Shown here one piece after another: positions 1-64,000 of a stretch of DNA of 64,000 bases. Position numbers and translations under genes: made by a program. The first letter of the stretch is position 1. Every line of letters starts with the position of its first letter. The notes below the pieces were generated by a model. It was not told the origin of the DNA, did not search any database, and saw nothing but the letters and a program-made list of their open reading frames with translations. The DNA is from Oceanihabitans sp. 2_MG-2023 (lineage in GTDB: Bacteria; Bacteroidota; Bacteroidia; Flavobacteriales; Flavobacteriaceae): contig NZ_JAUOQT010000003.1 of the NCBI RefSeq assembly GCF_030547245.1, forward strand, positions 186,001-250,000, read 5' to 3'.

Positions 1-104
1 ATAATTACAATCATTACGTAAGTTATTTTAGAAATACATATCAACATGGAGGTGTTTCATTAGAAGAAATGATCATTCCGTTTGTAGTATTAAACCCCAA
101 ATAA
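1..104 (+). CDS. porX: PorX, 3' end only (response regulator with PglZ/alkaline-phosphatase-like domain)
   Basis: This is the last 33 codons of a gene that begins before the window; the reading frame enters at base 3 and stops with TAA at 102-104. The visible residues contain the run GGVSLEEMIIPFVVL, which matches the conserved C-terminal end of PglZ-type alkaline-phosphatase-like domains. In Flavobacteriaceae the PglZ protein directly upstream of tsaE is PorX, the response regulator of the PorX/PorY system that controls type IX secretion genes. The receiver domain and catalytic core lie outside the window, so the call rests on the C-terminal motif plus the tsaE neighbour. Confidence 0.8.
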   Translation, partial: NYNHYVSYFRNTYQHGGVSLEEMIIPFVVLNPK

Positions 105-128
105 CGATAGACGTAATACGTTTTAAAT

Positions 129-150
129 CGATGAAATACATAAAAATTAG
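129..150 (+). promoter_or_regulatory. Candidate regulatory element CGATGAAATACA + TAAAA
   Basis: The 95-base gap between porX and tsaE holds CGATGAAATACA followed directly by TAAAAATTAG. The same 12-mer recurs at 6511-6522, ahead of the secreted-protein gene, again followed by a TAAAA stretch. Repetition ahead of a different gene suggests a binding or promoter element. No known factor can be named from sequence alone. Confidence 0.3.
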
Positions 151-199
151 TTTTTAATGAAATATTTGCTTAATATTGCATGTTTAATTTAAGATAGGT

Positions 200-604
200 T
201 TGGAGTTAAACTACACAATTAACGATCTTGATAAAGTTGTTAAAACACTATTAAAAAATAGTGATAGTAAAATTATTTTATTTCATGGTAGCATGGGAGT
301 TGGTAAGACAACACTCATAAAGGCCTTAGTTAAAGCTATAGGAAGTACAGATGAGGTACAAAGTCCAACCTACTCTTTAGTTAATGAATATCGATATAAT
401 AATGCAAGTATTTTTCATTTTGATTTATACCGAGTTAATACAATTGATGAACTATACAATTTTGGCTTTGAAGAATACGTACAACAAAACCAATGGGTTT
501 TAATAGAATGGCCAGAATTAGCTGTAGAATTTATGCCTGAAAATACTACAAATGTATTTTTAGAACTAAATGAAAATGAAAGTAGAAAGATTATAATAAA
601 GTAA
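200..604 (+). CDS. tsaE: tRNA t6A37 biosynthesis ATPase TsaE
   Basis: TsaE is the ATPase partner of TsaB and TsaD in making N6-threonylcarbamoyladenosine at position 37 of ANN-decoding tRNAs in the cytoplasm. The 134-residue length is normal for the family. The Walker A motif GSMGVGKTT is at residues 30-38, the family motif SPTYSLVNEY at 55-64, HFDLYR at 73-78 and the Walker B-like LIEWPE at 101-106. The start is TTG at 200: an in-frame stop lies at 185-187 and no ATG or GTG fits between. It follows porX, the usual flavobacterial order, and is itself followed by about 195 bases with no gene. Confidence 0.95.
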   Translation: MELNYTINDLDKVVKTLLKNSDSKIILFHGSMGVGKTTLIKALVKAIGSTDEVQSPTYSLVNEYRYNNASIFHFDLYRVNTIDELYNFGFEEYVQQNQWVLIEWPELAVEFMPENTTNVFLELNENESRKIIIK

Positions 605-640
605 CCTAAATCTATATAAAATAATGATTGAGTAAGTAAA

Positions 641-678
641 TTCTTACGTGTTTTTTATGATTCTTACTTGTTTTATGG
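641..678 (+). promoter_or_regulatory. Direct repeat TTCTTAC(G/T)TGTTTT...ATG, two copies 20 bases apart
   Basis: Two adjacent copies, TTCTTACGTGTTTTTTATGA at 641-660 and TTCTTACTTGTTTTATGG at 661-678, lie about 120 bases ahead of the small secreted-peptide gene. Extra GTAAG half-sites occur at 632-636 and 686-690. Tandem copies near two helical turns apart are typical of sites bound by a dimer on one DNA face, as for LytTR-type regulators. A related CTTACTTATTTTAT is at 6542-6555, ahead of the T9SS cargo gene. Confidence 0.4.
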
Positions 679-799
679 ATAATCCGTAAGCAAAAAAGTG
701 AATTTTGTTAATTTTAACATAATTTTAACATTTAGCGCAAAATTGAGAGTCAGTGTTTATATAATTTTAATGTATTAATTAATTTAATCCCTTATAATT

Positions 800-943
800 A
801 TGAAAACTAAAAAGTATTTAATTGCAATTGCAATTTTCGGAGGAGTATTGTTTACAGCTCAAGCAACAAATCTTATTGACATTGATGGACAAACCACAAC
901 AGAAGTTAAAGGAAAGAAAATCAAAATTCCAACACACGGTTAA
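800..943 (+). CDS. Small secreted peptide, 47 residues, signal peptide
   Basis: An ATG at 800 opens a 47-codon frame ending with TAA at 941-943. The product starts MKTKKYL, has a hydrophobic stretch of alanine, isoleucine, phenylalanine and glycine at residues 7-19, and a signal peptidase I site of type A-x-A at residues 20-22. The predicted mature peptide is about 25 residues, acidic at its start (LIDIDG) and basic at its end (KGKKIKIPTHG). I recognise no family and infer only that it is exported. It lies 7 bases ahead of a membrane-protein gene and may form an operon with it. A longer frame entering from 822 in another register overlaps this gene; I regard that overlap as spurious because the signal-peptide frame is better formed. 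Confidence 0.7.
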   Translation: MKTKKYLIAIAIFGGVLFTAQATNLIDIDGQTTTEVKGKKIKIPTHG

Positions 944-950
944 AAATAAT

Positions 951-1430
951 GTGATAATTAAGGGTAGTCTATTAGCTGTTTTAATAGCTATAACTCCTTA
1001 TTTATTTTACTTATATGAAAGTGTTCCAGATACTCGTATTTGGAACACTTTCTTTTTCACTTATGAAAGCAAAATTTATGAAAGCGCTCAAGTAGTAATG
1101 TGGATAGTAACAGGTAAATTAATACCTATATTACTACTATTAATTTGGTTTTTCACCTGTCGTCATTGGTGGTACCATGCTATTTTAGTTCCAATTATCA
1201 TGTTCATTTATCAAATAATTGGCTTTGTAAATACAGATTCAGATATTTTTGATGAGTTTCAACTATTTCATTTGGTTCCTGTTATGGCAATAATAATCCC
1301 GTCCATCTATTTAATAAGAGCAAAAATGTTTGATAAACTAAATTCAGCTAGTAAAACTTTAGAAGACTTAGAAGCCGAATTTACCGTTAGACCAAAAACC
1401 ATTTGGGGAAAAGTGAAGCAGTATTTTTAA
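951..1430 (+). CDS. Small membrane protein, W-F-F-T-C-x-x-W-W family, copy 1
   Basis: This uncharacterised protein of about 160 residues has four likely membrane segments: near the start (LLAVLIAITPYLFYLY), then before and after the motif IWFFTCRHWWYHAILVP, and a fourth near LVPVMAIIIPSIYLI. A basic, partly helical tail follows. I chose GTG at 951 because it puts about five residues ahead of the first membrane segment, as in the two paralogs at 1936-2541 and 2544-3170; an ATG at 885 or a TTG at 822 would lie inside the secreted-peptide gene. The shared aromatic/cysteine motif and the predicted topology define the family. The function is unknown. The start is uncertain. Confidence 0.6.
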   Translation: MIIKGSLLAVLIAITPYLFYLYESVPDTRIWNTFFFTYESKIYESAQVVMWIVTGKLIPILLLLIWFFTCRHWWYHAILVPIIMFIYQIIGFVNTDSDIFDEFQLFHLVPVMAIIIPSIYLIRAKMFDKLNSASKTLEDLEAEFTVRPKTIWGKVKQYF

Positions 1431-1500
1431 CATTCCTTTTTTTAGATAAAACCTACACCAAAAAAGCAATTATTTTAATACAAAAACATCGTAAATTTAC

Positions 1501-1519
1501 ATTACGGTTTTTCCGTAAT
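1501..1519. promoter_or_regulatory. Inverted repeat ATTACGG-TTTTT-CCGTAAT, candidate operator
   Basis: A perfect 7-base inverted repeat with a 5-base spacer sits about 60 bases ahead of the HTH gene at 1580. A half-site-like CGTAAACCG follows at 1555-1563. There is no T-run after it suited to termination, so an operator, perhaps for the adjacent HTH protein, is the simpler reading. Confidence 0.45.
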
Positions 1520-1579
1520 TATAATTTATTTGTATATTTATAGAATATTTTCTTCGTAAACCGAATACAAATAAATTAC

Positions 1580-1939
1580 ATGAGCAAAACAATCCACAGA
1601 ATAATGCTAGTTATCAAACACTTAGGCATTAGCGCTAGACAATTTGATATTTCTATAGGTACTGCAAATGGCTATATATTACGCATGCAAAAGAACAATG
1701 CATCTGTTGGAAGTGATGTTATAGAGCGAATTGTACAATTATATCCACAAATAAATTTAGTTTGGCTAATTACTGGTCAAGGAGAAATGTTACTAGAAGA
1801 TCCTAAAAAGAAATCCAGTAAAACAAACCTTGAAATTGAGCAATATATAAATGAAAGGTTAAGTGAAAAATGGAGTGAAGAGAAAAGATTATTATTAGAA
1901 AGTATTTTGGAAGAAATGAATAATCTAAATAATAATTAG
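1580..1939 (+). CDS. XRE-like helix-turn-helix regulator
   Basis: This 119-residue protein has a helix-turn-helix region in its first 60 residues, around ISARQFDISIGTANGYILRM, followed by the motif QINLVWLITGQGEML. That second motif, a beta-type W-L-x-x-G-x-G-x-x, is typical of small phage-repressor-like regulators common in Bacteroidota and reappears as YWLMNGKGVF in the regulator at 38636. The C-terminal 40 residues are charged and probably helical. It sits between one plus-strand and two minus-strand members of the same membrane-protein family and overlaps the end of the next gene by 4 bases. The palindrome at 1501-1519 makes autoregulation plausible. The role is inferred, not known. Confidence 0.75.
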   Translation: MSKTIHRIMLVIKHLGISARQFDISIGTANGYILRMQKNNASVGSDVIERIVQLYPQINLVWLITGQGEMLLEDPKKKSSKTNLEIEQYINERLSEKWSEEKRLLLESILEEMNNLNNN

Positions 1940-2541
1940 TTTTCTTTTATAGGAGCTAACCAAAAATCATCTCTCAACTTAATCAGTCTTATCAAATATT
2001 CTTTTTTCTTCAATTGTTGTTTTTCTTTTCTTAATTCTGTCAATTTTAATTTAATTTGAATATAGTCCTTTTTTTTAAATTTTGACAAATCATTCATCAA
2101 ACAGTCCATTTCTTCATCTAATTTTTGATTAATACTTTTTGAAAAAGAAAAATAATTAAGCTTTTTTGATATGAAAATTAATAAAAAGATAAAAAGGAGA
2201 CTAATCAATAAGATTAAAGAATCGTTAGGTGTTGTATAATAAGTATCATACAAAACAATTGATATATTTCTAATTTCAAAATAGATTAAAAATAGGATTG
2301 CAAAACGCCACCAATATTTGCAAGTTATAAACCATACTGAAAACAAGATTAATGAAAGTGAATATTTAAATATATGCCAAAATAAAATATCAACAAACTC
2401 ATAGTATCCTGCTCTTATTACATGCCCAAATATATTAATAGTTTGATTGTTAGGAAAAAAAAGATATGTATAAAACAAAAAAGGTATTAAACTAATAATA
2501 CAAATAAAAACTATATCATATTTGAAACTTTTGCTGTTCAT
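1936..2541 (-). CDS. Small membrane protein, W-F-F-T-C-x-x-W-W family, copy 2
   Basis: This uncharacterised protein of 201 residues starts at an ATG at 2541. It has about four membrane segments: residues 9-28, about 54-73 leading into the motif VWFITCKYWWRFAIL, the stretch after the motif, and about 110-127 (LILLISLLFIFLLIFI). The last 70 residues are very lysine-rich and probably form a coiled coil. Topology and motif match the copies at 951-1430 and 2544-3170. It is 2 bases downstream of copy 3 on the same strand, so the two are very likely co-transcribed. It converges on the HTH gene with a 4-base overlap. No function can be assigned. Confidence 0.75.
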   Translation of the reverse strand: MNSKSFKYDIVFICIISLIPFLFYTYLFFPNNQTINIFGHVIRAGYYEFVDILFWHIFKYSLSLILFSVWFITCKYWWRFAILFLIYFEIRNISIVLYDTYYTTPNDSLILLISLLFIFLLIFISKKLNYFSFSKSINQKLDEEMDCLMNDLSKFKKKDYIQIKLKLTELRKEKQQLKKKEYLIRLIKLRDDFWLAPIKEN

Positions 2542-2543
2542 TC

Positions 2544-3170
2544 TTAATTTAAATTAAATACACTATTTCTCAATTTAAACAATAAAATTGTATATTCCTC
2601 CTTCGTATAATTGCGTTTGTTTTTTTTTAACTCAAATAAAAAAGATTCAATTTTTTTAATCTCACTATTCTTAACAAACTCTTCATCATTAAATAGTAAT
2701 TCAATCTCTTGACTTATTTGCCATTTAATTCTCATTAATTGTAAATAATAATTAACCCTAAAAATAAGAAACATAGTTATAATTATTATTGGGATAATAA
2801 TTAACAGACTTTCAATAATCTCGGATTGATCATCAATTTTTTTTACAGTTGAAGAATTGAATATTAAATTATATAACTTGTAAAACTCAATGATTAATGG
2901 AATTAGTATAGCATTTCTCCACCAATTTTTACAAGTAAAAAACCAAATAAATAAACTAAATACAACAAATGATTCATAAAACAATAACCAAAAGAATACT
3001 TGTATATCAGCGAAACCCTGAGATTCAATATTAAACCATTTTGTTTCCCATACTTCTGCCTCTGGAAATAATATCCACATATTAGTTAAAAAAGGCAAAA
3101 CCAAAATTAACAAAGCAACAACTACATCTTTTGTTTTTAATGCCTTTATATTTGCAATAATGTTTTTCAT
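2544..3170 (-). CDS. Small membrane protein, W-F-F-T-C-x-x-W-W family, copy 3
   Basis: This 208-residue membrane protein is unrecognised beyond its local paralogs. The first membrane segment is at about residues 15-35 (VVVALLILVLPFLTNMWILF), the second runs into the motif IWFFTCKNWWRNAILIPLI, and a fourth (LLIIIPIIIITMFLIF) lies near residue 125. A lysine- and glutamate-rich cytoplasmic tail follows. The motif TC-[KR]-x-WW-x-x-AIL-x-P is nearly identical to that of copy 1. It is first in a two-gene minus-strand operon and diverges from the alanine-dehydrogenase-family gene across 117 bases that must hold both promoters. Confidence 0.75.
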   Translation of the reverse strand: MKNIIANIKALKTKDVVVALLILVLPFLTNMWILFPEAEVWETKWFNIESQGFADIQVFFWLLFYESFVVFSLFIWFFTCKNWWRNAILIPLIIEFYKLYNLIFNSSTVKKIDDQSEIIESLLIIIPIIIITMFLIFRVNYYLQLMRIKWQISQEIELLFNDEEFVKNSEIKKIESFLFELKKNKRNYTKEEYTILLFKLRNSVFNLN

Positions 3171-3287
3171 ATCTAGTATAATAATACAAAAAACAGAGCA
3201 TATTTTCTACAGAAATCTTTTAATTTTTAATTTTTATATAAATTAAATTTATTCGTAATTTGACTAACCAACTTAATTGGTACATAT

Positions 3288-4487
3288 ATGTCTAAACCTT
3301 TATCGCCTTTTACTAAGCAACAATTACTTCCGCAAGAAGAAACATTAGAGATTTTTAAACAAAAAGGGAATCTTTTTATAGGTATACCTAAAGAAACTGC
3401 TTTTCAAGAAAAAAGAGTTTGTTTAACTCCAGATGCCGTTTCGGCACTTGTTAGCAATGGGCATCGGGTTTTAATGGAAACTGGCGCTGGAGAAGGAGCC
3501 AAATTTAGTGATAAAAATTATAGCGAAGCTGGAGCAAAAATCACAAACGACACCGCTAAAGTATATGGATGTCCTATTGTTTTAAAAGTAGAGCCTCCTA
3601 CTCTAGAACAAATAAACCTATTAAATCCGCAAAGCATTTTAATCTCTGCTTTACAATTAAAAACACAAAACAAGAAATATTTTGAAACCTTAGCAAACAA
3701 ACGGATTACAGCACTTGCATTCGAGTTTATTAGAGACCAAGATGGCTCTTACCCAGCTGTGCGTTCTTTAAGCGAAATAGCAGGAACTTCTGCAGTACTT
3801 ATTGCATCTGAGCTATTAAGTAATGTAAATGAAGGTAACGGATTAATGTTTGGTAATATTAGTGGTGTGCCTCCTATTGAAGTTGTTATTATTGGAGCTG
3901 GTACTGTTGGCGAATTTGCAGCTAGAAGTGCTATTGGACTTGGTGCAAATGTAAAAGTATTCGACAATTCTATTACTAAATTACGAAGAATGCAAACCAA
4001 TTTAGGAATGACGATTTACACCTCTACATTGCAGCCTAAAAATTTAGCAAAAGCACTAAAAAGATGTGATGTTGCTATTGGTGCGGTTAGAGGAAAAAAT
4101 AGAGCTCCAATTATTGTCACAGAAAACATGGTTGGCAATATGAAATCTGGTGCAGTAATTATTGATGTTAGCATAGATATGGGAGGTTGTATTGAAACTA
4201 GCGAAGTTACCACACATAAACACCCAACCTTTATTAAACATGGTGTCATTCATTATTGTGTTCCAAATATACCTGCTCGATTTGCTAGAACCGCTTCTAT
4301 TTCAATTAGCAATATGTTTACTCCATATCTTTTAAAAATAGCAGAAGATGGTGGTTTAGAAAATTCTTTAAGATTTGATAAAGGTTTAAAAAATGGGTTG
4401 TACTTTTACCACGGAATTTTAACGAACAAATCGGTTGGAGAATGGTTCGACTTAAAACACAGTGATATTAACTTACTTATCTTTTAA
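3288..4487 (+). CDS. ald: Alanine dehydrogenase / PntA-family NAD(P)-binding protein
   Basis: At 399 residues it belongs to the alanine dehydrogenase/transhydrogenase-alpha family, which in its Ald form converts alanine and NAD to pyruvate and ammonia. The N-terminal domain opens with IGIPKET (31-37) and EKRVCLTP (41-48, with the conserved arginine). The Rossmann motif GAGTVG is at 203-208 and the conserved VSIDMGG is at 294-300, keeping the family aspartate D297. By my alignment from memory, the lysine of the KVKEP motif is absent (KVEPP at 100-104) and the catalytic histidine of LHLA is replaced by glutamine (LQL, about 122-124). It may therefore be a divergent homolog. It shares a divergent promoter region with the membrane gene at 2544 and leads the next gene by 3 bases. 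Confidence 0.8.
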   Translation: MSKPLSPFTKQQLLPQEETLEIFKQKGNLFIGIPKETAFQEKRVCLTPDAVSALVSNGHRVLMETGAGEGAKFSDKNYSEAGAKITNDTAKVYGCPIVLKVEPPTLEQINLLNPQSILISALQLKTQNKKYFETLANKRITALAFEFIRDQDGSYPAVRSLSEIAGTSAVLIASELLSNVNEGNGLMFGNISGVPPIEVVIIGAGTVGEFAARSAIGLGANVKVFDNSITKLRRMQTNLGMTIYTSTLQPKNLAKALKRCDVAIGAVRGKNRAPIIVTENMVGNMKSGAVIIDVSIDMGGCIETSEVTTHKHPTFIKHGVIHYCVPNIPARFARTASISISNMFTPYLLKIAEDGGLENSLRFDKGLKNGLYFYHGILTNKSVGEWFDLKHSDINLLIF

Positions 4488-4490
4488 ATT

Positions 4491-4859
4491 TTGAAATTAA
4501 TACAACGTATTGGTTATTACCTTGGAGGATTCTCTATTGGTTTAGTTATTCTTGCTTTTTTTTTTAACGGAAAAAAAACTTCATGTGCTTATGGTCCTGA
4601 AGCAAGAGTTATTAAAAACATAAACACAAAAACATTAGTCTATAGCGAAGCAATTGTTGCTCTTATTGCCAAAAACAAAGCAGATAGCACAACAATTAAA
4701 AATGCGCTTTTAAAAGGAGATGTAGATTTTAGCTTGAGTAATACAAGACAAGAACCTTGTGGTATTTATGCTATAGAAAGCTATATTAACGATAAAGAAG
4801 TAATGCTTACTGTAGAAAACTGTGATAGCATTGCAACCTTACAAAATATTAAATGGTAA
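4491..4859 (+). CDS. Small membrane-anchored protein, DUF4258-like
   Basis: This 122-residue product has an N-terminal membrane segment (IGYYLGGFSIGLVILAFFF, about residues 6-24) and a soluble domain containing YGPEARVIKNI and a C-terminal part with C-G-I-Y and E-N-C-D. Two cysteines in the soluble part are conserved-looking. It resembles the DUF4258 proteins often found directly after ald in flavobacteria; that name is from memory and no activity is known to me. The start is TTG at 4491, only 3 bases after the ald stop, so the two are almost certainly co-transcribed. The pair ends in the hairpin terminator at 4858-4896. Confidence 0.7.
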   Translation: MKLIQRIGYYLGGFSIGLVILAFFFNGKKTSCAYGPEARVIKNINTKTLVYSEAIVALIAKNKADSTTIKNALLKGDVDFSLSNTRQEPCGIYAIESYINDKEVMLTVENCDSIATLQNIKW

Positions 4860-4896
4860 AAAAAAGCTTCCTAATTAATATAGGAAGCTTTTTTTT
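4858..4896. terminator. Bidirectional intrinsic terminator
   Basis: The stem AAAAGCTTCCTA pairs with TAGGAAGCTTTT around a TTAATA loop, with A-runs on the left and T-runs on the right. It lies between convergent genes, so it can end transcription from both the ald operon and the minus-strand gene at 4915. Confidence 0.85.
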
Positions 4897-4914
4897 AATT
4901 ACCGAAATTGATAA

Positions 4915-6435
4915 TTAATTTCTTATAATTTTCTTCGTTTGCTTCTTTCCGTTAATATTTACAGATAATACATAAACTCCTTTTGGATAAGTAGATAAGT
5001 CTATTGTTATTGTATTTTTATTATTAATTACGTTATTAACTAAAGATCTACCTAATATATCATGTAACTGAATTGCAGAAATAGAATTGTTTTGGCCTGA
5101 AACTTTAACAGTTACAACATTATCTGTAGGATTTGGAAAAACGGATAACAGATTAGCTTCTACCTCTTGATCTTCTGTACTTAATTGTGTTTGTGGATAT
5201 TCTAAAACCCAAGCTGGAGGATTAGGATCTGTCATAATGCTATTGTCGTCCCAATTACTTGCAAAAAGTATTTTTGTTCCATCTCTATTTGGCACAGCCA
5301 TGGTAGAGTGCCCATTACCAGGAGACACATCGTTATTATGTTTTGTATAGCGTTCAATAATTCCGGAGTCATCTAGTTTAATCGCAAATATTTCTCTAGA
5401 CGCCACATCATGACTTGTACAACATTGCTCACTAACATAAGCCCAACCTGGTCTATCCGTATTTCTACAACTAATATGACCTCCCCAAATTCCTCCCGGA
5501 TATTGAAATAAAGGAGTAACACCTTGCCCATCCAATCTTGCCGAATAAACATAAGAATCATTGTTCCATCCATTAGGTCCTTCATAAGCAACCATAACAT
5601 CATTACCTGCTGCATCAATTCCTAAATCACCATGAGCAGTTATGTCGTATAAATGTCTTTCGTTTTCAAAATTCAAATCATACGATTTTAAACCTGCAGT
5701 AGGCCCAGAACCATCTGTTCTCCATGAAACAACCGCAAAGTTTCCAGATTGTGAAACCGAAAACCAATCTAAATCACCACTAGATCCAATATTTTTTGTT
5801 CCTACAACTTGATTAGATTCTATATTATAAACGATTAAAGTTCTATCACTTCCATTTTGACCAATTAATCCAACGTATTTATCATCGTTAGATTGATTTC
5901 CCTCTCCATAACCAAAGTCTAAACTCGAGTACTCACTAAATGTTTTTAGTGTTACTCTTGTATTATTAAGTACATTAAATTTTACAAATTGATTACCAGG
6001 TGTTCCATACATATAATTAGGCTCTGTATTTGCCCATCTTCCATAAGAAGGAATATCTCTCCAAAATAAAAAATCAAAAGTTTCTCCATCCAAAATAGCA
6101 GCTGGATAACCAGCCAACTTAATTAAAGAACCGTCAGAGTTCCATGTTTGATCTTTTGCATAATTGTGTCGAATTCTTATCGAACTTGTTCCAAAAACAT
6201 TTTTATCACTTATTCTTGTTATTGTACTTCCAGATAAATCTTCTGTAAAAGATTCTAAATACGCAGGAAGTTCTCCTGTAGGAGCTTGATATGATTGATA
6301 ATTTACTGTTGAAAGTATAACTTGATTTGGGTAGTTTTGGGCTTTTACATGTACACTATAGGCTAAAAACGCAACCAATAGTGCTTTTGTTAAATTTCTA
6401 TTGAGCAGAAATTTAGTAATTAAAATTTTCTTCAT
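4915..6435 (-). CDS. Secreted beta-propeller-like protein with T9SS type A sorting domain
   Basis: The 506-residue product has a signal peptide (residues 1 to about 33, ending in VKAQ) and ends in a type A sorting domain of about 75 residues, with LLSVFPNPTDN and the basic terminal KKQTKKIIRN. It should therefore leave the cell by the type IX secretion system and be attached to the surface or released. The middle repeats short strands of TolB/oligogalacturonate-lyase-like propeller type (for example GHSTMAVPNRDGTKILFASN), but I cannot assign a substrate. Residues around GGHISCRNTDRPGW contain histidine and cysteine. It is transcribed away from the polysaccharide locus. Motifs shared with the tsaE and secreted-peptide upstream regions lie at 6511-6565. 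Confidence 0.85.
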   Translation of the reverse strand: MKKILITKFLLNRNLTKALLVAFLAYSVHVKAQNYPNQVILSTVNYQSYQAPTGELPAYLESFTEDLSGSTITRISDKNVFGTSSIRIRHNYAKDQTWNSDGSLIKLAGYPAAILDGETFDFLFWRDIPSYGRWANTEPNYMYGTPGNQFVKFNVLNNTRVTLKTFSEYSSLDFGYGEGNQSNDDKYVGLIGQNGSDRTLIVYNIESNQVVGTKNIGSSGDLDWFSVSQSGNFAVVSWRTDGSGPTAGLKSYDLNFENERHLYDITAHGDLGIDAAGNDVMVAYEGPNGWNNDSYVYSARLDGQGVTPLFQYPGGIWGGHISCRNTDRPGWAYVSEQCCTSHDVASREIFAIKLDDSGIIERYTKHNNDVSPGNGHSTMAVPNRDGTKILFASNWDDNSIMTDPNPPAWVLEYPQTQLSTEDQEVEANLLSVFPNPTDNVVTVKVSGQNNSISAIQLHDILGRSLVNNVINNKNTITIDLSTYPKGVYVLSVNINGKKQTKKIIRN

Positions 6436-6877
6436 TTCAGGGATTTTGCTATTAATCTTTGACTAAACTATAATTTCAATTTCATTTCTAGGTTAAAGAG
6501 TCATTTTTTTCGATGAAATACACATAAAATGTAAGTTTATGCTTACTTATTTTATTATTTGTAAGTGTTTATCTCTCATAAATAACAAATAATCAAAACA
6601 TTAGACTCCTTTAAAAGATAAAATCAAAACCTATATACGCAAGATAATATAGATTGGATTTTTCAAAAAGGAAAAAAATTAAAAAAAAATAAAAAAACTT
6701 AAATAACTGACTATCTGTGTGTAAGAAAAATAACAATACAGTTTATATAGAAAAGAGGTATTTCATCTAATAAGTTTAAAGTATTAGCACTACAATCTAA
6801 AAAAGCACTATTTTTATTGAGCTATTAATCATGATTATGTATTTCCCTCAGTACCTAATCCTACAATCAAGAATTTC
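6436..6877. other. Divergent intergenic region ahead of the polysaccharide locus
   Basis: This 442-base gap contains no full-length gene. It holds the motif pair at 6511-6565, a very A-rich stretch near 6666-6702, a reverse GTATTTCATC at 6758-6767, a direct repeat AGCACTA at 6786 and 6804, and a 16-codon frame at 6831-6881 that ends across the next start. It must carry promoters for the minus-strand T9SS gene and for polysaccharide block one. Confidence 0.6.
6511..6565. promoter_or_regulatory. Composite element: CGATGAAATACA, GTAAG and CTTACTTATTTTAT
   Basis: CGATGAAATACA at 6511-6522 repeats the element at 129-140. It is followed by ATAAAATGTAAG, then by CTTACTTATTTTAT at 6542-6555 and GTAAG at 6561-6565. 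The CTTAC part resembles the direct repeat at 641-678. The site is 75-130 bases ahead of the ATG of the T9SS cargo gene, which suits a regulator site for that gene. Confidence 0.35.
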
Positions 6878-6881
6878 TTGA
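6831..6881 (+). other. Possible 16-codon leader ORF overlapping the next start
   Basis: ATG at 6831 opens a short frame (MIMYFPQYLILQSRIS) whose TGA at 6879-6881 overlaps the TTG start at 6878. This layout would allow translational coupling. Its start context AGCTATTAATCATGA (6820-6834) is repeated exactly at the Wza start (30115-30129), so it could instead be the remnant of a lost gene. Confidence 0.3.
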
Positions 6882-7972
6882 AAAGAAAAAAACTTGCTTT
6901 TATAATACCTAGCCTTAAAGCTGGAGGTGCGGAGCGTGTAGTTTCTACACTTGCAAATCAATTCATTAAAGAATTTGATATCGTTATTGTGGTTTTATAC
7001 AAGTGCAAACCTTTTTATCCATTAAACACAAACATTAAAGTTGTTTTCTGTAAAGAAACTTACAATAGCGCACCTACTTTTTTTCAATCGATAACGAATC
7101 ACTTCCATTTAATAAGTACTTGTAAAAAAATAATTTCAAAGGAGAATTCAGATATCCTTATTGGTTTCACCACAATTGCAAATATATATAGCGTTTTAGT
7201 TGCTAAAAGACTTAGAATTCCTTCTATAATTAGTGAGCGTATTCATCCAAAATTTGGAAGCATTAGCAATTTTTGGGTAAAAACAAGAAAGCTAATATAC
7301 CCTAAAACCGATACTTTAATAATACAAACCGAAGACATAAAAAGCTATTTCACTTCATTTATAAAAGAAAGTAAAATAAAAATTATCAATAATCCTTTAG
7401 CTGAAGAATTGGTAGCAAAAAGGGACCTTGAGGCAAAAAAAACGAATCAAATTATTTGTATTGGCAGATTAGAAAACCAGAAAAACCAAGAACTGCTAAT
7501 CCGTGCGTTTGGTGCTATAGAAAGAAAAGATTGGAGACTTTTATTAATTGGTGAAGGAAGTAAAAAGGAATATTATAAAAACCTTGTAAACACTTTAAAA
7601 CTTAATGACAGTATCGATTTTATTGGTAACATAAAAGATGTATCTTATTATTACAATAATGCAAAAATATTTGTGCTTCCTTCTAACTACGAAGGTTTCC
7701 CAAATGCATTAATAGAAGCGATGTTTTTTGGTTTACCTTGTATAGCAACCAATTGTCCTTCTGGACCTTCAGAAATAATTAATGATGGTGAAAATGGTTT
7801 TTTAATTCCTATTAACGATCAATTATATTTAGAAAAGAAACTTTCGCTACTAATAAATAACACCGATTTACAAACTCAATTTAAACAAAAAGCAATAAAA
7901 AGCACCACCATATTTAAAGCCGATTTTATAGCAAACCAATGGAAAACATTAATTTATAAAATCTTACAATAA
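6878..7972 (+). CDS. Glycosyltransferase family 4
   Basis: This 364-residue GT-B enzyme probably moves a sugar from a nucleotide-sugar donor to a lipid-linked glycan on the cytoplasmic face of the membrane. The N-terminal motif PSLKAGGAERVVSTLA (about 11-26) is typical of GT4 acceptor domains, and the EX7E donor motif appears as YEGFPNALIEAM near residue 270, followed by ATNCPSGPSEII. The start is TTG; the frame has no ATG between it and the stop at 6818-6820. It is first of a tightly packed run, with the next ATG directly after its stop. It is closely related to the GT4 enzymes at 13221 and 16648. Donor and acceptor cannot be read from sequence. Confidence 0.88.
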   Translation: MKRKKLAFIIPSLKAGGAERVVSTLANQFIKEFDIVIVVLYKCKPFYPLNTNIKVVFCKETYNSAPTFFQSITNHFHLISTCKKIISKENSDILIGFTTIANIYSVLVAKRLRIPSIISERIHPKFGSISNFWVKTRKLIYPKTDTLIIQTEDIKSYFTSFIKESKIKIINNPLAEELVAKRDLEAKKTNQIICIGRLENQKNQELLIRAFGAIERKDWRLLLIGEGSKKEYYKNLVNTLKLNDSIDFIGNIKDVSYYYNNAKIFVLPSNYEGFPNALIEAMFFGLPCIATNCPSGPSEIINDGENGFLIPINDQLYLEKKLSLLINNTDLQTQFKQKAIKSTTIFKADFIANQWKTLIYKILQ

Positions 7973-8920
7973 ATGCAATTAATTAATTTATTACCAACAT
8001 ATACAAAGCAAGAGTCTCAAAACTTTAGCTATACATTTACGGTTTTTACTCCTGTTTACAACAGAGCAGATACTTTAGAGCGTGTTTTTAAATCATTAAA
8101 TGCACAAACTTTTAAGGATTTCGAATTGGTGATGATTAATGATGGGTCTAAAGACAACTCACATGAAGTTGCTCTAGAATTAATAAAAACCGCTACGTTT
8201 CCGGTAAACTATATAAACAATACAAATAACAAACATAAAATGGCTTGTTTTATGCAAGCAATTCAAGTCGCTAAAGGTACCTTTATTTTACCTTTTGATT
8301 CGGATGACGAATGCACAGCAGATGCTTTACAAGTTTTTAAAGACGAATACGATGCTATTCCAAAAGAAAAAAAAGAAAATATTAGTGGAGTAACTTGTTT
8401 ATGTAACGACCAATTTGGAAACCTAGTTGGAGAACCTTTTAAAGAATCGCCATACTATAGTAACACCTTCAAACAGCAGATGTTACAACCAAATGCATCC
8501 GAAAAATGGGGTTTTACAAAAACAGAAATATTAAAAAATATTCAAGTTAATGATCGTATTTTTTCTCGTGGGTATATTCCAGAAGGAGTCATTTGGGAAC
8601 TAATTGCCAAACAAGGATTTGAAACAAAATATATTAACACCACCTTACGAACTTATTATTTAGATACAGAAAACGCCATCTCTATTCAAAATCATAAAAA
8701 AGATGCTTTTGGAATGGCTATTTATTCTTTATCTATTCTTAATTGGTATTACAAAGATTATATATTTAAAAAGCCAACACTTTTTATTAAACGTATCTAT
8801 ACTTTATTAAGAGCATCGCAATATTTAGAATTCAATTTAAAAGATTATCAACAAGCAATTAAAAGTAAACTACTACGATTTTGTTTTACTATAGGTTGGC
8901 CTTTAAAAAAATTATTTTAA
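7973..8920 (+). CDS. Glycosyltransferase family 2
   Basis: The 315-residue GT-A enzyme starts with about 20 residues and then FTVFTPVYNRADTLERVF, the GT2 nucleotide-binding start. MINDGSKDNS follows near residue 60, and the metal-binding DxD-type motif appears as FDSDDE near residue 105. Such enzymes add one sugar to a growing glycan, usually with inversion. The C-terminal third contains W and Y residues common to membrane-associated members but no clear membrane span. It follows the GT4 gene with no gap and precedes the flippase gene by 4 bases, so it belongs to the same transcript. Substrate unknown. Confidence 0.88.
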   Translation: MQLINLLPTYTKQESQNFSYTFTVFTPVYNRADTLERVFKSLNAQTFKDFELVMINDGSKDNSHEVALELIKTATFPVNYINNTNNKHKMACFMQAIQVAKGTFILPFDSDDECTADALQVFKDEYDAIPKEKKENISGVTCLCNDQFGNLVGEPFKESPYYSNTFKQQMLQPNASEKWGFTKTEILKNIQVNDRIFSRGYIPEGVIWELIAKQGFETKYINTTLRTYYLDTENAISIQNHKKDAFGMAIYSLSILNWYYKDYIFKKPTLFIKRIYTLLRASQYLEFNLKDYQQAIKSKLLRFCFTIGWPLKKLF

Positions 8921-8924
8921 ACTA

Positions 8925-10262
8925 TTGAAATTAATCAACTACATAGAAACGCTTAAAAAAGCAATAAAAAACCCAACAGTTATTAATGTTGTTACGGTTG
9001 CTATTATTGCCATTTTTGTAAAAGGCTTAGGTTTTTACAAAGAGATTATTGTTGCTGGATCTTTTGGCTTATCGGAGCTTTTAGATACCTTCTTTATAGC
9101 TGCATTACTACCTGGTTTTATAAATGAAGTATTTTTAAATGCCTTTAAATCGGTATTTATTCCTAATTATATTGCCGAAAAAAAATCTACAAATCGCATT
9201 GGTGCATTTCAATCCTCAAGTTTCATTGTAACCTTAAGTATTGCATTAATATTTATTGGTATTTCTTATTTATTTACAGACGTATTTTTAGAAACATTTT
9301 TTGAAGGACACACAACAGATTACTACCGTTTAATTAAAATACAGTTATACTACTTATTACCATGCATCCTGTTTTGGGGTTTTGCATCCTTATTAAGTGG
9401 CTTACTAAATGTATACGACGAATTTAGGTATGCATCTATATATCCGGTTTTCACCTCTATTGCAATGATAATTTGCTTACTATTTTTTAAAGAACAGCTA
9501 CAAGAAAAAGTACTCGCAATAGGAATGCTTATTGGTAGTATTTCGCAATTCGTCTTTTTATTAATAGTTGCCATTAATAAAGGCATACTAAAAATAGATA
9601 CTCCAGATTTTTCTGGTTTACATACACAAACCATGTTTAAACAAGTTCCTGCAAAGGTATCTTCTGGGTTTTTAACAGGTCTTATTTCGGTTACAGATCA
9701 GTTTTTTGCTGCGCAACTTATTATAGGATCTATTGCCGCATTAAATTATGGTTTACGTATTCCTGCTTTTTTTACAGCTATTATAGTAATGGCTTTAGGC
9801 AATGTGCTTCTACCCTATTTTTCTAAATTATCTTTAACCAATAAAGAAGAAGCATTTAAAACCTTATACTATATTTTGAAAAGACTATTTATTGGATTAA
9901 TTCTAGTTAGTATTGTACTTATCTTTTTATCCGATTTTATAGTTGCCTTATGCTTTGAAAGAAATGAATTTTCTTCAGAAGACACCAAAGTAGTAGCAAA
10001 TATTCAACGTATGTTTTTAATTGGTTTACCTTTTACCATCTGCGGAAACATTATCGTTCGATTTTTAACGAGTATAAATAAAAATGCTTTTATGGCATAT
10101 ATTTCTTTTGCAACGGTTATCTTAAATATAATTTTAGATGTTGTTTTAATGAAATTTTATGGTGTATTTGGTATCGCTTTATGTACCGCATTACTACAAA
10201 TGTTTAGAAGTTTAGTATATTTAAAATATACCACAAACCAACAAAAAGTTTTAGCTACATGA
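8925..10262 (+). CDS. MurJ-like lipid-linked glycan flippase
   Basis: This 445-residue polytopic protein has 12 or more membrane segments. The N-terminal stretch GLGFYKEIIVAGSFGLSELL followed by DTFFIAALLPGFI and NAFKSVFIPNY resembles MurJ, the lipid II flippase of the MOP superfamily, more than typical Wzx proteins. Inside this cluster it most likely moves the undecaprenyl-linked repeat unit to the periplasmic side. MurJ itself is usually above 500 residues, so this is a shorter relative. The start is TTG at 8925. Its end overlaps the next gene by 4 bases (ATGA). No other flippase gene is visible in the locus, which supports the assignment. Confidence 0.8.
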   Translation: MKLINYIETLKKAIKNPTVINVVTVAIIAIFVKGLGFYKEIIVAGSFGLSELLDTFFIAALLPGFINEVFLNAFKSVFIPNYIAEKKSTNRIGAFQSSSFIVTLSIALIFIGISYLFTDVFLETFFEGHTTDYYRLIKIQLYYLLPCILFWGFASLLSGLLNVYDEFRYASIYPVFTSIAMIICLLFFKEQLQEKVLAIGMLIGSISQFVFLLIVAINKGILKIDTPDFSGLHTQTMFKQVPAKVSSGFLTGLISVTDQFFAAQLIIGSIAALNYGLRIPAFFTAIIVMALGNVLLPYFSKLSLTNKEEAFKTLYYILKRLFIGLILVSIVLIFLSDFIVALCFERNEFSSEDTKVVANIQRMFLIGLPFTICGNIIVRFLTSINKNAFMAYISFATVILNIILDVVLMKFYGVFGIALCTALLQMFRSLVYLKYTTNQQKVLAT

Positions 10263-11374
10263 AAGAAATACTAAAACATACCATTCTTGCATTAACCATA
10301 TTAAATCTACCAACTTTTGGTTTAATATCTTTTAACCCTGCTTTAGGTTCTTTAGCAGCAGCGTTATCTTTAGTTTCCTTAGCACTATACTATTTCTTTA
10401 TTAAAAAAAGTAAACCTTTGTTAGCATTACTTTTAATAGGAATACTCTACTATTCTATTTCTGGATTCAGTTTTTCTGGAGAATTAGAGACCTTTATAAA
10501 AGATATTTTTAGATATTTTTTATTTATTCTATCTGTTACAGAAGTTGCAAAAAACACAACAAATGCAGAAGCTTGTTTTTACTTAGTTATTGGTGCTTTG
10601 AGTGTTGTGTTAAACGCGTTGGTTTTTTCAGATGAATACGGTAGATATGCTGGTTTCTACATAAACCCCAATCGCGCAGGATTGGTTTGTATTTTAGGCT
10701 TTGCATTTACTTATAGATTAGCAAATAAAAAATATAAAATACTCGCGCAATTAATATGCACTCTGGCGGGAATTGCAACACTTTCCCGTTATTTTCTATT
10801 ACTTCTATTACTTGTAAATATAACATCTCTATTTGCAAACAAAAAGAACATTATCGGCTTAATGGTTGGTGCCATTGGTATTGTTATAATAATTAATACG
10901 CCAGCTTTTAACCTAAATAAAGATCGATTTGATGCACTTAATAGCTTTTTTAGTGAAGGAGAAGTAAAAACTACTACTATTACTAGAGAATCAAGACAAG
11001 AAACTTGGGCACTTTATACAGATGCTATTGTTAACAATGCTATAATTGGTAATGGTTACGGGTCTATGCAAGGGCATCAAGGAGACACTTTGGGTATTAA
11101 AGTTGGTGTTCATAACACCTATTTAATGGTTTTAGGAGAAGCAGGAATACTTCCTTTTTTACTATTGGTGATTTTTTATACTAGTATGATTTTTAAAAGT
11201 CTGAGATACTTTACTACACATCCCGAATACCTCTATATGTCATTAATAATGGCATCCTATTTAATGGTTTCGCATAACTATTTTTATAACTATATCATTC
11301 TATTTTTTACTATATGGCTATATACTCGATTTAGTATGGAAAAAGAAAAAAATGAAAACTTAATAACAGAATAA
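10259..11374 (+). CDS. O-antigen polymerase/ligase family protein (Wzy-like)
   Basis: The 371-residue protein has about ten membrane segments. The signature of the Wzy_C/O-antigen ligase family is seen near residues 263-300: GNGYGSMQGHQGD, then VHNTYLMVLGEAGILPFLL. It most likely polymerises the flipped repeat units in the periplasm, since the locus also supplies a flippase and Wza/Wzc exporters; a ligase role is possible but less likely. A large periplasmic loop lies around the arginines of TTTITRESRQETW. Its ATG overlaps the flippase stop (ATGA), a coupled arrangement, and the amidotransferase gene begins 2 bases after its stop. Confidence 0.85.
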   Translation: MKEILKHTILALTILNLPTFGLISFNPALGSLAAALSLVSLALYYFFIKKSKPLLALLLIGILYYSISGFSFSGELETFIKDIFRYFLFILSVTEVAKNTTNAEACFYLVIGALSVVLNALVFSDEYGRYAGFYINPNRAGLVCILGFAFTYRLANKKYKILAQLICTLAGIATLSRYFLLLLLLVNITSLFANKKNIIGLMVGAIGIVIIINTPAFNLNKDRFDALNSFFSEGEVKTTTITRESRQETWALYTDAIVNNAIIGNGYGSMQGHQGDTLGIKVGVHNTYLMVLGEAGILPFLLLVIFYTSMIFKSLRYFTTHPEYLYMSLIMASYLMVSHNYFYNYIILFFTIWLYTRFSMEKEKNENLITE

Positions 11375-11376
11375 TT

Positions 11377-13221
11377 ATGTGTGGTATATACGGATCTACA
11401 ATAAAATACACACCTTCACAAGTTAAAGAAAAACTTGCAAGCGCCGCATTTAGAGGTCCAGATGCGACACATTTCACATTTAACGGTAAGGACAAAAACA
11501 TCATTTTTGGTCACAATAGATTATCGATCATCGATTTAGACCCTAGATCCAATCAACCATTAACATATAAACACATTCATATTGTTTTTAATGGAGAAAT
11601 TTATAATTTTTTAGAAATAAAAAAACAACTCCAAACTCAGGGCTATATTTTTAATACAACTAGCGATACAGAAGTACTTTGTGCAGCCTATTTAGAATAT
11701 GGCGAAGCTTTTATAAACAAGCTAAATGGTATGTTTGCCTTTGTTATTTACGACGAAAAACAGCAACGTTTATTTGGTGCTAGAGACCGAATGGGGCAAA
11801 AACCATTTTACTATTATTTGGGTGAAAATGGTTTTGAATTTGCTAGTCAGATTTCCTCCATTCAACTACATAACAGCAATTTATCTATTTCCAGCAAAGC
11901 AATCTCTAGTTATTTAACCTGGGGAAACATTCCTGATCCAAACTCTATTTTTAACGAAGTGCATAAATTAGAAGCTGGCTACTCCTTTATCTTAGACTTA
12001 ACAAATAATAGTTTCAAAAAATCACAATATTGGGATATTTCTAAAAACAATAATTCATTATTTACAGGTTCTTACGAAGATGCAAAACAGGAACTTTCCT
12101 ATTTAGTTAAAGACGCTTCCACTATTCGATTATTTGCAGATGTTCCTGTTGGCGTTTTTCTTTCTGGCGGAATTGACTCTTCGGCAATTGCAGCATTAGC
12201 TTCAAAAAGCACAAACAGTAAAATAAAAACTTTTTCTGTAAAGTTTAATGAAAAAGGCTTCGACGAAAGTAAATATGCACAACAAGTAGCAGATCATTTA
12301 AATACAGAGCACCATGTAATTAATTGTAATTATTCGGAAGGATTAGATTTAATAGAAAACTTTTGTCAATTTTACGATGAACCTTTTGCAGATGCTTCTG
12401 CAATTCCTTCCATGTTATTAGCAAAACACACTAGAAAACATGTAACTGTGGCGCTTTCAGGAGATGGTGGCGACGAGAGTTTTATTGGATACACGCGTTA
12501 CAAATGGATGAAGCAAGTACAAGCACTTTATGCTATCCCTTCTGGTTTAAGAAAATTCTCATCCAACCTTATTGGAAGTCTTCCGTATTACAAATTAAAA
12601 ATGATTGCGCAAGGTTTACAATATGATTCCCTTAACGATTTATACTTAGGGATTAGTAGTGGAATTGATAATTCTTGGCTACAAAACACCAATAATTACA
12701 CCAATGTTTCCGAAGTAAAATACTTGAAAGAAACCGATAAAAATTTATTAGAACGAATTTCAGATTTCGACCTAAAAACCTACTTAAATTGGGATATAAA
12801 CACGAAAGTAGATAGAGCAACAATGGCATATTCTCTAGAAGCAAGAGCTCCGCTTTTAGACTATAGAATTGTAGAATTTGCTCGTTCATTGCCTACAGAT
12901 TTTAAATATCAGAAAAACAATCAAAAACGCATTTTAAAAGATGTTCTTTATGAGCATGTGCCAAAAGAAATATTTAATAGACCAAAAGCAGGTTTTACTA
13001 TGCCTTTTTCTAATTGGTTTAAAAACGATCTTAAAGATTTTGTGTTAGATACTTTAACCGAAGACACCTTAAAACAAATACCAAACATAAACGTAAAAGA
13101 AGTACAATTACGCATTAAACAACACATGGATGGTACTTGGAATAGATATCCACTAATTTGGAAATTATTAGTACTTAAACAATGGTTAGATAAAAACGGC
13201 AACACTTTTACTATAAAATAA
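11377..13221 (+). CDS. asnB: AsnB-like glutamine amidotransferase 1
   Basis: This 614-residue protein has the two domains of glutamine-hydrolysing asparagine synthetase. Cys2 after the initiator Met is the glutaminase nucleophile, FRGPD (25-29) and FNGEIYN (71-77) are glutaminase motifs, and the PP-loop SGGIDSS is at 263-269. The last 200 residues include RATMAYSLEARAPLLDYRI, normal for the family. All key residues appear intact. Its position between the polymerase and a GT4 gene suggests that it amidates a carboxylate on the glycan, for example a uronic acid, as proposed for AsnB-like proteins of O-antigen loci, instead of making free asparagine. Its TAA overlaps the next ATG by 1 base. Confidence 0.85.
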   Translation: MCGIYGSTIKYTPSQVKEKLASAAFRGPDATHFTFNGKDKNIIFGHNRLSIIDLDPRSNQPLTYKHIHIVFNGEIYNFLEIKKQLQTQGYIFNTTSDTEVLCAAYLEYGEAFINKLNGMFAFVIYDEKQQRLFGARDRMGQKPFYYYLGENGFEFASQISSIQLHNSNLSISSKAISSYLTWGNIPDPNSIFNEVHKLEAGYSFILDLTNNSFKKSQYWDISKNNNSLFTGSYEDAKQELSYLVKDASTIRLFADVPVGVFLSGGIDSSAIAALASKSTNSKIKTFSVKFNEKGFDESKYAQQVADHLNTEHHVINCNYSEGLDLIENFCQFYDEPFADASAIPSMLLAKHTRKHVTVALSGDGGDESFIGYTRYKWMKQVQALYAIPSGLRKFSSNLIGSLPYYKLKMIAQGLQYDSLNDLYLGISSGIDNSWLQNTNNYTNVSEVKYLKETDKNLLERISDFDLKTYLNWDINTKVDRATMAYSLEARAPLLDYRIVEFARSLPTDFKYQKNNQKRILKDVLYEHVPKEIFNRPKAGFTMPFSNWFKNDLKDFVLDTLTEDTLKQIPNINVKEVQLRIKQHMDGTWNRYPLIWKLLVLKQWLDKNGNTFTIK

Positions 13222-14315
13222 TGAGTAAACAAAAGATTAAAATAACATTTGTAATTCCTTCGCTAGCTGCTGGTGGAGCAGAACGCATATTATCTTTTGT
13301 TGCTAAAAACATAGACAAAAACAAGTTTCAACCTACTCTATTAGTTGTTGGTTTTGAGAAAGATACTGTATATGATGTTAGTAATCTTGAGGTTGCTTAC
13401 CTAAACAAAACTAGGGTTTTAAAAGCTGTATTTGCTATAGTCAAGCATTTTAGAAGCCAAAAACCTCAAATTGTTGTAAGTTCTATTTTTCACCTAAATA
13501 CGATAATTGCTTATTTATCTATTGGTTTTCCTAAAATAAAGTTTGCAGCAAGAGAAGCTAATGTTTTAAGTGTTTTAGCAGAGCATGATAGAGGTAATAG
13601 ATTAAGTTTTTCAAAAAAAATTATTGTTAAAGCTTACAAACTCGTGGATTGTTTAATATGTCAATCTAAAGACATGCAAAATGACATGATGGCTAATTAT
13701 GGGGTTGCACAAAACAAAACGGCATTAATAAACAACCCTATTACCTTTAATGCAGCACCAAAAACAGAAACAAGAAACAGCAATAAACCGTTACAAATTA
13801 TTACTGTTGGCAGACTAAGTAAAGAAAAAGGACACGCTAGAATTATTGAAGTGCTTTCGAAATTAAAATTTCCCTTTCATTATTTTATGATTGGAGATGG
13901 AAATGAAAAAGAATATATTGTAGACTTAATTCGTACCAAAGGAATTGAAAATCAAGTAACCCAAATAGATTACATCAAAGATGTAGAAGGATATTTGAGA
14001 ATGAGTGACGTATTTTTACTAGGCTCTTATTCCGAAGGATTTCCAAATGCATTAATTGAAAGCTGCGTAGTTGGTACACCAATTATTGCTTTTAATGCGC
14101 CAGGAGGAATTAATGAAATTATTGCTCCAGGCAAAAACGGATTTATTATAAATACAGTAGATGAATGTGTTAAGGAATTAACCAAACTTAACAACAACTA
14201 TTCATTTTCCCCTAAAACTGTAAACCAAATAGTTGTAAACAACTTTAATAGCAAAAAAATTATTAATCAATACGAAGAACTCTTTATTAAACTAACCACA
14301 ACCTATGCTATTTAA
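13221..14315 (+). CDS. Glycosyltransferase family 4
   Basis: This 364-residue GT-B glycosyltransferase starts MSKQKIKITFVIPSLAAGG and carries AAGGAERILSFVA at about residues 16-28. Its donor-site EX7E motif is YSEGFPNALIESCVVGTP near residue 272, followed by APGGINEII. It is the second of three closely similar GT4 enzymes in the block (with 6878 and 16648). Each probably forms a different bond in one repeat unit. The ATG overlaps the stop of the amidotransferase, and its own end overlaps the MBOAT gene by 11 bases, so it is translated as part of one long message. Sugar specificity unknown. Confidence 0.88.
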   Translation: MSKQKIKITFVIPSLAAGGAERILSFVAKNIDKNKFQPTLLVVGFEKDTVYDVSNLEVAYLNKTRVLKAVFAIVKHFRSQKPQIVVSSIFHLNTIIAYLSIGFPKIKFAAREANVLSVLAEHDRGNRLSFSKKIIVKAYKLVDCLICQSKDMQNDMMANYGVAQNKTALINNPITFNAAPKTETRNSNKPLQIITVGRLSKEKGHARIIEVLSKLKFPFHYFMIGDGNEKEYIVDLIRTKGIENQVTQIDYIKDVEGYLRMSDVFLLGSYSEGFPNALIESCVVGTPIIAFNAPGGINEIIAPGKNGFIINTVDECVKELTKLNNNYSFSPKTVNQIVVNNFNSKKIINQYEELFIKLTTTYAI

Positions 14316-15714
14316 CTCTATTGAATATCTAATATTTCTACCTACAGTTTTTATACTGTATTGGCTGCTAAATAAAGATCTAAAAAAGCAAAATATTTTA
14401 TTATTAGTTGCTAGTTATTTCTTTTATGCTTATTGGGATTGGACGTTCCTTTCCTTAATTATTTATAGTTCTTTTATAGACTATTATATAGGTATTAAAA
14501 TCTACGAATCAAATTCCGTGAAAGCTAAAAAAAACTGGCTTCGACTAAGTTTAGTTTCTAACTTAGGACTTTTGGCTGCTTTTAAATATTTCAACTTTTT
14601 TACAGAAAGTTTTGCCGAAATGATGCTACTTTTTGGTTGGCAAGTAGATCATGTTACTTTAAATATAATACTTCCTGTAGGTATTAGTTTTTACACGTTT
14701 CAAACCTTGAGTTATACCATAGACGTTTATAGAGATAAACTAAAACCAACAAAAGACATTGTTGCATTTTTTACATTTGTTAGTTTGTTTCCGCAATTAG
14801 TTGCAGGACCTATAGAAAGAGCTTCTAACCTACTACCACAAATTGAAAATGTACGTAAGTTTAAGCAAAAATGGTTTCATGATGGTATCTTTCAAATTGC
14901 CGTAGGTTTATTCCGAAAAGTAGTAATTGCAGATAATTTAGGGGTTTATGTAGACTCTATTTACGCCAGTCCAGACATTCATAACTCGAGTACTTTACTT
15001 ATTGCTACCATATTTTATTCGTATCAAATATATTTTGATTTTGCAGGATATTCAGATATTGCAATTGGTAGTGCTAAATTATTAGGTTTTAAATTTAACC
15101 AAAACTTTAATCTACCTTATTTTTCTAATTCTATTGCAGATATATGGCAACGTTGGCACATATCTTTATCCTCATGGCTCCGCGATTATTTATACTATTC
15201 TTTAGGAGGAAGTCGTGGCACCGCATTTATGACCTTTAGAAACCTAATGCTTACCATGATTCTAGGAGGTCTTTGGCATGGAAATACATGGAACTTTGCA
15301 ATTTGGGGAGCAATTCATGGCTTACTACTAGTTACCGAAAAAATACTTTTCACGGCTTTTAAAATAAAAAATACAGGATGGATTGGTTATATATACCCTT
15401 TCTGCTTAGTACTTGTTTCTTGGGTTTTCTTTAGGGCTAAAGATTTTGAAGCTGCAGGATTAATCGTGAAAAAATTAATTTTCTTCGATTTTAAAATACC
15501 ATTTATAGGAGATACAAATGCTATTGTTACTGGCTTATCTATGTTATTAATTGGTATGTCTTTAGACCTTTACCTGTTTCGATCTAAACAAGATTTAGAA
15601 ACTTTAGGTCGTAAACTAAGCCCAATAAAACTTGGTGCTGCAGTTTCTGTTATCATACTTCTTATTAGTTTATTCTACTCGACATCTAATAACTTTATTT
15701 ATTTTCAATTTTAA
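14305..15714 (+). CDS. MBOAT-family O-acyltransferase (AlgI-like)
   Basis: The 469-residue membrane-bound O-acyltransferase has about ten membrane segments. Family motifs are RWHISLSSWLRDYLY at 283-297, GGLWHGNTWNF at 321-331 and the catalytic-type histidine at 338 in GAIHGLL. Relatives such as AlgI pass acetyl groups across the membrane to periplasmic partners that acetylate polysaccharide hydroxyls. The next gene, 5 bases downstream, encodes an SGNH-type protein with a membrane anchor, the expected partner. Together they should O-acetylate the exported glycan. The start overlaps the preceding glycosyltransferase gene by 11 bases. Confidence 0.92.
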   Translation: MLFNSIEYLIFLPTVFILYWLLNKDLKKQNILLLVASYFFYAYWDWTFLSLIIYSSFIDYYIGIKIYESNSVKAKKNWLRLSLVSNLGLLAAFKYFNFFTESFAEMMLLFGWQVDHVTLNIILPVGISFYTFQTLSYTIDVYRDKLKPTKDIVAFFTFVSLFPQLVAGPIERASNLLPQIENVRKFKQKWFHDGIFQIAVGLFRKVVIADNLGVYVDSIYASPDIHNSSTLLIATIFYSYQIYFDFAGYSDIAIGSAKLLGFKFNQNFNLPYFSNSIADIWQRWHISLSSWLRDYLYYSLGGSRGTAFMTFRNLMLTMILGGLWHGNTWNFAIWGAIHGLLLVTEKILFTAFKIKNTGWIGYIYPFCLVLVSWVFFRAKDFEAAGLIVKKLIFFDFKIPFIGDTNAIVTGLSMLLIGMSLDLYLFRSKQDLETLGRKLSPIKLGAAVSVIILLISLFYSTSNNFIYFQF

Positions 15715-15719
15715 GTATT

Positions 15720-16655
15720 ATGGATAAGAAACAAATTATAAAATCAGTAAAGCTTATTGCTTTCATTATTGTATTATCTTTTATTATAGATAAAGCAGCA
15801 TACTTCACTATTACTAAAATTAGCGATACGGTTTTTTCTGGTCAAGCAATTGGAAAATTAAACCATTATTTATCGATAAAAGACACAACAAAACTTATTG
15901 TTTTTGGGAGCTCTAGAGCAAATCACCATATTGATGTTAAAAAACTAAAACAGTCTAGTTATAATATGGGTGTGGATGGTAAATTTATAGCATACAGTGC
16001 TACATTAATTAAAATGCTACCCAAAGATGTTAAGCAAACAGTTATACTTCATGTAGACCCTAATGTCGCATATAGAGAGTATTATAATAGAGAAGAAACG
16101 AAAACGTTAATGGTAAAATACCATACCAACGATATTATAAAAAAAGAGCTTCAAAGATCCGATTTAGTGAACCCCTTACAAGAATTTTATTGGTGTGTAG
16201 ATTATAATGGGTTGGTTTTAGGTATTCTTAAAAATGCAATTTTTCCTAAATATGACTTAGAAACCTATTATGGGTACGACCCTATGGAAGTACACAGTAC
16301 TCAAAAAGAAATATTTCAAAATATATTAGCTAGAAACGATAGTATTAAATGTAAAACGGACTTAAAACTCAATCCGTTATTTAATAGTTATCTAAAAGAA
16401 ATTGACTCTTTTTGCAAACGTAACAACAAGAAGCTTATCACTATAACTACTCCTATTTATATCGATAAATGTAAGAACGATAATATTGCGTTGACAAAAG
16501 TTTTAAAAGACTTAAACATTGAGTATCATGATTACAGTGATTTTTTTAAAGATAACAACCATGTAGATTACTGGGCAGATATTGCACACATGTCTAATGT
16601 AGCTTCTGAAATTTTCTCGAAAGCTTTAAGCGAAGATTTATATATTCATGATTAA
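15720..16655 (+). CDS. Membrane-anchored SGNH-like protein, probable partner of the MBOAT protein
   Basis: This 311-residue protein has one N-terminal membrane segment (about residues 10-31) and a periplasmic domain. The segment VFGSSRANHH at 61-70 matches SGNH block I with the serine nucleophile at 64 or 65. NMGVDG at 82-87 gives the block II glycine, and D287-x-x-H290 in ADIAHMS supplies the Asp/His pair of block V. AlgJ/AlgX-like and DltD-like partners of MBOAT proteins have this layout. I infer that it completes O-acetyl transfer to the glycan. The sequence is divergent, so the SGNH call rests on these short motifs and on gene order. It overlaps the next gene by 8 bases. Confidence 0.7.
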   Translation: MDKKQIIKSVKLIAFIIVLSFIIDKAAYFTITKISDTVFSGQAIGKLNHYLSIKDTTKLIVFGSSRANHHIDVKKLKQSSYNMGVDGKFIAYSATLIKMLPKDVKQTVILHVDPNVAYREYYNREETKTLMVKYHTNDIIKKELQRSDLVNPLQEFYWCVDYNGLVLGILKNAIFPKYDLETYYGYDPMEVHSTQKEIFQNILARNDSIKCKTDLKLNPLFNSYLKEIDSFCKRNNKKLITITTPIYIDKCKNDNIALTKVLKDLNIEYHDYSDFFKDNNHVDYWADIAHMSNVASEIFSKALSEDLYIHD

Positions 16656-17799
16656 GAAAAAAAATATAGCTTTATTTGTTGCTTCTATTGGTTTTGGCGG
16701 AACAGAACGTGTGGTTGCAAGGTTAGCGAGTGAACTTGTAAAACATTACAATGTAACTCTGGTGCTTATATACGAAAATATAGACTTACCTATACATAAG
16801 GATGTAAATATTATTTGCATGACCACAAAAAAGGAACATTATGATAATTCTTCCTTTTTTAAATTAGGCAGTTTTTTATTAAGTGCTTACAAGTATCCAA
16901 AAATCATCAAACAAAATGGTATCGATATTAGCATCTCTTTTCTAATAAAACAAAACATTATTAATGGATATACTAAAATGGTAAATCCAAAATTAGAAAC
17001 GATAATTAGTGAGCGGTGTTTCCCTTCAAAAACCTATGGCAGCTTTGGGAAACAATTAGTGAAACATTTTTACAATAAAAACGGTTCCCTTTTCTCTAAT
17101 TCCATACATATTAATCAGGATTTACAAAACAACTTTGAGTTAAAAATTCCTGCACAAGTGGTTTACAACCCAATTTATACACGTGAAGAAAAACCTGCTT
17201 TTCTAGATTATTCAAATTCTAAAACACCTTTTCAAATTGTAGCAGTAGGAAGGTTAAACCCTGTAAAAAACCAAGAGAGTTTAATAAAAAGTATTGCACT
17301 AATTAACGAATTAGTTTCCTTAAATATTTACGGAATTGGCGCCTTGGAAGAAGAATTAAAAACACTTTCAACATCATTAAACCTTAATAAAACAATAACT
17401 TTTAAAGGAAATAGCAATACTATAGACCAAGAAATAGTAAAACACCATTGTTTAGTATTAACATCGCTTTCTGAAGGTTTTCCTAATGTGATTCTAGAAG
17501 CTATGTCACTTGGTGTTCCTGTTATTGCAACCAATTGCATGTCTGGGCCTTTAGAGTTATTAAATGACAATGAAGAGGTACAAATTAAGCAAGGAGATTT
17601 TTATAAAGCTAAATACGGATTACTAGTAAATGTAAACGATAACAAAGGTTTAGCAAAAGCAATTACCTATTATAAAAACAATAATTCGGTAAGAGAAAAC
17701 TACAGTGCTTTAAGCTTTAACAAAGCAAAACAATACGATATTTCTGTAATAGGAAAGCAACTAAAAACACTAATAGACTCGCGTGTATGTGTGGAATAA
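16648..17799 (+). CDS. Glycosyltransferase family 4
   Basis: The 383-residue GT-B enzyme has FGGTERVVARLASEL at about residues 16-30, and the EX7E motif SEGFPNVILEAMSLGVP near residue 270, followed by ATNCMSGPLELL. These match the GT4 enzymes at 6878 and 13221, so three copies may have arisen by local duplication. It overlaps the SGNH gene by 8 bases at its start and the second amidotransferase by 13 bases at its end, showing one compact transcript. It should add one sugar of the repeat unit on the cytoplasmic side. Donor unknown. Confidence 0.88.
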   Translation: MIKKKNIALFVASIGFGGTERVVARLASELVKHYNVTLVLIYENIDLPIHKDVNIICMTTKKEHYDNSSFFKLGSFLLSAYKYPKIIKQNGIDISISFLIKQNIINGYTKMVNPKLETIISERCFPSKTYGSFGKQLVKHFYNKNGSLFSNSIHINQDLQNNFELKIPAQVVYNPIYTREEKPAFLDYSNSKTPFQIVAVGRLNPVKNQESLIKSIALINELVSLNIYGIGALEEELKTLSTSLNLNKTITFKGNSNTIDQEIVKHHCLVLTSLSEGFPNVILEAMSLGVPVIATNCMSGPLELLNDNEEVQIKQGDFYKAKYGLLVNVNDNKGLAKAITYYKNNNSVRENYSALSFNKAKQYDISVIGKQLKTLIDSRVCVE

Positions 17800-19673
17800 A
17801 TGGCATAATAAGTAAAGACAATAATCGCGAAGCGATAAGCAATTCATTAAAAAAAATGAATCAGCTCATCTTTCATCGCGGACCAGATGAAGATGGTTTT
17901 TGCATAGAAAACCATAAACAAATCACTGTTGCAATGGCAATGCGAAGACTTTCTATTATTGACTTAAGCACAGGAAAACAACCCATTTATAATGACGATA
18001 AGAGCATCGTAATTGTATTTAATGGCGAAATTTATAATTACCAAACTTTAAAAGCACAGCTAGAAAACAAAGGTGTTATTTTTAAAACAAAGTCTGATAC
18101 TGAGGTCATTTTAAGACTATACGAAACAAAAGGGGAACGTAGCTTTGCCGAACTAGATGGCATGTTTGCTTTTAGTATTTATGATAAAAAACGAAACAAG
18201 GTTTTTATTACACGAGATTTTTTTGGAGAAAAACCCTTATATTACTATCAAGACAAACAAAATTTCTTTTGGGCTTCCGAATTAAAATCTATCGTTAGCA
18301 ATCTAGTTACAAAACCTCAAATTTCTAAAGAAGGATTAAACTTATATTTTCGTTTAACCTATACTCCTGCACCGTTTACCATATATGATAAAATTTTTAA
18401 ACTAGAAGCTAATCATTACATCGATTATGATTTAAACGAAAAGCAGTTCACTATTCATAAAATAAACGCGGTTAAAAAAGAAAAGCAAGATATCGCTTTC
18501 GCGGAAGCTAAAAAGCAATTAAAAAACCGAATGCTTCAAAGTATAGAAAGCCGTTCTATTAGTGATGTTCCAATAGGCACTTTTCTTTCTGGAGGAGTAG
18601 ATTCTTCCATTGTAAGTTTAGGGTTATCTCAAATGAACAATCAAAAAATAGACACTTTTTCTATAGGATTTGATAAAGCTTCATTTGACGAAACAGACAA
18701 ATCAAAACTAGTAGCCAAGCGGATTAACAGCAATCATCATGAGTTTATAATTTCTGAAAAAGATATTGCAAAAAACATTCATGAAATTCTTTTAAATTTC
18801 GATGAACCTTTTGCAGATTCCTCTGCGCTACCAACCTACTTGGTGGCGAATAAAACAAGAGGCTTTGTAAAGGTAGCCTTAACGGGTGATGGTGGCGATG
18901 AAGTTTTTGGTGGTTATAATAAATACTATATTGGCAAACTAAACAGCAAGTACACAAGTATAGTTCCAGAATTTTTACATAATGCTTCCAAAAGTGTTTT
19001 AAACAAACTATTAAACACCAAAGACGATAATCGAGGAAAGCGATTTAAGCTTAAAAAAGCAGTTAATGCAATACATTATAATAACGAACATTATTGGAAT
19101 ATCATTTCTTTAGGTTTTTCGAACGACACGGAAAAACTTTTAAAACCGGATAGCATTCAGTTAAACACTTTTAATTACTATAAAGAGAAATCTGGTATTA
19201 AAAAACCAAAAACCGTTCATGAGTATCGCGAAATAGATAGACACATGAGTCTAGAAGGAGATATGCTAGTTAAGGTTGACAGAACAAGCATGCAAAATTC
19301 GTTAGAATGTAGAGCTCCTTTTTTAAACAAAACCCTTTGGGAATTTGCAAACAGTTTACCAGAAGACTATTTATTAAAAGGATATAGCAAAAAGCATATT
19401 TTAAAAGAAGCTTTTAAAGAAGAGTTTCCAGAAAATTTTTTAGAAAAATCTAAAAAAGGATTTGTGGTTCCTGTTGGAGATTGGCTACGTTCTGGTTTAA
19501 AACTAGAATTAGAAAGCTATATTGAGACTTCGTTTTTAGAAAAACAAAACCTTTTTAACATAGACTATATTAAGCAATTGGTAAAAAACCACTTAACAGG
19601 TAAAGAAGATAACAGCTATAAGGTTTGGACGTATTATACCTTTCAGAAATGGTATGTTAATTTGTATGTTTAA
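17787..19673 (+). CDS. asnB: AsnB-like glutamine amidotransferase 2
   Basis: This 628-residue protein is a second complete asparagine-synthetase-type enzyme. It has Cys2, FHRGPDEDG at 29-37, FNGEIYN at 78-84, and the PP-loop SGGVDSS at 268-274. ALTGDGGDEVFGGYNKYY and SLECRAPFLN in the synthetase domain are also intact. It differs clearly from the copy at 11377, so it is not a recent duplicate, and two such genes in one polysaccharide block suggest two amidation steps or two acceptors. A housekeeping asparagine role cannot be excluded. It is last in the first plus-strand run, and its end overlaps the antisense TupA-like gene by 4 bases. Confidence 0.85.
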   Translation: MCGINGIISKDNNREAISNSLKKMNQLIFHRGPDEDGFCIENHKQITVAMAMRRLSIIDLSTGKQPIYNDDKSIVIVFNGEIYNYQTLKAQLENKGVIFKTKSDTEVILRLYETKGERSFAELDGMFAFSIYDKKRNKVFITRDFFGEKPLYYYQDKQNFFWASELKSIVSNLVTKPQISKEGLNLYFRLTYTPAPFTIYDKIFKLEANHYIDYDLNEKQFTIHKINAVKKEKQDIAFAEAKKQLKNRMLQSIESRSISDVPIGTFLSGGVDSSIVSLGLSQMNNQKIDTFSIGFDKASFDETDKSKLVAKRINSNHHEFIISEKDIAKNIHEILLNFDEPFADSSALPTYLVANKTRGFVKVALTGDGGDEVFGGYNKYYIGKLNSKYTSIVPEFLHNASKSVLNKLLNTKDDNRGKRFKLKKAVNAIHYNNEHYWNIISLGFSNDTEKLLKPDSIQLNTFNYYKEKSGIKKPKTVHEYREIDRHMSLEGDMLVKVDRTSMQNSLECRAPFLNKTLWEFANSLPEDYLLKGYSKKHILKEAFKEEFPENFLEKSKKGFVVPVGDWLRSGLKLELESYIETSFLEKQNLFNIDYIKQLVKNHLTGKEDNSYKVWTYYTFQKWYVNLYV

Positions 19674-20596
19674 GAAACCTCTGTTTTATGTAATTGCAAT
19701 AACTTTCCAAAATCTGCATCATAATGTTCTGGAGTAAAAGCACCACAACCAGACTCGGCATGAAAGGTTAATTCGCCAAAATAAATGGTATCGTTTACGT
19801 GATAAAAATCTACTCGTAGATAACAAAAGTCTTTTGCAAAAACTTCACCTAAAGTGACCATTTTATCATATAGTTTCGGTTTTTTCACTTCACTACCTGC
19901 TTTATAAACCCATTGTAAATCCATTAAATTCCAATTTATATCATACAAATTTCGTTTATGGTTTTTCTCTCTATCAATATCTACTTGTGTAAAAACAAGT
20001 TTTCCATTAAAATAATGCATTTTATAATCAAAAGGAATGCCGCCACTTTTATCCATTAACAATTCCTCAACAACTACTCTACGCTCAATATTTTTGTATT
20101 GCCACTCTTTATACCTATAGTAATAATTAATATTTAAAAACTTAGACAGTGTGTTTTGTACATTAATCCAATTATGTTGCGTTTTATCTCTAACAATAAT
20201 ACCTCCAGAACTATCATGATTCGTTTTAATAATAAATGGATAATCTGGTAAGTTTTCTGGTACAATTTCTCTAACGTTTTTTGTTTCTAACACTAAAGGA
20301 ATCAGGTACTCCTCACCTATTTTATCTTTTACATATTCTCGAACCTTATATTTATCGGCACAAATGGTATGCACAGAAGTTCTATCGTTTAATTTTAACC
20401 ATTGTAGTTTTTCGTTAAAAGTCTTTGGATTCTCTAAATCTGGCACATAGCCTAAATTCTTTATAAACTCACTTTTTATAACAGTTTCATCTGAAACTAA
20501 AGCATAACGAAAATATTCATACACGTTTTTAAATGGCTGAATAACAGCAAAACCCAATCGGGTATTATGATAGATATTAGATATAAATTGCTTCAT
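19670..20596 (-). CDS. TupA-like ATP-grasp protein 1
   Basis: This 308-residue protein matches the ATP-grasp TupA family. Motifs are NPKTFNEKLQWLKL at 56-69, ADKYKVREYV at 80-89, the nucleotide-binding FIIKTNHDSSGGIIVRDK at 121-138, and a late metal-binding part with YLRVDFYHVNDTIYFGE. TupA is named after teichuronopeptide synthesis in alkaliphilic Bacillus, where a glutamate/glucuronate polymer is made; many annotations call the family glycosyltransferase, but the fold is that of carboxylate-amine or carboxylate ligases. Here it could attach an amino acid or other amine to a glycan carboxylate. It is 1 base from its paralog at 20598 and runs against the surrounding genes. Confidence 0.85.
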   Translation of the reverse strand: MKQFISNIYHNTRLGFAVIQPFKNVYEYFRYALVSDETVIKSEFIKNLGYVPDLENPKTFNEKLQWLKLNDRTSVHTICADKYKVREYVKDKIGEEYLIPLVLETKNVREIVPENLPDYPFIIKTNHDSSGGIIVRDKTQHNWINVQNTLSKFLNINYYYRYKEWQYKNIERRVVVEELLMDKSGGIPFDYKMHYFNGKLVFTQVDIDREKNHKRNLYDINWNLMDLQWVYKAGSEVKKPKLYDKMVTLGEVFAKDFCYLRVDFYHVNDTIYFGELTFHAESGCGAFTPEHYDADFGKLLQLHKTEVS

Positions 20597-20597
20597 T

Positions 20598-21551
20598 TTA
20601 AGCTTTTGTTTTTATCTTAGTTAAATCTAATAAGTTTCCTAATTCTAGATCATATTTTTCAGGATGAATGGTTTCTAAACCACTACCATGATGAAAAGTA
20701 ACTTCACCAAAGTACACAGTATCTTCAAAATCATACACATCTATTCTAGCATAGCAAAAGGGCTTCGATAATTTTTCAGCAACACTTATCATTTCGTTTA
20801 AATTCTTTGGTTTTTCTAAATCTCTTCCGTTATCCCAAAGTATTTTTCCTTTATTCCATAAAGACCAAGTAAAAGGCAATAGTTTCCAATCGGTATTGTA
20901 TAAGTTACGTTTATGATTGGTATATCGATCAATATCCACTTGAATCACTTCAACTTTACCATGAAAACAATGAATTTTATAATCAAAAGGAATTTCGTCT
21001 GCATCATTAACCAATAATTTTTCTGCAATAACACAAGGCTTTATATTTTTGTATTGCCATTCTTTCCCAGAATAATAATAGTTTTTACTAAGGAGCTTTT
21101 TAAAATGTTTTTGTGTTTTTTTCCAATTAACAACTGCTTTATCACGAACAATAATTCCACCAGAACTATCATGATTTGCTTTCATAATAAAAGGATATAC
21201 TGGAAAATTAGAAGCAATTACATCTTTTGGATGATAACTTTGAAACACTAACGGAATTAAATATTGTGATCCAACAGCCTCCTCTACATACTTCCTAACT
21301 TTAAATTTATCTGCACAAGTAGTGTGTAAAGCTGTTCTATCATGTAGCTTTAGCCAATTAATTTTTTCATTTAAGGTTTTCGGATTGTTTAAATCTAACG
21401 ATCTACCAAAGCGTTTTTTAAAATTTTGTTTTAAAAAAGTAGCATCGTCAAGATAATGCGATCTGTAGTAATGATGTATTTGTTCTACAGAATCGATTAC
21501 AGTTTTTCCAATCCAAGTATTATGGTATAAATACTTAGCAATCTTTAACAT
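20598..21551 (-). CDS. TupA-like ATP-grasp protein 2
   Basis: This protein of about 317 residues is a paralog of the neighbour at 19670. With the start at the ATG at 21551, its motifs fall at the same residue numbers as in that paralog: NPKTLNEKINWLKL at 56-69, ADKFKVRKYV at 80-89 and FIMKANHDSSGGIIVRDK at 121-138. That collinearity is why I prefer it to the ATG at 21569 or the TTG at 21584. The late segment YARIDVYDFEDTVYFGE is also conserved. The two genes form a two-gene antisense operon and probably act in sequence or as a pair, joining residues to glycan carboxylates. Substrates are inferred only. Confidence 0.85.
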   Translation of the reverse strand: MLKIAKYLYHNTWIGKTVIDSVEQIHHYYRSHYLDDATFLKQNFKKRFGRSLDLNNPKTLNEKINWLKLHDRTALHTTCADKFKVRKYVEEAVGSQYLIPLVFQSYHPKDVIASNFPVYPFIMKANHDSSGGIIVRDKAVVNWKKTQKHFKKLLSKNYYYSGKEWQYKNIKPCVIAEKLLVNDADEIPFDYKIHCFHGKVEVIQVDIDRYTNHKRNLYNTDWKLLPFTWSLWNKGKILWDNGRDLEKPKNLNEMISVAEKLSKPFCYARIDVYDFEDTVYFGEVTFHHGSGLETIHPEKYDLELGNLLDLTKIKTKA

Positions 21552-21632
21552 AAATAGCGTTTTGTCCATTCTAAAGTAGCACAAATTTTAGTAAACAAAA
21601 AACTTATCTTATTTTAGTTGTAAATTTAATTC

Positions 21633-22727
21633 ATGAATAAAAAAATCTGTCTTGTTGGTGGCGAAGATGTACATAAACGCATAGCCTTATCTAACTATCT
21701 TAAAGAAGCCGGTTTTCAGGTTACCATTCTTGGAACAAGTACTCGTGAATTCCCCGATTACATCACTTATGTTCCTTATAATTTGGTTAGAAGCTTCTCT
21801 CCTTCAGCAGACAGAAAAACATTAAAATGGTACAGGAAGTTTTTTGCAGAAAACGCATTTGATGTTATTCATACGTTCGATACCAAGCCTGCCTTTTTAT
21901 TGCCAATTGCTTTAAAAAAAACAAAAACACCAATAACAAGAACAGTTACAGGACTAGGAACGATATTTATGTCTAACAGCTTGTTTAGCTTTGCTTTAAG
22001 AAGGGTTTACTATACTCTTCATCGAAGTATAAAACACCGAGTTTTTAAAACTGTTTTTCAAAACTACGACGATAAAGATCTATATAAGTCACATCAACTT
22101 ATTACAGAAAAAAACTATGAGCTTGTGTTTAGTAGCGGAATTGAATTAAAAAACATCAACAAAAAAGCAAAACGAAACAACACACCTTTCACCTTTATTT
22201 GTGTTGCAAGATTGGTTTACGAAAAGGGAATTATTAACCTATTAGAAGCTGCAAAAATTTGCAAAAGCAAAGGGTTCGAATTCAAAATACTACTCGTTGG
22301 CCCTTTAGAAGAAAATAGCAAACGCTTAAACCAAGAAATACTAGACCAATACAAAGATATTATTGATATTCTTGGAAGCAGAAATGATGTTTTTGAGCTA
22401 CTTTTATCTTCAGATGCTTTTGTATTACCAACCTTTAGAGAAGGTTTTGCAAGAGTTTTACTCGAAGCTGCAGCAGTTGGGCTACCAATGGTTGCTACTA
22501 ATGTTACTGGAGTTAGAGAATTTGCGAGACATGAAAAAGAAGCCTTATTAGTAGAAGTAAAAAACTCTATAGCTCTAGCAGATGCAATGATTAGATTAGC
22601 TACAGATAAGGATTTAGCCAGTCAATTAGCCGAAAATGCATTAAAACACGTTGAAAAGTTTAGTTTAGAAAACATTTCTAAACAATATATTAATATCTTT
22701 AACCAAGCTATTAATCATAAAATATAA
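21633..22727 (+). CDS. Glycosyltransferase family 4
   Basis: This 364-residue GT-B protein is a more distant GT4 member than the three at 6878, 13221 and 16648. It begins KKICLVGGEDVHKRIALSNY, has TRTVTGLGTIFMS near residue 105, typical of the WbpT/CapM-like branch often acting just after the initiating transferase, and ends its donor site with the EX7E motif REGFARVLLEAAAVGLP near residue 270. It starts 49 bases from the TTG end of the divergent TupA gene and leads a new plus-strand run: aminotransferase, sugar transferase, deacetylase. It is thus a good candidate for the second sugar of the repeat unit. Confidence 0.88.
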   Translation: MNKKICLVGGEDVHKRIALSNYLKEAGFQVTILGTSTREFPDYITYVPYNLVRSFSPSADRKTLKWYRKFFAENAFDVIHTFDTKPAFLLPIALKKTKTPITRTVTGLGTIFMSNSLFSFALRRVYYTLHRSIKHRVFKTVFQNYDDKDLYKSHQLITEKNYELVFSSGIELKNINKKAKRNNTPFTFICVARLVYEKGIINLLEAAKICKSKGFEFKILLVGPLEENSKRLNQEILDQYKDIIDILGSRNDVFELLLSSDAFVLPTFREGFARVLLEAAAVGLPMVATNVTGVREFARHEKEALLVEVKNSIALADAMIRLATDKDLASQLAENALKHVEKFSLENISKQYINIFNQAINHKI

Positions 22728-22732
22728 CGAAG

Positions 22733-23938
22733 ATGAAAATTCCATTTTCACCTCCTTACATTAACAATAATGTAATTAAAGAAATCAAAGAAGCCTTAGA
22801 TTCTGGATGGATTACTACTGGTCCAAAAGTTAAAAAACTAGAGGAACTTGTTTGCCATTACACAAAAGCACCTAATGCACTTGGTGTAAACTCTGCTACT
22901 TCCGGTTTAATGCTAGCCTTAAAATGGTTTGGTATTGGTGAAGGTGACGAAGTAATTATTCCTGCATACACCTATGCAGCAACGGCTTTAGCTGTAATAC
23001 ATGTTGGAGCAACACCAATAATGGTAGACATAGAAGACGATTTTAATATTTCGTTAAAAGGAATTAAAGATGCAATAACAGAAGACACTAAGGCTATTAT
23101 TCCTGTAGACATTGCTGGTTGGCCTTGCGATTATGATGCTATAAATAAATTAGTTGACAACACTAGAGATTTATTTCACCCATCCCATGAAAATCAAGAA
23201 AAACTAGGAAGAATAGTAGTTATCGCAGATGCAGCTCATGCTATTGGTGCAGAATATAAAAACAAATGTATTGGAGCAACTACAGATATCACAGTATTTT
23301 CCTTTCATGCAGTTAAAAATGTGACTACCGCAGAAGGCGGAGCCATTTGCTTAAACCTTCCAGAGCCATTCAATAATCAAGAAGAATACCTTTTTTTACG
23401 CTGTTTTTCATTAAACGGACAAACAAAAGATGCTTTTACAAAGTCGAAAGCTGGTGGTTGGAGATATGATATTATTTACCCTGGCTTAAAAATGAATCTT
23501 CCAGACTTACTAGCCGCTGTTGGCGTAGCACAACTACCAGAATACTTTGAAAGTGTTCTAGATAGACGAAAAGAAATATTTACATGGTATCAAGAATATT
23601 TTTCATCTAAAACCTGGGCTATCTTACCTCCTTTTCAAAATGAAGAAAAAACATCTTCCTGTCATTTATATGCTTTACGAATTAAAAATGCTTCCGAAAC
23701 ACAACGTGATATAATTATAGATAAAATTTCTAAAGAAGGCGTTTCGGTTAATGTACACTTTCAACCCTTACCATTATTAAGTTTATTTAAATCTTATGGC
23801 TACAAAATAGAAGATTACCCAAATGCTTTTAACAATTATAAAGCAGAAATATCTTTACCTATTTATCCGCAATTAACAGGTAAAGAATTACAATATATAG
23901 TAAGCACAATTACAAATGCTGTAGAATCTACATTATGA
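22733..23938 (+). CDS. DegT/DnrJ/EryC1-family PLP sugar aminotransferase
   Basis: The 401-residue protein is a sugar-nucleotide aminotransferase of the DegT/DnrJ/EryC1/StrS family, acting in the cytoplasm with glutamate as usual amino donor. The pattern SGWITTGPKVKKLEEL (24-39), GVNSATSGL (51-59), ADAAHAIGAEY (165-175) and the PLP-binding lysine K195 in SFHAVKN identify it. It is next to an initiating sugar transferase gene, with a 4-base overlap, so its product may be the amino sugar that primes the glycan, or another amino sugar in the repeat. A second family member is at 27062; the two are clearly different proteins. Confidence 0.9.
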   Translation: MKIPFSPPYINNNVIKEIKEALDSGWITTGPKVKKLEELVCHYTKAPNALGVNSATSGLMLALKWFGIGEGDEVIIPAYTYAATALAVIHVGATPIMVDIEDDFNISLKGIKDAITEDTKAIIPVDIAGWPCDYDAINKLVDNTRDLFHPSHENQEKLGRIVVIADAAHAIGAEYKNKCIGATTDITVFSFHAVKNVTTAEGGAICLNLPEPFNNQEEYLFLRCFSLNGQTKDAFTKSKAGGWRYDIIYPGLKMNLPDLLAAVGVAQLPEYFESVLDRRKEIFTWYQEYFSSKTWAILPPFQNEEKTSSCHLYALRIKNASETQRDIIIDKISKEGVSVNVHFQPLPLLSLFKSYGYKIEDYPNAFNNYKAEISLPIYPQLTGKELQYIVSTITNAVESTL

Positions 23939-24525
23939 CAAAACGATTGTTTGATATATGCTTTTCCTTATTAGGATTAATAATATTATTTCCTGTTTTA
24001 TTGGTAATTGCTATACTAATTAAACTAGAATCTAAAGGTTCTATTTTTTTTAGACAAATACGTGTTGGGAAAAACAATCAGGATTTTAAAATTTTTAAAT
24101 TCAGAACCATGTTTGTTGGATCGGACAAAAAAGGCTTATTAACATTAGGAGACAACGATACTAGAGTTACAAAAATTGGCTACTTTTTACGAAAATATAA
24201 GTTAGATGAAATACCACAACTTATAAACGTATTACAAGGCACAATGAGTTTTGTTGGTCCAAGACCTGAAGTACGCAAATACGTTAACCTGTACTCTAAA
24301 GAAGATTTACAAATACTTCAAGTAAAACCAGGAATTACAGACTATGCCTCTATTGCTTTTAGAGATGAAGCAGAACTTTTAAAAGACACAGTAGATCCTG
24401 AAAAACTTTATATAGAAGAAATTATGCCTCAAAAAATTGCTTTAAACAAGAAATATATTGTTAACCCTTCTGTGTTTACAGACATTAAGATTATTCTTAA
24501 AACATTTTTAAGTATTATAAAATGA
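23935..24525 (+). CDS. Initiating sugar-phosphate transferase (monotopic PGT, PglC-like)
   Basis: This 196-residue protein is a small bacterial sugar transferase that puts the first sugar phosphate on undecaprenyl phosphate. It has one N-terminal membrane hairpin (about residues 5-30), KGSIFFRQIRVGKNNQDF with KIFKFRTM directly after, the catalytic Asp-Glu pair in YKLDEIPQLINV and MSFVGPRPEVRKY. It lacks the long N-terminal domain of WbaP and WcaJ, so it has the minimal PglC form, which typically uses UDP-diNAc-bacillosamine-like or related amino sugars. That agrees with the aminotransferase genes and the dehydratase in this locus. It overlaps both neighbours by 4 bases. Confidence 0.92.
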   Translation: MTKRLFDICFSLLGLIILFPVLLVIAILIKLESKGSIFFRQIRVGKNNQDFKIFKFRTMFVGSDKKGLLTLGDNDTRVTKIGYFLRKYKLDEIPQLINVLQGTMSFVGPRPEVRKYVNLYSKEDLQILQVKPGITDYASIAFRDEAELLKDTVDPEKLYIEEIMPQKIALNKKYIVNPSVFTDIKIILKTFLSIIK

Positions 24526-25499
24526 AACTCGATCAAGGACATTTAGTAATCTCATTAGACTTCGAATTATTTTGGGGCGTTTTTGATGTTCGTTCTTTAG
24601 AAAGTTATAAATCACATCTTGAAAAAGTTACAGAGATTGTACCAAGATTATTAAAGCTAAGTGACAAATACAACATTAAACTAACCTTTGCTTCTGTTGG
24701 CTTCCTTCTTGCAAAGAATAAAGAAGAAATCATTCGGTTTAGCCCAAAAATAAAACCTAGTTACAGTAATTCTAATTTTAGCCCTTATCGTTTATTGAAT
24801 GAAATTGGCAACAACCAACATGAAGATCCTTATCATTACGCAACTTCATTAGTTGATATAATTAAAAAAAATAAAAACCACGAGATTGGTTCACACACCT
24901 TTTGCCATTACTACTGCAACGAAATAGGACAAACTGCAAAAGAGTTTGAAGCAGACCTGTTAGCCAGCATAAACATAGCTAAACAACAAGACATTACTAT
25001 AAAAAGCATTGTATTTCCTAGAAATCAAATAAACGAAACATATCTAAAAATATGTGCAAATCATGGTATTTTAAATTATCGAGGAATTGAAAAACACTGG
25101 ATGTACAACACAAAAGACACGAAGCAGCTAGGCAAAACAAAAAATAGAATTTATAGATTATTAGATACTTACTTTAATATTTCTGGACATAATACACATG
25201 AATTAGAAATACATTATGGTTTAGTAAATATAGCTTCTAGTAGATTTTTAAGACCGTACAGTAATTTTTTAAGCTTTTTAGAACCTATGAAAATCCAAAG
25301 GATTAAAAGAGGAATGACATATGCTGCAAAAAAAAAACAAGTATATCATTTGTGGTGGCATCCACATAATTTTGGAGATAATACAGATAAAAATTTTAAA
25401 GCTTTAGAAACACTTTTCATACACTATAGCATGTTAAAATCTACGTACAATTTTAATTGTAAAACCATGGCGCATTTATCTAAGATAACAAAAAATTAA
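24522..25499 (+). CDS. Polysaccharide deacetylase (NodB-type) family protein
   Basis: The 325-residue protein has the metal-binding elements of the NodB homology domain: SLDFELFWGV (10-19, catalytic and metal-binding Asp) and GSHTFCHYYC with the H-x-x-x-H pair near residues 126-130. No signal peptide is seen, unlike secreted chitin-type deacetylases, so it may act on a nucleotide-linked or lipid-linked precursor in the cytoplasm. Removing an acetyl from an N-acetyl sugar would create a free amine, a possible acceptor for the ligases or transferases of the locus. It overlaps the sugar transferase gene by 4 bases and converges on the gene at 25496 with a 4-base overlap. Confidence 0.85.
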   Translation: MKLDQGHLVISLDFELFWGVFDVRSLESYKSHLEKVTEIVPRLLKLSDKYNIKLTFASVGFLLAKNKEEIIRFSPKIKPSYSNSNFSPYRLLNEIGNNQHEDPYHYATSLVDIIKKNKNHEIGSHTFCHYYCNEIGQTAKEFEADLLASINIAKQQDITIKSIVFPRNQINETYLKICANHGILNYRGIEKHWMYNTKDTKQLGKTKNRIYRLLDTYFNISGHNTHELEIHYGLVNIASSRFLRPYSNFLSFLEPMKIQRIKRGMTYAAKKKQVYHLWWHPHNFGDNTDKNFKALETLFIHYSMLKSTYNFNCKTMAHLSKITKN

Positions 25500-26728
25500 T
25501 CAAACAACACCATATAACTAGATTTCTCTCCTACAACATAATAACTATCTTTACTTGAATCTTTAATTTCATACACACACAATCCTGAAATCGCTTCTGG
25601 ATTCTTGTATAATTCATCAAAAATTATTGGTTTCAAAAAAGCATAGGTTTTATTTTCTATATCTATTAACTGCATTGCATTAACGTCTGCATGCGCTTCT
25701 AATTTTTCAATAACATATTTTCTTCTAGCAACAGTTTCTGTCTTTTTACCTTTTAATACAAACTTAAGCTTTACGTATTTTTCGTTAACATTTTTATCTC
25801 TCAAATATTGCTTAAAAGCATACTTGGTTTTTATAAATTTTGCTATTGCAGACGCTATAATACTAGTAGAATCGTATAAAACATGATTTTCATAAGTATA
25901 CGCATTGTTAGTCCAACGGTTTTTATACTCATACTCTCCTTTCGAAAAATCATAAATAGTATATCCATTTTCAAAACACCAATGAAACAACTTAATAATT
26001 GTAGTATGACCAAGATTAAACCTATAATAATCCGTATCAAAAGATGTTATTGCATAAAACATCGTAGTATCAGACAGAAAACTTAAAGAAACACCTATTG
26101 GTTTATCTTTATTACTAATCGTAATTAGTAATGCGCGTTTTTCCTGAAGCATATGAAATATTAAATCATAATAATACTCCCAAGTTTCTAAAATATCATT
26201 ATCCTTTTGTAATGTATTAAAACGTTTCGTTAATAAAGCTTTAAAACCATTCATAATTACTGAATACGTTTCAGTGTCTATGGACTCGTTATAAATAGAA
26301 TAGGTAATATCGAAGCATGCTTCTAGCCTTTCTTGGTTTCTCCTAAACTTATATCTTGTATTCGATTTAAATTGACTTTTTGCAAAAGCATCATAACTTT
26401 CAAAAGCATTTAATTCTGCTAAAAAACCTTTGTATTGCGGTATCTTAAAACATTTTAAAGAAGAAGGGCGCTGGGTTTTCAAATCAAAATACGTTGGCAC
26501 ATCATGTATTAAAAAAGCTTTTCCCTTAAAGTCTTTTTCTTCTACATCTACAGAATAAGACATCCCATTAGTAATGTTTTTTCCAACATTATAATACAAC
26601 GGAAACACACTGTTTTTCACAAAACCAACATTTGCGATAGACTTAAAAATCAAACCTTGTTTAGAGGCGTTAAAATGCTTTGACCAAACAGCAGTAAAGG
26701 TCCTGGAAACGAATGGATTATTTTTCAT
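25496..26728 (-). CDS. FemAB/BioF2-like acyl or aminoacyl transferase (GNAT fold)
   Basis: The protein of about 410 residues looks like the BioF2-type acetyltransferase (Acetyltransf_6) family. FKSNTRYKFRRNQERLEACF near residues 125-145 and the later YDFSKGEYEYKNRWTN near residue 260 are hallmarks. Members move acyl or aminoacyl groups onto cell-surface precursors, as FemX and related proteins do from aminoacyl-tRNA, while others are acetyltransferases. I use the ATG at 26728; the longer frame begins with GTG at 26749. It is the third antisense gene of the block, converging on the deacetylase gene. Function on the glycan is inferred from position. Confidence 0.75.
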   Translation of the reverse strand: MKNNPFVSRTFTAVWSKHFNASKQGLIFKSIANVGFVKNSVFPLYYNVGKNITNGMSYSVDVEEKDFKGKAFLIHDVPTYFDLKTQRPSSLKCFKIPQYKGFLAELNAFESYDAFAKSQFKSNTRYKFRRNQERLEACFDITYSIYNESIDTETYSVIMNGFKALLTKRFNTLQKDNDILETWEYYYDLIFHMLQEKRALLITISNKDKPIGVSLSFLSDTTMFYAITSFDTDYYRFNLGHTTIIKLFHWCFENGYTIYDFSKGEYEYKNRWTNNAYTYENHVLYDSTSIIASAIAKFIKTKYAFKQYLRDKNVNEKYVKLKFVLKGKKTETVARRKYVIEKLEAHADVNAMQLIDIENKTYAFLKPIIFDELYKNPEAISGLCVYEIKDSSKDSYYVVGEKSSYMVLFD

Positions 26729-27061
26729 AAAATGATTAATAGCAAGCACTAAATTATTATTTAAAAAGAATATATCCTAACACAACACTTTATTAAAAAC
26801 AAAAAAAACAACAACTCTAATCTTATAATTTTGTATATTTATCACCATCTATAACTAGAAGCTATAGAGTCTCTCCTAATAACACATTGATCTAGCAAAA
26901 AAGACGAAATAAATAAACTGTTGTTTTATATATTAATAAAGCATAAAAGCGTGTATAAATTTAGATAAAACTTAATACCTTTAGTATTTAAATCAAAGAA
27001 CGTTTAAATGAGTTCTTTGTCGTATTTTTTTGATTAATACTTTAAAAACAACAATATTTAT
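26729..27061. other. Divergent intergenic region between the two polysaccharide blocks
   Basis: About 330 bases separate the antisense BioF2-like gene from the second block. I find no gene here. The right half holds a TAATTTTG -7-like box at 26826-26833, a small hairpin AATAC/GTATT near 26974-26988 and the stronger stem-loop described at 26994-27031. The region very likely drives block two separately. Confidence 0.5.
26994..27031 (+). promoter_or_regulatory. Hairpin with T-run ahead of block two: possible attenuator
   Basis: CAAAGAAC at 26994-27001 pairs perfectly with GTTCTTTG at 27012-27019 around a 10-base loop, and a run of seven T follows at 27025-27031. The start codon of the aminotransferase comes 30 bases later. 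This is the form of an intrinsic terminator placed in the leader of an operon, as at loci controlled by antitermination. Confidence 0.45.
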
Positions 27062-28204
27062 ATGGCTATTAATGAATCTAATCTGAATTCTAGAATCTGG
27101 TTATCTCCACCTCATATGAGTGGACACGAACAAGAATTCATAAAAGAAGCATTTAAATTAAATTGGATCGCACCAGTAGGACCTAACGTAAACGGTTTTG
27201 AAAAAGACATAGAAACATATCTTGATCAAGAAAGTTACGCAACGGTTCTAAGTTCTGGCACTGCAGCAATTCATCTTGCATTAACATTGTTAAATGTTAA
27301 ACAAGGTGATGAGGTGATATGCCAAACAAAAACGTTTGTAGCATCTGTAAACCCAGTTGTTTACCTAGGAGCAACACCAATTTTAGTCGATAGTGAAGAA
27401 CAAACATGGAACATGTGTCCTGTTTTATTAGAAAAAACAATAAAAGACAGAATAAATAAAGGGAAAAAACCCAAAGCTATTATAGCTATTAATTTATACG
27501 GAATGCCATACAATGTAAAACAAATACATGCAATATCTAATCAATACAATATCCCAGTTGTAGAAGATAGTGCGGAAGCATTTGGCAGTCAAGTTAACGG
27601 TCAAAAATGCGGCACCTTTGGAGATTTCTCTATTCTTTCATTCAACGGAAACAAAATAATAACCACTTCTGGCGGTGGTGCTTTAATCAGTAAATCCGAA
27701 ACTTTAAAGAAAAAAGCCCTCTTTTTAGCTACACAAGCAAAAGAAGAAGGACTAGAATATGAACACAAAACGATTGGCTACAATTACAGAATGACAAATA
27801 TTATTGCTGGTGTTGGAAGAGGACAAATAAAAGTACTAGACAAATACGTAGCACTAAGACAAAGAAACTACAACCACTATTGTAAGCAATTACAAAATAT
27901 AGATGCAATTACATTTTTACAAGAACCAGAAGGTTTTTCCTCAAACAGATGGCTAAGTTGCATGCTATTAGACACAAAACAAACAAGAGACGATTTAATA
28001 AAACTATTAAAAAACAACAATATTGAATCCCGACCTTCATGGAAACCAATGCACCTACAACCTTTATATAAAGACGCCCCTGCCTATTTAAACGGAGTAT
28101 CAAATAATTTATACGAAAAAGGCCTTTGTTTACCAAGTGGATCAAGTCTTACCGAAGCAGAATTAAATAGAATAACAAAATTAATTATATCCTATTTTGA
28201 TTAA
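27062..28204 (+). CDS. DegT/DnrJ/EryC1-family PLP sugar aminotransferase
   Basis: This 380-residue aminotransferase has SPPHMSGHEQEFIKEAF near the start, SSGTAAIHLAL at 64-74, EDSAEAFGSQVNGQ at 168-181, and the PLP lysine K198 in SFNGNKIITTSGGG. It resembles PglE/PseC-type enzymes that aminate UDP-4-keto sugars. The dehydratase that would supply the 4-keto sugar is encoded immediately downstream with an 8-base overlap. The pair would make a UDP-4-amino-4,6-dideoxy-GlcNAc-like compound. A PglD-type acetyltransferase is not visible in the window. It is first in the block that also encodes Wza and Wzc. Confidence 0.9.
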   Translation: MAINESNLNSRIWLSPPHMSGHEQEFIKEAFKLNWIAPVGPNVNGFEKDIETYLDQESYATVLSSGTAAIHLALTLLNVKQGDEVICQTKTFVASVNPVVYLGATPILVDSEEQTWNMCPVLLEKTIKDRINKGKKPKAIIAINLYGMPYNVKQIHAISNQYNIPVVEDSAEAFGSQVNGQKCGTFGDFSILSFNGNKIITTSGGGALISKSETLKKKALFLATQAKEEGLEYEHKTIGYNYRMTNIIAGVGRGQIKVLDKYVALRQRNYNHYCKQLQNIDAITFLQEPEGFSSNRWLSCMLLDTKQTRDDLIKLLKNNNIESRPSWKPMHLQPLYKDAPAYLNGVSNNLYEKGLCLPSGSSLTEAELNRITKLIISYFD

Positions 28205-30095
28205 TTATAATGACATATTAAGAAAACTAACAGAGCGCTACGCATCAAAATGGCTTGTACTCCTGTTTGACTCTTGCATTGTACTTTTTACTTTTTTTAT
28301 AGCATATATAATTAGATATAATTTTGTAATAGATTTTAATTTTTACACCTTTTTAAAACAACTCCCTTTCGTATTCACAGCAACAGTAATAAGCTTTCTA
28401 ACGGTGAGCTCTCACAAAGGTGTGGTTCGATTTACAGGAGTTAAAGACGTAGTGAATGTTGTTATTGGTTTAAACATACTAGCAACCATATTAATAATCA
28501 CTACATATATAAGTAGAAAATACAATTTTGATAGTGTTTTTGATATTCCAGGCTCTATCATATACATACATTTATTACTTAACATATTCTTTATTATTGG
28601 CGCAAAATTCTTTATCAAACACATATATAAAAGCTTATTTCATGATTTTGACAGCCTAAAAACGGTTCTTATTTATGGCGCTGGAAATTCTGGAATGATC
28701 ACATATGATGCCATAACAAATGATGCAAAAAGCAACATTAAAGTTTTTGGTTTCTTAGATGATAAAGAAGGGAAAATTGGAAAAAAAATAAACATGCTAA
28801 ATGTTTATAACCCCAAAAAAATCAACAAAGAGTTTGTAGAAAAAAACAAAATTGACGAAGTAATTATATCTATTCAAAGCATTGATTCCAATAGGCTATT
28901 AGAAATTTCCGGTTCTTTATTTGCTTTAAACTTGAAAGTGAAAATTGTTCCAGATGTACAACATTGGATTGATGGCGACTTAAGTATTGGTCAAATTAAA
29001 GACATAAAAATTGAAGACCTCTTAGGGAGAGAACCTATAAGAATAGATAACCCACTACTAATAGACGAATACAACAACAAAGTGCTACTTGTAACAGGAG
29101 CTGCAGGATCTATTGGTAGCGAACTAGTTAGAAAACTAAGCTATTATCAATTCAAAAAACTGGTGATTATAGATAATTCGGAATCTGCTTTATACGATTT
29201 ACAACAAGAACTTAAAAGAAATAAGATAACAAACATCGAAACCATTATTGCTGATGTAAGAAACAAACAGCGTTTAGATCAAATTTTTAACACCTTCAAA
29301 CCTGAAATTATTTTTCATGCAGCAGCATACAAGCACGTACCTTTAATGGAAAAAAATCCGTTTGAAGCGGTTAGCGTAAATATATTTGGCACCTATAACA
29401 CCGCCGAATTAGCAATGAAACATGGCGCCGAAAAATTCATACTAATATCAACAGATAAAGCTGTAAACCCTACAAATGTAATGGGAGCCACAAAACGAAT
29501 TGCCGAAATATGTATATTCTGCCAAAAAAATATAGTAAAAGGAAAAACAAAGTTCATTATTACTAGGTTTGGTAATGTATTAGGATCTAATGGCTCAGTA
29601 ATTCCTTTATTTAAAAAACAAATTGAAACTGGTGGCCCATTAACAGTTACTCATAAAGATATTATACGATATTTTATGACTATTCCTGAAGCAAGTCAGC
29701 TAGTATTAGAAGCCGCAGCCATGGGATTAGGTGAAGAAATATTTGTTTTCGACATGGGAAAACCCGTTAAAATAATTGATTTAGCAAAAAATATGATTGC
29801 ACTTTCTGGATTAAATTACCCAGAAGATATCGATATAAAAATAATAGGATTAAGACCTGGAGAGAAAATTTTTGAAGAACTATTAATAGATGGCGAAAAC
29901 ACCAAACCAACCTACAACGAAAAAATAATGATTGCTCGATGCAAAGATGTTAACGAAAGTCAATTAGAAAAAATCAGAAAATTACTAAAACTAGATTCTA
30001 CTTCTTCAAATATCGAAATAGTTTCTTTAATTAAAGACATAGTACCAGAATACAACCCTAACAATACCAAATACGAAGTTTTAAACATAAAATAA
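28197..30095 (+). CDS. Nucleoside-diphosphate sugar 4,6-dehydratase, PglF/WbpM/CapD type
   Basis: The 632-residue protein has four N-terminal membrane segments (residues 20-140), a CoA-binding-like Rossmann domain with IYGAGNSG at 159-166, and a C-terminal SDR domain with TGAAGSIGSE at 300-309. The SDR active-site motif is STDKAVNPTNVMGATKR at 418-434, with methionine 429 where ordinary SDR enzymes have tyrosine. That is the hallmark of the long, configuration-retaining dehydratases such as PglF and WbpM, which convert UDP-GlcNAc to UDP-4-keto-6-deoxy-GlcNAc. The start is TTG at 28197, inside the end of the aminotransferase gene. The next gene follows after 30 bases. Confidence 0.92.
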   Translation: MINYNDILRKLTERYASKWLVLLFDSCIVLFTFFIAYIIRYNFVIDFNFYTFLKQLPFVFTATVISFLTVSSHKGVVRFTGVKDVVNVVIGLNILATILIITTYISRKYNFDSVFDIPGSIIYIHLLLNIFFIIGAKFFIKHIYKSLFHDFDSLKTVLIYGAGNSGMITYDAITNDAKSNIKVFGFLDDKEGKIGKKINMLNVYNPKKINKEFVEKNKIDEVIISIQSIDSNRLLEISGSLFALNLKVKIVPDVQHWIDGDLSIGQIKDIKIEDLLGREPIRIDNPLLIDEYNNKVLLVTGAAGSIGSELVRKLSYYQFKKLVIIDNSESALYDLQQELKRNKITNIETIIADVRNKQRLDQIFNTFKPEIIFHAAAYKHVPLMEKNPFEAVSVNIFGTYNTAELAMKHGAEKFILISTDKAVNPTNVMGATKRIAEICIFCQKNIVKGKTKFIITRFGNVLGSNGSVIPLFKKQIETGGPLTVTHKDIIRYFMTIPEASQLVLEAAAMGLGEEIFVFDMGKPVKIIDLAKNMIALSGLNYPEDIDIKIIGLRPGEKIFEELLIDGENTKPTYNEKIMIARCKDVNESQLEKIRKLLKLDSTSSNIEIVSLIKDIVPEYNPNNTKYEVLNIK

Positions 30096-30125
30096 ACTTA
30101 TATAAAAAAAAAAAAGCTATTAATC

Positions 30126-30914
30126 ATGAAATCTATCTTTAATCAACCAAAAACTAGTATTATCACCTCCTTACTCTTTGTTTTTCTGTTTGCATCTTGC
30201 GCAACCACACAAGAGATAACATACTTTCAAGACGAAACGCTTGCAGACTACCAACCAATAGATTTTGATACAGATATTGTTTACAAAACCAACGACAAAA
30301 TCTCTATCATTGTATCATCTATAGACCCTGAAGCTGCAAGACCATTTAACCTTCCTACAATTTCAGAAGGACAATCTGCTATTGTAACACAGGGTAGCAC
30401 TAAAATGCAAACCTACTTAGTAGATAAATTTGGAAATATAGAATTCCCAGTGCTAGGGCAACTAAAAATAGGAGGCCTAAGTAGAACCGAAGCTACAGAA
30501 TTACTCAAAACAAGATTAAAAGAATACCTAAAAGACCCAATTGTAAATATTAGACTAATAAACTTTACAGTAACTATTTTAGGAGAAGTACGTAACCCAG
30601 GAACTTTTGTTTTAGAAGATGAAAAAATATCTTTATCTGAAGCCTTAGGATATGCAGGAGACTTAACTATTCATGGAAGAAGAGATAATGTTTTACTTAT
30701 TAGAGACAATAATGGCAAAAAACAGTACGCACAATTTGACTTAACATCCATTGCTGTATTAAATAACCAAAGCTACTATTTAGCACAAGACGATGTTATC
30801 TATATTTCGCCAAATAAAGCTAGAGTTCGCTCTTCCACTTATAATCAAAATACAGCAGTTGTTATTTCAGCACTCGCTGTTCTTGTATCATTAACTGCCA
30901 TTATTGTAAATTAA
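30126..30914 (+). CDS. Polysaccharide export lipoprotein (Wza-like)
   Basis: This 262-residue outer-membrane export protein has a signal peptide ending in a lipobox (LFASCATTQ, Cys at about 25), the Poly_export domain with VYKTNDKISIIVSS and FGNIEFPVLGQLKIGGLSR, and an SLBB region with VTILGEVRNPGTFVLEDEKISL. It ends in a hydrophobic segment (VISALAVLVSLTAIIV), unlike E. coli Wza, whose C-terminal helix is amphipathic and crosses the outer membrane. It forms the exit pore with the Wzc protein encoded 10 bases downstream. Its start context (30115-30129) is identical to that of the short frame at 6831. Confidence 0.93.
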   Translation: MKSIFNQPKTSIITSLLFVFLFASCATTQEITYFQDETLADYQPIDFDTDIVYKTNDKISIIVSSIDPEAARPFNLPTISEGQSAIVTQGSTKMQTYLVDKFGNIEFPVLGQLKIGGLSRTEATELLKTRLKEYLKDPIVNIRLINFTVTILGEVRNPGTFVLEDEKISLSEALGYAGDLTIHGRRDNVLLIRDNNGKKQYAQFDLTSIAVLNNQSYYLAQDDVIYISPNKARVRSSTYNQNTAVVISALAVLVSLTAIIVN

Positions 30915-30924
30915 AAAGCCCGTA

Positions 30925-33294
30925 ATGAATAATAACGCTGCAAATCAAAAAGAACATTTTAGAGATTTAGTAGATCCATATTTAAGTAAATGGAAACTAG
31001 TAATCCTATGCGTAATTGCTGCAATAGCTTTAGCACATTTATATTTAAGATATGCTACCTACCAATACAAAGCAAGCGCTACAATACAAATTAAAGACGA
31101 AAGACAGAGCACAAAATTACCAGAGTTATCTTCTTTACAAAATTATGGTTTATTTAAAAAAGACCTTAATAATGTTTTAGATGAAGCTGAAATTATTGGC
31201 TCAAGAGAATTAATAGAGCAAGTAGTTAAAGACTTAAAATTCAACATTCAATATTATGTCGAAGGAAGAATACAAAATCACGAAGTATACGCCAATCCTC
31301 CTTTAAACTTAAATTTTAGCGCAACAGATTCTATTCTTTTTCTAGCAGATACTATCATGAATGTAAAAATTCATTCTAAGACTCAATTTCTACTTAAAGG
31401 GGTAACCGAAGGTGAAAAAGTCTGGAAATCTAAAGATCAAAACATAGAAGACCAAGGAACATTACACAGTTTTGGTCAACCTATAAAAACAGGCTTTGGA
31501 GACATTATTATTACCCCAAATCTAGGACAATACGCTGCAAAAATAGGGTCTAATATTACCATTCAAATTTCTCCAGTCACAAAAATAACAGGTGACTACA
31601 AAGGCAACCTACGTATTGAAACAAAAGAATATTCTAGCATAATCAAACTATCTATAACAGACAACAATAGAGACAAAGCTTCTTTGTTTTTAAGTAAGCT
31701 AATAGAGGTATATAATAAAGACGTAGTAAAAGACAAACAACAAGTAGTGGAAATCACTTCCGACTTTATTAATAGCAGACTTGAAATTGTTTCAAGAGAA
31801 TTAGGTCAAGTAGATTTAACAGCAGAAACCATTCAAAAAAGAAACAGACTAACAGATTTAGCAACACAATCTAACATATTCCTACAATCGGAAAGAGATA
31901 ATGAAACACAGATCATTAATACAAGTAATCAAATTCAGCTAATAGATTACATGAAAGATTTTGTGGATGAAAATAGTGGTTCTTCCGATTTACTACCTGC
32001 GAATATTGGTATTGCCGAAAATTCTATTGGAGAAATCACAAGACGACATAACGATTTAGTAATTGAGAGAAACAGATTACTAAAACACTCTAGCGAAAAA
32101 AACCCCACTGTTGTAAACTTAACGAACCAAATTAATGAGTTAAAAGGCAATTTAAATCAAAATTTAAACAACATTAAATCCTCTAACGAAATTACGCTAA
32201 GTGCTTTAAGCGAAAAAGCAAATAAAATTAGCGGTAAAATTTATACAACTCCAACAAAAGAAAGACAGTTTAGAGACACACAAAGACAACAAAACATTAA
32301 AGAATCTCTTTACTTGTATTTACTGCAAAAACGAGAAGAGGCAGCTATTTCTCATGGTATCTCCTCTCCTAACGCAAAAGTTGTAGACAATGGATTTGCT
32401 GGAAAAAAACCAATTTCACCAATAAAACCAATCGTTTATTTATCTGCACTTATTTTAGGAGCAAGCTTACCAATTGGCTTAATTTATTTATTTCAATTAT
32501 TAGACTCTAAAGTTCACACTATAAAAGATATTAAAAAGAATATTGATGTACCTTACTTAGGAGATATTCCAAAATCAAACAATCGAAAAAAACTAATAGA
32601 AAAGGTCGATTACTCTGCAAAAGCAGAAGCTTTTAGAATGGTAAGAACAAATATTGATTTCATGCTTCAAGACATCACAGACAGAGCTAAAATCATTTTT
32701 GTTACCTCTACAACTAGTCAAGAAGGAAAATCGCACACCTCTATAAACCTAGCCTCTTCCCTTTCTTTTTCTGAAAAGAAAGTCCTTTTAATAGAAACAG
32801 ACATTAGAGTACCTAAAGCAACAAATTATTTAAAAATTAAAAATGAAACTGGCATAACCAACTACATAGGCAACAAAAAACTTACCGCTAAAGCTGTTAC
32901 CACAAAGTTAGAAGACAACCCTTTTCTAGATGTAATTCCATCGGGAGTTATCCCTCCAAATCCTTCAGAGTTATTAATGAATGATCGCGTTGGAGATCTT
33001 TTTGAAGCTGTTAAAAACGAATACGATTATATAATTGTAGATACTGCTGCTGTTGGTTTAGTTACAGATACTTTACTAATTAGCAAATACGCAGACATGT
33101 TTGTTTACGTAGTACGAGCTAACTATATTGACAAAAGACAACTTCACATTGCACAAACAATGTATACCGAAAAACGCTTGCCTAACATGGCTATTTTATT
33201 AAATGCTGTAGATCATAAAAAATCTGGAAGTTACACCTACGGTTATGGCAAAAATCCCATAAAGAAAAAATGGTGGAAGTTTAGAAAAAACTAA
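30925..33294 (+). CDS. Wzc-type tyrosine autokinase / chain-length regulator
   Basis: The 789-residue protein joins a Wzz domain with a cytoplasmic BY-kinase domain. Membrane segments flank a periplasmic coiled-coil part: LVILCVIAAIALAHLYL (about residue 35) and IVYLSALILGASLPIGLIY (about residue 505). The kinase has Walker A in TSQEGKSHTSINLA, Walker B YIIVDTAA, and a Walker A' LLIETDIR in which glutamate takes the place of the usual first aspartate. The C-terminal tail SGSYTYGYGKNP is a short tyrosine cluster, the expected autophosphorylation site. It controls polymer length and export with the Wza-like protein. The operon ends at the terminator at 33303-33336. Confidence 0.93.
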   Translation: MNNNAANQKEHFRDLVDPYLSKWKLVILCVIAAIALAHLYLRYATYQYKASATIQIKDERQSTKLPELSSLQNYGLFKKDLNNVLDEAEIIGSRELIEQVVKDLKFNIQYYVEGRIQNHEVYANPPLNLNFSATDSILFLADTIMNVKIHSKTQFLLKGVTEGEKVWKSKDQNIEDQGTLHSFGQPIKTGFGDIIITPNLGQYAAKIGSNITIQISPVTKITGDYKGNLRIETKEYSSIIKLSITDNNRDKASLFLSKLIEVYNKDVVKDKQQVVEITSDFINSRLEIVSRELGQVDLTAETIQKRNRLTDLATQSNIFLQSERDNETQIINTSNQIQLIDYMKDFVDENSGSSDLLPANIGIAENSIGEITRRHNDLVIERNRLLKHSSEKNPTVVNLTNQINELKGNLNQNLNNIKSSNEITLSALSEKANKISGKIYTTPTKERQFRDTQRQQNIKESLYLYLLQKREEAAISHGISSPNAKVVDNGFAGKKPISPIKPIVYLSALILGASLPIGLIYLFQLLDSKVHTIKDIKKNIDVPYLGDIPKSNNRKKLIEKVDYSAKAEAFRMVRTNIDFMLQDITDRAKIIFVTSTTSQEGKSHTSINLASSLSFSEKKVLLIETDIRVPKATNYLKIKNETGITNYIGNKKLTAKAVTTKLEDNPFLDVIPSGVIPPNPSELLMNDRVGDLFEAVKNEYDYIIVDTAAVGLVTDTLLISKYADMFVYVVRANYIDKRQLHIAQTMYTEKRLPNMAILLNAVDHKKSGSYTYGYGKNPIKKKWWKFRKN

Positions 33295-33302
33295 TGAAAG
33301 CA

Positions 33303-33336
33303 ATAAAAAATCCCGAAACGTTTCGGGATTTTTTAT
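33303..33336. terminator. Bidirectional intrinsic terminator of the polysaccharide locus
   Basis: A perfect inverted repeat with stem AAAAAATCCCGAAAC and its complement, T-rich on both strands, lies 8 bases after the Wzc stop and 38 bases before the end of the convergent proline dehydrogenase gene. It can stop both transcripts. Confidence 0.92.
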
Positions 33337-33373
33337 TTTATATTAGAAATATTCTTTAATTAACGCACACGAA

Positions 33374-34546
33374 CTAACACTTTCTTCGCTTTTTTTCCTG
33401 TTTCAATAAAGTAAGCTCTCTGCCTGTCTGTCCTGCAACAGAAGTATTTTCTTCTGCCCTACGAATAAGATAAGGCATCACATCTTTTACAGGCCCAAAA
33501 GGAATATACTTTGCTACATTATACCCATAATGCGCAAGGTTATAACTAATATGATCACTCATACCGTAAAGCTGCCCAAACCAAACTCTAGAATCATTAT
33601 TTGCTATATTTTTTTCTTTCATTAAATCCATAACCAAATAACTACTAGATTCATTATGCGTGCCAACAAAAACTGACATTACATCTAAACGATCCAACAT
33701 ATAAGCTACAGCTGCATTAAAATTCTCATCCGTTGCTTGCTTACTAATACAAATTGGAGAAGTGTAGCCTTTCTTTTCTGCTCTTTCATTTTCTTTTTCC
33801 ATATAGGCACCACGAACCAATTTATAACCAAGAAAGTAATTATTGGTTTTTGCTAAAGCAGTTTCTCTTTTCAAAAAAGCCATCCTATCGTGCCTATACA
33901 TCTGTAAAGTATTATAAACAATAGGCTTTTCAGTATTATAAAGCTGCATCATTTGCGTAACCAAATCATCTGCTGCATCTTGCATCCAGCTTTCTTCACC
34001 ATCAATTAAAACAACAACATCTTTTTCTTTTGCTGCCTTGCAAACAGTATCAAATCTTAGCACGACCCTATCCCATTCTTCTTGCTCTTGTTCTGTTAGT
34101 TCCTTCCCTTCTCCCAACTTTTGATATAAATAAAACCTACCAAAACCTGTAGGCTTAAACACTACAATTGGCATGCTTTCTTTTTCATCAGCAAAATTTA
34201 TAATCTTTAATATTTTTTGCATTGCTGCATCAAATTCTGCTTCATTTTCTTTTCCTTCTACCGAATAATCTAAAACAGAACTCACTCCTTTTGTGTACAT
34301 GTTTTCTATCACAGACAAACAATCATCTTCATTTACACCACCACAAAAATGGTCAAAAACCGTAGAGCGAATCAATCCTTCAATAGGCAAATTAGCTTTT
34401 AAAGCAAAGTTGGTAGCCGCTGTACCAATACGAACCAAAGGCTCATTAGAAATCATTTTAAATAAAAAATAAGCACGCTCTAATTGCGAGTCATTTTTTA
34501 ATGCGAAAGCAATTTCTGTATTTTCAAAAATTTTATCTGAATGCAT
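33374..34546 (-). CDS. Proline dehydrogenase
   Basis: This protein of about 390 residues is a stand-alone, FAD-dependent proline dehydrogenase that oxidises proline to pyrroline-5-carboxylate. Landmarks are VRIGTAATNFALKAN, DYSVEGKENE, VFKPTGFGR, NTLQMYRHDR, KLVRGAYMEKEN with the conserved arginine and YIPFGPVKDVMPYLIRRAEEN near the end. The start is the ATG at 34546 (MHSDKIFENTEIAF), matching the usual N-terminus; a longer frame to 34588 would leave only 48 bases to the divergent aroB gene. The partner pyrroline-5-carboxylate dehydrogenase is not in the window. Confidence 0.92.
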   Translation of the reverse strand: MHSDKIFENTEIAFALKNDSQLERAYFLFKMISNEPLVRIGTAATNFALKANLPIEGLIRSTVFDHFCGGVNEDDCLSVIENMYTKGVSSVLDYSVEGKENEAEFDAAMQKILKIINFADEKESMPIVVFKPTGFGRFYLYQKLGEGKELTEQEQEEWDRVVLRFDTVCKAAKEKDVVVLIDGEESWMQDAADDLVTQMMQLYNTEKPIVYNTLQMYRHDRMAFLKRETALAKTNNYFLGYKLVRGAYMEKENERAEKKGYTSPICISKQATDENFNAAVAYMLDRLDVMSVFVGTHNESSSYLVMDLMKEKNIANNDSRVWFGQLYGMSDHISYNLAHYGYNVAKYIPFGPVKDVMPYLIRRAEENTSVAGQTGRELTLLKQEKKRRKC

Positions 34547-34636
34547 ATTATTAAAATTAATAGAACAAATATAATTGAAGTCTATCATATTTGATTAATT
34601 TCTCCTTATTTTTACATCAAAATAATTTTATTATTA

Positions 34637-35704
34637 ATGACACCAATTACCACTCAGGATTACAATATCTATTTTAATGAAAACGCTTACAGCTCTTTAA
34701 ATGAACATTTAAAAGCTTCAAATTATTCAAAGATTTTCTTTTTAGTAGACGAAAACACGAACGCAGATTGTATTCCTTTTGTTTTAGCAAATATAGAGGC
34801 AGAAATCACATATGACATTTTAGAAATAGAATCTGGTGAAGAAAACAAAAACCTAGACATATGTTTAGGCCTTTGGGAAGCATTATCTGAGTATGGTGCA
34901 GACCGAAAAAGCTTAATGATTAATGTTGGTGGTGGTGTGATTACTGATTTAGGCGGCTTTGTTGCTTCTACCTTTAAAAGAGGTATTAGTTTTATTAACA
35001 TACCAACCTCGTTACTTGCAATGGTTGATGCTTCCATTGGCGGAAAAACTGGAATTGATTTAGGATCTTTAAAAAACCAAATAGGCGTTATTAACACTGC
35101 CGAAATGGTATTAATAGATTCTGCTTTTTTAGCAACATTACCAGAAAACCAAATGCGCTCCGGTTTAGCCGAAATGCTTAAGCACGGCTTAATATCTAGT
35201 GAAAAATACTGGAACGAATTTTTAAATTTATCGGAACAAACAACCAAAGATTTAGACAGACTGATTTACGAGTCTATAATTATTAAAAAAGATATTGTTG
35301 AACAAGATCCTCATGAGGAAAATGTGAGAAAAACTTTAAATTACGGACATACTTTAGGGCATGCAATAGAATCATACTTTTTAAGTAATGCAGACAAAAC
35401 AGCACTACTACATGGCGAAGCGATTGCTGTTGGAATGATATTAGCTAGCTATATTTCTACAAAACTCAAAGGACTAAGCGATACAACTAACCAAGAGATA
35501 AAAACCGTAATCACAAACGTTTTTGGCAAAGTGATTTTTAAAGAACAAGACTATACTCCTATTATCGAACTACTTATTTACGATAAAAAGAACGAACACG
35601 GAAATATAAATTTTGTACTTCTAGAAGAAATTGGTAAACCTAAAATTAATTGTAAAGTTTCTAACGAGCTAATACTAGAAGCATTTAATTTTTACGCTTC
35701 TTAA
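34637..35704 (+). CDS. aroB: 3-dehydroquinate synthase
   Basis: AroB converts DAHP to 3-dehydroquinate in the shikimate pathway, using NAD and a divalent metal. The 355-residue length is normal. The NAD-binding glycine motif appears as NVGGGVITDLGGFVASTFKR (about 96-115), then NIPTSLLAMVDASIGGKTG, the AEMLKHGLI segment, and the metal-binding histidines in NYGHTLGHAIE and HGEAIAVGM. It is transcribed divergently from proline dehydrogenase and is followed after 81 bases by a small conserved gene. No other aromatic pathway gene is seen. Confidence 0.96.
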   Translation: MTPITTQDYNIYFNENAYSSLNEHLKASNYSKIFFLVDENTNADCIPFVLANIEAEITYDILEIESGEENKNLDICLGLWEALSEYGADRKSLMINVGGGVITDLGGFVASTFKRGISFINIPTSLLAMVDASIGGKTGIDLGSLKNQIGVINTAEMVLIDSAFLATLPENQMRSGLAEMLKHGLISSEKYWNEFLNLSEQTTKDLDRLIYESIIIKKDIVEQDPHEENVRKTLNYGHTLGHAIESYFLSNADKTALLHGEAIAVGMILASYISTKLKGLSDTTNQEIKTVITNVFGKVIFKEQDYTPIIELLIYDKKNEHGNINFVLLEEIGKPKINCKVSNELILEAFNFYAS

Positions 35705-35785
35705 CCTTTTAAATTAAAATTTTTGTAACTTTAATTCGCTTATAAAAGAAAAAACTACGGTTTTATTAACTTAAACACTATAGTT

Positions 35786-36058
35786 ATGCGAAGATTAATT
35801 GTAGACTACAAAAAGTTAACTCCAGAACTTTTGGAGTTATTAACACAAAAATTCCCTGATGGCTACGGGGATAATGACATTATTATTTTCGACAATCACA
35901 AAAACGAAACGATTGAAGCTGTTGAGGTTAAAACGAAAGACTCCATATACCTAGTAAAAGTGAGTAGTAAACTGCATTACACTATGAATAATTTCGACAT
36001 TAACGAAGACTTACTTTTAGACGATGCTGGTCATATTGTAATAGAGGAAGAAGAATAA
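35786..36058 (+). CDS. Conserved small protein, unknown function
   Basis: The 90-residue product starts MRRLIVDYKKLTPELLELL and ends in an acidic tail (LLLDDAGHIVIEEEE). It has no signal peptide or membrane segment, so it should be cytosolic. The motif KFPDGYGDNDIIIFDNHK looks conserved and I believe similar proteins are common in Bacteroidota, but no function is known to me. The gene follows aroB and converges on the DinB gene, whose end is the next base, so there is no room for a separate terminator. Confidence 0.75.
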   Translation: MRRLIVDYKKLTPELLELLTQKFPDGYGDNDIIIFDNHKNETIEAVEVKTKDSIYLVKVSSKLHYTMNNFDINEDLLLDDAGHIVIEEEE

Positions 36059-36574
36059 TTACAAATACCGCTCTGCAATTATACCGCAATGATGCTTTTC
36101 ATGTCCAATATTAATAAAGCCAATTGCTCTAACAGACATGCTACCACCACTTGCCATTCCTTTTAATAAAAGCATTTCATTTGTAAAACTTTGAAATAAA
36201 TTTATTGTAGATTTTCTAACATTAACATACTCTTCAATAAGTGACTCTTTAGTTCTTCGATTTGCTTCACTAGAAGGTGTATATGCATTTTCATCAAAAC
36301 CGGGTAATTCTGTCGTATCCCTTCTTGAAAAACGCAATGCACGATAAGCAAAAACACGTTCGGTATCTATAATATGTTGTATCACCTCTTTTATAGTCCA
36401 TTTACCTTCCGCATAAGCATATTCCATTTTATCTTCTGGTAATGCATTAAAAAAGGCAAGGGTTTCCGTAAAACTTTCATTAAAGCCATCTAACAAACTT
36501 AAACTAGTTGCTTTACTAATATAAGTTTCATAATAAGTATTATACTCATTAACATTTAAATCTTTTACTTTCAT
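36059..36574 (-). CDS. DinB-family protein
   Basis: This 171-residue four-helix-bundle protein is of the DinB/YfiT type, whose members bind a metal through three histidines and often act in thiol or stress metabolism. The likely metal ligands are the histidine of EVIQHIIDTERVFAYRALR near residue 69 and the later pair in NIGHEKHHCGIIAERYL. The segment LPEDKMEYAYAEGKWTIKEV is typical. It lies downstream of the Lrp-type regulator on the same strand, but a terminator at 36584-36609 separates them, so it probably has its own promoter. Confidence 0.88.
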   Translation of the reverse strand: MKVKDLNVNEYNTYYETYISKATSLSLLDGFNESFTETLAFFNALPEDKMEYAYAEGKWTIKEVIQHIIDTERVFAYRALRFSRRDTTELPGFDENAYTPSSEANRRTKESLIEEYVNVRKSTINLFQSFTNEMLLLKGMASGGSMSVRAIGFINIGHEKHHCGIIAERYL

Positions 36575-36583
36575 CTTTTAAAA

Positions 36584-36609
36584 TAAAAAAAGCCCTTAAA
36601 AAGGGCTTC
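36584..36609 (-). terminator. Intrinsic terminator after the Lrp/AsnC gene
   Basis: The stem AAGCCCTT/AAGGGCTT with a 3-base loop is followed, read on the minus strand, by a T-run. It lies 21 bases after the stop of the Lrp/AsnC gene. Confidence 0.85.
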
Positions 36610-36629
36610 ATTAATATTGAATGTACATT

Positions 36630-37109
36630 CTATAATTCACTAAAAATAGAGTGCATTAATCGTTTTTTATCATTTATACTTTCTTCTAAAGAAATCATAG
36701 ATTCTGTTCTGTAAATACCATCAATATCATCTAATTTAAAAATAATATCTTTTGCATGTTCCGTATTTTTAGCTCTTATTTTACAGAAAATATTAAACTT
36801 CCCTGTTGTTATATGTGCTACGGTTACATTCGGTATTTCATTGATACGCTCTAACACAAATTTAGTTTGTGAAGTATTTTGTAAAAACACACCAACATAA
36901 GCAATAAAAGAATAGCCAAGTTTTTTATAATCTAAAGTTAATGAAGAACCTTTAATGATTCCAGCATCTTCCATTTTTTTAACTCTCACATGAACAGTTC
37001 CTGCAGAAATCAATAATTTTTTTGCTATATCTGTAAAAGGAACTCTCGTATTTTGGATCAACATATCCAAAATTTGATGATCTATTTCGTCTAACTTAAA
37101 CTTTGCCAT
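36630..37109 (-). CDS. Lrp/AsnC-family transcriptional regulator
   Basis: This 159-residue regulator has an N-terminal winged helix-turn-helix (LDEIDHQILDMLIQNTRVPF, then LLISAGTVHVRVKKMEDAGI) and a C-terminal RAM ligand-binding domain (SFIAYVGVFLQ, AHITTGKFNIFCKIRAKN, ESMISLEESI). Members control amino-acid metabolism genes in response to amino acids. Size and motif order are normal. The gene is separated from the M14 carboxypeptidase gene by 64 bases on the same strand. Its targets cannot be told from the window. Confidence 0.93.
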   Translation of the reverse strand: MAKFKLDEIDHQILDMLIQNTRVPFTDIAKKLLISAGTVHVRVKKMEDAGIIKGSSLTLDYKKLGYSFIAYVGVFLQNTSQTKFVLERINEIPNVTVAHITTGKFNIFCKIRAKNTEHAKDIIFKLDDIDGIYRTESMISLEESINDKKRLMHSIFSEL

Positions 37110-37173
37110 TTTATTGTATTATTAAATTAAATTCAAAAATAATACATTTTTATTGATTTTTATGCACTAAATA

Positions 37174-38331
37174 TTAAGATTCTGCTAATTTTAGTGAAAT
37201 AGACTCGCCATTAAGCATCACTAAATCGTTTTCGTAACCCTCAAATATAGGCTCCTTTTTCATTGTCTTTAACACACCACCTCTAGCATCGTATTCTTTA
37301 TGAGAAAAATACACATTTAATTTAGTAAATTTTTCAATTCTCGGTAAAAATGCTACTCGATTATTAATTAATTTCTCTTGATACTGTATTACTACATCTA
37401 GCAATTCACCTTCATCTTCGATCCTAGCATTTCTAATTATAATATCATAAAAGCACTTTTGGTTTTCTGGAATAGCCAAATAACCTACATAAGAATCTCC
37501 TAAAACAGCCGTATTAGCAATATAACTCAAAGAAACCAATAAGGATTGAAAAATATATTCCCTAACTATTTCTCGCTTATAATCTCTCTGATAATGACCA
37601 GCTTCAAAGAGAATAGTAGGAACATTATACGTTTGAAATGTATCCCCTACACAGTTAATATTAAAAGCATCATCATAAATACCTACTCGATTTGGAATTT
37701 GAAGCTGTAAATTATCGTTCATAACAGCAATAACCTCCATCGCTCTCTTTCTATTACTCGTAATAGTACAATTTTCGTCTTGCGCTGGAGCTAAAAAAGA
37801 TACCGTTGCACTATTATTAGTATTTCCCGCTGAAAAAATAGTACGCTGTCCATGCAAATTATAGCAAAAATCTGGTTTAAAAACATCAAAACAGTTTTTA
37901 AGAACCATACTTTCTGGTTGTGTTAAGTTTTGTGCATCTCTATTTAAATCTACTTGATTGGCATTTATACGTGTATACGCTTTTGCTCCATCTGGACTTA
38001 AAATAGGAATAATTTGTATTGTACATGCATTTAAAATAGTATTAGAAACTTCGTTTTTATCTATTAAGAGGTTTAATAAATCGAAAATTGCTTTGGTTGT
38101 GGTACTTTCATTTCCGTGCATTTGAGACCACATTAATATTTTTTTTGGTCCAGAACCAATAGTTATAGTATAAATATTTTCCTGAAGAACAGATTTTCCA
38201 ACCACTAAAACTTCACATTTTAAAGCTAGTTTTTCAAGCAAAGGGGTAATGTTTTCGGAGTGAATATATCTATTAAAAAGAGATACTTCTTTGTGTTTTT
38301 TAAATAACAATTTTAGGGTTTCTAATCGCAT
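37174..38331 (-). CDS. M14-family zinc carboxypeptidase-like protein (cytosolic)
   Basis: The 385-residue protein has the zinc-binding and catalytic elements of M14 peptidases: MHGNEST with H72 and E75, DLNRDAQ near residue 146 (substrate-carboxylate arginine), the third zinc histidine in NLHGQRTIFSAG, and the general-base glutamate in ILFEAGHYQRD. It has no signal peptide or membrane segment and is likely cytosolic, unusual for digestive carboxypeptidases but known for M14 subfamilies acting on peptidoglycan peptides or modified amino acids. It diverges from an HTH regulator gene over 304 bases holding repeated TTAC..GTAA sites. Confidence 0.88.
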   Translation of the reverse strand: MRLETLKLLFKKHKEVSLFNRYIHSENITPLLEKLALKCEVLVVGKSVLQENIYTITIGSGPKKILMWSQMHGNESTTTKAIFDLLNLLIDKNEVSNTILNACTIQIIPILSPDGAKAYTRINANQVDLNRDAQNLTQPESMVLKNCFDVFKPDFCYNLHGQRTIFSAGNTNNSATVSFLAPAQDENCTITSNRKRAMEVIAVMNDNLQLQIPNRVGIYDDAFNINCVGDTFQTYNVPTILFEAGHYQRDYKREIVREYIFQSLLVSLSYIANTAVLGDSYVGYLAIPENQKCFYDIIIRNARIEDEGELLDVVIQYQEKLINNRVAFLPRIEKFTKLNVYFSHKEYDARGGVLKTMKKEPIFEGYENDLVMLNGESISLKLAES

Positions 38332-38347
38332 AAACTTTTTGTATTGA

Positions 38348-38385
38348 TTACAAAGGTAAACAATTGATAATTTACAAATGTAAAC
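38348..38385. promoter_or_regulatory. Two operator-like repeats near the M14 gene
   Basis: TTACAAAGGTAAAC and TTTACAAATGTAAAC have 4- and 6-base inverted arms and are 23 bases apart. The second is the reverse complement of the GTTTACATTTGTAA site ahead of the HTH gene at 38594. They sit 17-54 bases ahead of the M14 start, where repressor binding would block transcription. Confidence 0.5.
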
Positions 38386-38593
38386 AAAGAAATACCATCC
38401 AATTGGTTACATTGTTAAACAAATATATACCATGCTACAAAGTTGAACAGAGTTTGAAGATAAAAATTTTAACAAATCGCAAAACAAAAGTTTAATTATT
38501 TATTTTTCAGTGATTTAAGATTAATTATATAAAGCTTTAAGTCAATACCTAAAAGATATAACAAGTAAATATGTTTATAGTACAATAATAATG

Positions 38594-38616
38594 TTTACAT
38601 TTGTAACGTTACAAAT
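38594..38616. promoter_or_regulatory. 18-base perfect palindrome ATTTGTAACGTTACAAAT with overlapping GTTTACATTTGTAAC
   Basis: The palindrome at 38599-38616 is perfect over 18 bases and ends 19 bases ahead of the ATG of the HTH gene. It overlaps GTTTACATTTGTAAC at 38594-38608. This is a textbook place for autorepression by the HTH protein. Confidence 0.6.
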
Positions 38617-38635
38617 ATAAAAATACTTGTTTACA

Positions 38636-39079
38636 ATGATAAACACACAAGCGTTTACAAAAAGATTACAAAAAGTGATAGATTTTTACGGGGAAAGCGC
38701 CTCTTCTTTTGCAGAAAAAGTTGGTGTACAACGCTCCACTATTTCGCATATTCTTTCAGGTAGAAATAAGCCAAGTTTAGATTTTGTAATGAAGGTTCTT
38801 TCCTCCTTTCCTGAAGTAGAATTATATTGGTTAATGAATGGAAAAGGAGTTTTTCCAAATGAAAATAAAAACGAAGCGAAAATTCAAGAAATTGAAAAAG
38901 TAGAAAAAAAACCAACTGCTTCTAATAATGAAAATATAGAAATTTCAAATTCGTCTCCTCCATCTTCTTCTTCGAATTCGAATTTAAATTTACCTCTACA
39001 TTCTTCCGAAGGAAAAAAAATTGAACGCATTGTTATTTTTTACACCGATGGTAGTTTTCAAAATTTTAACAATTCGTAA
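38636..39079 (+). CDS. XRE-family helix-turn-helix regulator
   Basis: The 147-residue product has an XRE helix-turn-helix in residues 4-57 (ASSFAEKVGVQRSTISHIL, then SGRNKPSLDFVMKVLSSF) followed by the motif VELYWLMNGKGVFP, also seen in the regulator at 1580. A linker rich in serine, proline and asparagine leads to a conserved C-terminal segment, IERIVIFYTDGSFQNF. I start at ATG 38636 because the longer frame begins with TTG at 38627. Repeated TTAC..GTAA sites and an 18-base palindrome directly upstream suggest autoregulation and control of the divergent M14 gene. The signal sensed is unknown. Confidence 0.85.
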   Translation: MINTQAFTKRLQKVIDFYGESASSFAEKVGVQRSTISHILSGRNKPSLDFVMKVLSSFPEVELYWLMNGKGVFPNENKNEAKIQEIEKVEKKPTASNNENIEISNSSPPSSSSNSNLNLPLHSSEGKKIERIVIFYTDGSFQNFNNS

Positions 39080-39184
39080 AAGCGTCCACAAAAAAATTAA
39101 ATACACGATTCTCAGGAAAAACAAAAAAATGAAGATTTAAACTTCTTTTTACAAAAAGTAACTTATCAAAATATAAAAGATTAG

Positions 39185-39192
39185 TAATTTTG
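39185..39192 (+). promoter_or_regulatory. Bacteroidota-type -7 box TAATTTTG
   Basis: TAATTTTG fits the flavobacterial -7 consensus TAnnTTTG and lies 16 bases ahead of the ATG at 39208. A TTG at 39190 would be inside the box, which argues for the later start. No clear -33 TTG is seen. Confidence 0.45.
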
Positions 39193-39207
39193 TATAAAAC
39201 CTTTTTG

Positions 39208-39576
39208 ATGAGATATTTTCTGTTTGCCTTCATTATTTTAACTTTTTCTAATTGTTACCAAGTAGAAAGAAATTGTACAGATTTTAAAACTGGTGTTTTT
39301 TATAGCGAAGTAACTATTGATAACAAAGTGTACACTTCTAATTTTACAAGAACAAAAGATTTACAAGTTGAGGTTTATGATGGGAAAACAGATTCTACTC
39401 AAGTTCGTTGGATTAACGATTGTGAAATGATTTTTAAAACCATTAATCCAAAAAATATGGCTGCACATAAAGATGTGCATTTAAAAATTCTTACAACAAC
39501 AAAGAATTCATATACATTTGAGTACTCTTATGTTGGCGAAAAAACAAAACAAAAAGGAGAAGCTTTTAAAAAATAA
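39208..39576 (+). CDS. Small lipoprotein, unknown function
   Basis: From ATG 39208 the product has 122 residues: a short hydrophobic signal (RYFLFAFIILTFSNC) with a probable lipobox cysteine at residue 15, then a soluble domain with ERNCTDFKTGVFYSEVTI and RWINDCEMIFKTINPKNM. Two further cysteines (in RNC and DCE) may pair. Similar small lipoproteins are widespread in Flavobacteriaceae in my memory, without known function. The -7 box at 39185 supports this start over the upstream TTG at 39190. TerC follows after 63 bases. Confidence 0.75.
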   Translation: MRYFLFAFIILTFSNCYQVERNCTDFKTGVFYSEVTIDNKVYTSNFTRTKDLQVEVYDGKTDSTQVRWINDCEMIFKTINPKNMAAHKDVHLKILTTTKNSYTFEYSYVGEKTKQKGEAFKK

Positions 39577-39639
39577 TTTTTTAAAACAATTTGATACAAT
39601 AAGGGATTACATGTTGTATTAATCAACACCGAAATAATT

Positions 39640-40425
39640 ATGTTAGAATTCTTATTTACCAGTGACGCGATTTTTGCATTACTTACCTTAACTTTTTTAG
39701 AAATTATTTTGGGTATAGATAACATTGTATTTATTTCAATCGCTGCAAACAAGTTACCAGAACACCAACGCAACAAGGCTACTAATATAGGATTATTGCT
39801 TGCCATGGTACAACGTATTATTTTATTATTCTTTGTTTCGTTTTTAGTTGGCTTAAGTAAACCCTTTTTTCATTTTGAAAGTTCTTGGTTACAAATTGCG
39901 GTTAGCTGGCAAAGTATTATACTATTTGTAGGAGGTTTATTTTTAATTTATAAAAGCACTTCTGAAATTAGAGAAAAAGTAGAAACTCCTAATCATGATG
40001 AAGACGAAGTGAAAAACAAAAAAATCACTTCCCTATCGCAAGCCATAACGCAAATTGTAATTATTGATTTTATTTTTTCTATAGATTCTATTTTAACTGC
40101 AGTTGGTATGACTAACGGTTTACATGAAAACCACTATTATACGTTAATTTTAATGATAATAGCTGTTGTTATTTCTATTGGCATTATGATTGGTTTTGCT
40201 AACCCAATACGCAAGTTCATAGATGCACATCCAAGTATGCAAATTTTAGGCTTGTCGTTTTTAATACTTATTGGTTTTATGCTAATTACTGAAGCAGCAC
40301 ACCTTTCGCACACAAATTTATTTGGAAAAACAGTTGGCGCAATACCAAAAGGATATCTTTATTTTGCAATTGCCTTTTCTTTAATGGTAGAGTTTATTAA
40401 TTATAAGATTACCAGGAAGAAGTAA
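39640..40425 (+). CDS. TerC-family integral membrane protein
   Basis: The 261-residue protein has about seven membrane segments. The TerC signature acidic motifs are ILGIDNIVFISIAANKL near residue 24 and DFIFSIDSILTAVGM near residue 146, forming the internal repeat with conserved aspartates. Members are associated with tellurite resistance and, in better-studied cases, manganese export or metal loading of exported proteins (Alx/YceF-type). A cytosolic charged loop (VETPNHDEDEVKNKK) lies between the halves. No tellurite-resistance neighbours are present, so a general metal-transport role is more likely. Confidence 0.92.
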   Translation: MLEFLFTSDAIFALLTLTFLEIILGIDNIVFISIAANKLPEHQRNKATNIGLLLAMVQRIILLFFVSFLVGLSKPFFHFESSWLQIAVSWQSIILFVGGLFLIYKSTSEIREKVETPNHDEDEVKNKKITSLSQAITQIVIIDFIFSIDSILTAVGMTNGLHENHYYTLILMIIAVVISIGIMIGFANPIRKFIDAHPSMQILGLSFLILIGFMLITEAAHLSHTNLFGKTVGAIPKGYLYFAIAFSLMVEFINYKITRKK

Positions 40426-40536
40426 AACTCTTGACTTTGCTGGTGCTAAATTAATAAATGCTTTAAAAACAATATTTTTCTAATCTAATATAGTTTGCTT
40501 TTTTTATTTACTTTTAATGTTATAAAATTTTCTGCT

Positions 40537-41727
40537 ATGAAAAAATATTTCTATTTATTCTTATTATCACTACTATTTACTTGTGCTAACGATGATGAAA
40601 CGATAGTTCAAACTAGCACAACTAATTTTCCTGTTATTACAGATCAACAAGATGAATTATTAATTCCGAATACATCCTATCGTATTAATGGATCTGGTTT
40701 TAACCAAAACACTTCGTATTCCTATAGTGTGTATTTTAATACTGTGGAAGCTGAAATTATCGAAGTTACTGAAGAATACATAGAAGTACTTGTTCCTGAA
40801 GATGCTATTTCTGGTGATCTTATTTTATTTATAGATTCCGAAGAGCACCATCGCTCCAGTATATTAGTATTTACAGAACATTTTTATGTGTTAGCCTCTA
40901 TTTCAGATGGATTCTACACCATATTAGAAATCAACATTTTAGATGGTAGTGTAATTCAAGAAATAACCCCTTCTATACTTGGACCAACTTTTTATTACCT
41001 TTTTAATTTTGATTATTCCAATACAGATCAAACCTTCTTTTTTAAAACATATTGGGAAGAACATACTGGGATGGGCGGAGATATTTACTATTATCATTCC
41101 TATAATAGCCATAATAAAGTAACAGGGAGTCAATTTAGAGACAATAACCCCGAATATCCTAATGCTCAATATTTTACAGCTTCTAATGGTGATTTTTACG
41201 TACATAGAACTGGATCTGGAGTGGATAATCAAATCTATCATAGCAACGTTTCAGATGGAAGTACAGCAGAAGTAATTCCTAATCCAAATAATTTTTCAGA
41301 ACTTGTTATGATTTACAATCCGGATGCTAACGAAATGTTAGGACATGGCACAAGTAGTGGGCAATTTACTAGGTTTTCAAGGTTTAATATAGATACTGGA
41401 GAAGTCTTTAATACATATTCTGATGTATTAAGACCTAAAGATTTTGATTATCATAACGGGAGATTATTCATCTTAAATCCATCTACACTTTATGAAACTA
41501 GCCCTTTCGATTACAATGCTATCTATTCTAGTGTAGATATGGAAACAAATTACGACAATAGCGTGAGAATGCTTTTTAGTGATTCTACAAATGAAATTTT
41601 TATTATAAATTTTGATGATTCCACTTTTCATATAAAAAGAATTAACATGAGCACCATGCAAATAGTATCTGAATACGAAGTCCCAACGACGTATTATTAT
41701 GCTTATTTTACCTTTGGAACTAATTAA
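40537..41727 (+). CDS. Outer-surface lipoprotein with IPT/TIG-like domain
   Basis: From ATG 40537 the product has 396 residues. It begins with a lipoprotein signal (KKYFYLFLLSLLFTCANDD, lipobox LLFTC) and then a domain of about 85 residues with RINGSGFN and VEAEIIEVTEEYIEVLVP, the pattern of an IPT/TIG immunoglobulin-like fold. The rest, with repeated short strands such as YDYHNGRLFILNPST-like segments, may be a beta-propeller; no enzyme motif is seen. The longer frame from 40495 starts with non-signal residues and TTG-like context, so I reject it. The stop overlaps the convergent topoisomerase gene by 4 bases. Confidence 0.75.
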   Translation: MKKYFYLFLLSLLFTCANDDETIVQTSTTNFPVITDQQDELLIPNTSYRINGSGFNQNTSYSYSVYFNTVEAEIIEVTEEYIEVLVPEDAISGDLILFIDSEEHHRSSILVFTEHFYVLASISDGFYTILEINILDGSVIQEITPSILGPTFYYLFNFDYSNTDQTFFFKTYWEEHTGMGGDIYYYHSYNSHNKVTGSQFRDNNPEYPNAQYFTASNGDFYVHRTGSGVDNQIYHSNVSDGSTAEVIPNPNNFSELVMIYNPDANEMLGHGTSSGQFTRFSRFNIDTGEVFNTYSDVLRPKDFDYHNGRLFILNPSTLYETSPFDYNAIYSSVDMETNYDNSVRMLFSDSTNEIFIINFDDSTFHIKRINMSTMQIVSEYEVPTTYYYAYFTFGTN

Positions 41728-44447
41728 AATAAAGTAATCTGACCGTCTTCTCCCTCAGTGAAATCTTTATCCTCCTTAGGTTTTATAGCTTTTTTATTAG
41801 AATCTTCTGATCTTGGATTTTCCGTTGATTTTTCTTTTTTAGGTTTTTCATCTGTCTTTTTTTGTGTAACCAATTCTTCGGAAACATTTTCCTCCTCTAC
41901 AACTTCAATTTCTTCTGTAGGCTTTTCTTCTGGCGCTTCATAAGGCAAAGGATCTAGTAAACTTACTTGGTTTACTTTATCTTTTGTAAGTTGGTTTCCT
42001 AAAGCAGAAATTCCTTTTATAGCAATAAACTCTTCTAAATTAACTTCTAAATTATCTTTTCTGTCTTTTCCTCTTTCTTTAGTAAACTCCACCTCAGCCA
42101 TTGGTTTCCAATCGGTAGAAACAATTTCTAATTGCGATTTTGGGTGTTCAGAAATAAAGGTTTCTTCCTTACCTTCTGTTTCAATTAAAAATCGTTTCAC
42201 ATAGTAAAGTTCTTTTCCGCCATCAAAATAAATGGCTGATATTGGTTTTTTTGGAATCCATTTTTCTAACACAATCATGTCATCATCAAAGTGTGTCGTT
42301 ATTTCTGGAAGAATTGTTTTAACTGTTCCAGATTGTGTAATAATTAAAAGCCTGTCTTCGCCTCTAAATTCACCAATTAACTCACCTCGTGCATCTACGT
42401 TTAACCTTTGTACAGTATCATCAAACCAGATTTTACGTGGTTTTAATGTAGAAACGCCTTTTTCTTTAAGCTCCACTCTTTTAATGGCGTGTTTGCTCAC
42501 CACATTACCCTTAGACGCTCTTCCTTTTATAAGTACATCGCTAAAGTCTAAATCCCATTTTAGCTTTTTAATACTTCCAACTTGTCGCAGTAAAATAGAC
42601 ACTACTTCTGCTTCTCCATTTGGGTTCGCAGAAAAATACCAAAGAACGGATCCTTTATTTCCATTTGTTAAATCGTATTCTCTGTCTCTAGTCATACTAG
42701 TTACAGCAAATCGTTTTACATAAGAAGGACCTCCTTTTCCATCGCGATAAATTAAGTTGTAAATGGTACGTTTGTCTTTCTTTTTAAAGATAGCTACATG
42801 TATAATATCTTTACCTATAAAGGTTTTACTGTCTACTTTGGTTACCATCATTTTACCCGTTTTGGTAAAAACAATAATATCATCAATATCACTACAATCG
42901 CAAACATATTCGTCTCTACGTAATGATGTGCCAATAAAACCTTCTTCTCTATTAACGTATAGTTTTGTGTTACGAATAATTACTTTTGTTGCATCTACGT
43001 CATCAAAAACGCGAATTTCTGTTTTACGTTCGCGACCTTCTCCATATTCCTTTTTCAACCTTGTAAAATAAGCAATAGCATAATCTATAAGGTTTGCAAG
43101 ATGATGTTTAACTTCTGCTATTTGATCTTCTAAAGCATCAATTTTTTGTTGTGCTTTATCGATATCGAATTTTGAAATACGTTTGATTCGAATTTCGGTT
43201 AAACGTGTAATATCTTCTTCGGTAACAGCACGTTTTAAATGTTTTATATGTGGCTGTAATCCTTTATCAATAGCTTGAATTACACCTTCCCAAGTTTCTT
43301 CTTCTTCAATATCACGATAGATTCTTTTTTCGATAAAAATACGTTCTAAGGAAGCAAAGTGCCATTGTTCCTGGAATTCACCAAGTTTAATTTCTAATTC
43401 TTGTTTTAATAATTGTACAGTATTATCTGTAGAACGACGAAGCATTTCAGAAACACCAACAAAATAAGGTTTGTTATCTTCAATTACACAACCTAAAGGA
43501 GAAATAGAAGTTTCGCAATTGGTAAATGCATACAAGGCATCAATGGTTTTGTCTGGTGAAATACCGGAAGGCAAATGCACTAAGATTTCTACATTAGCAG
43601 CAGTATTGTCTTCAATTTTTTTGATTTTTATTTTCCCTTTGTCGTTTGCTTTTAAAATAGAATCTATTAATGATGAAGTATTTGTAGCAAAAGGTATTTC
43701 GGTAATTACTAAGGTGTTCTTATCATATTGCGAAATTTTTGCTCGAACACGAACTTTCCCTCCTCTTAAACCATCATTATAATTTGTAAAATCTGCAATT
43801 CCTGCAGTAGGGAAATCTGGTAAAATGGTAAAACGTTTTCCTTGTAAGTGTTTTACAGAAGCATCGATAAGCTCAATAAAATTATGTGGTAATATTTTAG
43901 TAGATAAACCAACTGCAATACCTTCTCCTCCTTGTGCTAAAAGCAACGGAAACATTACTGGAAGGTTTACGGGTTCTTTTCTTCTACCATCGTATGAGGC
44001 TTGCCATTCTGTTATTTTTGGGTTAAAAACTACGTCTAGTCCGAATTTAGAAATACGCGCTTCTATATAACGAGAAGCTGCAGCTCTATCCCCTGTTAAA
44101 ATATTTCCCCAGTTTCCCTGTGTATCTATTAGTAAATCTTTTTGCCCTATTTGCACCATTGCATCAGCAATACTTGCATCTCCATGCGGATGATATTGCA
44201 TCGTATGTCCTACAATGTTTGCTACTTTATTGTAACGCCCATCGTCTAGGTCTTTCATGGAATGCATGATTCTACGTTGTACAGGTTTAAAACCGTCTTC
44301 TATTGCAGGAACAGCTCGTTCTAAAATAACATAAGATGCATAATCTAAAAACCATTCTTTATACATACCAGTAACTCTGGTAATGGTTTCTTGTGGTTCT
44401 AGGTTTTCGTTTTGTTCGTTTACCAAATCATCATTTTCTTCTATCAT
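41724..44447 (-). CDS. parC: DNA topoisomerase IV subunit A (ParC/GyrA type)
   Basis: The 907-residue protein is a type IIA topoisomerase breakage-reunion subunit. The N-terminal motifs are DGFKPVQRRIMHSM at 51-64, HPHGDASIADAMV at 86-98 and the active-site tyrosine Y127 in AASRYIEARI. A coiled-coil part and a C-terminal beta-propeller follow, and the last 70 residues are acidic and lysine-rich, ending GEDGQITLF. Linkage to the parE-type gene at 44960, with one small gene between, identifies topoisomerase IV and not gyrase; it resolves replicated chromosomes. Its ATG overlaps the TAA of the upstream gene by 1 base, implying coupled translation. Confidence 0.92.
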   Translation of the reverse strand: MIEENDDLVNEQNENLEPQETITRVTGMYKEWFLDYASYVILERAVPAIEDGFKPVQRRIMHSMKDLDDGRYNKVANIVGHTMQYHPHGDASIADAMVQIGQKDLLIDTQGNWGNILTGDRAAASRYIEARISKFGLDVVFNPKITEWQASYDGRRKEPVNLPVMFPLLLAQGGEGIAVGLSTKILPHNFIELIDASVKHLQGKRFTILPDFPTAGIADFTNYNDGLRGGKVRVRAKISQYDKNTLVITEIPFATNTSSLIDSILKANDKGKIKIKKIEDNTAANVEILVHLPSGISPDKTIDALYAFTNCETSISPLGCVIEDNKPYFVGVSEMLRRSTDNTVQLLKQELEIKLGEFQEQWHFASLERIFIEKRIYRDIEEEETWEGVIQAIDKGLQPHIKHLKRAVTEEDITRLTEIRIKRISKFDIDKAQQKIDALEDQIAEVKHHLANLIDYAIAYFTRLKKEYGEGRERKTEIRVFDDVDATKVIIRNTKLYVNREEGFIGTSLRRDEYVCDCSDIDDIIVFTKTGKMMVTKVDSKTFIGKDIIHVAIFKKKDKRTIYNLIYRDGKGGPSYVKRFAVTSMTRDREYDLTNGNKGSVLWYFSANPNGEAEVVSILLRQVGSIKKLKWDLDFSDVLIKGRASKGNVVSKHAIKRVELKEKGVSTLKPRKIWFDDTVQRLNVDARGELIGEFRGEDRLLIITQSGTVKTILPEITTHFDDDMIVLEKWIPKKPISAIYFDGGKELYYVKRFLIETEGKEETFISEHPKSQLEIVSTDWKPMAEVEFTKERGKDRKDNLEVNLEEFIAIKGISALGNQLTKDKVNQVSLLDPLPYEAPEEKPTEEIEVVEEENVSEELVTQKKTDEKPKKEKSTENPRSEDSNKKAIKPKEDKDFTEGEDGQITLF

Positions 44448-44929
44448 TAACTAGCTAATTTTTTATTAATCTTAATCATTTTAGTTAAAGATTGTTTAAT
44501 GTATTTTCGTTTTTTCCTAGAAACTAAAGTAACATTAAACCTTTCTTTTATAGATGCCCCACTTCTATCTTTTATTAGTAATACCAAACTAGTATATACG
44601 ATATAATTATTAATCTTAAAACCCTTTAAGTCCGTTTTATCAAATTCTACAGTATGCTCTCTATAATTAAATCTATCGGGAAGTAATAAACCTTTATTCG
44701 TTACAACTACTTTCATACCATCGCTATCGTATTCAAAAAATTTAGATACAGAATGTATAATAAAAAACAAAATTCCAAAACTTAATGCTATAATAAAAAA
44801 TAGTACTAGTGGGTTATTACTAATTGCATTAAATGTTCTAAACATTATTGCAAAAATAATAGCTAAAAATACAAGTATGAAATATACAGAAACTATGAAT
44901 TTTCTTGCTTTATTATTGTTTGTTCTCAT
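44447..44929 (-). CDS. Two-span membrane protein encoded between parE and parC
   Basis: This 160-residue protein has two membrane segments in its first 65 residues (FIVSVYFILVFLAIIFAIMF, then PLVLFFIIALSFGILFFIIH) and a C-terminal cytosolic domain of about 90 residues with alternating strands (KVVVTNKGLLLPDRFNY, GFKINNYIVYTSLVLLI) and a basic tail. The layout resembles bacterial PH-domain proteins, a weak call. It lies 30 bases after parE and overlaps parC by 1 base, so it is probably in their transcript. Why a membrane protein should be there is unknown to me. Confidence 0.75.
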   Translation of the reverse strand: MRTNNNKARKFIVSVYFILVFLAIIFAIMFRTFNAISNNPLVLFFIIALSFGILFFIIHSVSKFFEYDSDGMKVVVTNKGLLLPDRFNYREHTVEFDKTDLKGFKINNYIVYTSLVLLIKDRSGASIKERFNVTLVSRKKRKYIKQSLTKMIKINKKLAS

Positions 44930-44959
44930 TTATATTATTTTCCTTAAGATATAATTTAT

Positions 44960-46819
44960 TTATTTTTCTTCTTCTATTATATCTAACTCCACTTTTAAAT
45001 TATTAATAATAAACTCTTGTCTTGTAGGCGTGTTTTTTCCCATGTAAAAATTTAGTAATTCTTCAATAGACATATCTTTATCTAACATTACAGGGTCTAA
45101 ACGAATATCTTCACCAATAAAATGCACAAACTCATCTGGAGATATTTCACCAAGACCTTTAAATCGAGTGATTTCTGGTTTTGGTTTTAATTTGTCTATT
45201 GCACTTCGCCTTTCGTCTTCGGAGTAACAATAAATTGTTTCCTTTTTATTACGTACTCTAAACAAAGGTGTTTGTAGAATATACAAATGCCCTTCTTTTA
45301 TTATTTCTGGGAAAAACTGCAGAAAAAAGGTTATTAATAATAAACGAATATGCATACCATCAACATCGGCATCTGTTGCAATTACAATATTATTATATCG
45401 CAAATCTTCTATGCTTTCTTCAATATTTAAAGCTGCTTGAAGCAAGTTGAATTCTTCGTTTTCATAAACTATTTTTTTACTTAATCCATAGCAGTTTAAA
45501 GGTTTTCCTTTTAAACTAAATACAGCTTGTGTATTAACATCACGGGATTTTGTTATACTACCAGATGCAGAATCTCCCTCTGTGATAAACAAGGTTGTCT
45601 CAAGGTTTCTTTCGTTTTTAGTATCTCCAAAATGCACACGACAATCGCGTAGTTTTTTATTATGAAGATTGGCTTTTTTTGCTCTATCTTTTGCTAGTTT
45701 TCGAATTCCAGAAAGCTCTTTACGTTCACGTTCTGCTTGTAATATTTTACGTTGAATACTTTCCGCTACATCGGTGTTTTTATGCAGAAAGTTGTCTAGA
45801 TATTTTTTTAGAAAATCGTTAATATAGGTTCTTACCGTTGGTAATTCTCCTCCCATATCTGTAGAGCCTAATTTGGTTTTTGTCTGACTTTCAAAAACTG
45901 GTTCCATTACTTTTATAGCAATAGCACAAACTACAGATTTACGTATATCTGAAGCTTCATAGTTTTTACCAAAATACTCTCTTATGGTTCGTACCAATGC
46001 TTCTCTAAATGCAGCTAGATGCGTTCCTCCTTGTGTGGTATTTTGTCCGTTTACAAAAGAATGATATTGTTCACTATATTGTGTTTTACTGTGTGTTAGT
46101 GCTATTTCAATATCGTCTCCTCGTAAATGAATAATTGGGTATGTACGGTCGGTTTCATTTATGTTTTCGGATAATAAATCTTTTAAACCATTTTCGCTGT
46201 AGAATTTTTCGCCATTAAAAACAATTGTTAATCCTGGATTTAAATACACATAATACTTAAGCATTTTTTCTACATACTCGCTTCTATACTTATAGTTTTT
46301 GAAGATAATTTCGTCTGGTACGAAAGACACTTTGGTTCCCTTTCGTCTGGAAGTATCCTCTAATAATTCTTGATTGGTAAGGTTACCTTGCGCAAATTCT
46401 GCGGAAGCGCTTTTACTATCTCGAGTAGATTCTACTCTAAAAAATGAAGATAAGGCGTTTACTGCTTTGGTACCAACACCATTTAAACCTACCGATTTTT
46501 TGAAGGCTTTCGAGTCATACTTTCCTCCTGTATTCATTTTAGATACTACATCTACCACTTTACCTAAAGGTATACCACGACCATAATCGCGAACAATTAC
46601 TTTACTTCCTTGAATAGAAATCTCAATGGTTTTTCCTGCTCCCATAACATACTCATCGATAGAGTTGTCTAATACTTCTTTTAAAAGAATATAGATACCA
46701 TCGTCTGGTGAAGAGCCATCACCAAGTTTCCCAATATACATTCCTGGACGCATACGTATATGTTCTTTCCAGTCTAATGAGCGTATATTATCTTCGGTAT
46801 AATTGGTTTCTTGAGACAT
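44960..46819 (-). CDS. parE: DNA topoisomerase IV subunit B
   Basis: The 619-residue protein is the ATPase subunit of topoisomerase IV. The GHKL ATP-binding motif is [13 protein letters not shown] near residues 46-58, with [20 protein letters not shown] and [14 protein letters not shown] after it. The TOPRIM part has [17 protein letters not shown], the [11 protein letters not shown] segment and [15 protein letters not shown] with the metal-binding aspartates. [10 protein letters not shown] and [10 protein letters not shown] are near the end. The length is typical of ParE, shorter than GyrB in many taxa. It leads the three-gene minus-strand operon with the membrane protein and parC. Confidence 0.94.
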
Positions 46820-46959
46820 AATTGAGTAAAAAAGTATGATAAGTTGCTAATATAGTATTTCGCATTAAAAAATGAAATACCCAAGGCACAAAGTAATTAA
46901 CAATAAAATAGTAATGTTGTTGAGAACATTAATTTAATAGATCGTTGAGTTATAACGTG

Positions 46960-47859
46960 TTATTTCTTCTTGCTTTTTGAAACCAATAATACTCCTAAAA
47001 TAACGACTACTGTTCCTAATATTTGTAAATATGTAAGTTTTTCATTTAAAAAAATAACTGCAAGAATAATTGTTGAAATAGGTCCTATCGCAGCAACTAC
47101 TGCAAAGTTAGAAGAGTTTATTAATTGTATAGATTTTGAAACTAAAAAAGAGGGTATTACTGTAGCAAAAAAAGCGACACAAAAACCTAAAGCATAAACT
47201 TGCCATGGATAATTTAAAATTTCCTTATTTAATGTTATTCCAAAATGAATAAAAACACAAATACAAGATACTATCATGGCATATGCTGTAAAACGTATTA
47301 CTCCAAACTTAGGTATTAACCAACCACTACCAACTAAATAGGATGCATAAGTTAGAGCGCTTAAAAAGACAAATAAACCTCCTAAATAGACATTTTTACC
47401 ATGCAAACTAACTTCGCTTCCAAAAGTTATTATAATACCAATATAAGTAATAAAAATTGCTAGTTTTTGTTTCTTTGAAATTGGTTTTTTTAAGAAAAAC
47501 TTATTAAATAATAAGACGATTGTTGGATATACAAATAAAATGATTCGCTCTAAACTAGCTTTAATATATGTTAGTCCTATAAAATCGAAATAACTAGCTA
47601 AATAATACCCTACAACACCAAAAAATATAAGCCATAAGTAATCTTTTTGTAGATTGGGTATGTCTGTTTTTTTACTGCTATAAAAATAGGCTATAGCGAT
47701 ATAAAATGGAAAAGAAAATAACATCCTTAAAAATAATGCACTAATAGCATCTATCTTATATTGATACATTAGTTTTACCATGACTGCTTTAGAAGAAAAC
47801 ATAACAATACCTAAAACACCTATTAAAATACCATATGTAAGTTTTTTTCTATCTTTCAT
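46960..47859 (-). CDS. EamA/DMT-family transporter
   Basis: This 299-residue inner-membrane protein has ten membrane segments arranged as two EamA repeats, as in drug/metabolite transporters such as RhaT and YdcZ relatives. Visible parts include VMFSSKAVMVKLMYQYKI with KSA-type motif near the start and a second repeat with VISKSIQLINSSNFAVVAAI and PISTIILAVIFLNEKLTY, the usual conserved loop near the end. It probably exports or imports a small metabolite; the substrate cannot be predicted. It is a lone gene, separated by 140 bases from parE and 238 bases from ychF. Confidence 0.92.
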   Translation of the reverse strand: MKDRKKLTYGILIGVLGIVMFSSKAVMVKLMYQYKIDAISALFLRMLFSFPFYIAIAYFYSSKKTDIPNLQKDYLWLIFFGVVGYYLASYFDFIGLTYIKASLERIILFVYPTIVLLFNKFFLKKPISKKQKLAIFITYIGIIITFGSEVSLHGKNVYLGGLFVFLSALTYASYLVGSGWLIPKFGVIRFTAYAMIVSCICVFIHFGITLNKEILNYPWQVYALGFCVAFFATVIPSFLVSKSIQLINSSNFAVVAAIGPISTIILAVIFLNEKLTYLQILGTVVVILGVLLVSKSKKK

Positions 47860-48030
47860 AAGATAAAAGTAAATACTTAAATTTTAGACAAAGATATTTA
47901 TGAGGCTTCTTTACGATAGTCAAACGATTAATATTCTTGTTTTCTATATCTTAAGAACTTATTTCTAAGGAGTAACAGCTTTAGAGTATGTGATTTTAAA
48001 ACACCATAAAACGCATATAAAATTTTACAA

Positions 48031-48068
48031 AACAAAAAACGAGATGAAAATTCATCTCGTTTTTTGTT
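48031..48068. terminator. Intrinsic terminator after ychF
   Basis: The inverted repeat AACAAAAAACGAGATGAA, two bases, then its complement, lies 30 bases beyond the ychF stop. It is T-rich on both strands; only the ychF side has a gene running into it. Confidence 0.9.
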
Positions 48069-48097
48069 GTATTCTCTACTCTATTTTCTTTAACCTT

Positions 48098-49192
48098 TTA
48101 CACGTTAAATAAGAAGTGCATTACATCGCCATCTTTAACTATATAATTTTTACCTTCTACTCGCATCTTACCAGCTTCTTTTACTTTAGCTTCACTACCA
48201 AAAGCAACATAATCATCGTAAGCTATTACCTCTGCTCTAATAAAACCTTTTTCAAAATCGGTATGTATAACTCCTGCTGCTTGTGGTCCAGTTGCCCCTA
48301 CATTAACTGTCCAAGCTCTAACTTCTTTTACTCCTGCTGTAAAGTAGGTTTGCTGATTTAATAACTTATAAGCCGAACGAATTAATTTTGCTGCTCCAGG
48401 TTCTTCTAATCCAATATCTTGAAGAAACATTTGTCTTTCTTCATAATCATCCAATTCATTTATATCTGCTTCTGTACCAACTGCAAGCACTAATACTTCT
48501 GCATTTTCATCTTTTACAGCCTCTCTAACCTTCTCTACATAATCATTTCCAGAAACTGCCGCTCCTTCGTCTACGTTGCAAACATACATTACTGGTTTGT
48601 CTGTAATTAATTGACTAGGCTTAACAAACTCTAGATAATCTTCTTCACTAAACTCTAAAGCTCTAACCGAAATTCCTGCTTCTAAGTTTTCTTTTATCTT
48701 TAATAAAATAGCTTCTTCTTTTTGGGCTTCTTTATTCCCGGTTTTAGCGGCTCTTTTTACTTTTTCTAATTTTTTATCTACAGTTTCTAAATCTTTTAAC
48801 TGTAATTCCATATCTATAGTTTCCTTATCTCTAATAGGATCTACATTACCATCAACATGCACAATGTTATCATTATCAAAACAACGTAAAACATGTAAAA
48901 TAGCGTCGGTTTCTCTAATATTTGCAAGAAATTGATTCCCTAAACCTTCTCCTTTACTTGCTCCTTTAACCAAACCTGCAATATCTACAATCTCTACAGT
49001 TGCTGGTAAAACACGTTCAGGCTTTACCAATTCCTCTAACTTTTCTAATCTTGGATCCGGTACATTTACTACTCCAATATTTGGTTCAATAGTACAAAAC
49101 GGAAAGTTTGCACTTTGCGCTTTAGCATTAGATAAACAATTAAATAAAGTTGACTTTCCTACGTTTGGTAATCCTACAATTCCTGCTTTCAT
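48098..49192 (-). CDS. ychF: Redox-regulated ATPase YchF (Obg family)
   Basis: The 364-residue protein has the P-loop [20 protein letters not shown] at 7-26, the G3-type motif [19 protein letters not shown] near residues 70-88, and the C-terminal TGS domain from about residue 278 with [14 protein letters not shown]. YchF is an Obg-like nucleotidase with a preference for ATP that binds ribosomes and affects stress response and redox homeostasis. Length and motifs are full. It stands alone, with its own terminator. The sequence ahead of its start has the small inverted repeat CGCAAATGCG at 49204-49213. Confidence 0.95.
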
Positions 49193-49319
49193 ATGTGTTT
49201 TTCCGCAAATGCGAAAATCTTTAAATTAAACTTCTTTTTCCTACTAAAGGCATGTACCTTTAAGGAAACTATTTTTTATTAGCGATTGCAAATATAGTTA
49301 ATTATATACTTTTTTAAAC

Positions 49320-49353
49320 ATAAAAAAACCGAGCAATTGCTCGGTTTTTTTAT
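49320..49353. terminator. Intrinsic terminator after the ferredoxin gene
   Basis: The perfect palindrome with stem TAAAAAAACCGAGCAA and its complement lies 21 bases beyond the ferredoxin stop. Its T-runs on both strands make it potentially bidirectional. Confidence 0.9.
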
Positions 49354-49373
49354 GTTTAAAATATATTAAATAT

Positions 49374-49727
49374 TTAATCTTCTGGATGCATAAATTTTTG
49401 CTTTCCTAAAAGTACTTCTTCAGTTTCTACATGATCATCATCTGGTACACAACAATCTACTGGACATACAGCAGCACATTGTGGTTCTTCATGAAAACCT
49501 TTACACTCTGTACATTTATCTGGTACAATATAGTATATTTCGTCACTTATAGGTTCTTGTGCTTCATCTGCATCTACCGATTTTCCATTTGGTAAAACCA
49601 ATTTACCATCTAAACTTGTTCCGTCTTTGTATCTCCAATCGTCAGCACCTTCATAAATTGCTGTATTTGGGCATTCTGGTTCACAAGCACCACAATTAAT
49701 ACATTCGTCTGTTATTATTATTGCCAT
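49374..49727 (-). CDS. 2[4Fe-4S] ferredoxin
   Basis: The 117-residue protein has two 4Fe-4S binding motifs. The first is [19 protein letters not shown] at residues 9-27, and the second [20 protein letters not shown] near 73-92, where the spacing C-x2-C-x8-C-x3-C-P is longer than the classical form and typical of YfhL-type and related dicluster ferredoxins. Between them an acidic stretch of about 40 residues is inserted. It is a cytosolic electron carrier. It diverges from the acyl-CoA reductase gene across 180 bases, a linkage that may be functional or chance. Confidence 0.93.
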
Positions 49728-49859
49728 AGCGTAATATTTCTATTAAATTTTATAGTGTTAAAAAAAGATTCCAATTGTACAAAATTGAAATTTTTATTGA
49801 ATCCATTTTATTCCTTTTAAAAAAATAGAATTAAAAAAAATTCGTTCATTTCATTTTTC

Positions 49860-49867
49860 TAACTTTG
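49860..49867 (+). promoter_or_regulatory. Bacteroidota-type -7 box TAACTTTG
   Basis: TAACTTTG matches the TAnnTTTG -7 consensus and lies 40 bases ahead of the acyl-CoA reductase ATG at 49908. The -33 region lacks a clear TTG. Confidence 0.45.
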
Positions 49868-49907
49868 CGCAAAAATAACGCCAAAAGTATTCATAACCAA
49901 ATACAAG

Positions 49908-50966
49908 ATGAATTTAGACCAAAGAATTACCGCTTTTGCAAAATTAGGAGCCTTTTTAAGCCAATTTACTTCTGAAAACTTTCAGAAAAAAGAAAATATT
50001 GCGCATAATGAATTATTCTACGAAGGATTCAAACATCAAATAAAACTAGCACAAGAACATAATGGCTGGTTTACTAAAAAGAACCTCATTTTTACTTTTA
50101 ATAATTGGTCTAGATCTTTAACAACCCAAAACATAAAAAGCTGGTTAGAAGTCTATGATCTTAAAGCAGGAAACACACAAAAAGTAGCGATAATCATGGC
50201 AGGAAACATCCCGCTTGTTGGTTTTCATGATTTTTTATCTGTTTTAATTTCGGGACATGAAGTTTTAGTTAAGCAGTCTAGTAATGACAAACACCTTCTA
50301 CCCTTTTTAGCAAAATACATAGAACATGTAGAACCAGGTTTTAAAGGAAAAATAACTTTTACAGAAGAGAAGCTTCAAGATTTTGATGCAGTAATAGCTA
50401 CAGGAAGTGATAATACTGCACGTTATTTTGAATATTATTTTAAAGGAAAACCTTCAATCATTAGAAAAAATAGAAATTCTGTTGCCATTTTATCAGGAAA
50501 CGAAACAGAAGAAGAACTTAAAGCCCTATCGGAAGATATTTTTAGATACTATGGTTTAGGATGTAGAAATGTATCTAAGCTTTTTGTACCAAGAGCCTAT
50601 AATTTTGATAGTTTTTTTAAAGCAATGTATCACTGGAGTCCAATAATAAACGAAAGTAAATACGCCAATAACTACGACTATAATAAAGCAGTATATTTAA
50701 TGAGCGAATTTGAAATGCTAGAAAACGGTTTTTTAATGATTAAAGAAGATCTAAGTTTTGCATCACCAATAGCTACTGTTTTTTATGAATATTATAATAG
50801 TCCAGAAGCGCTTAAAACATATATTGATGCTAACACAGACAACATTCAATGTATTGTATCTAATGGTTTTAACGAAAACGAAATAGTATTTGGTAAAACC
50901 CAGCAACCAGAACTTTTTGATTATGCAGATGGTGAAGACACAATTGCATTTTTATTAAAAATTTAG
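49908..50966 (+). CDS. Acyl-CoA reductase, LuxC-like
   Basis: This 352-residue protein belongs to the LuxC domain family of acyl-CoA or acyl-protein reductases, which make aldehydes from activated acids with NADPH. AIIMAGNIPLVGFHDFL at 94-110 and the active-site cysteine C219 in YYGLGCRNVSKLFVPRAY are typical. It is shorter than LuxC of luminous bacteria (near 480), and no other lux gene is nearby. In flavobacterial genomes the gene often lies next to serC and serA, as here, but its substrate there is not known to me. A -7 box is at 49860. Confidence 0.85.
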   Translation: MNLDQRITAFAKLGAFLSQFTSENFQKKENIAHNELFYEGFKHQIKLAQEHNGWFTKKNLIFTFNNWSRSLTTQNIKSWLEVYDLKAGNTQKVAIIMAGNIPLVGFHDFLSVLISGHEVLVKQSSNDKHLLPFLAKYIEHVEPGFKGKITFTEEKLQDFDAVIATGSDNTARYFEYYFKGKPSIIRKNRNSVAILSGNETEEELKALSEDIFRYYGLGCRNVSKLFVPRAYNFDSFFKAMYHWSPIINESKYANNYDYNKAVYLMSEFEMLENGFLMIKEDLSFASPIATVFYEYYNSPEALKTYIDANTDNIQCIVSNGFNENEIVFGKTQQPELFDYADGEDTIAFLLKI

Positions 50967-51073
50967 TGAATAATTATCATTTTAATAACATAATTCCCTT
51001 CAAAAATTAGCACCTTTGTAACTGTTTAAAAATAAAAATTTCCGGTTTTCGGAAATGAAAAATAAATTTTTCA

Positions 51074-52138
51074 ATGAAAAAACATAATTTTAGTGCAGGA
51101 CCTAGTATTCTTCCACAAGAAGTATTATTAAAAGCTTCAGAAGCTATAATGGATTTTAACAATGATGGATTATCCTTATTAGAAATATCACACAGAAGTA
51201 AATCTTTTGTAGATGTTATGGAGAAAGCAAGATCATTAGCTTTAGAGCTTCTTGGTTTAGAAGGTAAAGGTTATAAAGCTTTATTTTTACAAGGTGGAGC
51301 TAGCACGCAGTTTTTAATGGTTGCACTTAACCTTTTAGAAAAAAGAGCTGCATATTTAAATACTGGAACCTGGAGTGATAAAGCTGTAAAAGAAGCTAAG
51401 ATATATGATGATATTCTAGAAGTAGCATCTTCTAAAGATGCTGGTTATAATTATATTCCTAAAGGATTTGATATTCCTAGTGATCATGATTACTTACATA
51501 TCACATCTAATAATACCATTTTTGGTACACAAATGAAAACAATTCCTAACTCTCCTATTCCTCTTGTTTGTGATATGAGTAGTGATATTTTTTCAAGAAC
51601 TTTAGATTATTCAAAGTTTGATTTAATTTATGCTGGAGCGCAAAAGAATATGGGACCAGCTGGAACAACTTTAGTGATTGTTAAAGAAGATGTTTTAGGA
51701 AATGTATCTCGAAAAATACCATCGATGATGGATTATAAAGTGCATATTAGCAAAAGCAGTATGTTTAATACACCTCCTGTATTTGCTGTTTACACATCTA
51801 TGTTAACCTTAGAATGGTTAAAAAACCTTGGCGGAATTAAAGCTATAGAAGAAGTAAACGAAATGAAAGCTCGTGTAATGTATTCGGAAATAGATCTAAA
51901 TCCATTATTTAAAGGATATGCAAACAAAGAAGATCGTTCTAACATGAATGCAACCTTTACACTTGCTAACGAAGACTTAAAAGAAACCTTCGAAACCATG
52001 CTTAAAGAAGCAGGTATTAGTGGTTTAAATGGTCACAGAAGTATTGGCGGTTATAGAGCATCTATGTACAATGCATTACCTTTAGATAGTGTAAAGGCAT
52101 TAGTAGAAGTAATGAGCGAACTAGAAACAAAAGCATAA
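51074..52138 (+). CDS. serC: Phosphoserine aminotransferase
   Basis: SerC transfers an amino group from glutamate to 3-phosphohydroxypyruvate in serine biosynthesis, and to a related substrate in pyridoxine synthesis. The 354-residue product starts KKHNFSAGPSILPQ, has LLEISHRSKSF and LFLQGGASTQF near residue 75, and the PLP lysine in YAGAQKNMGPAGTTLVIV near residue 193, followed by the end motif NGHRSIGGYRASMYNAL. It is full length. The D-2-hydroxyacid dehydrogenase gene is 77 bases downstream on the same strand, so the two serine steps are probably co-expressed. Confidence 0.97.
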   Translation: MKKHNFSAGPSILPQEVLLKASEAIMDFNNDGLSLLEISHRSKSFVDVMEKARSLALELLGLEGKGYKALFLQGGASTQFLMVALNLLEKRAAYLNTGTWSDKAVKEAKIYDDILEVASSKDAGYNYIPKGFDIPSDHDYLHITSNNTIFGTQMKTIPNSPIPLVCDMSSDIFSRTLDYSKFDLIYAGAQKNMGPAGTTLVIVKEDVLGNVSRKIPSMMDYKVHISKSSMFNTPPVFAVYTSMLTLEWLKNLGGIKAIEEVNEMKARVMYSEIDLNPLFKGYANKEDRSNMNATFTLANEDLKETFETMLKEAGISGLNGHRSIGGYRASMYNALPLDSVKALVEVMSELETKA

Positions 52139-52215
52139 AATAAATTTTAATTTAAAGTGGAAATGGTAATCGTGTAAAAACGTTTTGTTTTCCACTTTCA
52201 TATAATATATAAAAC

Positions 52216-53172
52216 ATGAAAGTATTAGCAAATGACGGAATTTCTCAAAGCGGAGTAAAAGCTTTAGAAGAAGCAGGTTTTGAAGTTTCAACTACTACAG
52301 TAGCACAAGAACAACTAATAAACTACATTAATACAAATGATATTAGCACATTACTAGTTAGAAGTGCAACAACAGTACGTCAAGATTTAATTGATGCTTG
52401 CCCAAGCTTAAAAATTATTGGTCGTGGTGGTGTTGGTATGGACAACATCGATGTAGAATATGCACGTAGCAAAGGTTTAAACGTAATTAATACTCCAGCT
52501 GCATCTTCACAATCTGTTGCCGAATTAGTTTTTGCACACTTATATGGTGGTGTTCGTTTTTTACATGACTCGAATAGAAATATGCCACTAGATGGAGATT
52601 CTAAATTTAAAGCATTAAAGAAAAATTATGCTAAAGGAATCGAATTAAGAGGAAAAACTATTGGTATTATTGGCTTTGGGCGTATTGGACGTGAAGTAGC
52701 AAAAATAGCTTTAGGTGTAGGTATGAAAGTAATAGCTGCAGATATGTTTATTGAAAATGCTGAGATTGCTCTTGATTTCTTTGATGGACAGTCATTAAAA
52801 TTTAATATCGCAACACAACCTTTAGAAGCGGTTTTAAAAGAAGCAGATTTTATTTCTTTACACGTACCAGCACAAAAAGACTATGTTATTGGTAAAGCAC
52901 AATTTGAATTAATGAAAGATGGTGTTGGTATTGTTAATGCAGCAAGAGGTGGTGTTATTGATGAAGTTGCTCTAATTGAAGCTTTAGAGTCAGGAAAAGT
53001 TGCCTTTGCAGGTTTAGATACTTTTGAAAACGAACCAACTCCAGCTATTCCAGTTTTAATGAACGGAAGAGTTTCTCTTACTCCTCATATTGGTGCAGCA
53101 ACAAATGAAGCACAAGATAGAATTGGTACTGAATTAGCAGAACAAATTAAAAACATACTTTTAAACGCATAA
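52216..53172 (+). CDS. serA: D-3-phosphoglycerate dehydrogenase-like D-2-hydroxyacid dehydrogenase
   Basis: The 318-residue enzyme has the D-2-hydroxyacid dehydrogenase fold. Key parts are GRGGVGMDNID near residues 74-84, the NAD-binding GIIGFGRIGREVAKIAL near 148-164, the catalytic arginine in NAARGGVIDEVALIEAL, and the glutamate/histidine pair ending in LTPHIGAAT. It lacks the C-terminal ACT domain of long SerA proteins, so it should not be serine-inhibited through that domain. Its place after serC supports the phosphoglycerate role. A terminator follows at 53214-53247. Confidence 0.92.
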   Translation: MKVLANDGISQSGVKALEEAGFEVSTTTVAQEQLINYINTNDISTLLVRSATTVRQDLIDACPSLKIIGRGGVGMDNIDVEYARSKGLNVINTPAASSQSVAELVFAHLYGGVRFLHDSNRNMPLDGDSKFKALKKNYAKGIELRGKTIGIIGFGRIGREVAKIALGVGMKVIAADMFIENAEIALDFFDGQSLKFNIATQPLEAVLKEADFISLHVPAQKDYVIGKAQFELMKDGVGIVNAARGGVIDEVALIEALESGKVAFAGLDTFENEPTPAIPVLMNGRVSLTPHIGAATNEAQDRIGTELAEQIKNILLNA

Positions 53173-53213
53173 AAGAAACACTTTATCGTTGATTTTATGT
53201 GAATTAAAAAAAC

Positions 53214-53247
53214 AAAGCCTTAACAAAAACGTTAAGGCTTTTTTTGT
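53214..53247. terminator. Intrinsic terminator after serA
   Basis: The stem AAAGCCTTAAC and its complement GTTAAGGCTTT, with a 6-base loop, are followed by a T-run. It lies about 40 bases after the serA stop. Confidence 0.88.
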
Positions 53248-53309
53248 GTAAATTAGTGGTATACCTTTTGGTATATAAATTTTATTATTAATTTAAATAC
53301 AAAATAAAA

Positions 53310-53948
53310 ATGTCAGGAATTTTAGACTTATTAAACAGTGACCTTGGAAAAACTATCATTAGTGGTGTATCAGGTTCAACTGGAACAGATCAAAACAAAA
53401 CTAGCAGCGTATTAACTATGGCTTTACCAGTTTTAATGAAAGCTATGGAGCGTAACGCTTCTACTCCTCAAGGTGCCGAAGGTTTAATGGGAGCCTTAAG
53501 TGGTAAACATAATGGAAGCATACTAGATAACCTTGGTGGTTTATTTGGAGGTGGTGTTGATGATGAAGTTACTAATGATGGTGATAAGATTTTAGGTCAT
53601 GTTCTTGGTGATAAAAAACAAGGAGTTGAAAAAATTCTTGGTGAAAAATCTGGTTTAGATGCTGGTTCTGTTGCCAACATCTTAAAGGTTGCAGCCCCAA
53701 TTTTAATGGGAGTTATAGGAAAGCAAGCAAGTCAAAACAATGTTAGCTCTTCAGGAGATTTAAGTGGATTATTAGGTGGATTACTAGGTGGTAGCGGAGC
53801 ACAAGAAGAACAAAGTTTCCTTGAAAAAATATTAGATGCTGATGGAGATGGTAGCGTAATTGATGACGTTGCAGGAATGGTTCTTGGTAATGCCAACAAA
53901 TCTGGTGGACTTGGTGGTTTATTAGGTGGTCTTTTTGGAGGGAAATAA
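53310..53948 (+). CDS. DUF937-family protein
   Basis: This 212-residue protein fits the DUF937 family: a leading DLLNSDLGKTIISGVSG, a middle part with KILGHVLGDKKQGVEKI and VANILKVAAPILMGVIGKQ, and repeated glycine-rich stretches (LGGLFGGG, LLGGLLGGSG, GLGGLLGGLFGGK) in the second half. A DADGDGSVIDD motif near residue 173 resembles a calcium-binding loop. No signal peptide or membrane segment is visible and no function is known. It is a single gene between two terminators. Confidence 0.85.
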   Translation: MSGILDLLNSDLGKTIISGVSGSTGTDQNKTSSVLTMALPVLMKAMERNASTPQGAEGLMGALSGKHNGSILDNLGGLFGGGVDDEVTNDGDKILGHVLGDKKQGVEKILGEKSGLDAGSVANILKVAAPILMGVIGKQASQNNVSSSGDLSGLLGGLLGGSGAQEEQSFLEKILDADGDGSVIDDVAGMVLGNANKSGGLGGLLGGLFGGK

Positions 53949-53970
53949 TTATTCCTCATTTAATTTAACT

Positions 53971-54001
53971 TAAATGCCAAACGAAAGTTTGGCATTTTTT
54001 G
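53971..54001 (+). terminator. Intrinsic terminator after the DUF937 gene
   Basis: The stem AAATGCCAAAC and its complement around a GAAA tetraloop are followed by a T-run. It lies 23 bases after the DUF937 stop. Confidence 0.88.
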
Positions 54002-54024
54002 TATTTTTATATAAATAACTCCAT

Positions 54025-54456
54025 ATGAAATCTTTAATCTATATACTATTTATTTGCACTTTATTAGTTGCTTGTAATACAACTAAAAATAAACCTGTTG
54101 TACAAGAAACAAAACATGCAATAGAAAACGATACGGTTAGTATAATAAACAAAGAATTAGAATATGAGGTAATAATTATTGAACCTGGTTTTAATACTTG
54201 GCTAGTTAGTAGAGCTAAACCAGAAGGTTATTACACACAAAGTTATTTAGAGAATAAAAACATTCTATTTGTAAATGAATGGAATACACGTGTTCTTAAC
54301 CCAAGTAAGTATGATCCCAATCTATATGAAATGAGAATAAATTACGAATATGGTGTCGATTATGGCTATGAGGTTAATTATAAAATATACAACTACTTTA
54401 TATTCTTTCAATTACAATATAATCAACAATTAACAGGTTTTATTCCTAGAAATTAA
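54025..54456 (+). CDS. DUF6146-like lipoprotein
   Basis: The 143-residue product has a lipoprotein signal (SLIYILFICTLLVAC, cysteine at residue 17) and a mature part with YEVIIIEPGFNTWLVSRAKP, QSYLENKNILFVNEWNTRV and NYEYGVDYGYEVNYKIYNYF, tyrosine-rich and mainly strand. I recall this as the DUF6146 family of Bacteroidota, function unknown. It directly precedes a DUF6787-like gene by 35 bases to its preferred start, an order I believe is common. It is the first gene of the plus-strand run ending in the TonB receptor and its lipoprotein. Confidence 0.78.
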   Translation: MKSLIYILFICTLLVACNTTKNKPVVQETKHAIENDTVSIINKELEYEVIIIEPGFNTWLVSRAKPEGYYTQSYLENKNILFVNEWNTRVLNPSKYDPNLYEMRINYEYGVDYGYEVNYKIYNYFIFFQLQYNQQLTGFIPRN

Positions 54457-54491
54457 ACTCTGTTATGTATTTTTGCATGGAAATAAAATGC

Positions 54492-54983
54492 ATGGAAAAA
54501 TTTAAACAACGCTGGGAAATTCAAAAAAATTGGCAATTGCTTTTTCCTTTACTAGGTATACTAATAATTTTGTACTCTGCTTTTAAAATTTCTAATAGAT
54601 TAGCTGCAAATTTTCATACTAGCATTAAAATAGTTCTAACTATAGTTTTAGCTTATGCATTAATGCATTTCTTTTTATATCTATTTAAAAAAGTAAAAAA
54701 TAAGTGGCAAGTAACCTATAGGTGGGAAATGATTACCATTTTTATTGTTTTTGCAATAACGGGTTCTTCTTCCTTATTTGTTGGAAGACCATTAATGAAG
54801 TGGATAGGAATTACTAAAGAAAACCTAAACATATTTGTTTATTGGATTCTTTATATTATTATTGGGCTAATTTTCTATCAAATACTATTAGTAACATTTG
54901 GTTGGCTATTTGGACAACATAAATTCTTTTGGGAATTTGAAAAGAAAATGCTAAAACGATTTGGCTTAGGTAGATTTTTATAA
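54492..54983 (+). CDS. DUF6787-like membrane protein
   Basis: From ATG 54492 the product has 163 residues and four or five membrane segments: WQLLFPLLGILIILYSAF near the start, KIVLTIVLAYALMHFFLYLF, then the conserved-looking WEMITIFIVFAITGSSSLFV and VYWILYIIIGLIFYQILLV, ending FFWEFEKKMLKRFG. The end matches DUF6787 as I remember it, of unknown function. Earlier ATG codons at 54465 and 54477 would add cytosolic residues and seem less likely. The next ATG is 3 bases after its stop. Confidence 0.78.
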   Translation: MEKFKQRWEIQKNWQLLFPLLGILIILYSAFKISNRLAANFHTSIKIVLTIVLAYALMHFFLYLFKKVKNKWQVTYRWEMITIFIVFAITGSSSLFVGRPLMKWIGITKENLNIFVYWILYIIIGLIFYQILLVTFGWLFGQHKFFWEFEKKMLKRFGLGRFL

Positions 54984-54986
54984 TAC

Positions 54987-55322
54987 ATGAAACCCTTTCA
55001 AGAACATAGCGTCTTTAAATTACTATCTATAATCTTGATAGTAACTTTACTTACACCAAGTTTGGTGAAAGTAGGACATGTTTTTGAAAACCATAAACAC
55101 GATGTTTGTACAGATAATTTAAGTCAAACACACCTTCATGCTCTAGACCTAGATTGCGAATTTTACAAGTTTAAGTTAAATACAAAATATTATACCGTTT
55201 TAAATAATTTTAGATTAAGTGTTGAAGAAAACTTCTCTAAAATTAACAATACATTTTATTACTTTCTTAATAATCATCAGCAATTATCTTTTTCTCTTCG
55301 TGGACCGCCTTCTTTAGTTTAA
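54987..55322 (+). CDS. Small His/Cys-containing membrane or secreted protein
   Basis: The 111-residue protein has an N-terminal hydrophobic segment (LLSIILIVTLLTPSLVKVG, about 12-30), followed by a part rich in possible metal ligands: HVFENHKHDVC and THLHALDLDCEFYKFK. The C-terminal part ends FSLRGPPSLV. I recognise no Pfam family. Its place immediately ahead of a TonB-dependent receptor gene, within one operon, and its His-x-His and Cys residues suggest a role in metal uptake or sensing, an inference. It is 33 bases ahead of the receptor gene. Confidence 0.7.
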   Translation: MKPFQEHSVFKLLSIILIVTLLTPSLVKVGHVFENHKHDVCTDNLSQTHLHALDLDCEFYKFKLNTKYYTVLNNFRLSVEENFSKINNTFYYFLNNHQQLSFSLRGPPSLV

Positions 55323-55355
55323 TAAAAGTAATTATTTAAACTAAATTTATTTACA

Positions 55356-57758
55356 ATGAAATATTATGTAATGATTTTGTGTTGTTTTTTATTCAACATA
55401 ACACAAAGTCAAAACTGTAATTCTTCTTTATATGGAGAAATACATGATTTTCATGATGGTACAGCAATATCAAATGCTACCATATTTATTGAAAATCTAA
55501 ACAAATATACAACCACAGATATTGATGGAAAATTTTCTGTAGCTAACCTTTGCGATGGTCAAATTACTATTGTTGTCTCACATCTAGCATGTGAAACCAA
55601 GAGATTAGAAATACAGGTTAAAGGGGAAACTTTTAAAACCATTAATTTAGAGCATCATATAGAAGAGCTTCATGAAGTAGAAGTTAAAGGAAGTGCAAAC
55701 TCCAAATTAACCAAAACCTCTCAAGAAACACTCTTAAAAACAGAAACTATTGAGCGCTATAGTTCTCTTAATCTTGGAGATGCTTTAAAACAAGTTAGTG
55801 GTATATCTTCTATTAACACAGGTAGTACTATAGTAAAACCTGTAATCAATGGATTACATAGTAGTAGAATTATTGTAATGACAAATGGTGTTAGGTTACA
55901 AGATCAAGATTGGGGTATTGAACACGCTCCAAATATCGACTTAAATACAGCTGGAAGCATTACTGTTTTAAAAGGAGCTAATGCCTTAGCTTATGGAGGA
56001 GATGCAATTGGTGGTGTAATTGTAATTGAGCCATCTAAAATTAGATTAAATGATTCGCTTTACGGAAAAACAATTATTAGTGGTCATACCAATGGCAGAG
56101 GCTATAGTTTTAATACTTCATTAACCAAAACCTATCAAAAAGGATGGTATCTAGGTGCACAAGCTTCTATGAAACGTTTTGGTGATTTTGAAGCTCCTGA
56201 CTATAGTTTAACCAACACTGGCTTAAATGCTAAAGGATTTTCTATTAATGGAGGTTATAAAACATTTGAACAAGGTTTTAATGTAAATTACAGCTATTTA
56301 GATAATGAAATTGCAATTTTAAGAGCATCTCACATTGGAAACATTGAAGACCTTGTCAATGCCATTAATAGTCCACAACCCTTAGTAATCAATGATTTTA
56401 GTTATGATATAGAGGCTCCAAAACAAGAAGTGACACATCAAATTTTAAAAACCTCTTTTTATAAACGTTTTAAAAATTTTGGGAGATTAGAAATACAGTA
56501 TGACTTTCAAAACAACCAACGCTATGAGTACGACGTAAGACGGGATAGTGATGACAATGATAAGCCTGCTGTAGATTTAACCTTAAAAACACACACTTTA
56601 AAAACAAGTCTAAAATTAGATGCTAAAAGTAATTTCACCTATAATTTAGGTGTTAATGCTGGTTATCAAAATAATTTTGCCGACCCAAGTACAGATGTTA
56701 GACGTTTAATTCCGGATTATGATAAGTATGACTTAGGTGCTTTTATTATTACGAATTACAGAATAAATAATGACGTGCATTTGGATTTTGGGATTCGATA
56801 TGATTTTAACCAAATTGATGCAAAGAAATACTATCTAACTAGTCGTTGGGAAGAACGTGGTTATGATGTCGATTTTAATGATATTGTTATAGAAGATTTA
56901 GGAACACAATTATTAACAAATCCTAAATTTGAATACCATAATATCTCTGCTTCTGCTGGAGTTTCTTATAAAGTAAACGATAAAAATAGTTTCATTTTAA
57001 ATTATGGTTTATCCAATAGAGCGCCAAATCCTTCCGAATTATTTAGCGATGGATTACACCATTCGGCAGCAAGAATTGAATTAGGAGACTTACGTATTCA
57101 AAAAGAGACTTCTAATAGAATTTCTGGGACGTACCATTATGAAAACAAAGGACTTTCATTAAATTTTGAAGCATTTTATAATCATATAAACAACTATATT
57201 TTTATAAAGCCAACTGGAGTTGAATACACTAATCGTGGTGCTTTTCCTGTATGGAGCTATAATCAAACCAATGCTGCTTTATATGGATTAGACTTAACTG
57301 CAAACTATAATTTTAACACGCAGTGGTTTTATAAAAACAAATCGTCTTATATAAAAGGAAACGATTTAAGTCAAAACGAAGACTTAATTGACATTCCATC
57401 TATAAAGACAGTCAATATTATTGGGTATTCTAATGAAAAATGGTTGCATTTTAATACCGAATTACAAAGCGAGTTGGTGTTGAGACAAAAGGATTATCCA
57501 AATAATAATTTTGAAGTTTATATTCCAACAACTGAAGAAATGGTAGAATTAGATATTAGTTCTACTCCACCAACCTATCACTTATTACATTTACAAAGTA
57601 ATATTACACTAGATCTATCTAAAAAAACAGATGTAAACATAGGTCTTAATATTACCAATATTTTTAATACTAATTATAGAGAAAACCTGAATAGATTACG
57701 ATATTTTGCTGATGATCTAGGAAGAAATATCATGTTACAATTAAAATTAAATTATTAA
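55356..57758 (+). CDS. TonB-dependent outer-membrane receptor
   Basis: The 800-residue receptor has a signal peptide (to about residue 20), a carboxypeptidase-regulatory-like domain (SLYGEIHDFHDGTAISNATI to about residue 105), a plug domain with the sequence VEVKGSANS and GLHSSRIIVMTNGVRLQDQ, and a 22-strand barrel ending RNIMLQLKLNY. The small form without a SusD partner indicates a nutrient or metal receptor and not a glycan SusC system. The upstream His-rich protein and downstream lipoprotein suggest a metal such as zinc, but this is inferred. The next gene begins 18 bases later. Confidence 0.92.
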   Translation: MKYYVMILCCFLFNITQSQNCNSSLYGEIHDFHDGTAISNATIFIENLNKYTTTDIDGKFSVANLCDGQITIVVSHLACETKRLEIQVKGETFKTINLEHHIEELHEVEVKGSANSKLTKTSQETLLKTETIERYSSLNLGDALKQVSGISSINTGSTIVKPVINGLHSSRIIVMTNGVRLQDQDWGIEHAPNIDLNTAGSITVLKGANALAYGGDAIGGVIVIEPSKIRLNDSLYGKTIISGHTNGRGYSFNTSLTKTYQKGWYLGAQASMKRFGDFEAPDYSLTNTGLNAKGFSINGGYKTFEQGFNVNYSYLDNEIAILRASHIGNIEDLVNAINSPQPLVINDFSYDIEAPKQEVTHQILKTSFYKRFKNFGRLEIQYDFQNNQRYEYDVRRDSDDNDKPAVDLTLKTHTLKTSLKLDAKSNFTYNLGVNAGYQNNFADPSTDVRRLIPDYDKYDLGAFIITNYRINNDVHLDFGIRYDFNQIDAKKYYLTSRWEERGYDVDFNDIVIEDLGTQLLTNPKFEYHNISASAGVSYKVNDKNSFILNYGLSNRAPNPSELFSDGLHHSAARIELGDLRIQKETSNRISGTYHYENKGLSLNFEAFYNHINNYIFIKPTGVEYTNRGAFPVWSYNQTNAALYGLDLTANYNFNTQWFYKNKSSYIKGNDLSQNEDLIDIPSIKTVNIIGYSNEKWLHFNTELQSELVLRQKDYPNNNFEVYIPTTEEMVELDISSTPPTYHLLHLQSNITLDLSKKTDVNIGLNITNIFNTNYRENLNRLRYFADDLGRNIMLQLKLNY

Positions 57759-57776
57759 CAAGTTAAAAAACACAAA

Positions 57777-58346
57777 ATGAAAACATTAAAAAACACATTA
57801 TTTATATTATTAGCCACTGTAGTATTTTCGGCATGTTCAAGCGATGATGACAATCCTGATCCAGTAAACGAAGAAGAAGTGATTACTACTTTAACTGCAA
57901 CTTTAACACCTGTTGGTGGCGGTACAACGATTACTTTAAAATCACAAGATTTAGATGGTGATGGTCCAGATGCTCCTGTTATTACGGTTTCTTCTCCTAT
58001 AGCTGTGAACACTACTTACAATGGAAGTTTAGAATTATTAAATGAAACAGAATCTCCTGCAGAATCTATTAATGAGGAAATTGAAGAAGAAGATGACGAA
58101 CACCAGTTTTTTTATCAAGCATCTAATAGCATAGCTACTTTTGCTTATCTTGATTTTGATGGTGATGGTAATCCTGTTGGGTTAGAATTTACGGTAACTA
58201 CGGCTGCAACAGCAGGTTCTGGAAATATTACTATTACATTACGTCATGAACCTAGTAAAGATGCTTCTGGTGTAAGTGATGGAGATATTACGAATGCTAG
58301 TGGAGAAACTGATATTCAAGCAGTATTTCCTGTTACTTTACAATAG
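57777..58346 (+). CDS. Surface lipoprotein paired with the TonB receptor
   Basis: The 189-residue lipoprotein has lipobox VVFSACSSDDD (cysteine about 20) and a mature part with two Asp/Gly-rich loops (SQDLDGDGPDAP near 58-69, DFDGDGNPVG near 125-134), an acidic Glu/Asp run with DDEHQFFYQ, and TLRHEPSKDASG near the end. I recall the annotation 'type 1 periplasmic binding fold superfamily protein' for this family; no biochemical function is known to me. Carboxylate and histidine residues could bind a metal. It is last in the receptor operon, before the terminator at 58365. Confidence 0.8.
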   Translation: MKTLKNTLFILLATVVFSACSSDDDNPDPVNEEEVITTLTATLTPVGGGTTITLKSQDLDGDGPDAPVITVSSPIAVNTTYNGSLELLNETESPAESINEEIEEEDDEHQFFYQASNSIATFAYLDFDGDGNPVGLEFTVTTAATAGSGNITITLRHEPSKDASGVSDGDITNASGETDIQAVFPVTLQ

Positions 58347-58364
58347 GTTTTATTTCTTTAAAGT

Positions 58365-58401
58365 AAAAAATCCTTTCCATTTATTTGGAAAGGATTTTTT
58401 G
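58365..58401. terminator. Bidirectional intrinsic terminator
   Basis: The stem AAAAAATCCTTTCCA and its complement around a 6-base loop lies between the receptor-operon lipoprotein and the convergent gene at 58431. T-runs occur on both strands. Confidence 0.9.
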
Positions 58402-58430
58402 TTTTTATGGTAATTGTTTTCTAATATTCG

Positions 58431-58718
58431 CTATTCTGCATCGACTTCTATAATGGTATCTTCTGGTTTTGTTTTTTTTATCACATTGGTATAAAACCAC
58501 ATAATAGTAAATGTTGGTATAAAATCTAACCCAGGAATCGCTTCTTCTATAAAAGTAATTATCCCAGCGTATTTTCCTATTTCTCCTTTATATAGCTTTG
58601 TCATTATATAACCAGAAAGTGGAGCCCAAACGATATCGATAAAAGGTATTAAACCAATAGCATCTAAAATGATACTAAAAGCTAAAAGTTTGTATTTATT
58701 TTTAAATTGTAAATTCAT
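58431..58718 (-). CDS. Small membrane protein, unknown function
   Basis: From ATG 58718 the 95-residue protein has two or three hydrophobic segments: YKLLAFSIILDAIGLIPFID, then APLSGYIMTKLYKGEIGKYA with the next IITFIEEAIPGLDFIPTFTI segment. The aspartates and prolines in the segments (DAIGLIPFID, GLDFIPTF) look conserved. The longer frame to 58748 adds a hydrophobic stretch without a better context. It converges on the TonB-receptor operon and lies downstream of folE with a terminator between, so it is probably transcribed alone. Confidence 0.65.
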   Translation of the reverse strand: MNLQFKNKYKLLAFSIILDAIGLIPFIDIVWAPLSGYIMTKLYKGEIGKYAGIITFIEEAIPGLDFIPTFTIMWFYTNVIKKTKPEDTIIEVDAE

Positions 58719-58735
58719 AGTAATTATAGTAAACA

Positions 58736-58765
58736 AAAAAAGTGCCAAGATTATTTGACACTTTA
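58736..58765 (-). terminator. Intrinsic terminator after folE
   Basis: Read on the minus strand, AAAGTGTCAA pairs with TTGGCACTTT (one mismatch) and is followed by a T-run. It lies about 40 bases after the folE stop. Confidence 0.75.
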
Positions 58766-58804
58766 TTAGTATATATTATTACCTAAATGTTACAGTGTAA
58801 GCGT

Positions 58805-59401
58805 TTAAGAAAGACTTGAACTAATCAATTTTAAAAATTCGTTTCTAGTTTCTATTTTTTCAAATTGTCCTCTAAATCCAGATGTTGTAGTTACAGAATT
58901 CTGCTTTTGTACACCACGCATCATCATGCACATGTGAGACGCTTCAATAACAACTGCAACCCCCTCGGGTTTTAAAGTATCATTAATACAATCTAATATT
59001 TGATGTGTTAATCGTTCTTGTACTTGTAATCGCCTAGCAAAAACATCCACAATTCTTGGTAACTTACTTAATCCAACAATTTGCCCATTAGGTATATAAG
59101 CTATATGTGCTTTTCCGAAAAATGGCAGTAAATGGTGTTCGCATAAAGAGTATAATTCTATATCTTTAACAATTACCATATCCTTATAATCTTCTTTAAA
59201 CATAGCACTTTTAAGAATATCTTCTGGCTCTTGATTATAACCTTGTGTTAAAAACTGCATTGCTTTTGCTGCACGTTCTGGAGTTTTAAGTAATCCATCA
59301 CGTTTCGTGTCTTCCCCTAAATCTTCAATAATGTTTTTATATTGGTTTTTAATCCCTTCGGTGACTTCAATATTATACTCTTCAAATTGTTTGTATGGCA
59401 T
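58805..59401 (-). CDS. folE: GTP cyclohydrolase I
   Basis: The 198-residue enzyme opens GTP to dihydroneopterin triphosphate, the first step of folate and tetrahydropterin synthesis. Zinc ligands are in [20 protein letters not shown] near residues 84-103, and the third, the later cysteine, in [17 protein letters not shown] near 154-170. [21 protein letters not shown] is the usual conserved region. The family I (FolE, not FolE2) form is complete. It stands alone, with a terminator after it and about 210 bases to the divergent DUF5916 gene. Confidence 0.97.
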
Positions 59402-59613
59402 TTTTTATAAATTATATATGTAAAAATAAGTAAAAAAAAATAGTCGTAAATAAACATTCATAATTACGTTTATATCTATATTTAAGACGTTTGTCCAGTT
59501 ATTTTCAGTATAACAATATAGTTATGTATTTTAGTTTTTTTTAGATATACTGTAACATTTATTTTTTTTAATGGTCTTTAGAATATCAATTAAAAAACGA
59601 AACACTAAACCAA

Positions 59614-62049
59614 ATGAGACATTTATCTATCTTCTTACTTGCAATGATTACTGCTATTACTTTGCAAGCACAAGAAAAAAAGTCCCTTAACATTAAAAGA
59701 ACAGATCAAGCACCAAAAATTGATGCCATTTTAGATGATACTGCATGGCAAGATGCTGAGGTTGCAAGTGATTTTATTCAATTTAGACCAGATGCTGGAG
59801 CTTTAGAAAAAGAATATCAAAAAACCGAAGTAAGGGTGACTTATAATGATAATGCTATCTTTTTCGCTGCATATTTGCATGATAAACCTGAAGAAATTAT
59901 TAAACAATTTTCGCAACGGGATAATTTTGGTATTTCCGATTTTTTCGGAATTGTATTGAACCCAAATAATGATGCTCAAAACGATGTCGAATTTTTTGTT
60001 TTCCCTACAGGACATCAAGCAGATGCAATTGCAAACCCTTCCATAGGAGAAGATTTTGGTTGGAATGCCGTTTGGGAGAGTGCAACTAAAATTGTGGAAG
60101 ATGGTTGGATTGTTGAAGTAAAGATTCCCTATTCTACCCTTCGATTTTCGAATCAGAAAGTGCAAACTTGGGGTTTACAATTTCATAGAAGATTTAGAAC
60201 AAATGGTTCTCAATATGCATGGAACCCAATAAATGTAACTAAAGGTAATATTGGTTTATATCATGGTGAAATTAATGGTATAGAAAATATAGAACCTCCT
60301 ACTCGATTAAGTTTTTATCCTTTTGCCTCTGCAACTTACAATAGTCTTCAAAGTCCCGATTATGGTTTAGGTATGGATCTTAAATATGGAATAAGTGAAA
60401 ACTTTACTTTAGATGCAACACTAATTCCAGATTTTAGCCAAGCTGGTTTTGATGATGTACAACTTAATTTAGGCCCTTTTGAGCAACAATTTTCGGAGCA
60501 AAGACAGTTTTTTACCGAAGGTGTAGATTTGTTTTCTAAAGGAAACTTATTTTATTCTAGAAGAATTGGTAGTGCTCCAATTGGAGAGGTTACTTTAAAC
60601 GACAACGAAGAAATAATAGAGGAGCCAGAAAGAGTAAATATGCTTAATGCTATTAAGGTTTCTGGTAGAACTAAAAACGGCTTAGGTATTGGTGTTTTTA
60701 ATGCTATTACAGAAAAAACAAAAGCACAAATAAAAGATAATGTAACCAACGCTACTCGGGAAGAAGTAATTGAACCTTTAGCCAATTATAATATACTAGT
60801 TGTAGACCAACAGTTTAATAAAAACTCTTCTGTAAGCTTAATAAATACAAATGTTACAAGAAATGGGCATGCAAGAGATGCAAATGTTACAGGATTACTT
60901 TTAGATCTTGTAAATAAGAATAATACCTATGGTTTTATAGCACAAGCTAAAAGAAGTGATTTAAATCTTCCAGATGAAAATAATCAAGTTGGATATAGTA
61001 CAAATCTTGGTTTTGGAAAAAATAGTGGGAAATATAGATTTTATTTTGAGCATGAAGCTGTTGATAAAAAATATGATATTAACGACATGGGTATTTTATT
61101 TAGAAACAATTACAGTAATTTTTATGCAAACGGAAGCTACAGAATATTTGAACCTACAAAAACACTAAATGATTTTCAATTATACGTTAATGCGAATGTG
61201 AGTTACTTATTTAAACCACATACGTATACCGGTAAAAATTTTAATGTAAACTTTAACTCCACTATAAAAAAGAATTTAATGGGCTTTGGTGCCTATGTAG
61301 CAATTCAACCAGGAAAACAGTATGATTATTTTGGCCCAAGAGCAGAGAATCGCTACTTTATTTCTGAAGATTGGTTAAACATGAATGGATGGATTTCTTC
61401 AAATTACAACAAGACTTTTGCTTTAGATGCAAATCTTGGCTACGAAACACTTTTTGAAAGTGGTAGAGATTATACAAGCTACTTCTTTAGTTTATCACCT
61501 CGTTTAAAACTTGGAGATAGATTTATTATGCAATATTCTTTTGATTACGATATCGAGTTAAAAGAACGCGGTTATGTAGAAACTCTAGATAATGACGCTA
61601 TAATTTATGGTCAACGTGATCAAGAAACAATAATTAACAGCATATCTGGAAGCTATAATTTTAATTCTTTTCATGCCTTAAACCTAACGTTTAGAAACTA
61701 TTGGAGTACCGTTACTTACGAGGACGATTTATATGCGCTACAAGAAAATGGAAGACTAAATCAAGACGATGGTTACACAAAAGAAGATGTTGATAATCCA
61801 GATGTTAATTTTGATACTTGGAATTTAGATTTGTCCTACTCATGGCAATTTGCTCCTGGAAGTCAATTAACTGCATTGTACAGAAATAATTTGCTTAACT
61901 TTTCTAATGCTTCTGAAGAGGATTACTTTACGAGTTTAGACAATTTATTTAAAGAAGACATTAACCACACATTTTCTATTAGAATGGTATATTATATAGA
62001 TTATAATAATGTGAAAAACATCTTTAAATCGAAACCTAAAAACATTTAA
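59614..62049 (+). CDS. DUF5916-domain protein with N-terminal CBM9-like domain
   Basis: The 811-residue protein has a signal peptide (IFLLAMITAITLQAQ, cut after about residue 19), a carbohydrate-binding family 9-like domain from about residue 30 to 215 (IDAILDDTAWQDAEV, then KTEVRVTYNDNAIFF and VEVKIPYSTLRF), and a long C-terminal part of about 570 residues, strand-rich and ending in FSIRMVYYIDYNNVKNIF. This is the DUF5916 layout, common in Bacteroidota and probably an outer-membrane barrel. The domain pairing suggests binding of carbohydrate at the cell surface. It precedes the LolD-like gene by 51 bases. Confidence 0.9.
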   Translation: MRHLSIFLLAMITAITLQAQEKKSLNIKRTDQAPKIDAILDDTAWQDAEVASDFIQFRPDAGALEKEYQKTEVRVTYNDNAIFFAAYLHDKPEEIIKQFSQRDNFGISDFFGIVLNPNNDAQNDVEFFVFPTGHQADAIANPSIGEDFGWNAVWESATKIVEDGWIVEVKIPYSTLRFSNQKVQTWGLQFHRRFRTNGSQYAWNPINVTKGNIGLYHGEINGIENIEPPTRLSFYPFASATYNSLQSPDYGLGMDLKYGISENFTLDATLIPDFSQAGFDDVQLNLGPFEQQFSEQRQFFTEGVDLFSKGNLFYSRRIGSAPIGEVTLNDNEEIIEEPERVNMLNAIKVSGRTKNGLGIGVFNAITEKTKAQIKDNVTNATREEVIEPLANYNILVVDQQFNKNSSVSLINTNVTRNGHARDANVTGLLLDLVNKNNTYGFIAQAKRSDLNLPDENNQVGYSTNLGFGKNSGKYRFYFEHEAVDKKYDINDMGILFRNNYSNFYANGSYRIFEPTKTLNDFQLYVNANVSYLFKPHTYTGKNFNVNFNSTIKKNLMGFGAYVAIQPGKQYDYFGPRAENRYFISEDWLNMNGWISSNYNKTFALDANLGYETLFESGRDYTSYFFSLSPRLKLGDRFIMQYSFDYDIELKERGYVETLDNDAIIYGQRDQETIINSISGSYNFNSFHALNLTFRNYWSTVTYEDDLYALQENGRLNQDDGYTKEDVDNPDVNFDTWNLDLSYSWQFAPGSQLTALYRNNLLNFSNASEEDYFTSLDNLFKEDINHTFSIRMVYYIDYNNVKNIFKSKPKNI

Positions 62050-62100
62050 AGTTGCTGGATTAAGCATAAAGTAGTACTTTCATAGCTTGATAAAGAGATC

Positions 62101-62769
62101 ATGATTCAAGCCAAAAATATTCATAAATATTACGAAGATTTACACGTTTTAAAAGGTGTAAATCTTCATATTAAAAAAGGAGAAATTGTATCAATCGTTG
62201 GTGCTTCCGGAGCAGGAAAAACTACACTTTTACAAATTCTTGGTACATTAGATAAAGCTTCAAAAAAAGAAGATACAAGCTTTAAGATTAAGGGAACAGA
62301 TATTCCTTCATTAAACGATAAAGCATTAGCAAAATTTAGAAATGAAAACATTGGTTTTATTTTTCAATTTCATCAACTTTTACCAGAATTTACTGCATTA
62401 GAAAACGTTTGTATTCCTGCTTATATAAAAGGAACAAAACCTGCAGAAGCTGAAAAAAGAGCTAAAGAACTGTTAGATTTTCTTGGTTTAAGTCACAGAT
62501 ACAAACACAAACCAAATGCCCTTTCTGGTGGCGAACAACAACGTGTTGCTGTAGCAAGAGCTTTGGTGAATAATCCAGATTTAATTTTTGCCGATGAACC
62601 TTCTGGAAATTTAGATAGTACTTCGGCAGAAAACTTACACAATCTCTTTTTTAAATTACGTGATCAATTTGGGCAAACCTTTGTTATTGTTACACATAAC
62701 GAAGAACTTGCAAATATGGCAGACCGAAAACTAACCATGGTAGATGGAAAAATAGTAGATAGTTTGTAA
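62101..62769 (+). CDS. LolD-like ABC transporter ATPase
   Basis: This 222-residue ATP-binding protein has Walker [12 protein letters not shown] at 35-45, the signature [15 protein letters not shown] near 141-155, Walker [13 protein letters not shown] near 161-172, and the H-loop in VIVTHNEEL. It belongs to the LolD/MacB class, which works with FtsX-like permeases; in flavobacteria the corresponding permease is often encoded elsewhere. It could act in lipoprotein release or another export. No permease gene adjoins it; the next gene encodes an unrelated polytopic protein. Confidence 0.9.
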
Positions 62770-62859
62770 TAGTGATTTAACACTACTTCAAAACATTATA
62801 TTATAATTGCACTTGTTGGAGTATCTTTTTTATTTTACATTTATGAGCTAATAAAACCT

Positions 62860-64000
62860 ATGTTTTTAATTCTTCTTTCTTGGCTCTATATTCTTGCAAT
62901 AAGCAGCATTATTGGAATTAGCATAAATCGTTTTTTACAACTTCAAAAAAAAGATAGTATAATCACTATTTTTTTCGGCTTTTTTGGCATTACACTAATG
63001 GCTAGTATTTGGGCAATTCCGTTTGCTATTAACAGTTATTTCCATGCTTTATTACTAAGTATTACTATCCTTTTAGGATATAAAATCAGAAAAAAAGTTA
63101 TCCCATTCTGGCTAGAATTAAAAACAAGCCTACTTAACTTAAACACTTTTTTTAAAATCTTTATAGGTGTTATTAGTATTCTCATTTTAGCGCAAAGTGC
63201 TTCTCCTCCATTTATTATTGATAACGAATCCTATTACATACAAACCATAAAATGGCTTAACGAATATGGTTTTGCAAACGGCCTAGTAAACCTACATGTG
63301 TTTTTAGGCCAAACTTCTGGTTGGCACATTTTACAAAGTGCTTTTAACTTTAGCTTTATTTACAACAGATTTAACGACTTAAGTGCTTTAGCACTACTAC
63401 TTGCTAACGTATATGCTATTGGATTATTAAACAATTATTTCACTAAAAAAGAAGACTCAAAACTAAACCTAATATTTGGGTTGTTTCCGCTATGGAATGT
63501 GTTCTTTTTCCAATTTATATCTGTTCCTTCTCCAGATATTGCCATTTATATATTAAGCTTTATTCTTTTACATCAATTTATTTTGTGCTATGCTAGTTAT
63601 ACAAAACAAGCATTTCTTGCCGTTGTAATGCTCTCTTTTTTTATGATATTTATTAAGCTTACAGCTTTACCTTTCTGTATTTTCGCTTTGGTTTTATATA
63701 AACGATATTATGTATTTACAAGAAGTACATCTTCAATTATTATATTGTTTGGAAGTCTAACCTTATTCCTTTTTGCTATTAAAAATATAATAGTAACTGG
63801 AAACTTATTATTCCCAATACAAGGAATAGAAAGTTTGAAAACTTCGTGGAGTTTACCCGAAAATATAGAAACTTATTTTGCTAATTACACAAAGCCTTAT
63901 GCGTTTCATTTAGCTGCAGATACTTTTGAAAATGCTTCGTATTTAACTCGCTTAAAAAGTTGGTTACTTGCTCCAAGCCTTCATGGTTTTTTCAATAAAC
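62860..64000 (+). CDS. Multi-pass membrane protein, LIC_10190-like, 3' end outside the window
   Basis: The frame is open from ATG 62860 to the window end (380 codons) with no stop. It begins MFLILLSWLYILAISSIIGI and shows many hydrophobic segments, as in GT-C-type membrane glycosyltransferases. Recognisable parts include PPFIIDNESYYIQTIKWLNE and LHVFLGQTSGWHILQSAF near residues 120-155, which recall the LIC_10190 family of large spirochaete and Bacteroidota membrane proteins. The call is from memory and moderate. An open in-frame stretch with a further membrane segment extends upstream to 62776 but has no start codon. Confidence 0.7.
   Translation, partial: MFLILLSWLYILAISSIIGISINRFLQLQKKDSIITIFFGFFGITLMASIWAIPFAINSYFHALLLSITILLGYKIRKKVIPFWLELKTSLLNLNTFFKIFIGVISILILAQSASPPFIIDNESYYIQTIKWLNEYGFANGLVNLHVFLGQTSGWHILQSAFNFSFIYNRFNDLSALALLLANVYAIGLLNNYFTKKEDSKLNLIFGLFPLWNVFFFQFISVPSPDIAIYILSFILLHQFILCYASYTKQAFLAVVMLSFFMIFIKLTALPFCIFALVLYKRYYVFTRSTSSIIILFGSLTLFLFAIKNIIVTGNLLFPIQGIESLKTSWSLPENIETYFANYTKPYAFHLAADTFENASYLTRLKSWLLAPSLHGFFNK

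Follow-up and report, generated by a model that had tools for sequence, protein, structure and literature searches.

The island and its chromosomal site

The window (the whole stretch of DNA analysed, 64 000 nucleotides) comes from a marine-type flavobacterium and carries a gene island for surface polysaccharide which, with Wzx, Wzy, a phosphoglycosyltransferase, Wza and Wzc all present, is a locus of the Wzx/Wzy class. It is bordered on the left by an alanine dehydrogenase-type gene and gene 4491 (3288–4859, + strand) and on the right by proline dehydrogenase (− strand) and aroB (+ strand; 33374–35704). Elsewhere this site is empty, with the alanine dehydrogenase-type gene and 4491 directly adjoining proline dehydrogenase, or is occupied, by a PglC/PglF stub in some cases and a full island in others.

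The left part of the island, on the + strand, comprises genes for a GT4 (6878), a GT2 (7973), a Wzx/MurJ-type flippase (8925) and a Wzy-type polymerase (10259), assigned by Pfam (6878–11374) and found in the same order in loci L134 and L131, followed beyond AsnB1 by an adjoining GT4 glycosyltransferase (13221–14315; Pfam, order conserved), an MBOAT O-acyltransferase (14305) with its partner 15720 (14305–16655), and a GT4 glycosyltransferase adjoining AsnB2 (16648–17799; Pfam). The MBOAT protein matches the DltB model at 154 bits, below its cut-off of 375, and 15720, for which the Pfam and NCBIfam scans gave zero matches and which has a GSSR motif, is presumably an SGNH/DltD-like protein. Further right, also on the + strand, lie GT4d (21633–22727; Pfam), which from its position one gene from PglC is probably the second sugar transferase, a DegT-family aminotransferase (22733) with a PglC-type phosphoglycosyltransferase (23935; 22733–24525 together), a LegC/PglE-type aminotransferase (27062) with a PglF-type membrane 4,6-dehydratase (28197; 27062–30095), and the export/co-polymerase genes wza (30126) and wzc (30925; 30126–33294). 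Since the gene order recurs at 75–95% identity in Lacinutrix sp. C3R15 and in an uncultured member of the Flavobacteriaceae (L205), and the 15 window genes compared with their L205 counterparts give dN/dS values of 0.025–0.113, the gene set is more than a chance assembly.

No uronate-making gene was found among the island proteins scanned. Elsewhere the genome has a match to the WecC model above its cut-off (538 against 459), and TuaD- and TviB-like dehydrogenases scoring below theirs; C26 has a TviB/WbpA-like dehydrogenase, a DegT aminotransferase and a hexapeptide transferase.

The candidate amide-forming enzymes

The six genes singled out by the sequence-only reading (two AsnB, two TupA-like, one NodB-type and one BioF2/FemAB-like, in one locus) are all open and full-length where it placed them. 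AsnB1 (11377–13221, + strand, 614 aa) is a full-length clade-1 glutamine-dependent amidotransferase predicted to form uronamide, and AsnB2 (17787–19673, + strand, 628 aa) a full-length clade-2 amidotransferase. Both contain PF00733 and PF13537 (Pfam), score as AsnB-type glutamine amidotransferases on TIGR01536 (454 and 460 bits, cut-off 267), and retain an MCG amino end, NGEIYN, SGGxDS and GDGGDE, which we take to be the AsnB catalytic signatures. Their best NCBIfam match is TIGR03108 (eps_aminotran_1, WbpS-like; 518.6 and 518.2 bits, short of its cut-off of 816.9), and the best solved-structure match of the AsnB profile is 7ylz, named a hydroxyamidotransferase. The TIGR01536 scores would suit ordinary asparagine synthetases; however, both proteins score higher on the polysaccharide-linked TIGR03108, albeit below its cut-off, a further AsnB (558 aa) is present at C30:16289–17251, and the AsnBs adjoin glycosyltransferases in the loci read, so that this identity is highly improbable, and the housekeeping role is rejected on the NCBIfam scores together with the C30 enzyme. 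Since in all 12 loci with two AsnBs one belongs to clade 1 and the other to clade 2, we infer that AsnB1 and AsnB2 have different jobs. Amidation of uronic acids by the island enzymes, as the earlier reading had it, is supported by homology, and has a precedent in WbpS of Porphyromonas gingivalis, an AsnB relative that makes uronamide according to the available part of PMC7468200.

TupA1 (19670–20596, − strand, 308 aa) and TupA2 (20598–21584, − strand, 328 aa, TTG start) are TupA-like ATP-grasp proteins, predicted to be amidoligases, which match PF14305 over positions 1–239 of 241 at 178.3 and 191.5 bits (cut-off 25). An alignment of 60 TupA sequences has 17 invariant residues, including K135, E188, D201, K203, R280, D282 and E294, to which we presume ATP-grasp roles belong, and the TupA profile aligns weakly and colinearly with those of two further ATP-grasp sets, PF14397 and PylC-like (E 0.013 and 0.043, probability 3.4% and 1.2%). 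Of 141 plasmid records that match TupA2, 10 were listed, and 8 of these have 'ATP-grasp fold amidoligase family protein' as their annotated product. In kind, TupA would correspond to the amidoligase domain Cj1438C of the Campylobacter jejuni HS:2 capsule, which amidates glucuronic acid with serinol-P or ethanolamine-P (PMC11800379, available portion), a precedent favouring the proposal that the ATP-grasp pair joins residues to carboxylates. Considering that TupA1 and TupA2 belong to separate subclades (95/87 and 91/89; the forks of both are drawn open), each also with one copy from genomes G019 and G089 and from Xanthomarina L134, we argue against a recent tandem duplication.

The CE4/NodB-like deacetylase (24522–25499, + strand, 325 aa), for which we propose a VimE-like role, has a weak NodB/CE4 Pfam match (27.5 bits, cut-off 23.1) and an intact HTxxH, which we take to be the catalytic signature. 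The GNAT/FemAB-like transferase (25496–26749, − strand, 417 aa), proposed to be VimA-like in role, contains PF13480 (54.7 bits, cut-off 22); its codon 8 is an ATG, which gives 26728, the end of the interval first described. A sequence search of solved structures returned nothing usable for TupA, the deacetylase or the FemAB-like protein. In other genomes FemAB-like genes stand in runs, resembling stepwise addition.

Recurrence across loci and genomes

In 11 full islands the sequence read extends to the proline dehydrogenase border; AsnB is present in all 11, the FemAB-like gene in 10, the deacetylase in 6 and TupA in 2; the deacetylase count is biased upward, and the FemAB-like count maybe too, because the loci of G035, G082, G092, G094 and G114 were fetched for their deacetylase (that of G012 was fetched for TupA). 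These five islands and the window have AsnB-, CE4- and GNAT/FemAB-type genes together. At 3 of 14 Wza/Wzc sites no AsnB lies in the stretch seen, 2 of the 3 being incomplete. Over 120 genomes (E 1e-20) the FemAB-like profile is matched in 32 and the deacetylase profile in 17, and both in 11 against 4.5 expected (P 4e-4), of which 7 have the two matched stretches less than 150 bp from each other. This pairing half supports the proposal that the deacetylase frees amines; in the Vim precedent, as given in the available text of PMC7468200, the VimE deacetylase frees an amine for the FemAB-like VimA, and not for an ATP-grasp pair.

AsnB, the FemAB-like gene and the deacetylase recur at the same chromosomal site without TupA, and TupA turns up without them. 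In PglC loci, AsnB is found in 7 of 12 with TupA and in 5 of 19 controls (P 0.13; 4 of 5 class-matched controls), and TupA–AsnB linkage is thus not above the level given by locus class. The module of the sequence-only reading thus splits, and an indivisible AsnB–TupA–FemAB unit is rejected. The controls comprise every short-PglC locus lacking TupA that was recognized in the 26 genomes with TupA (19 in all), with G117:C5:226464 (28 kb from TupA) omitted as ambiguous, double hits in G037 and G083 counted once, and two fragmentary PF02397 hits (G022, G075) and one G075 hit on a short contig unused; G099, with a long-type PglC, was omitted from the 12. Eight features were compared, with uncorrected P values: the deacetylase (5/12 against 0/19, P 0.005) and a HAD phosphatase, which the window lacks (5/12 against 1/19, P 0.02), were in excess at TupA loci, PylC-like gave P 0.056, and the other five P >0.1. 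The deacetylase excess does not generalize, since eight deacetylase loci outside the test set (G083:C14, G035, G092, G082, G094, G070, G114 and G081) are without TupA and, counted by genome, the two overlap in 6 where 3.7 are expected (P 0.13).

Known systems and the predicted glycan

Teichuronopeptide and TupA of alkaliphilic Bacillus gave the Pfam family its name; the polymer there belongs to a Gram-positive wall, and the likeness is one of family name. By gene kind, the island AsnB, CE4 deacetylase and FemAB-like gene are counterparts of WbpS, VimE and VimA, whose pathway product is described as 2-N-seryl-3-N-acetylglucuronamide (PMC7468200, PMC13086638, as far as available); the window differs in that a single polysaccharide island with Wza/Wzc unites all three, in its AsnBs being of two clades and in its TupA pair, and no Wbp genes were found in the island. 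The HS:2 capsule cluster likewise contains a TupA-like ATP-grasp domain, whereas the window TupAs are stand-alone, two to the locus and without a HAD phosphatase (Cj1435 in Campylobacter). WbpS/WbqG AsnB homologues are tied to N-acetylgalacturonamide in O-antigen clusters (cited in the available part of PMC7468200); the window has two AsnBs in the locus and its uronate-donor genes elsewhere in the genome. AsnB, FemAB-like and deacetylase neighbourhoods are reported for exosortase loci of Nitrosomonas eutropha and others (PMC7468200, same portion), and qualify the claim that no such system had been described; the full set was not found in the open-licence papers searched, nor the present island in accounts of flavobacterial wza/wzc loci. 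XrtA/PEP-CTERM loci (TIGR03108, TIGR03019, TIGR03006) share that grouping; the window proteins fall below the TIGR03108 cut-off and match neither of the others, and the scan of 30 window proteins, which covered all genes of the island, found no exosortase. TIGR03019, which the available text of PMC7468200 says VimA matches, is matched by 0 of 15 FemAB-like proteins at E up to 1, and TIGR03006 weakly by 2 of 5 aligned deacetylase members (best 1.4e-5). The parts of the island are thus of known kinds, and their combination seems a new variant.

We suggest, with a probability of about 0.55, that a fixed site in the chromosome holds a variable island of the Wzx/Wzy polysaccharide type, whose glycan is decorated with amides as follows. 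From their families, PglF and an aminotransferase would make a UDP-4-amino-deoxysugar with which PglC would start the repeat unit. Gene pairing and the VimE/VimA precedent suggest that the CE4-like enzyme strips N-acetyl and that the FemAB-like enzyme acylates the freed amine, most likely with an aminoacyl group; addition of an amino acid to an amino sugar is plausible, and the island enzymes may perform it. Most likely they turn acidic sugars into amides: by homology, AsnB1 and AsnB2 would convert two different uronic acid carboxylates to primary amides, using glutamine, and, after Cj1438C, TupA1 and TupA2 may in this lineage also spend ATP to join one or two carboxylates to an amine or amino acid. 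Uronate donors (ManNAcA, GlcA and GlcNAcA/GalNAcA types) would come from the genes present at other genome loci, and MBOAT/15720 may O-acylate in the periplasm. The predicted net outcome is a glycan with masked carboxylates. We regard as rather improbable the stronger proposal of three amide chemistries in one glycan, namely uronamides from two non-interchangeable AsnB clades, TupA-ligated amines or amino acids, and aminoacylation of the PglC-linked reducing-end sugar by the deacetylase/FemAB-like pair.

It is possible, if on the unlikely side, that the deacetylase and FemAB-like enzyme perform a simple acyl swap (N-acyl remodelling with no amino acid) and that TupA, like its Campylobacter counterpart, joins phospho-amines. 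The Pfam name of PF13480 is that of an acetyltransferase domain, Flavobacterium psychrophilum has a 4-amino sugar with a non-amino-acid N-acyl group, a predicted PglD-homologue product (PMC6519341, available portion), and a crotonyl-transferase GNAT model weakly matches 4 of 15 FemAB-like proteins (best 5.8e-5), plain acylation fitting equally well; against this stand weak matches among the relatives to arginyl-tRNA-protein transferase (6 of 15, best 5e-4; none for the window protein itself) and to the FemAB_like model (1 of 15, 9e-7), and the gene runs seen elsewhere. Independent decorations that merely share a locus, each on a different residue, would agree with the scarcity of TupA in full islands, with AsnB and TupA each being common without the other, and with linkage at the level of locus class; we consider this unlikely, given that deacetylase and FemAB-like gene co-occur well over chance, AsnB is constant in full islands and two-AsnB loci always have one enzyme of each clade.

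The three enzyme kinds equal to WbpS, VimE and VimA could instead make the linking sugar through which proteins secreted by the type IX system are anchored, as in Porphyromonas: the type IX C-terminal domain family has 88 matches in the genome, and one such protein (4915) borders the island, with homologues in the G035, G092 and G083:C14 loci. This is nonetheless quite improbable, given that the FemAB-like and deacetylase profiles occur in so few genomes while type IX secretion is, to our knowledge, near universal in the family, that the Wza/Wzc/Wzy set indicates a secreted polymer, and that no WbpB is present among the 30 window proteins or the C26/C1 loci proteins scanned.

If the amide-decorated polysaccharide is real, flavobacteria would recurrently make a surface polymer whose charges are masked by separate kinds of amide-forming enzyme, and one would predict differently from genomes how such polysaccharides are built, how phages and lectins bind them and how degradable they are. 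Should the three chemistries also hold, the FemAB-like tandem runs in relatives would point to an ordered peptide borne by a polysaccharide, as a Gram-negative equivalent of FemXAB chemistry. The AsnBs of the two clades and the TupAs of the two subclades offer assayable enzymes with predicted different targets, and marine strains, in which one site may be empty or hold a stub or a full island, form a natural test-bed.

The polysaccharide island and its chromosomal site

Within the window (G000:C23:186001-250000 of the 3.69 Mb Oceanihabitans genome) there is a single Wzx/Wzy polysaccharide locus, 6878 to 33294, in the order GT4, GT2, Wzx, Wzy, AsnB1, GT4, MBOAT, 15720 (no family match found in the window protein scan), GT4, AsnB2, two TupA-like genes (opposite strand), GT4, aminotransferase, PglC, CE4-like deacetylase, a GNAT/FemAB-like gene (opposite strand), aminotransferase, PglF, Wza and Wzc. 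All six genes that the sequence-only reading had combined into a candidate glycan amidation/aminoacylation module are present: AsnB1 (11377), AsnB2 (17787), the TupA pair (19670, 20598), the deacetylase (24522) and the FemAB-like gene (25496). The order is kept at 75-95% identity over the full extent of the stretches fetched from Lacinutrix sp. C3R15 (L133) and an uncultured Flavobacteriaceae (L205), Wzy to Wzc. Locus L132 also keeps it between GT4b and PglC, at which point its contig stops, but one additional frame of 330 codons separates TupA1 from AsnB2 there. Xanthomarina sp. F1114 (L134) has a shorter form carrying both TupAs, AsnB1 and the deacetylase, and no homologs of AsnB2, the FemAB-like gene, MBOAT or 15720 were found in that locus. 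For the 15 genes compared between the window and L205, dN/dS is 0.025-0.113 at dS 0.69-1.45. The MBOAT and a partner with a GSSR motif (14305-16655) are likely an O-acylation pair. The left end of the island (4915-6435) encodes a protein whose C-terminal domain is of the type IX secretion kind; G035, G092 and G083:C14 have homologs of this protein in their loci.

Proline dehydrogenase is present in 114 of the 120 genomes of the family set (one per genus), and the stretch 3' of it was read in 28 of these (20 plus 8 shorter ones), mostly top-ranked by similarity. Five sites (G031, G013, G045, G079, G059) are empty, that is, alanine dehydrogenase and a 4491 homolog are followed by proline dehydrogenase without an intervening gene of at least 90 codons; 15 hold solely PglC and/or aminotransferase/PglF; five (G072, G042, G026, G007, G083) hold Wza and a Wzc-sized gene; G056 holds one other gene alone; and two (G033, G106) lack this context. 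Further fetches covered the full sites of the window, G035, G082, G092, G094, G114, G004, G037 and G012, and the stubs of G041 and G099. With alanine dehydrogenase/4491 on one side and proline dehydrogenase/aroB on the other (3288-35704), the site is fixed; it is empty in some genera, a stub in others and full in others again.

If a full island is one with Wza/Wzc, PglC and two or more GT4-profile genes, 11 of 14 Wza/Wzc sites qualify, counts that rest on the 28 of 114 sites plus the further fetches and are not an unbiased sample. The alanine-dehydrogenase border is visible in five of the 11 (window, G035, G037, G082, G092). The 13 kb seen in G026 carry a FemAB-like gene, PglC and one GT4, AsnB being absent from that stretch; G007, with 6.4 kb until the contig end, stands outside the full count; and G083:C3 (20 kb) has PglF, Wza and a Wzc-sized gene only, both G083 AsnBs lying on contig C14. 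AsnB is found in 11/11 full islands, the FemAB-like gene in 10/11 (the exception being G012), the deacetylase in 6/11 and TupA in 2/11 (window, G012).

AsnB clades and the place of TupA

The top-scoring model for both window AsnBs is TIGR03108, with a score of 518 bits that is under the cut-off of 817, and both exceed the TIGR01536 cut-off. In a FastTree analysis of 54 full-length rows taken from loci (G083:C14 entered twice, one partial row, L168, dropped), two AsnB clades separate, clade 2 from the rest with support 1.0 and clade 1 with 0.93. All 12 two-AsnB loci (window, L133, L205, L138, L142, L144, L146, L150, G092, G082, G114, G083:C14) pair one clade-1 with one clade-2 member. The window, L133 and L205 are near copies of one another; the clade-1 members of L142, L144 and L146 are more distant (43-44%), and the G068:C1 AsnB is marginal between the clades (32 vs 30% identity). 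Two more AsnB genes of the Oceanihabitans genome lie outside the island, one of 558 residues at C30 and one, belonging to neither clade, at C26. This second AsnB locus (C26:118000-177999) also carries TviB/TviC-like genes and an MBOAT, and a further locus (C1:700000-745000) carries NeuB, a LegC-type aminotransferase and WecB/WecC.

AsnB occurs in 7/12 PglC loci with TupA vs 5/19 without it in the same genomes (P 0.13), and in 4/5 class-matched controls (without TupA, at least three GT4-profile genes); the association therefore follows locus class. Of 434 confirmed TupA matches the best 80 were kept, and 19 of these 80 loci have an AsnB within flanks of ~10 kb, all in records titled as flavobacteria. 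All four gene kinds (AsnB, FemAB-like gene, deacetylase, TupA) share a locus in L133, in L205 and in L141, where the deacetylase runs off the edge; G051 also has all four once longer flanks are read.

The TupA family itself (PF14305) exceeds the cut-off in 26/120 genomes (28 at E 0.001), with 38 genes. Of thirty gene clusters, the window's included, 13 are polysaccharide loci. The other 17 are copies of one conserved locus, probably for core LPS, in which GT2, GT9 and Kdo-kinase-type genes have a dapD-like gene on one side and a pair of Sua5 and poly(A) polymerase genes on the other. A third TupA-like gene of the Oceanihabitans genome (C29:26383-27108, L002) lies in this setting, as in 16 other loci; the 18 TupA genes of the setting form one clade (99/98), beside which sits a G080 gene from a polysaccharide locus. 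TupA1 and TupA2 belong to separate subclades, and each subclade also holds one of the two copies of G019, of G089 and of Xanthomarina L134, so the pair predates the genus. Among named records in the best 80 of 434, which may omit those of the same genome, TupA2 is nearest to an Oceanihabitans MAG (87%), an uncultured Flavobacteriaceae (85%) and Lacinutrix sp. C3R15 (83%).

The deacetylase/FemAB-like pair and enzymic precedents

At E 1e-20 the deacetylase profile (A3, seeded by five deacetylases, all from TupA loci) matches in 17/120 genomes and the FemAB-like profile (A2) in 32/120. Both occur in 11 genomes vs 4.5 expected (P 4e-4); TupA and the FemAB-like gene also in 11, vs 6.9 (P 0.04); and TupA and the deacetylase in 6 vs 3.7 (P 0.13), genome kinship being ignored throughout. 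The deacetylase and FemAB-like matches lie <150 bp apart in 7/11 genomes and <10 kb apart in three more; in G015 they are on different contigs. Considering that both genes adjoin PglC, or lie one gene further, in 5/6 full islands with both (the exception being G114), our guess is that the two enzymes act on the PglC-linked sugar.

Each enzyme kind has a precedent, likened here at the level of described function. In PMC7468200, the AsnB WbpS makes a uronamide, VimE is a putative deacetylase and VimA presumably transfers the linking sugar's amino acid (Ser or Gly); in PMC11800379, Cj1438 uses its TupA-like C-terminal domain to attach serinol-P or ethanolamine-P to the glucuronic acid carboxylate, and Cj1435 takes off the phosphate. 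Further papers treat Prevotella and Porphyromonas linking sugars (PMC11969387, PMC13086638) and the F. psychrophilum O-polysaccharide (PMC6519341; see also PMC2824669). Within the open-licence literature, no description of the full combination of island gene kinds was found. Alongside the presence, conservation and co-occurrence of the island genes and the rule of one AsnB of each clade, we observe uronate-donor dehydrogenase genes elsewhere in the Oceanihabitans genome (WecC model above cut-off; TuaD-, TviB- and TviC-like below); the reactions of the island, their acceptors and their order we infer.

PylC-like ATP-grasp and HAD phosphatase genes lie near PglC in the PglC loci of G001, G012, G068, G089 and G117, with a second FemAB-type gene near PglC in 3/5; in this set the HAD gene inside a TupA locus recalls Campylobacter Cj1435/Cj1438. 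Finally, G005, G015, G017, G054, G061, G063, G104 and G118 have 6-8 FemAB-like matches each (at most 15 candidates scored per genome), mostly in a single tandem run, with stops in some. Loci L227, L256 and L257 carry 6-7 FemAB-like genes of 25-50% mutual identity, near PglC (3/3) and MBOAT (2/3), and such tandem runs look like stepwise addition.
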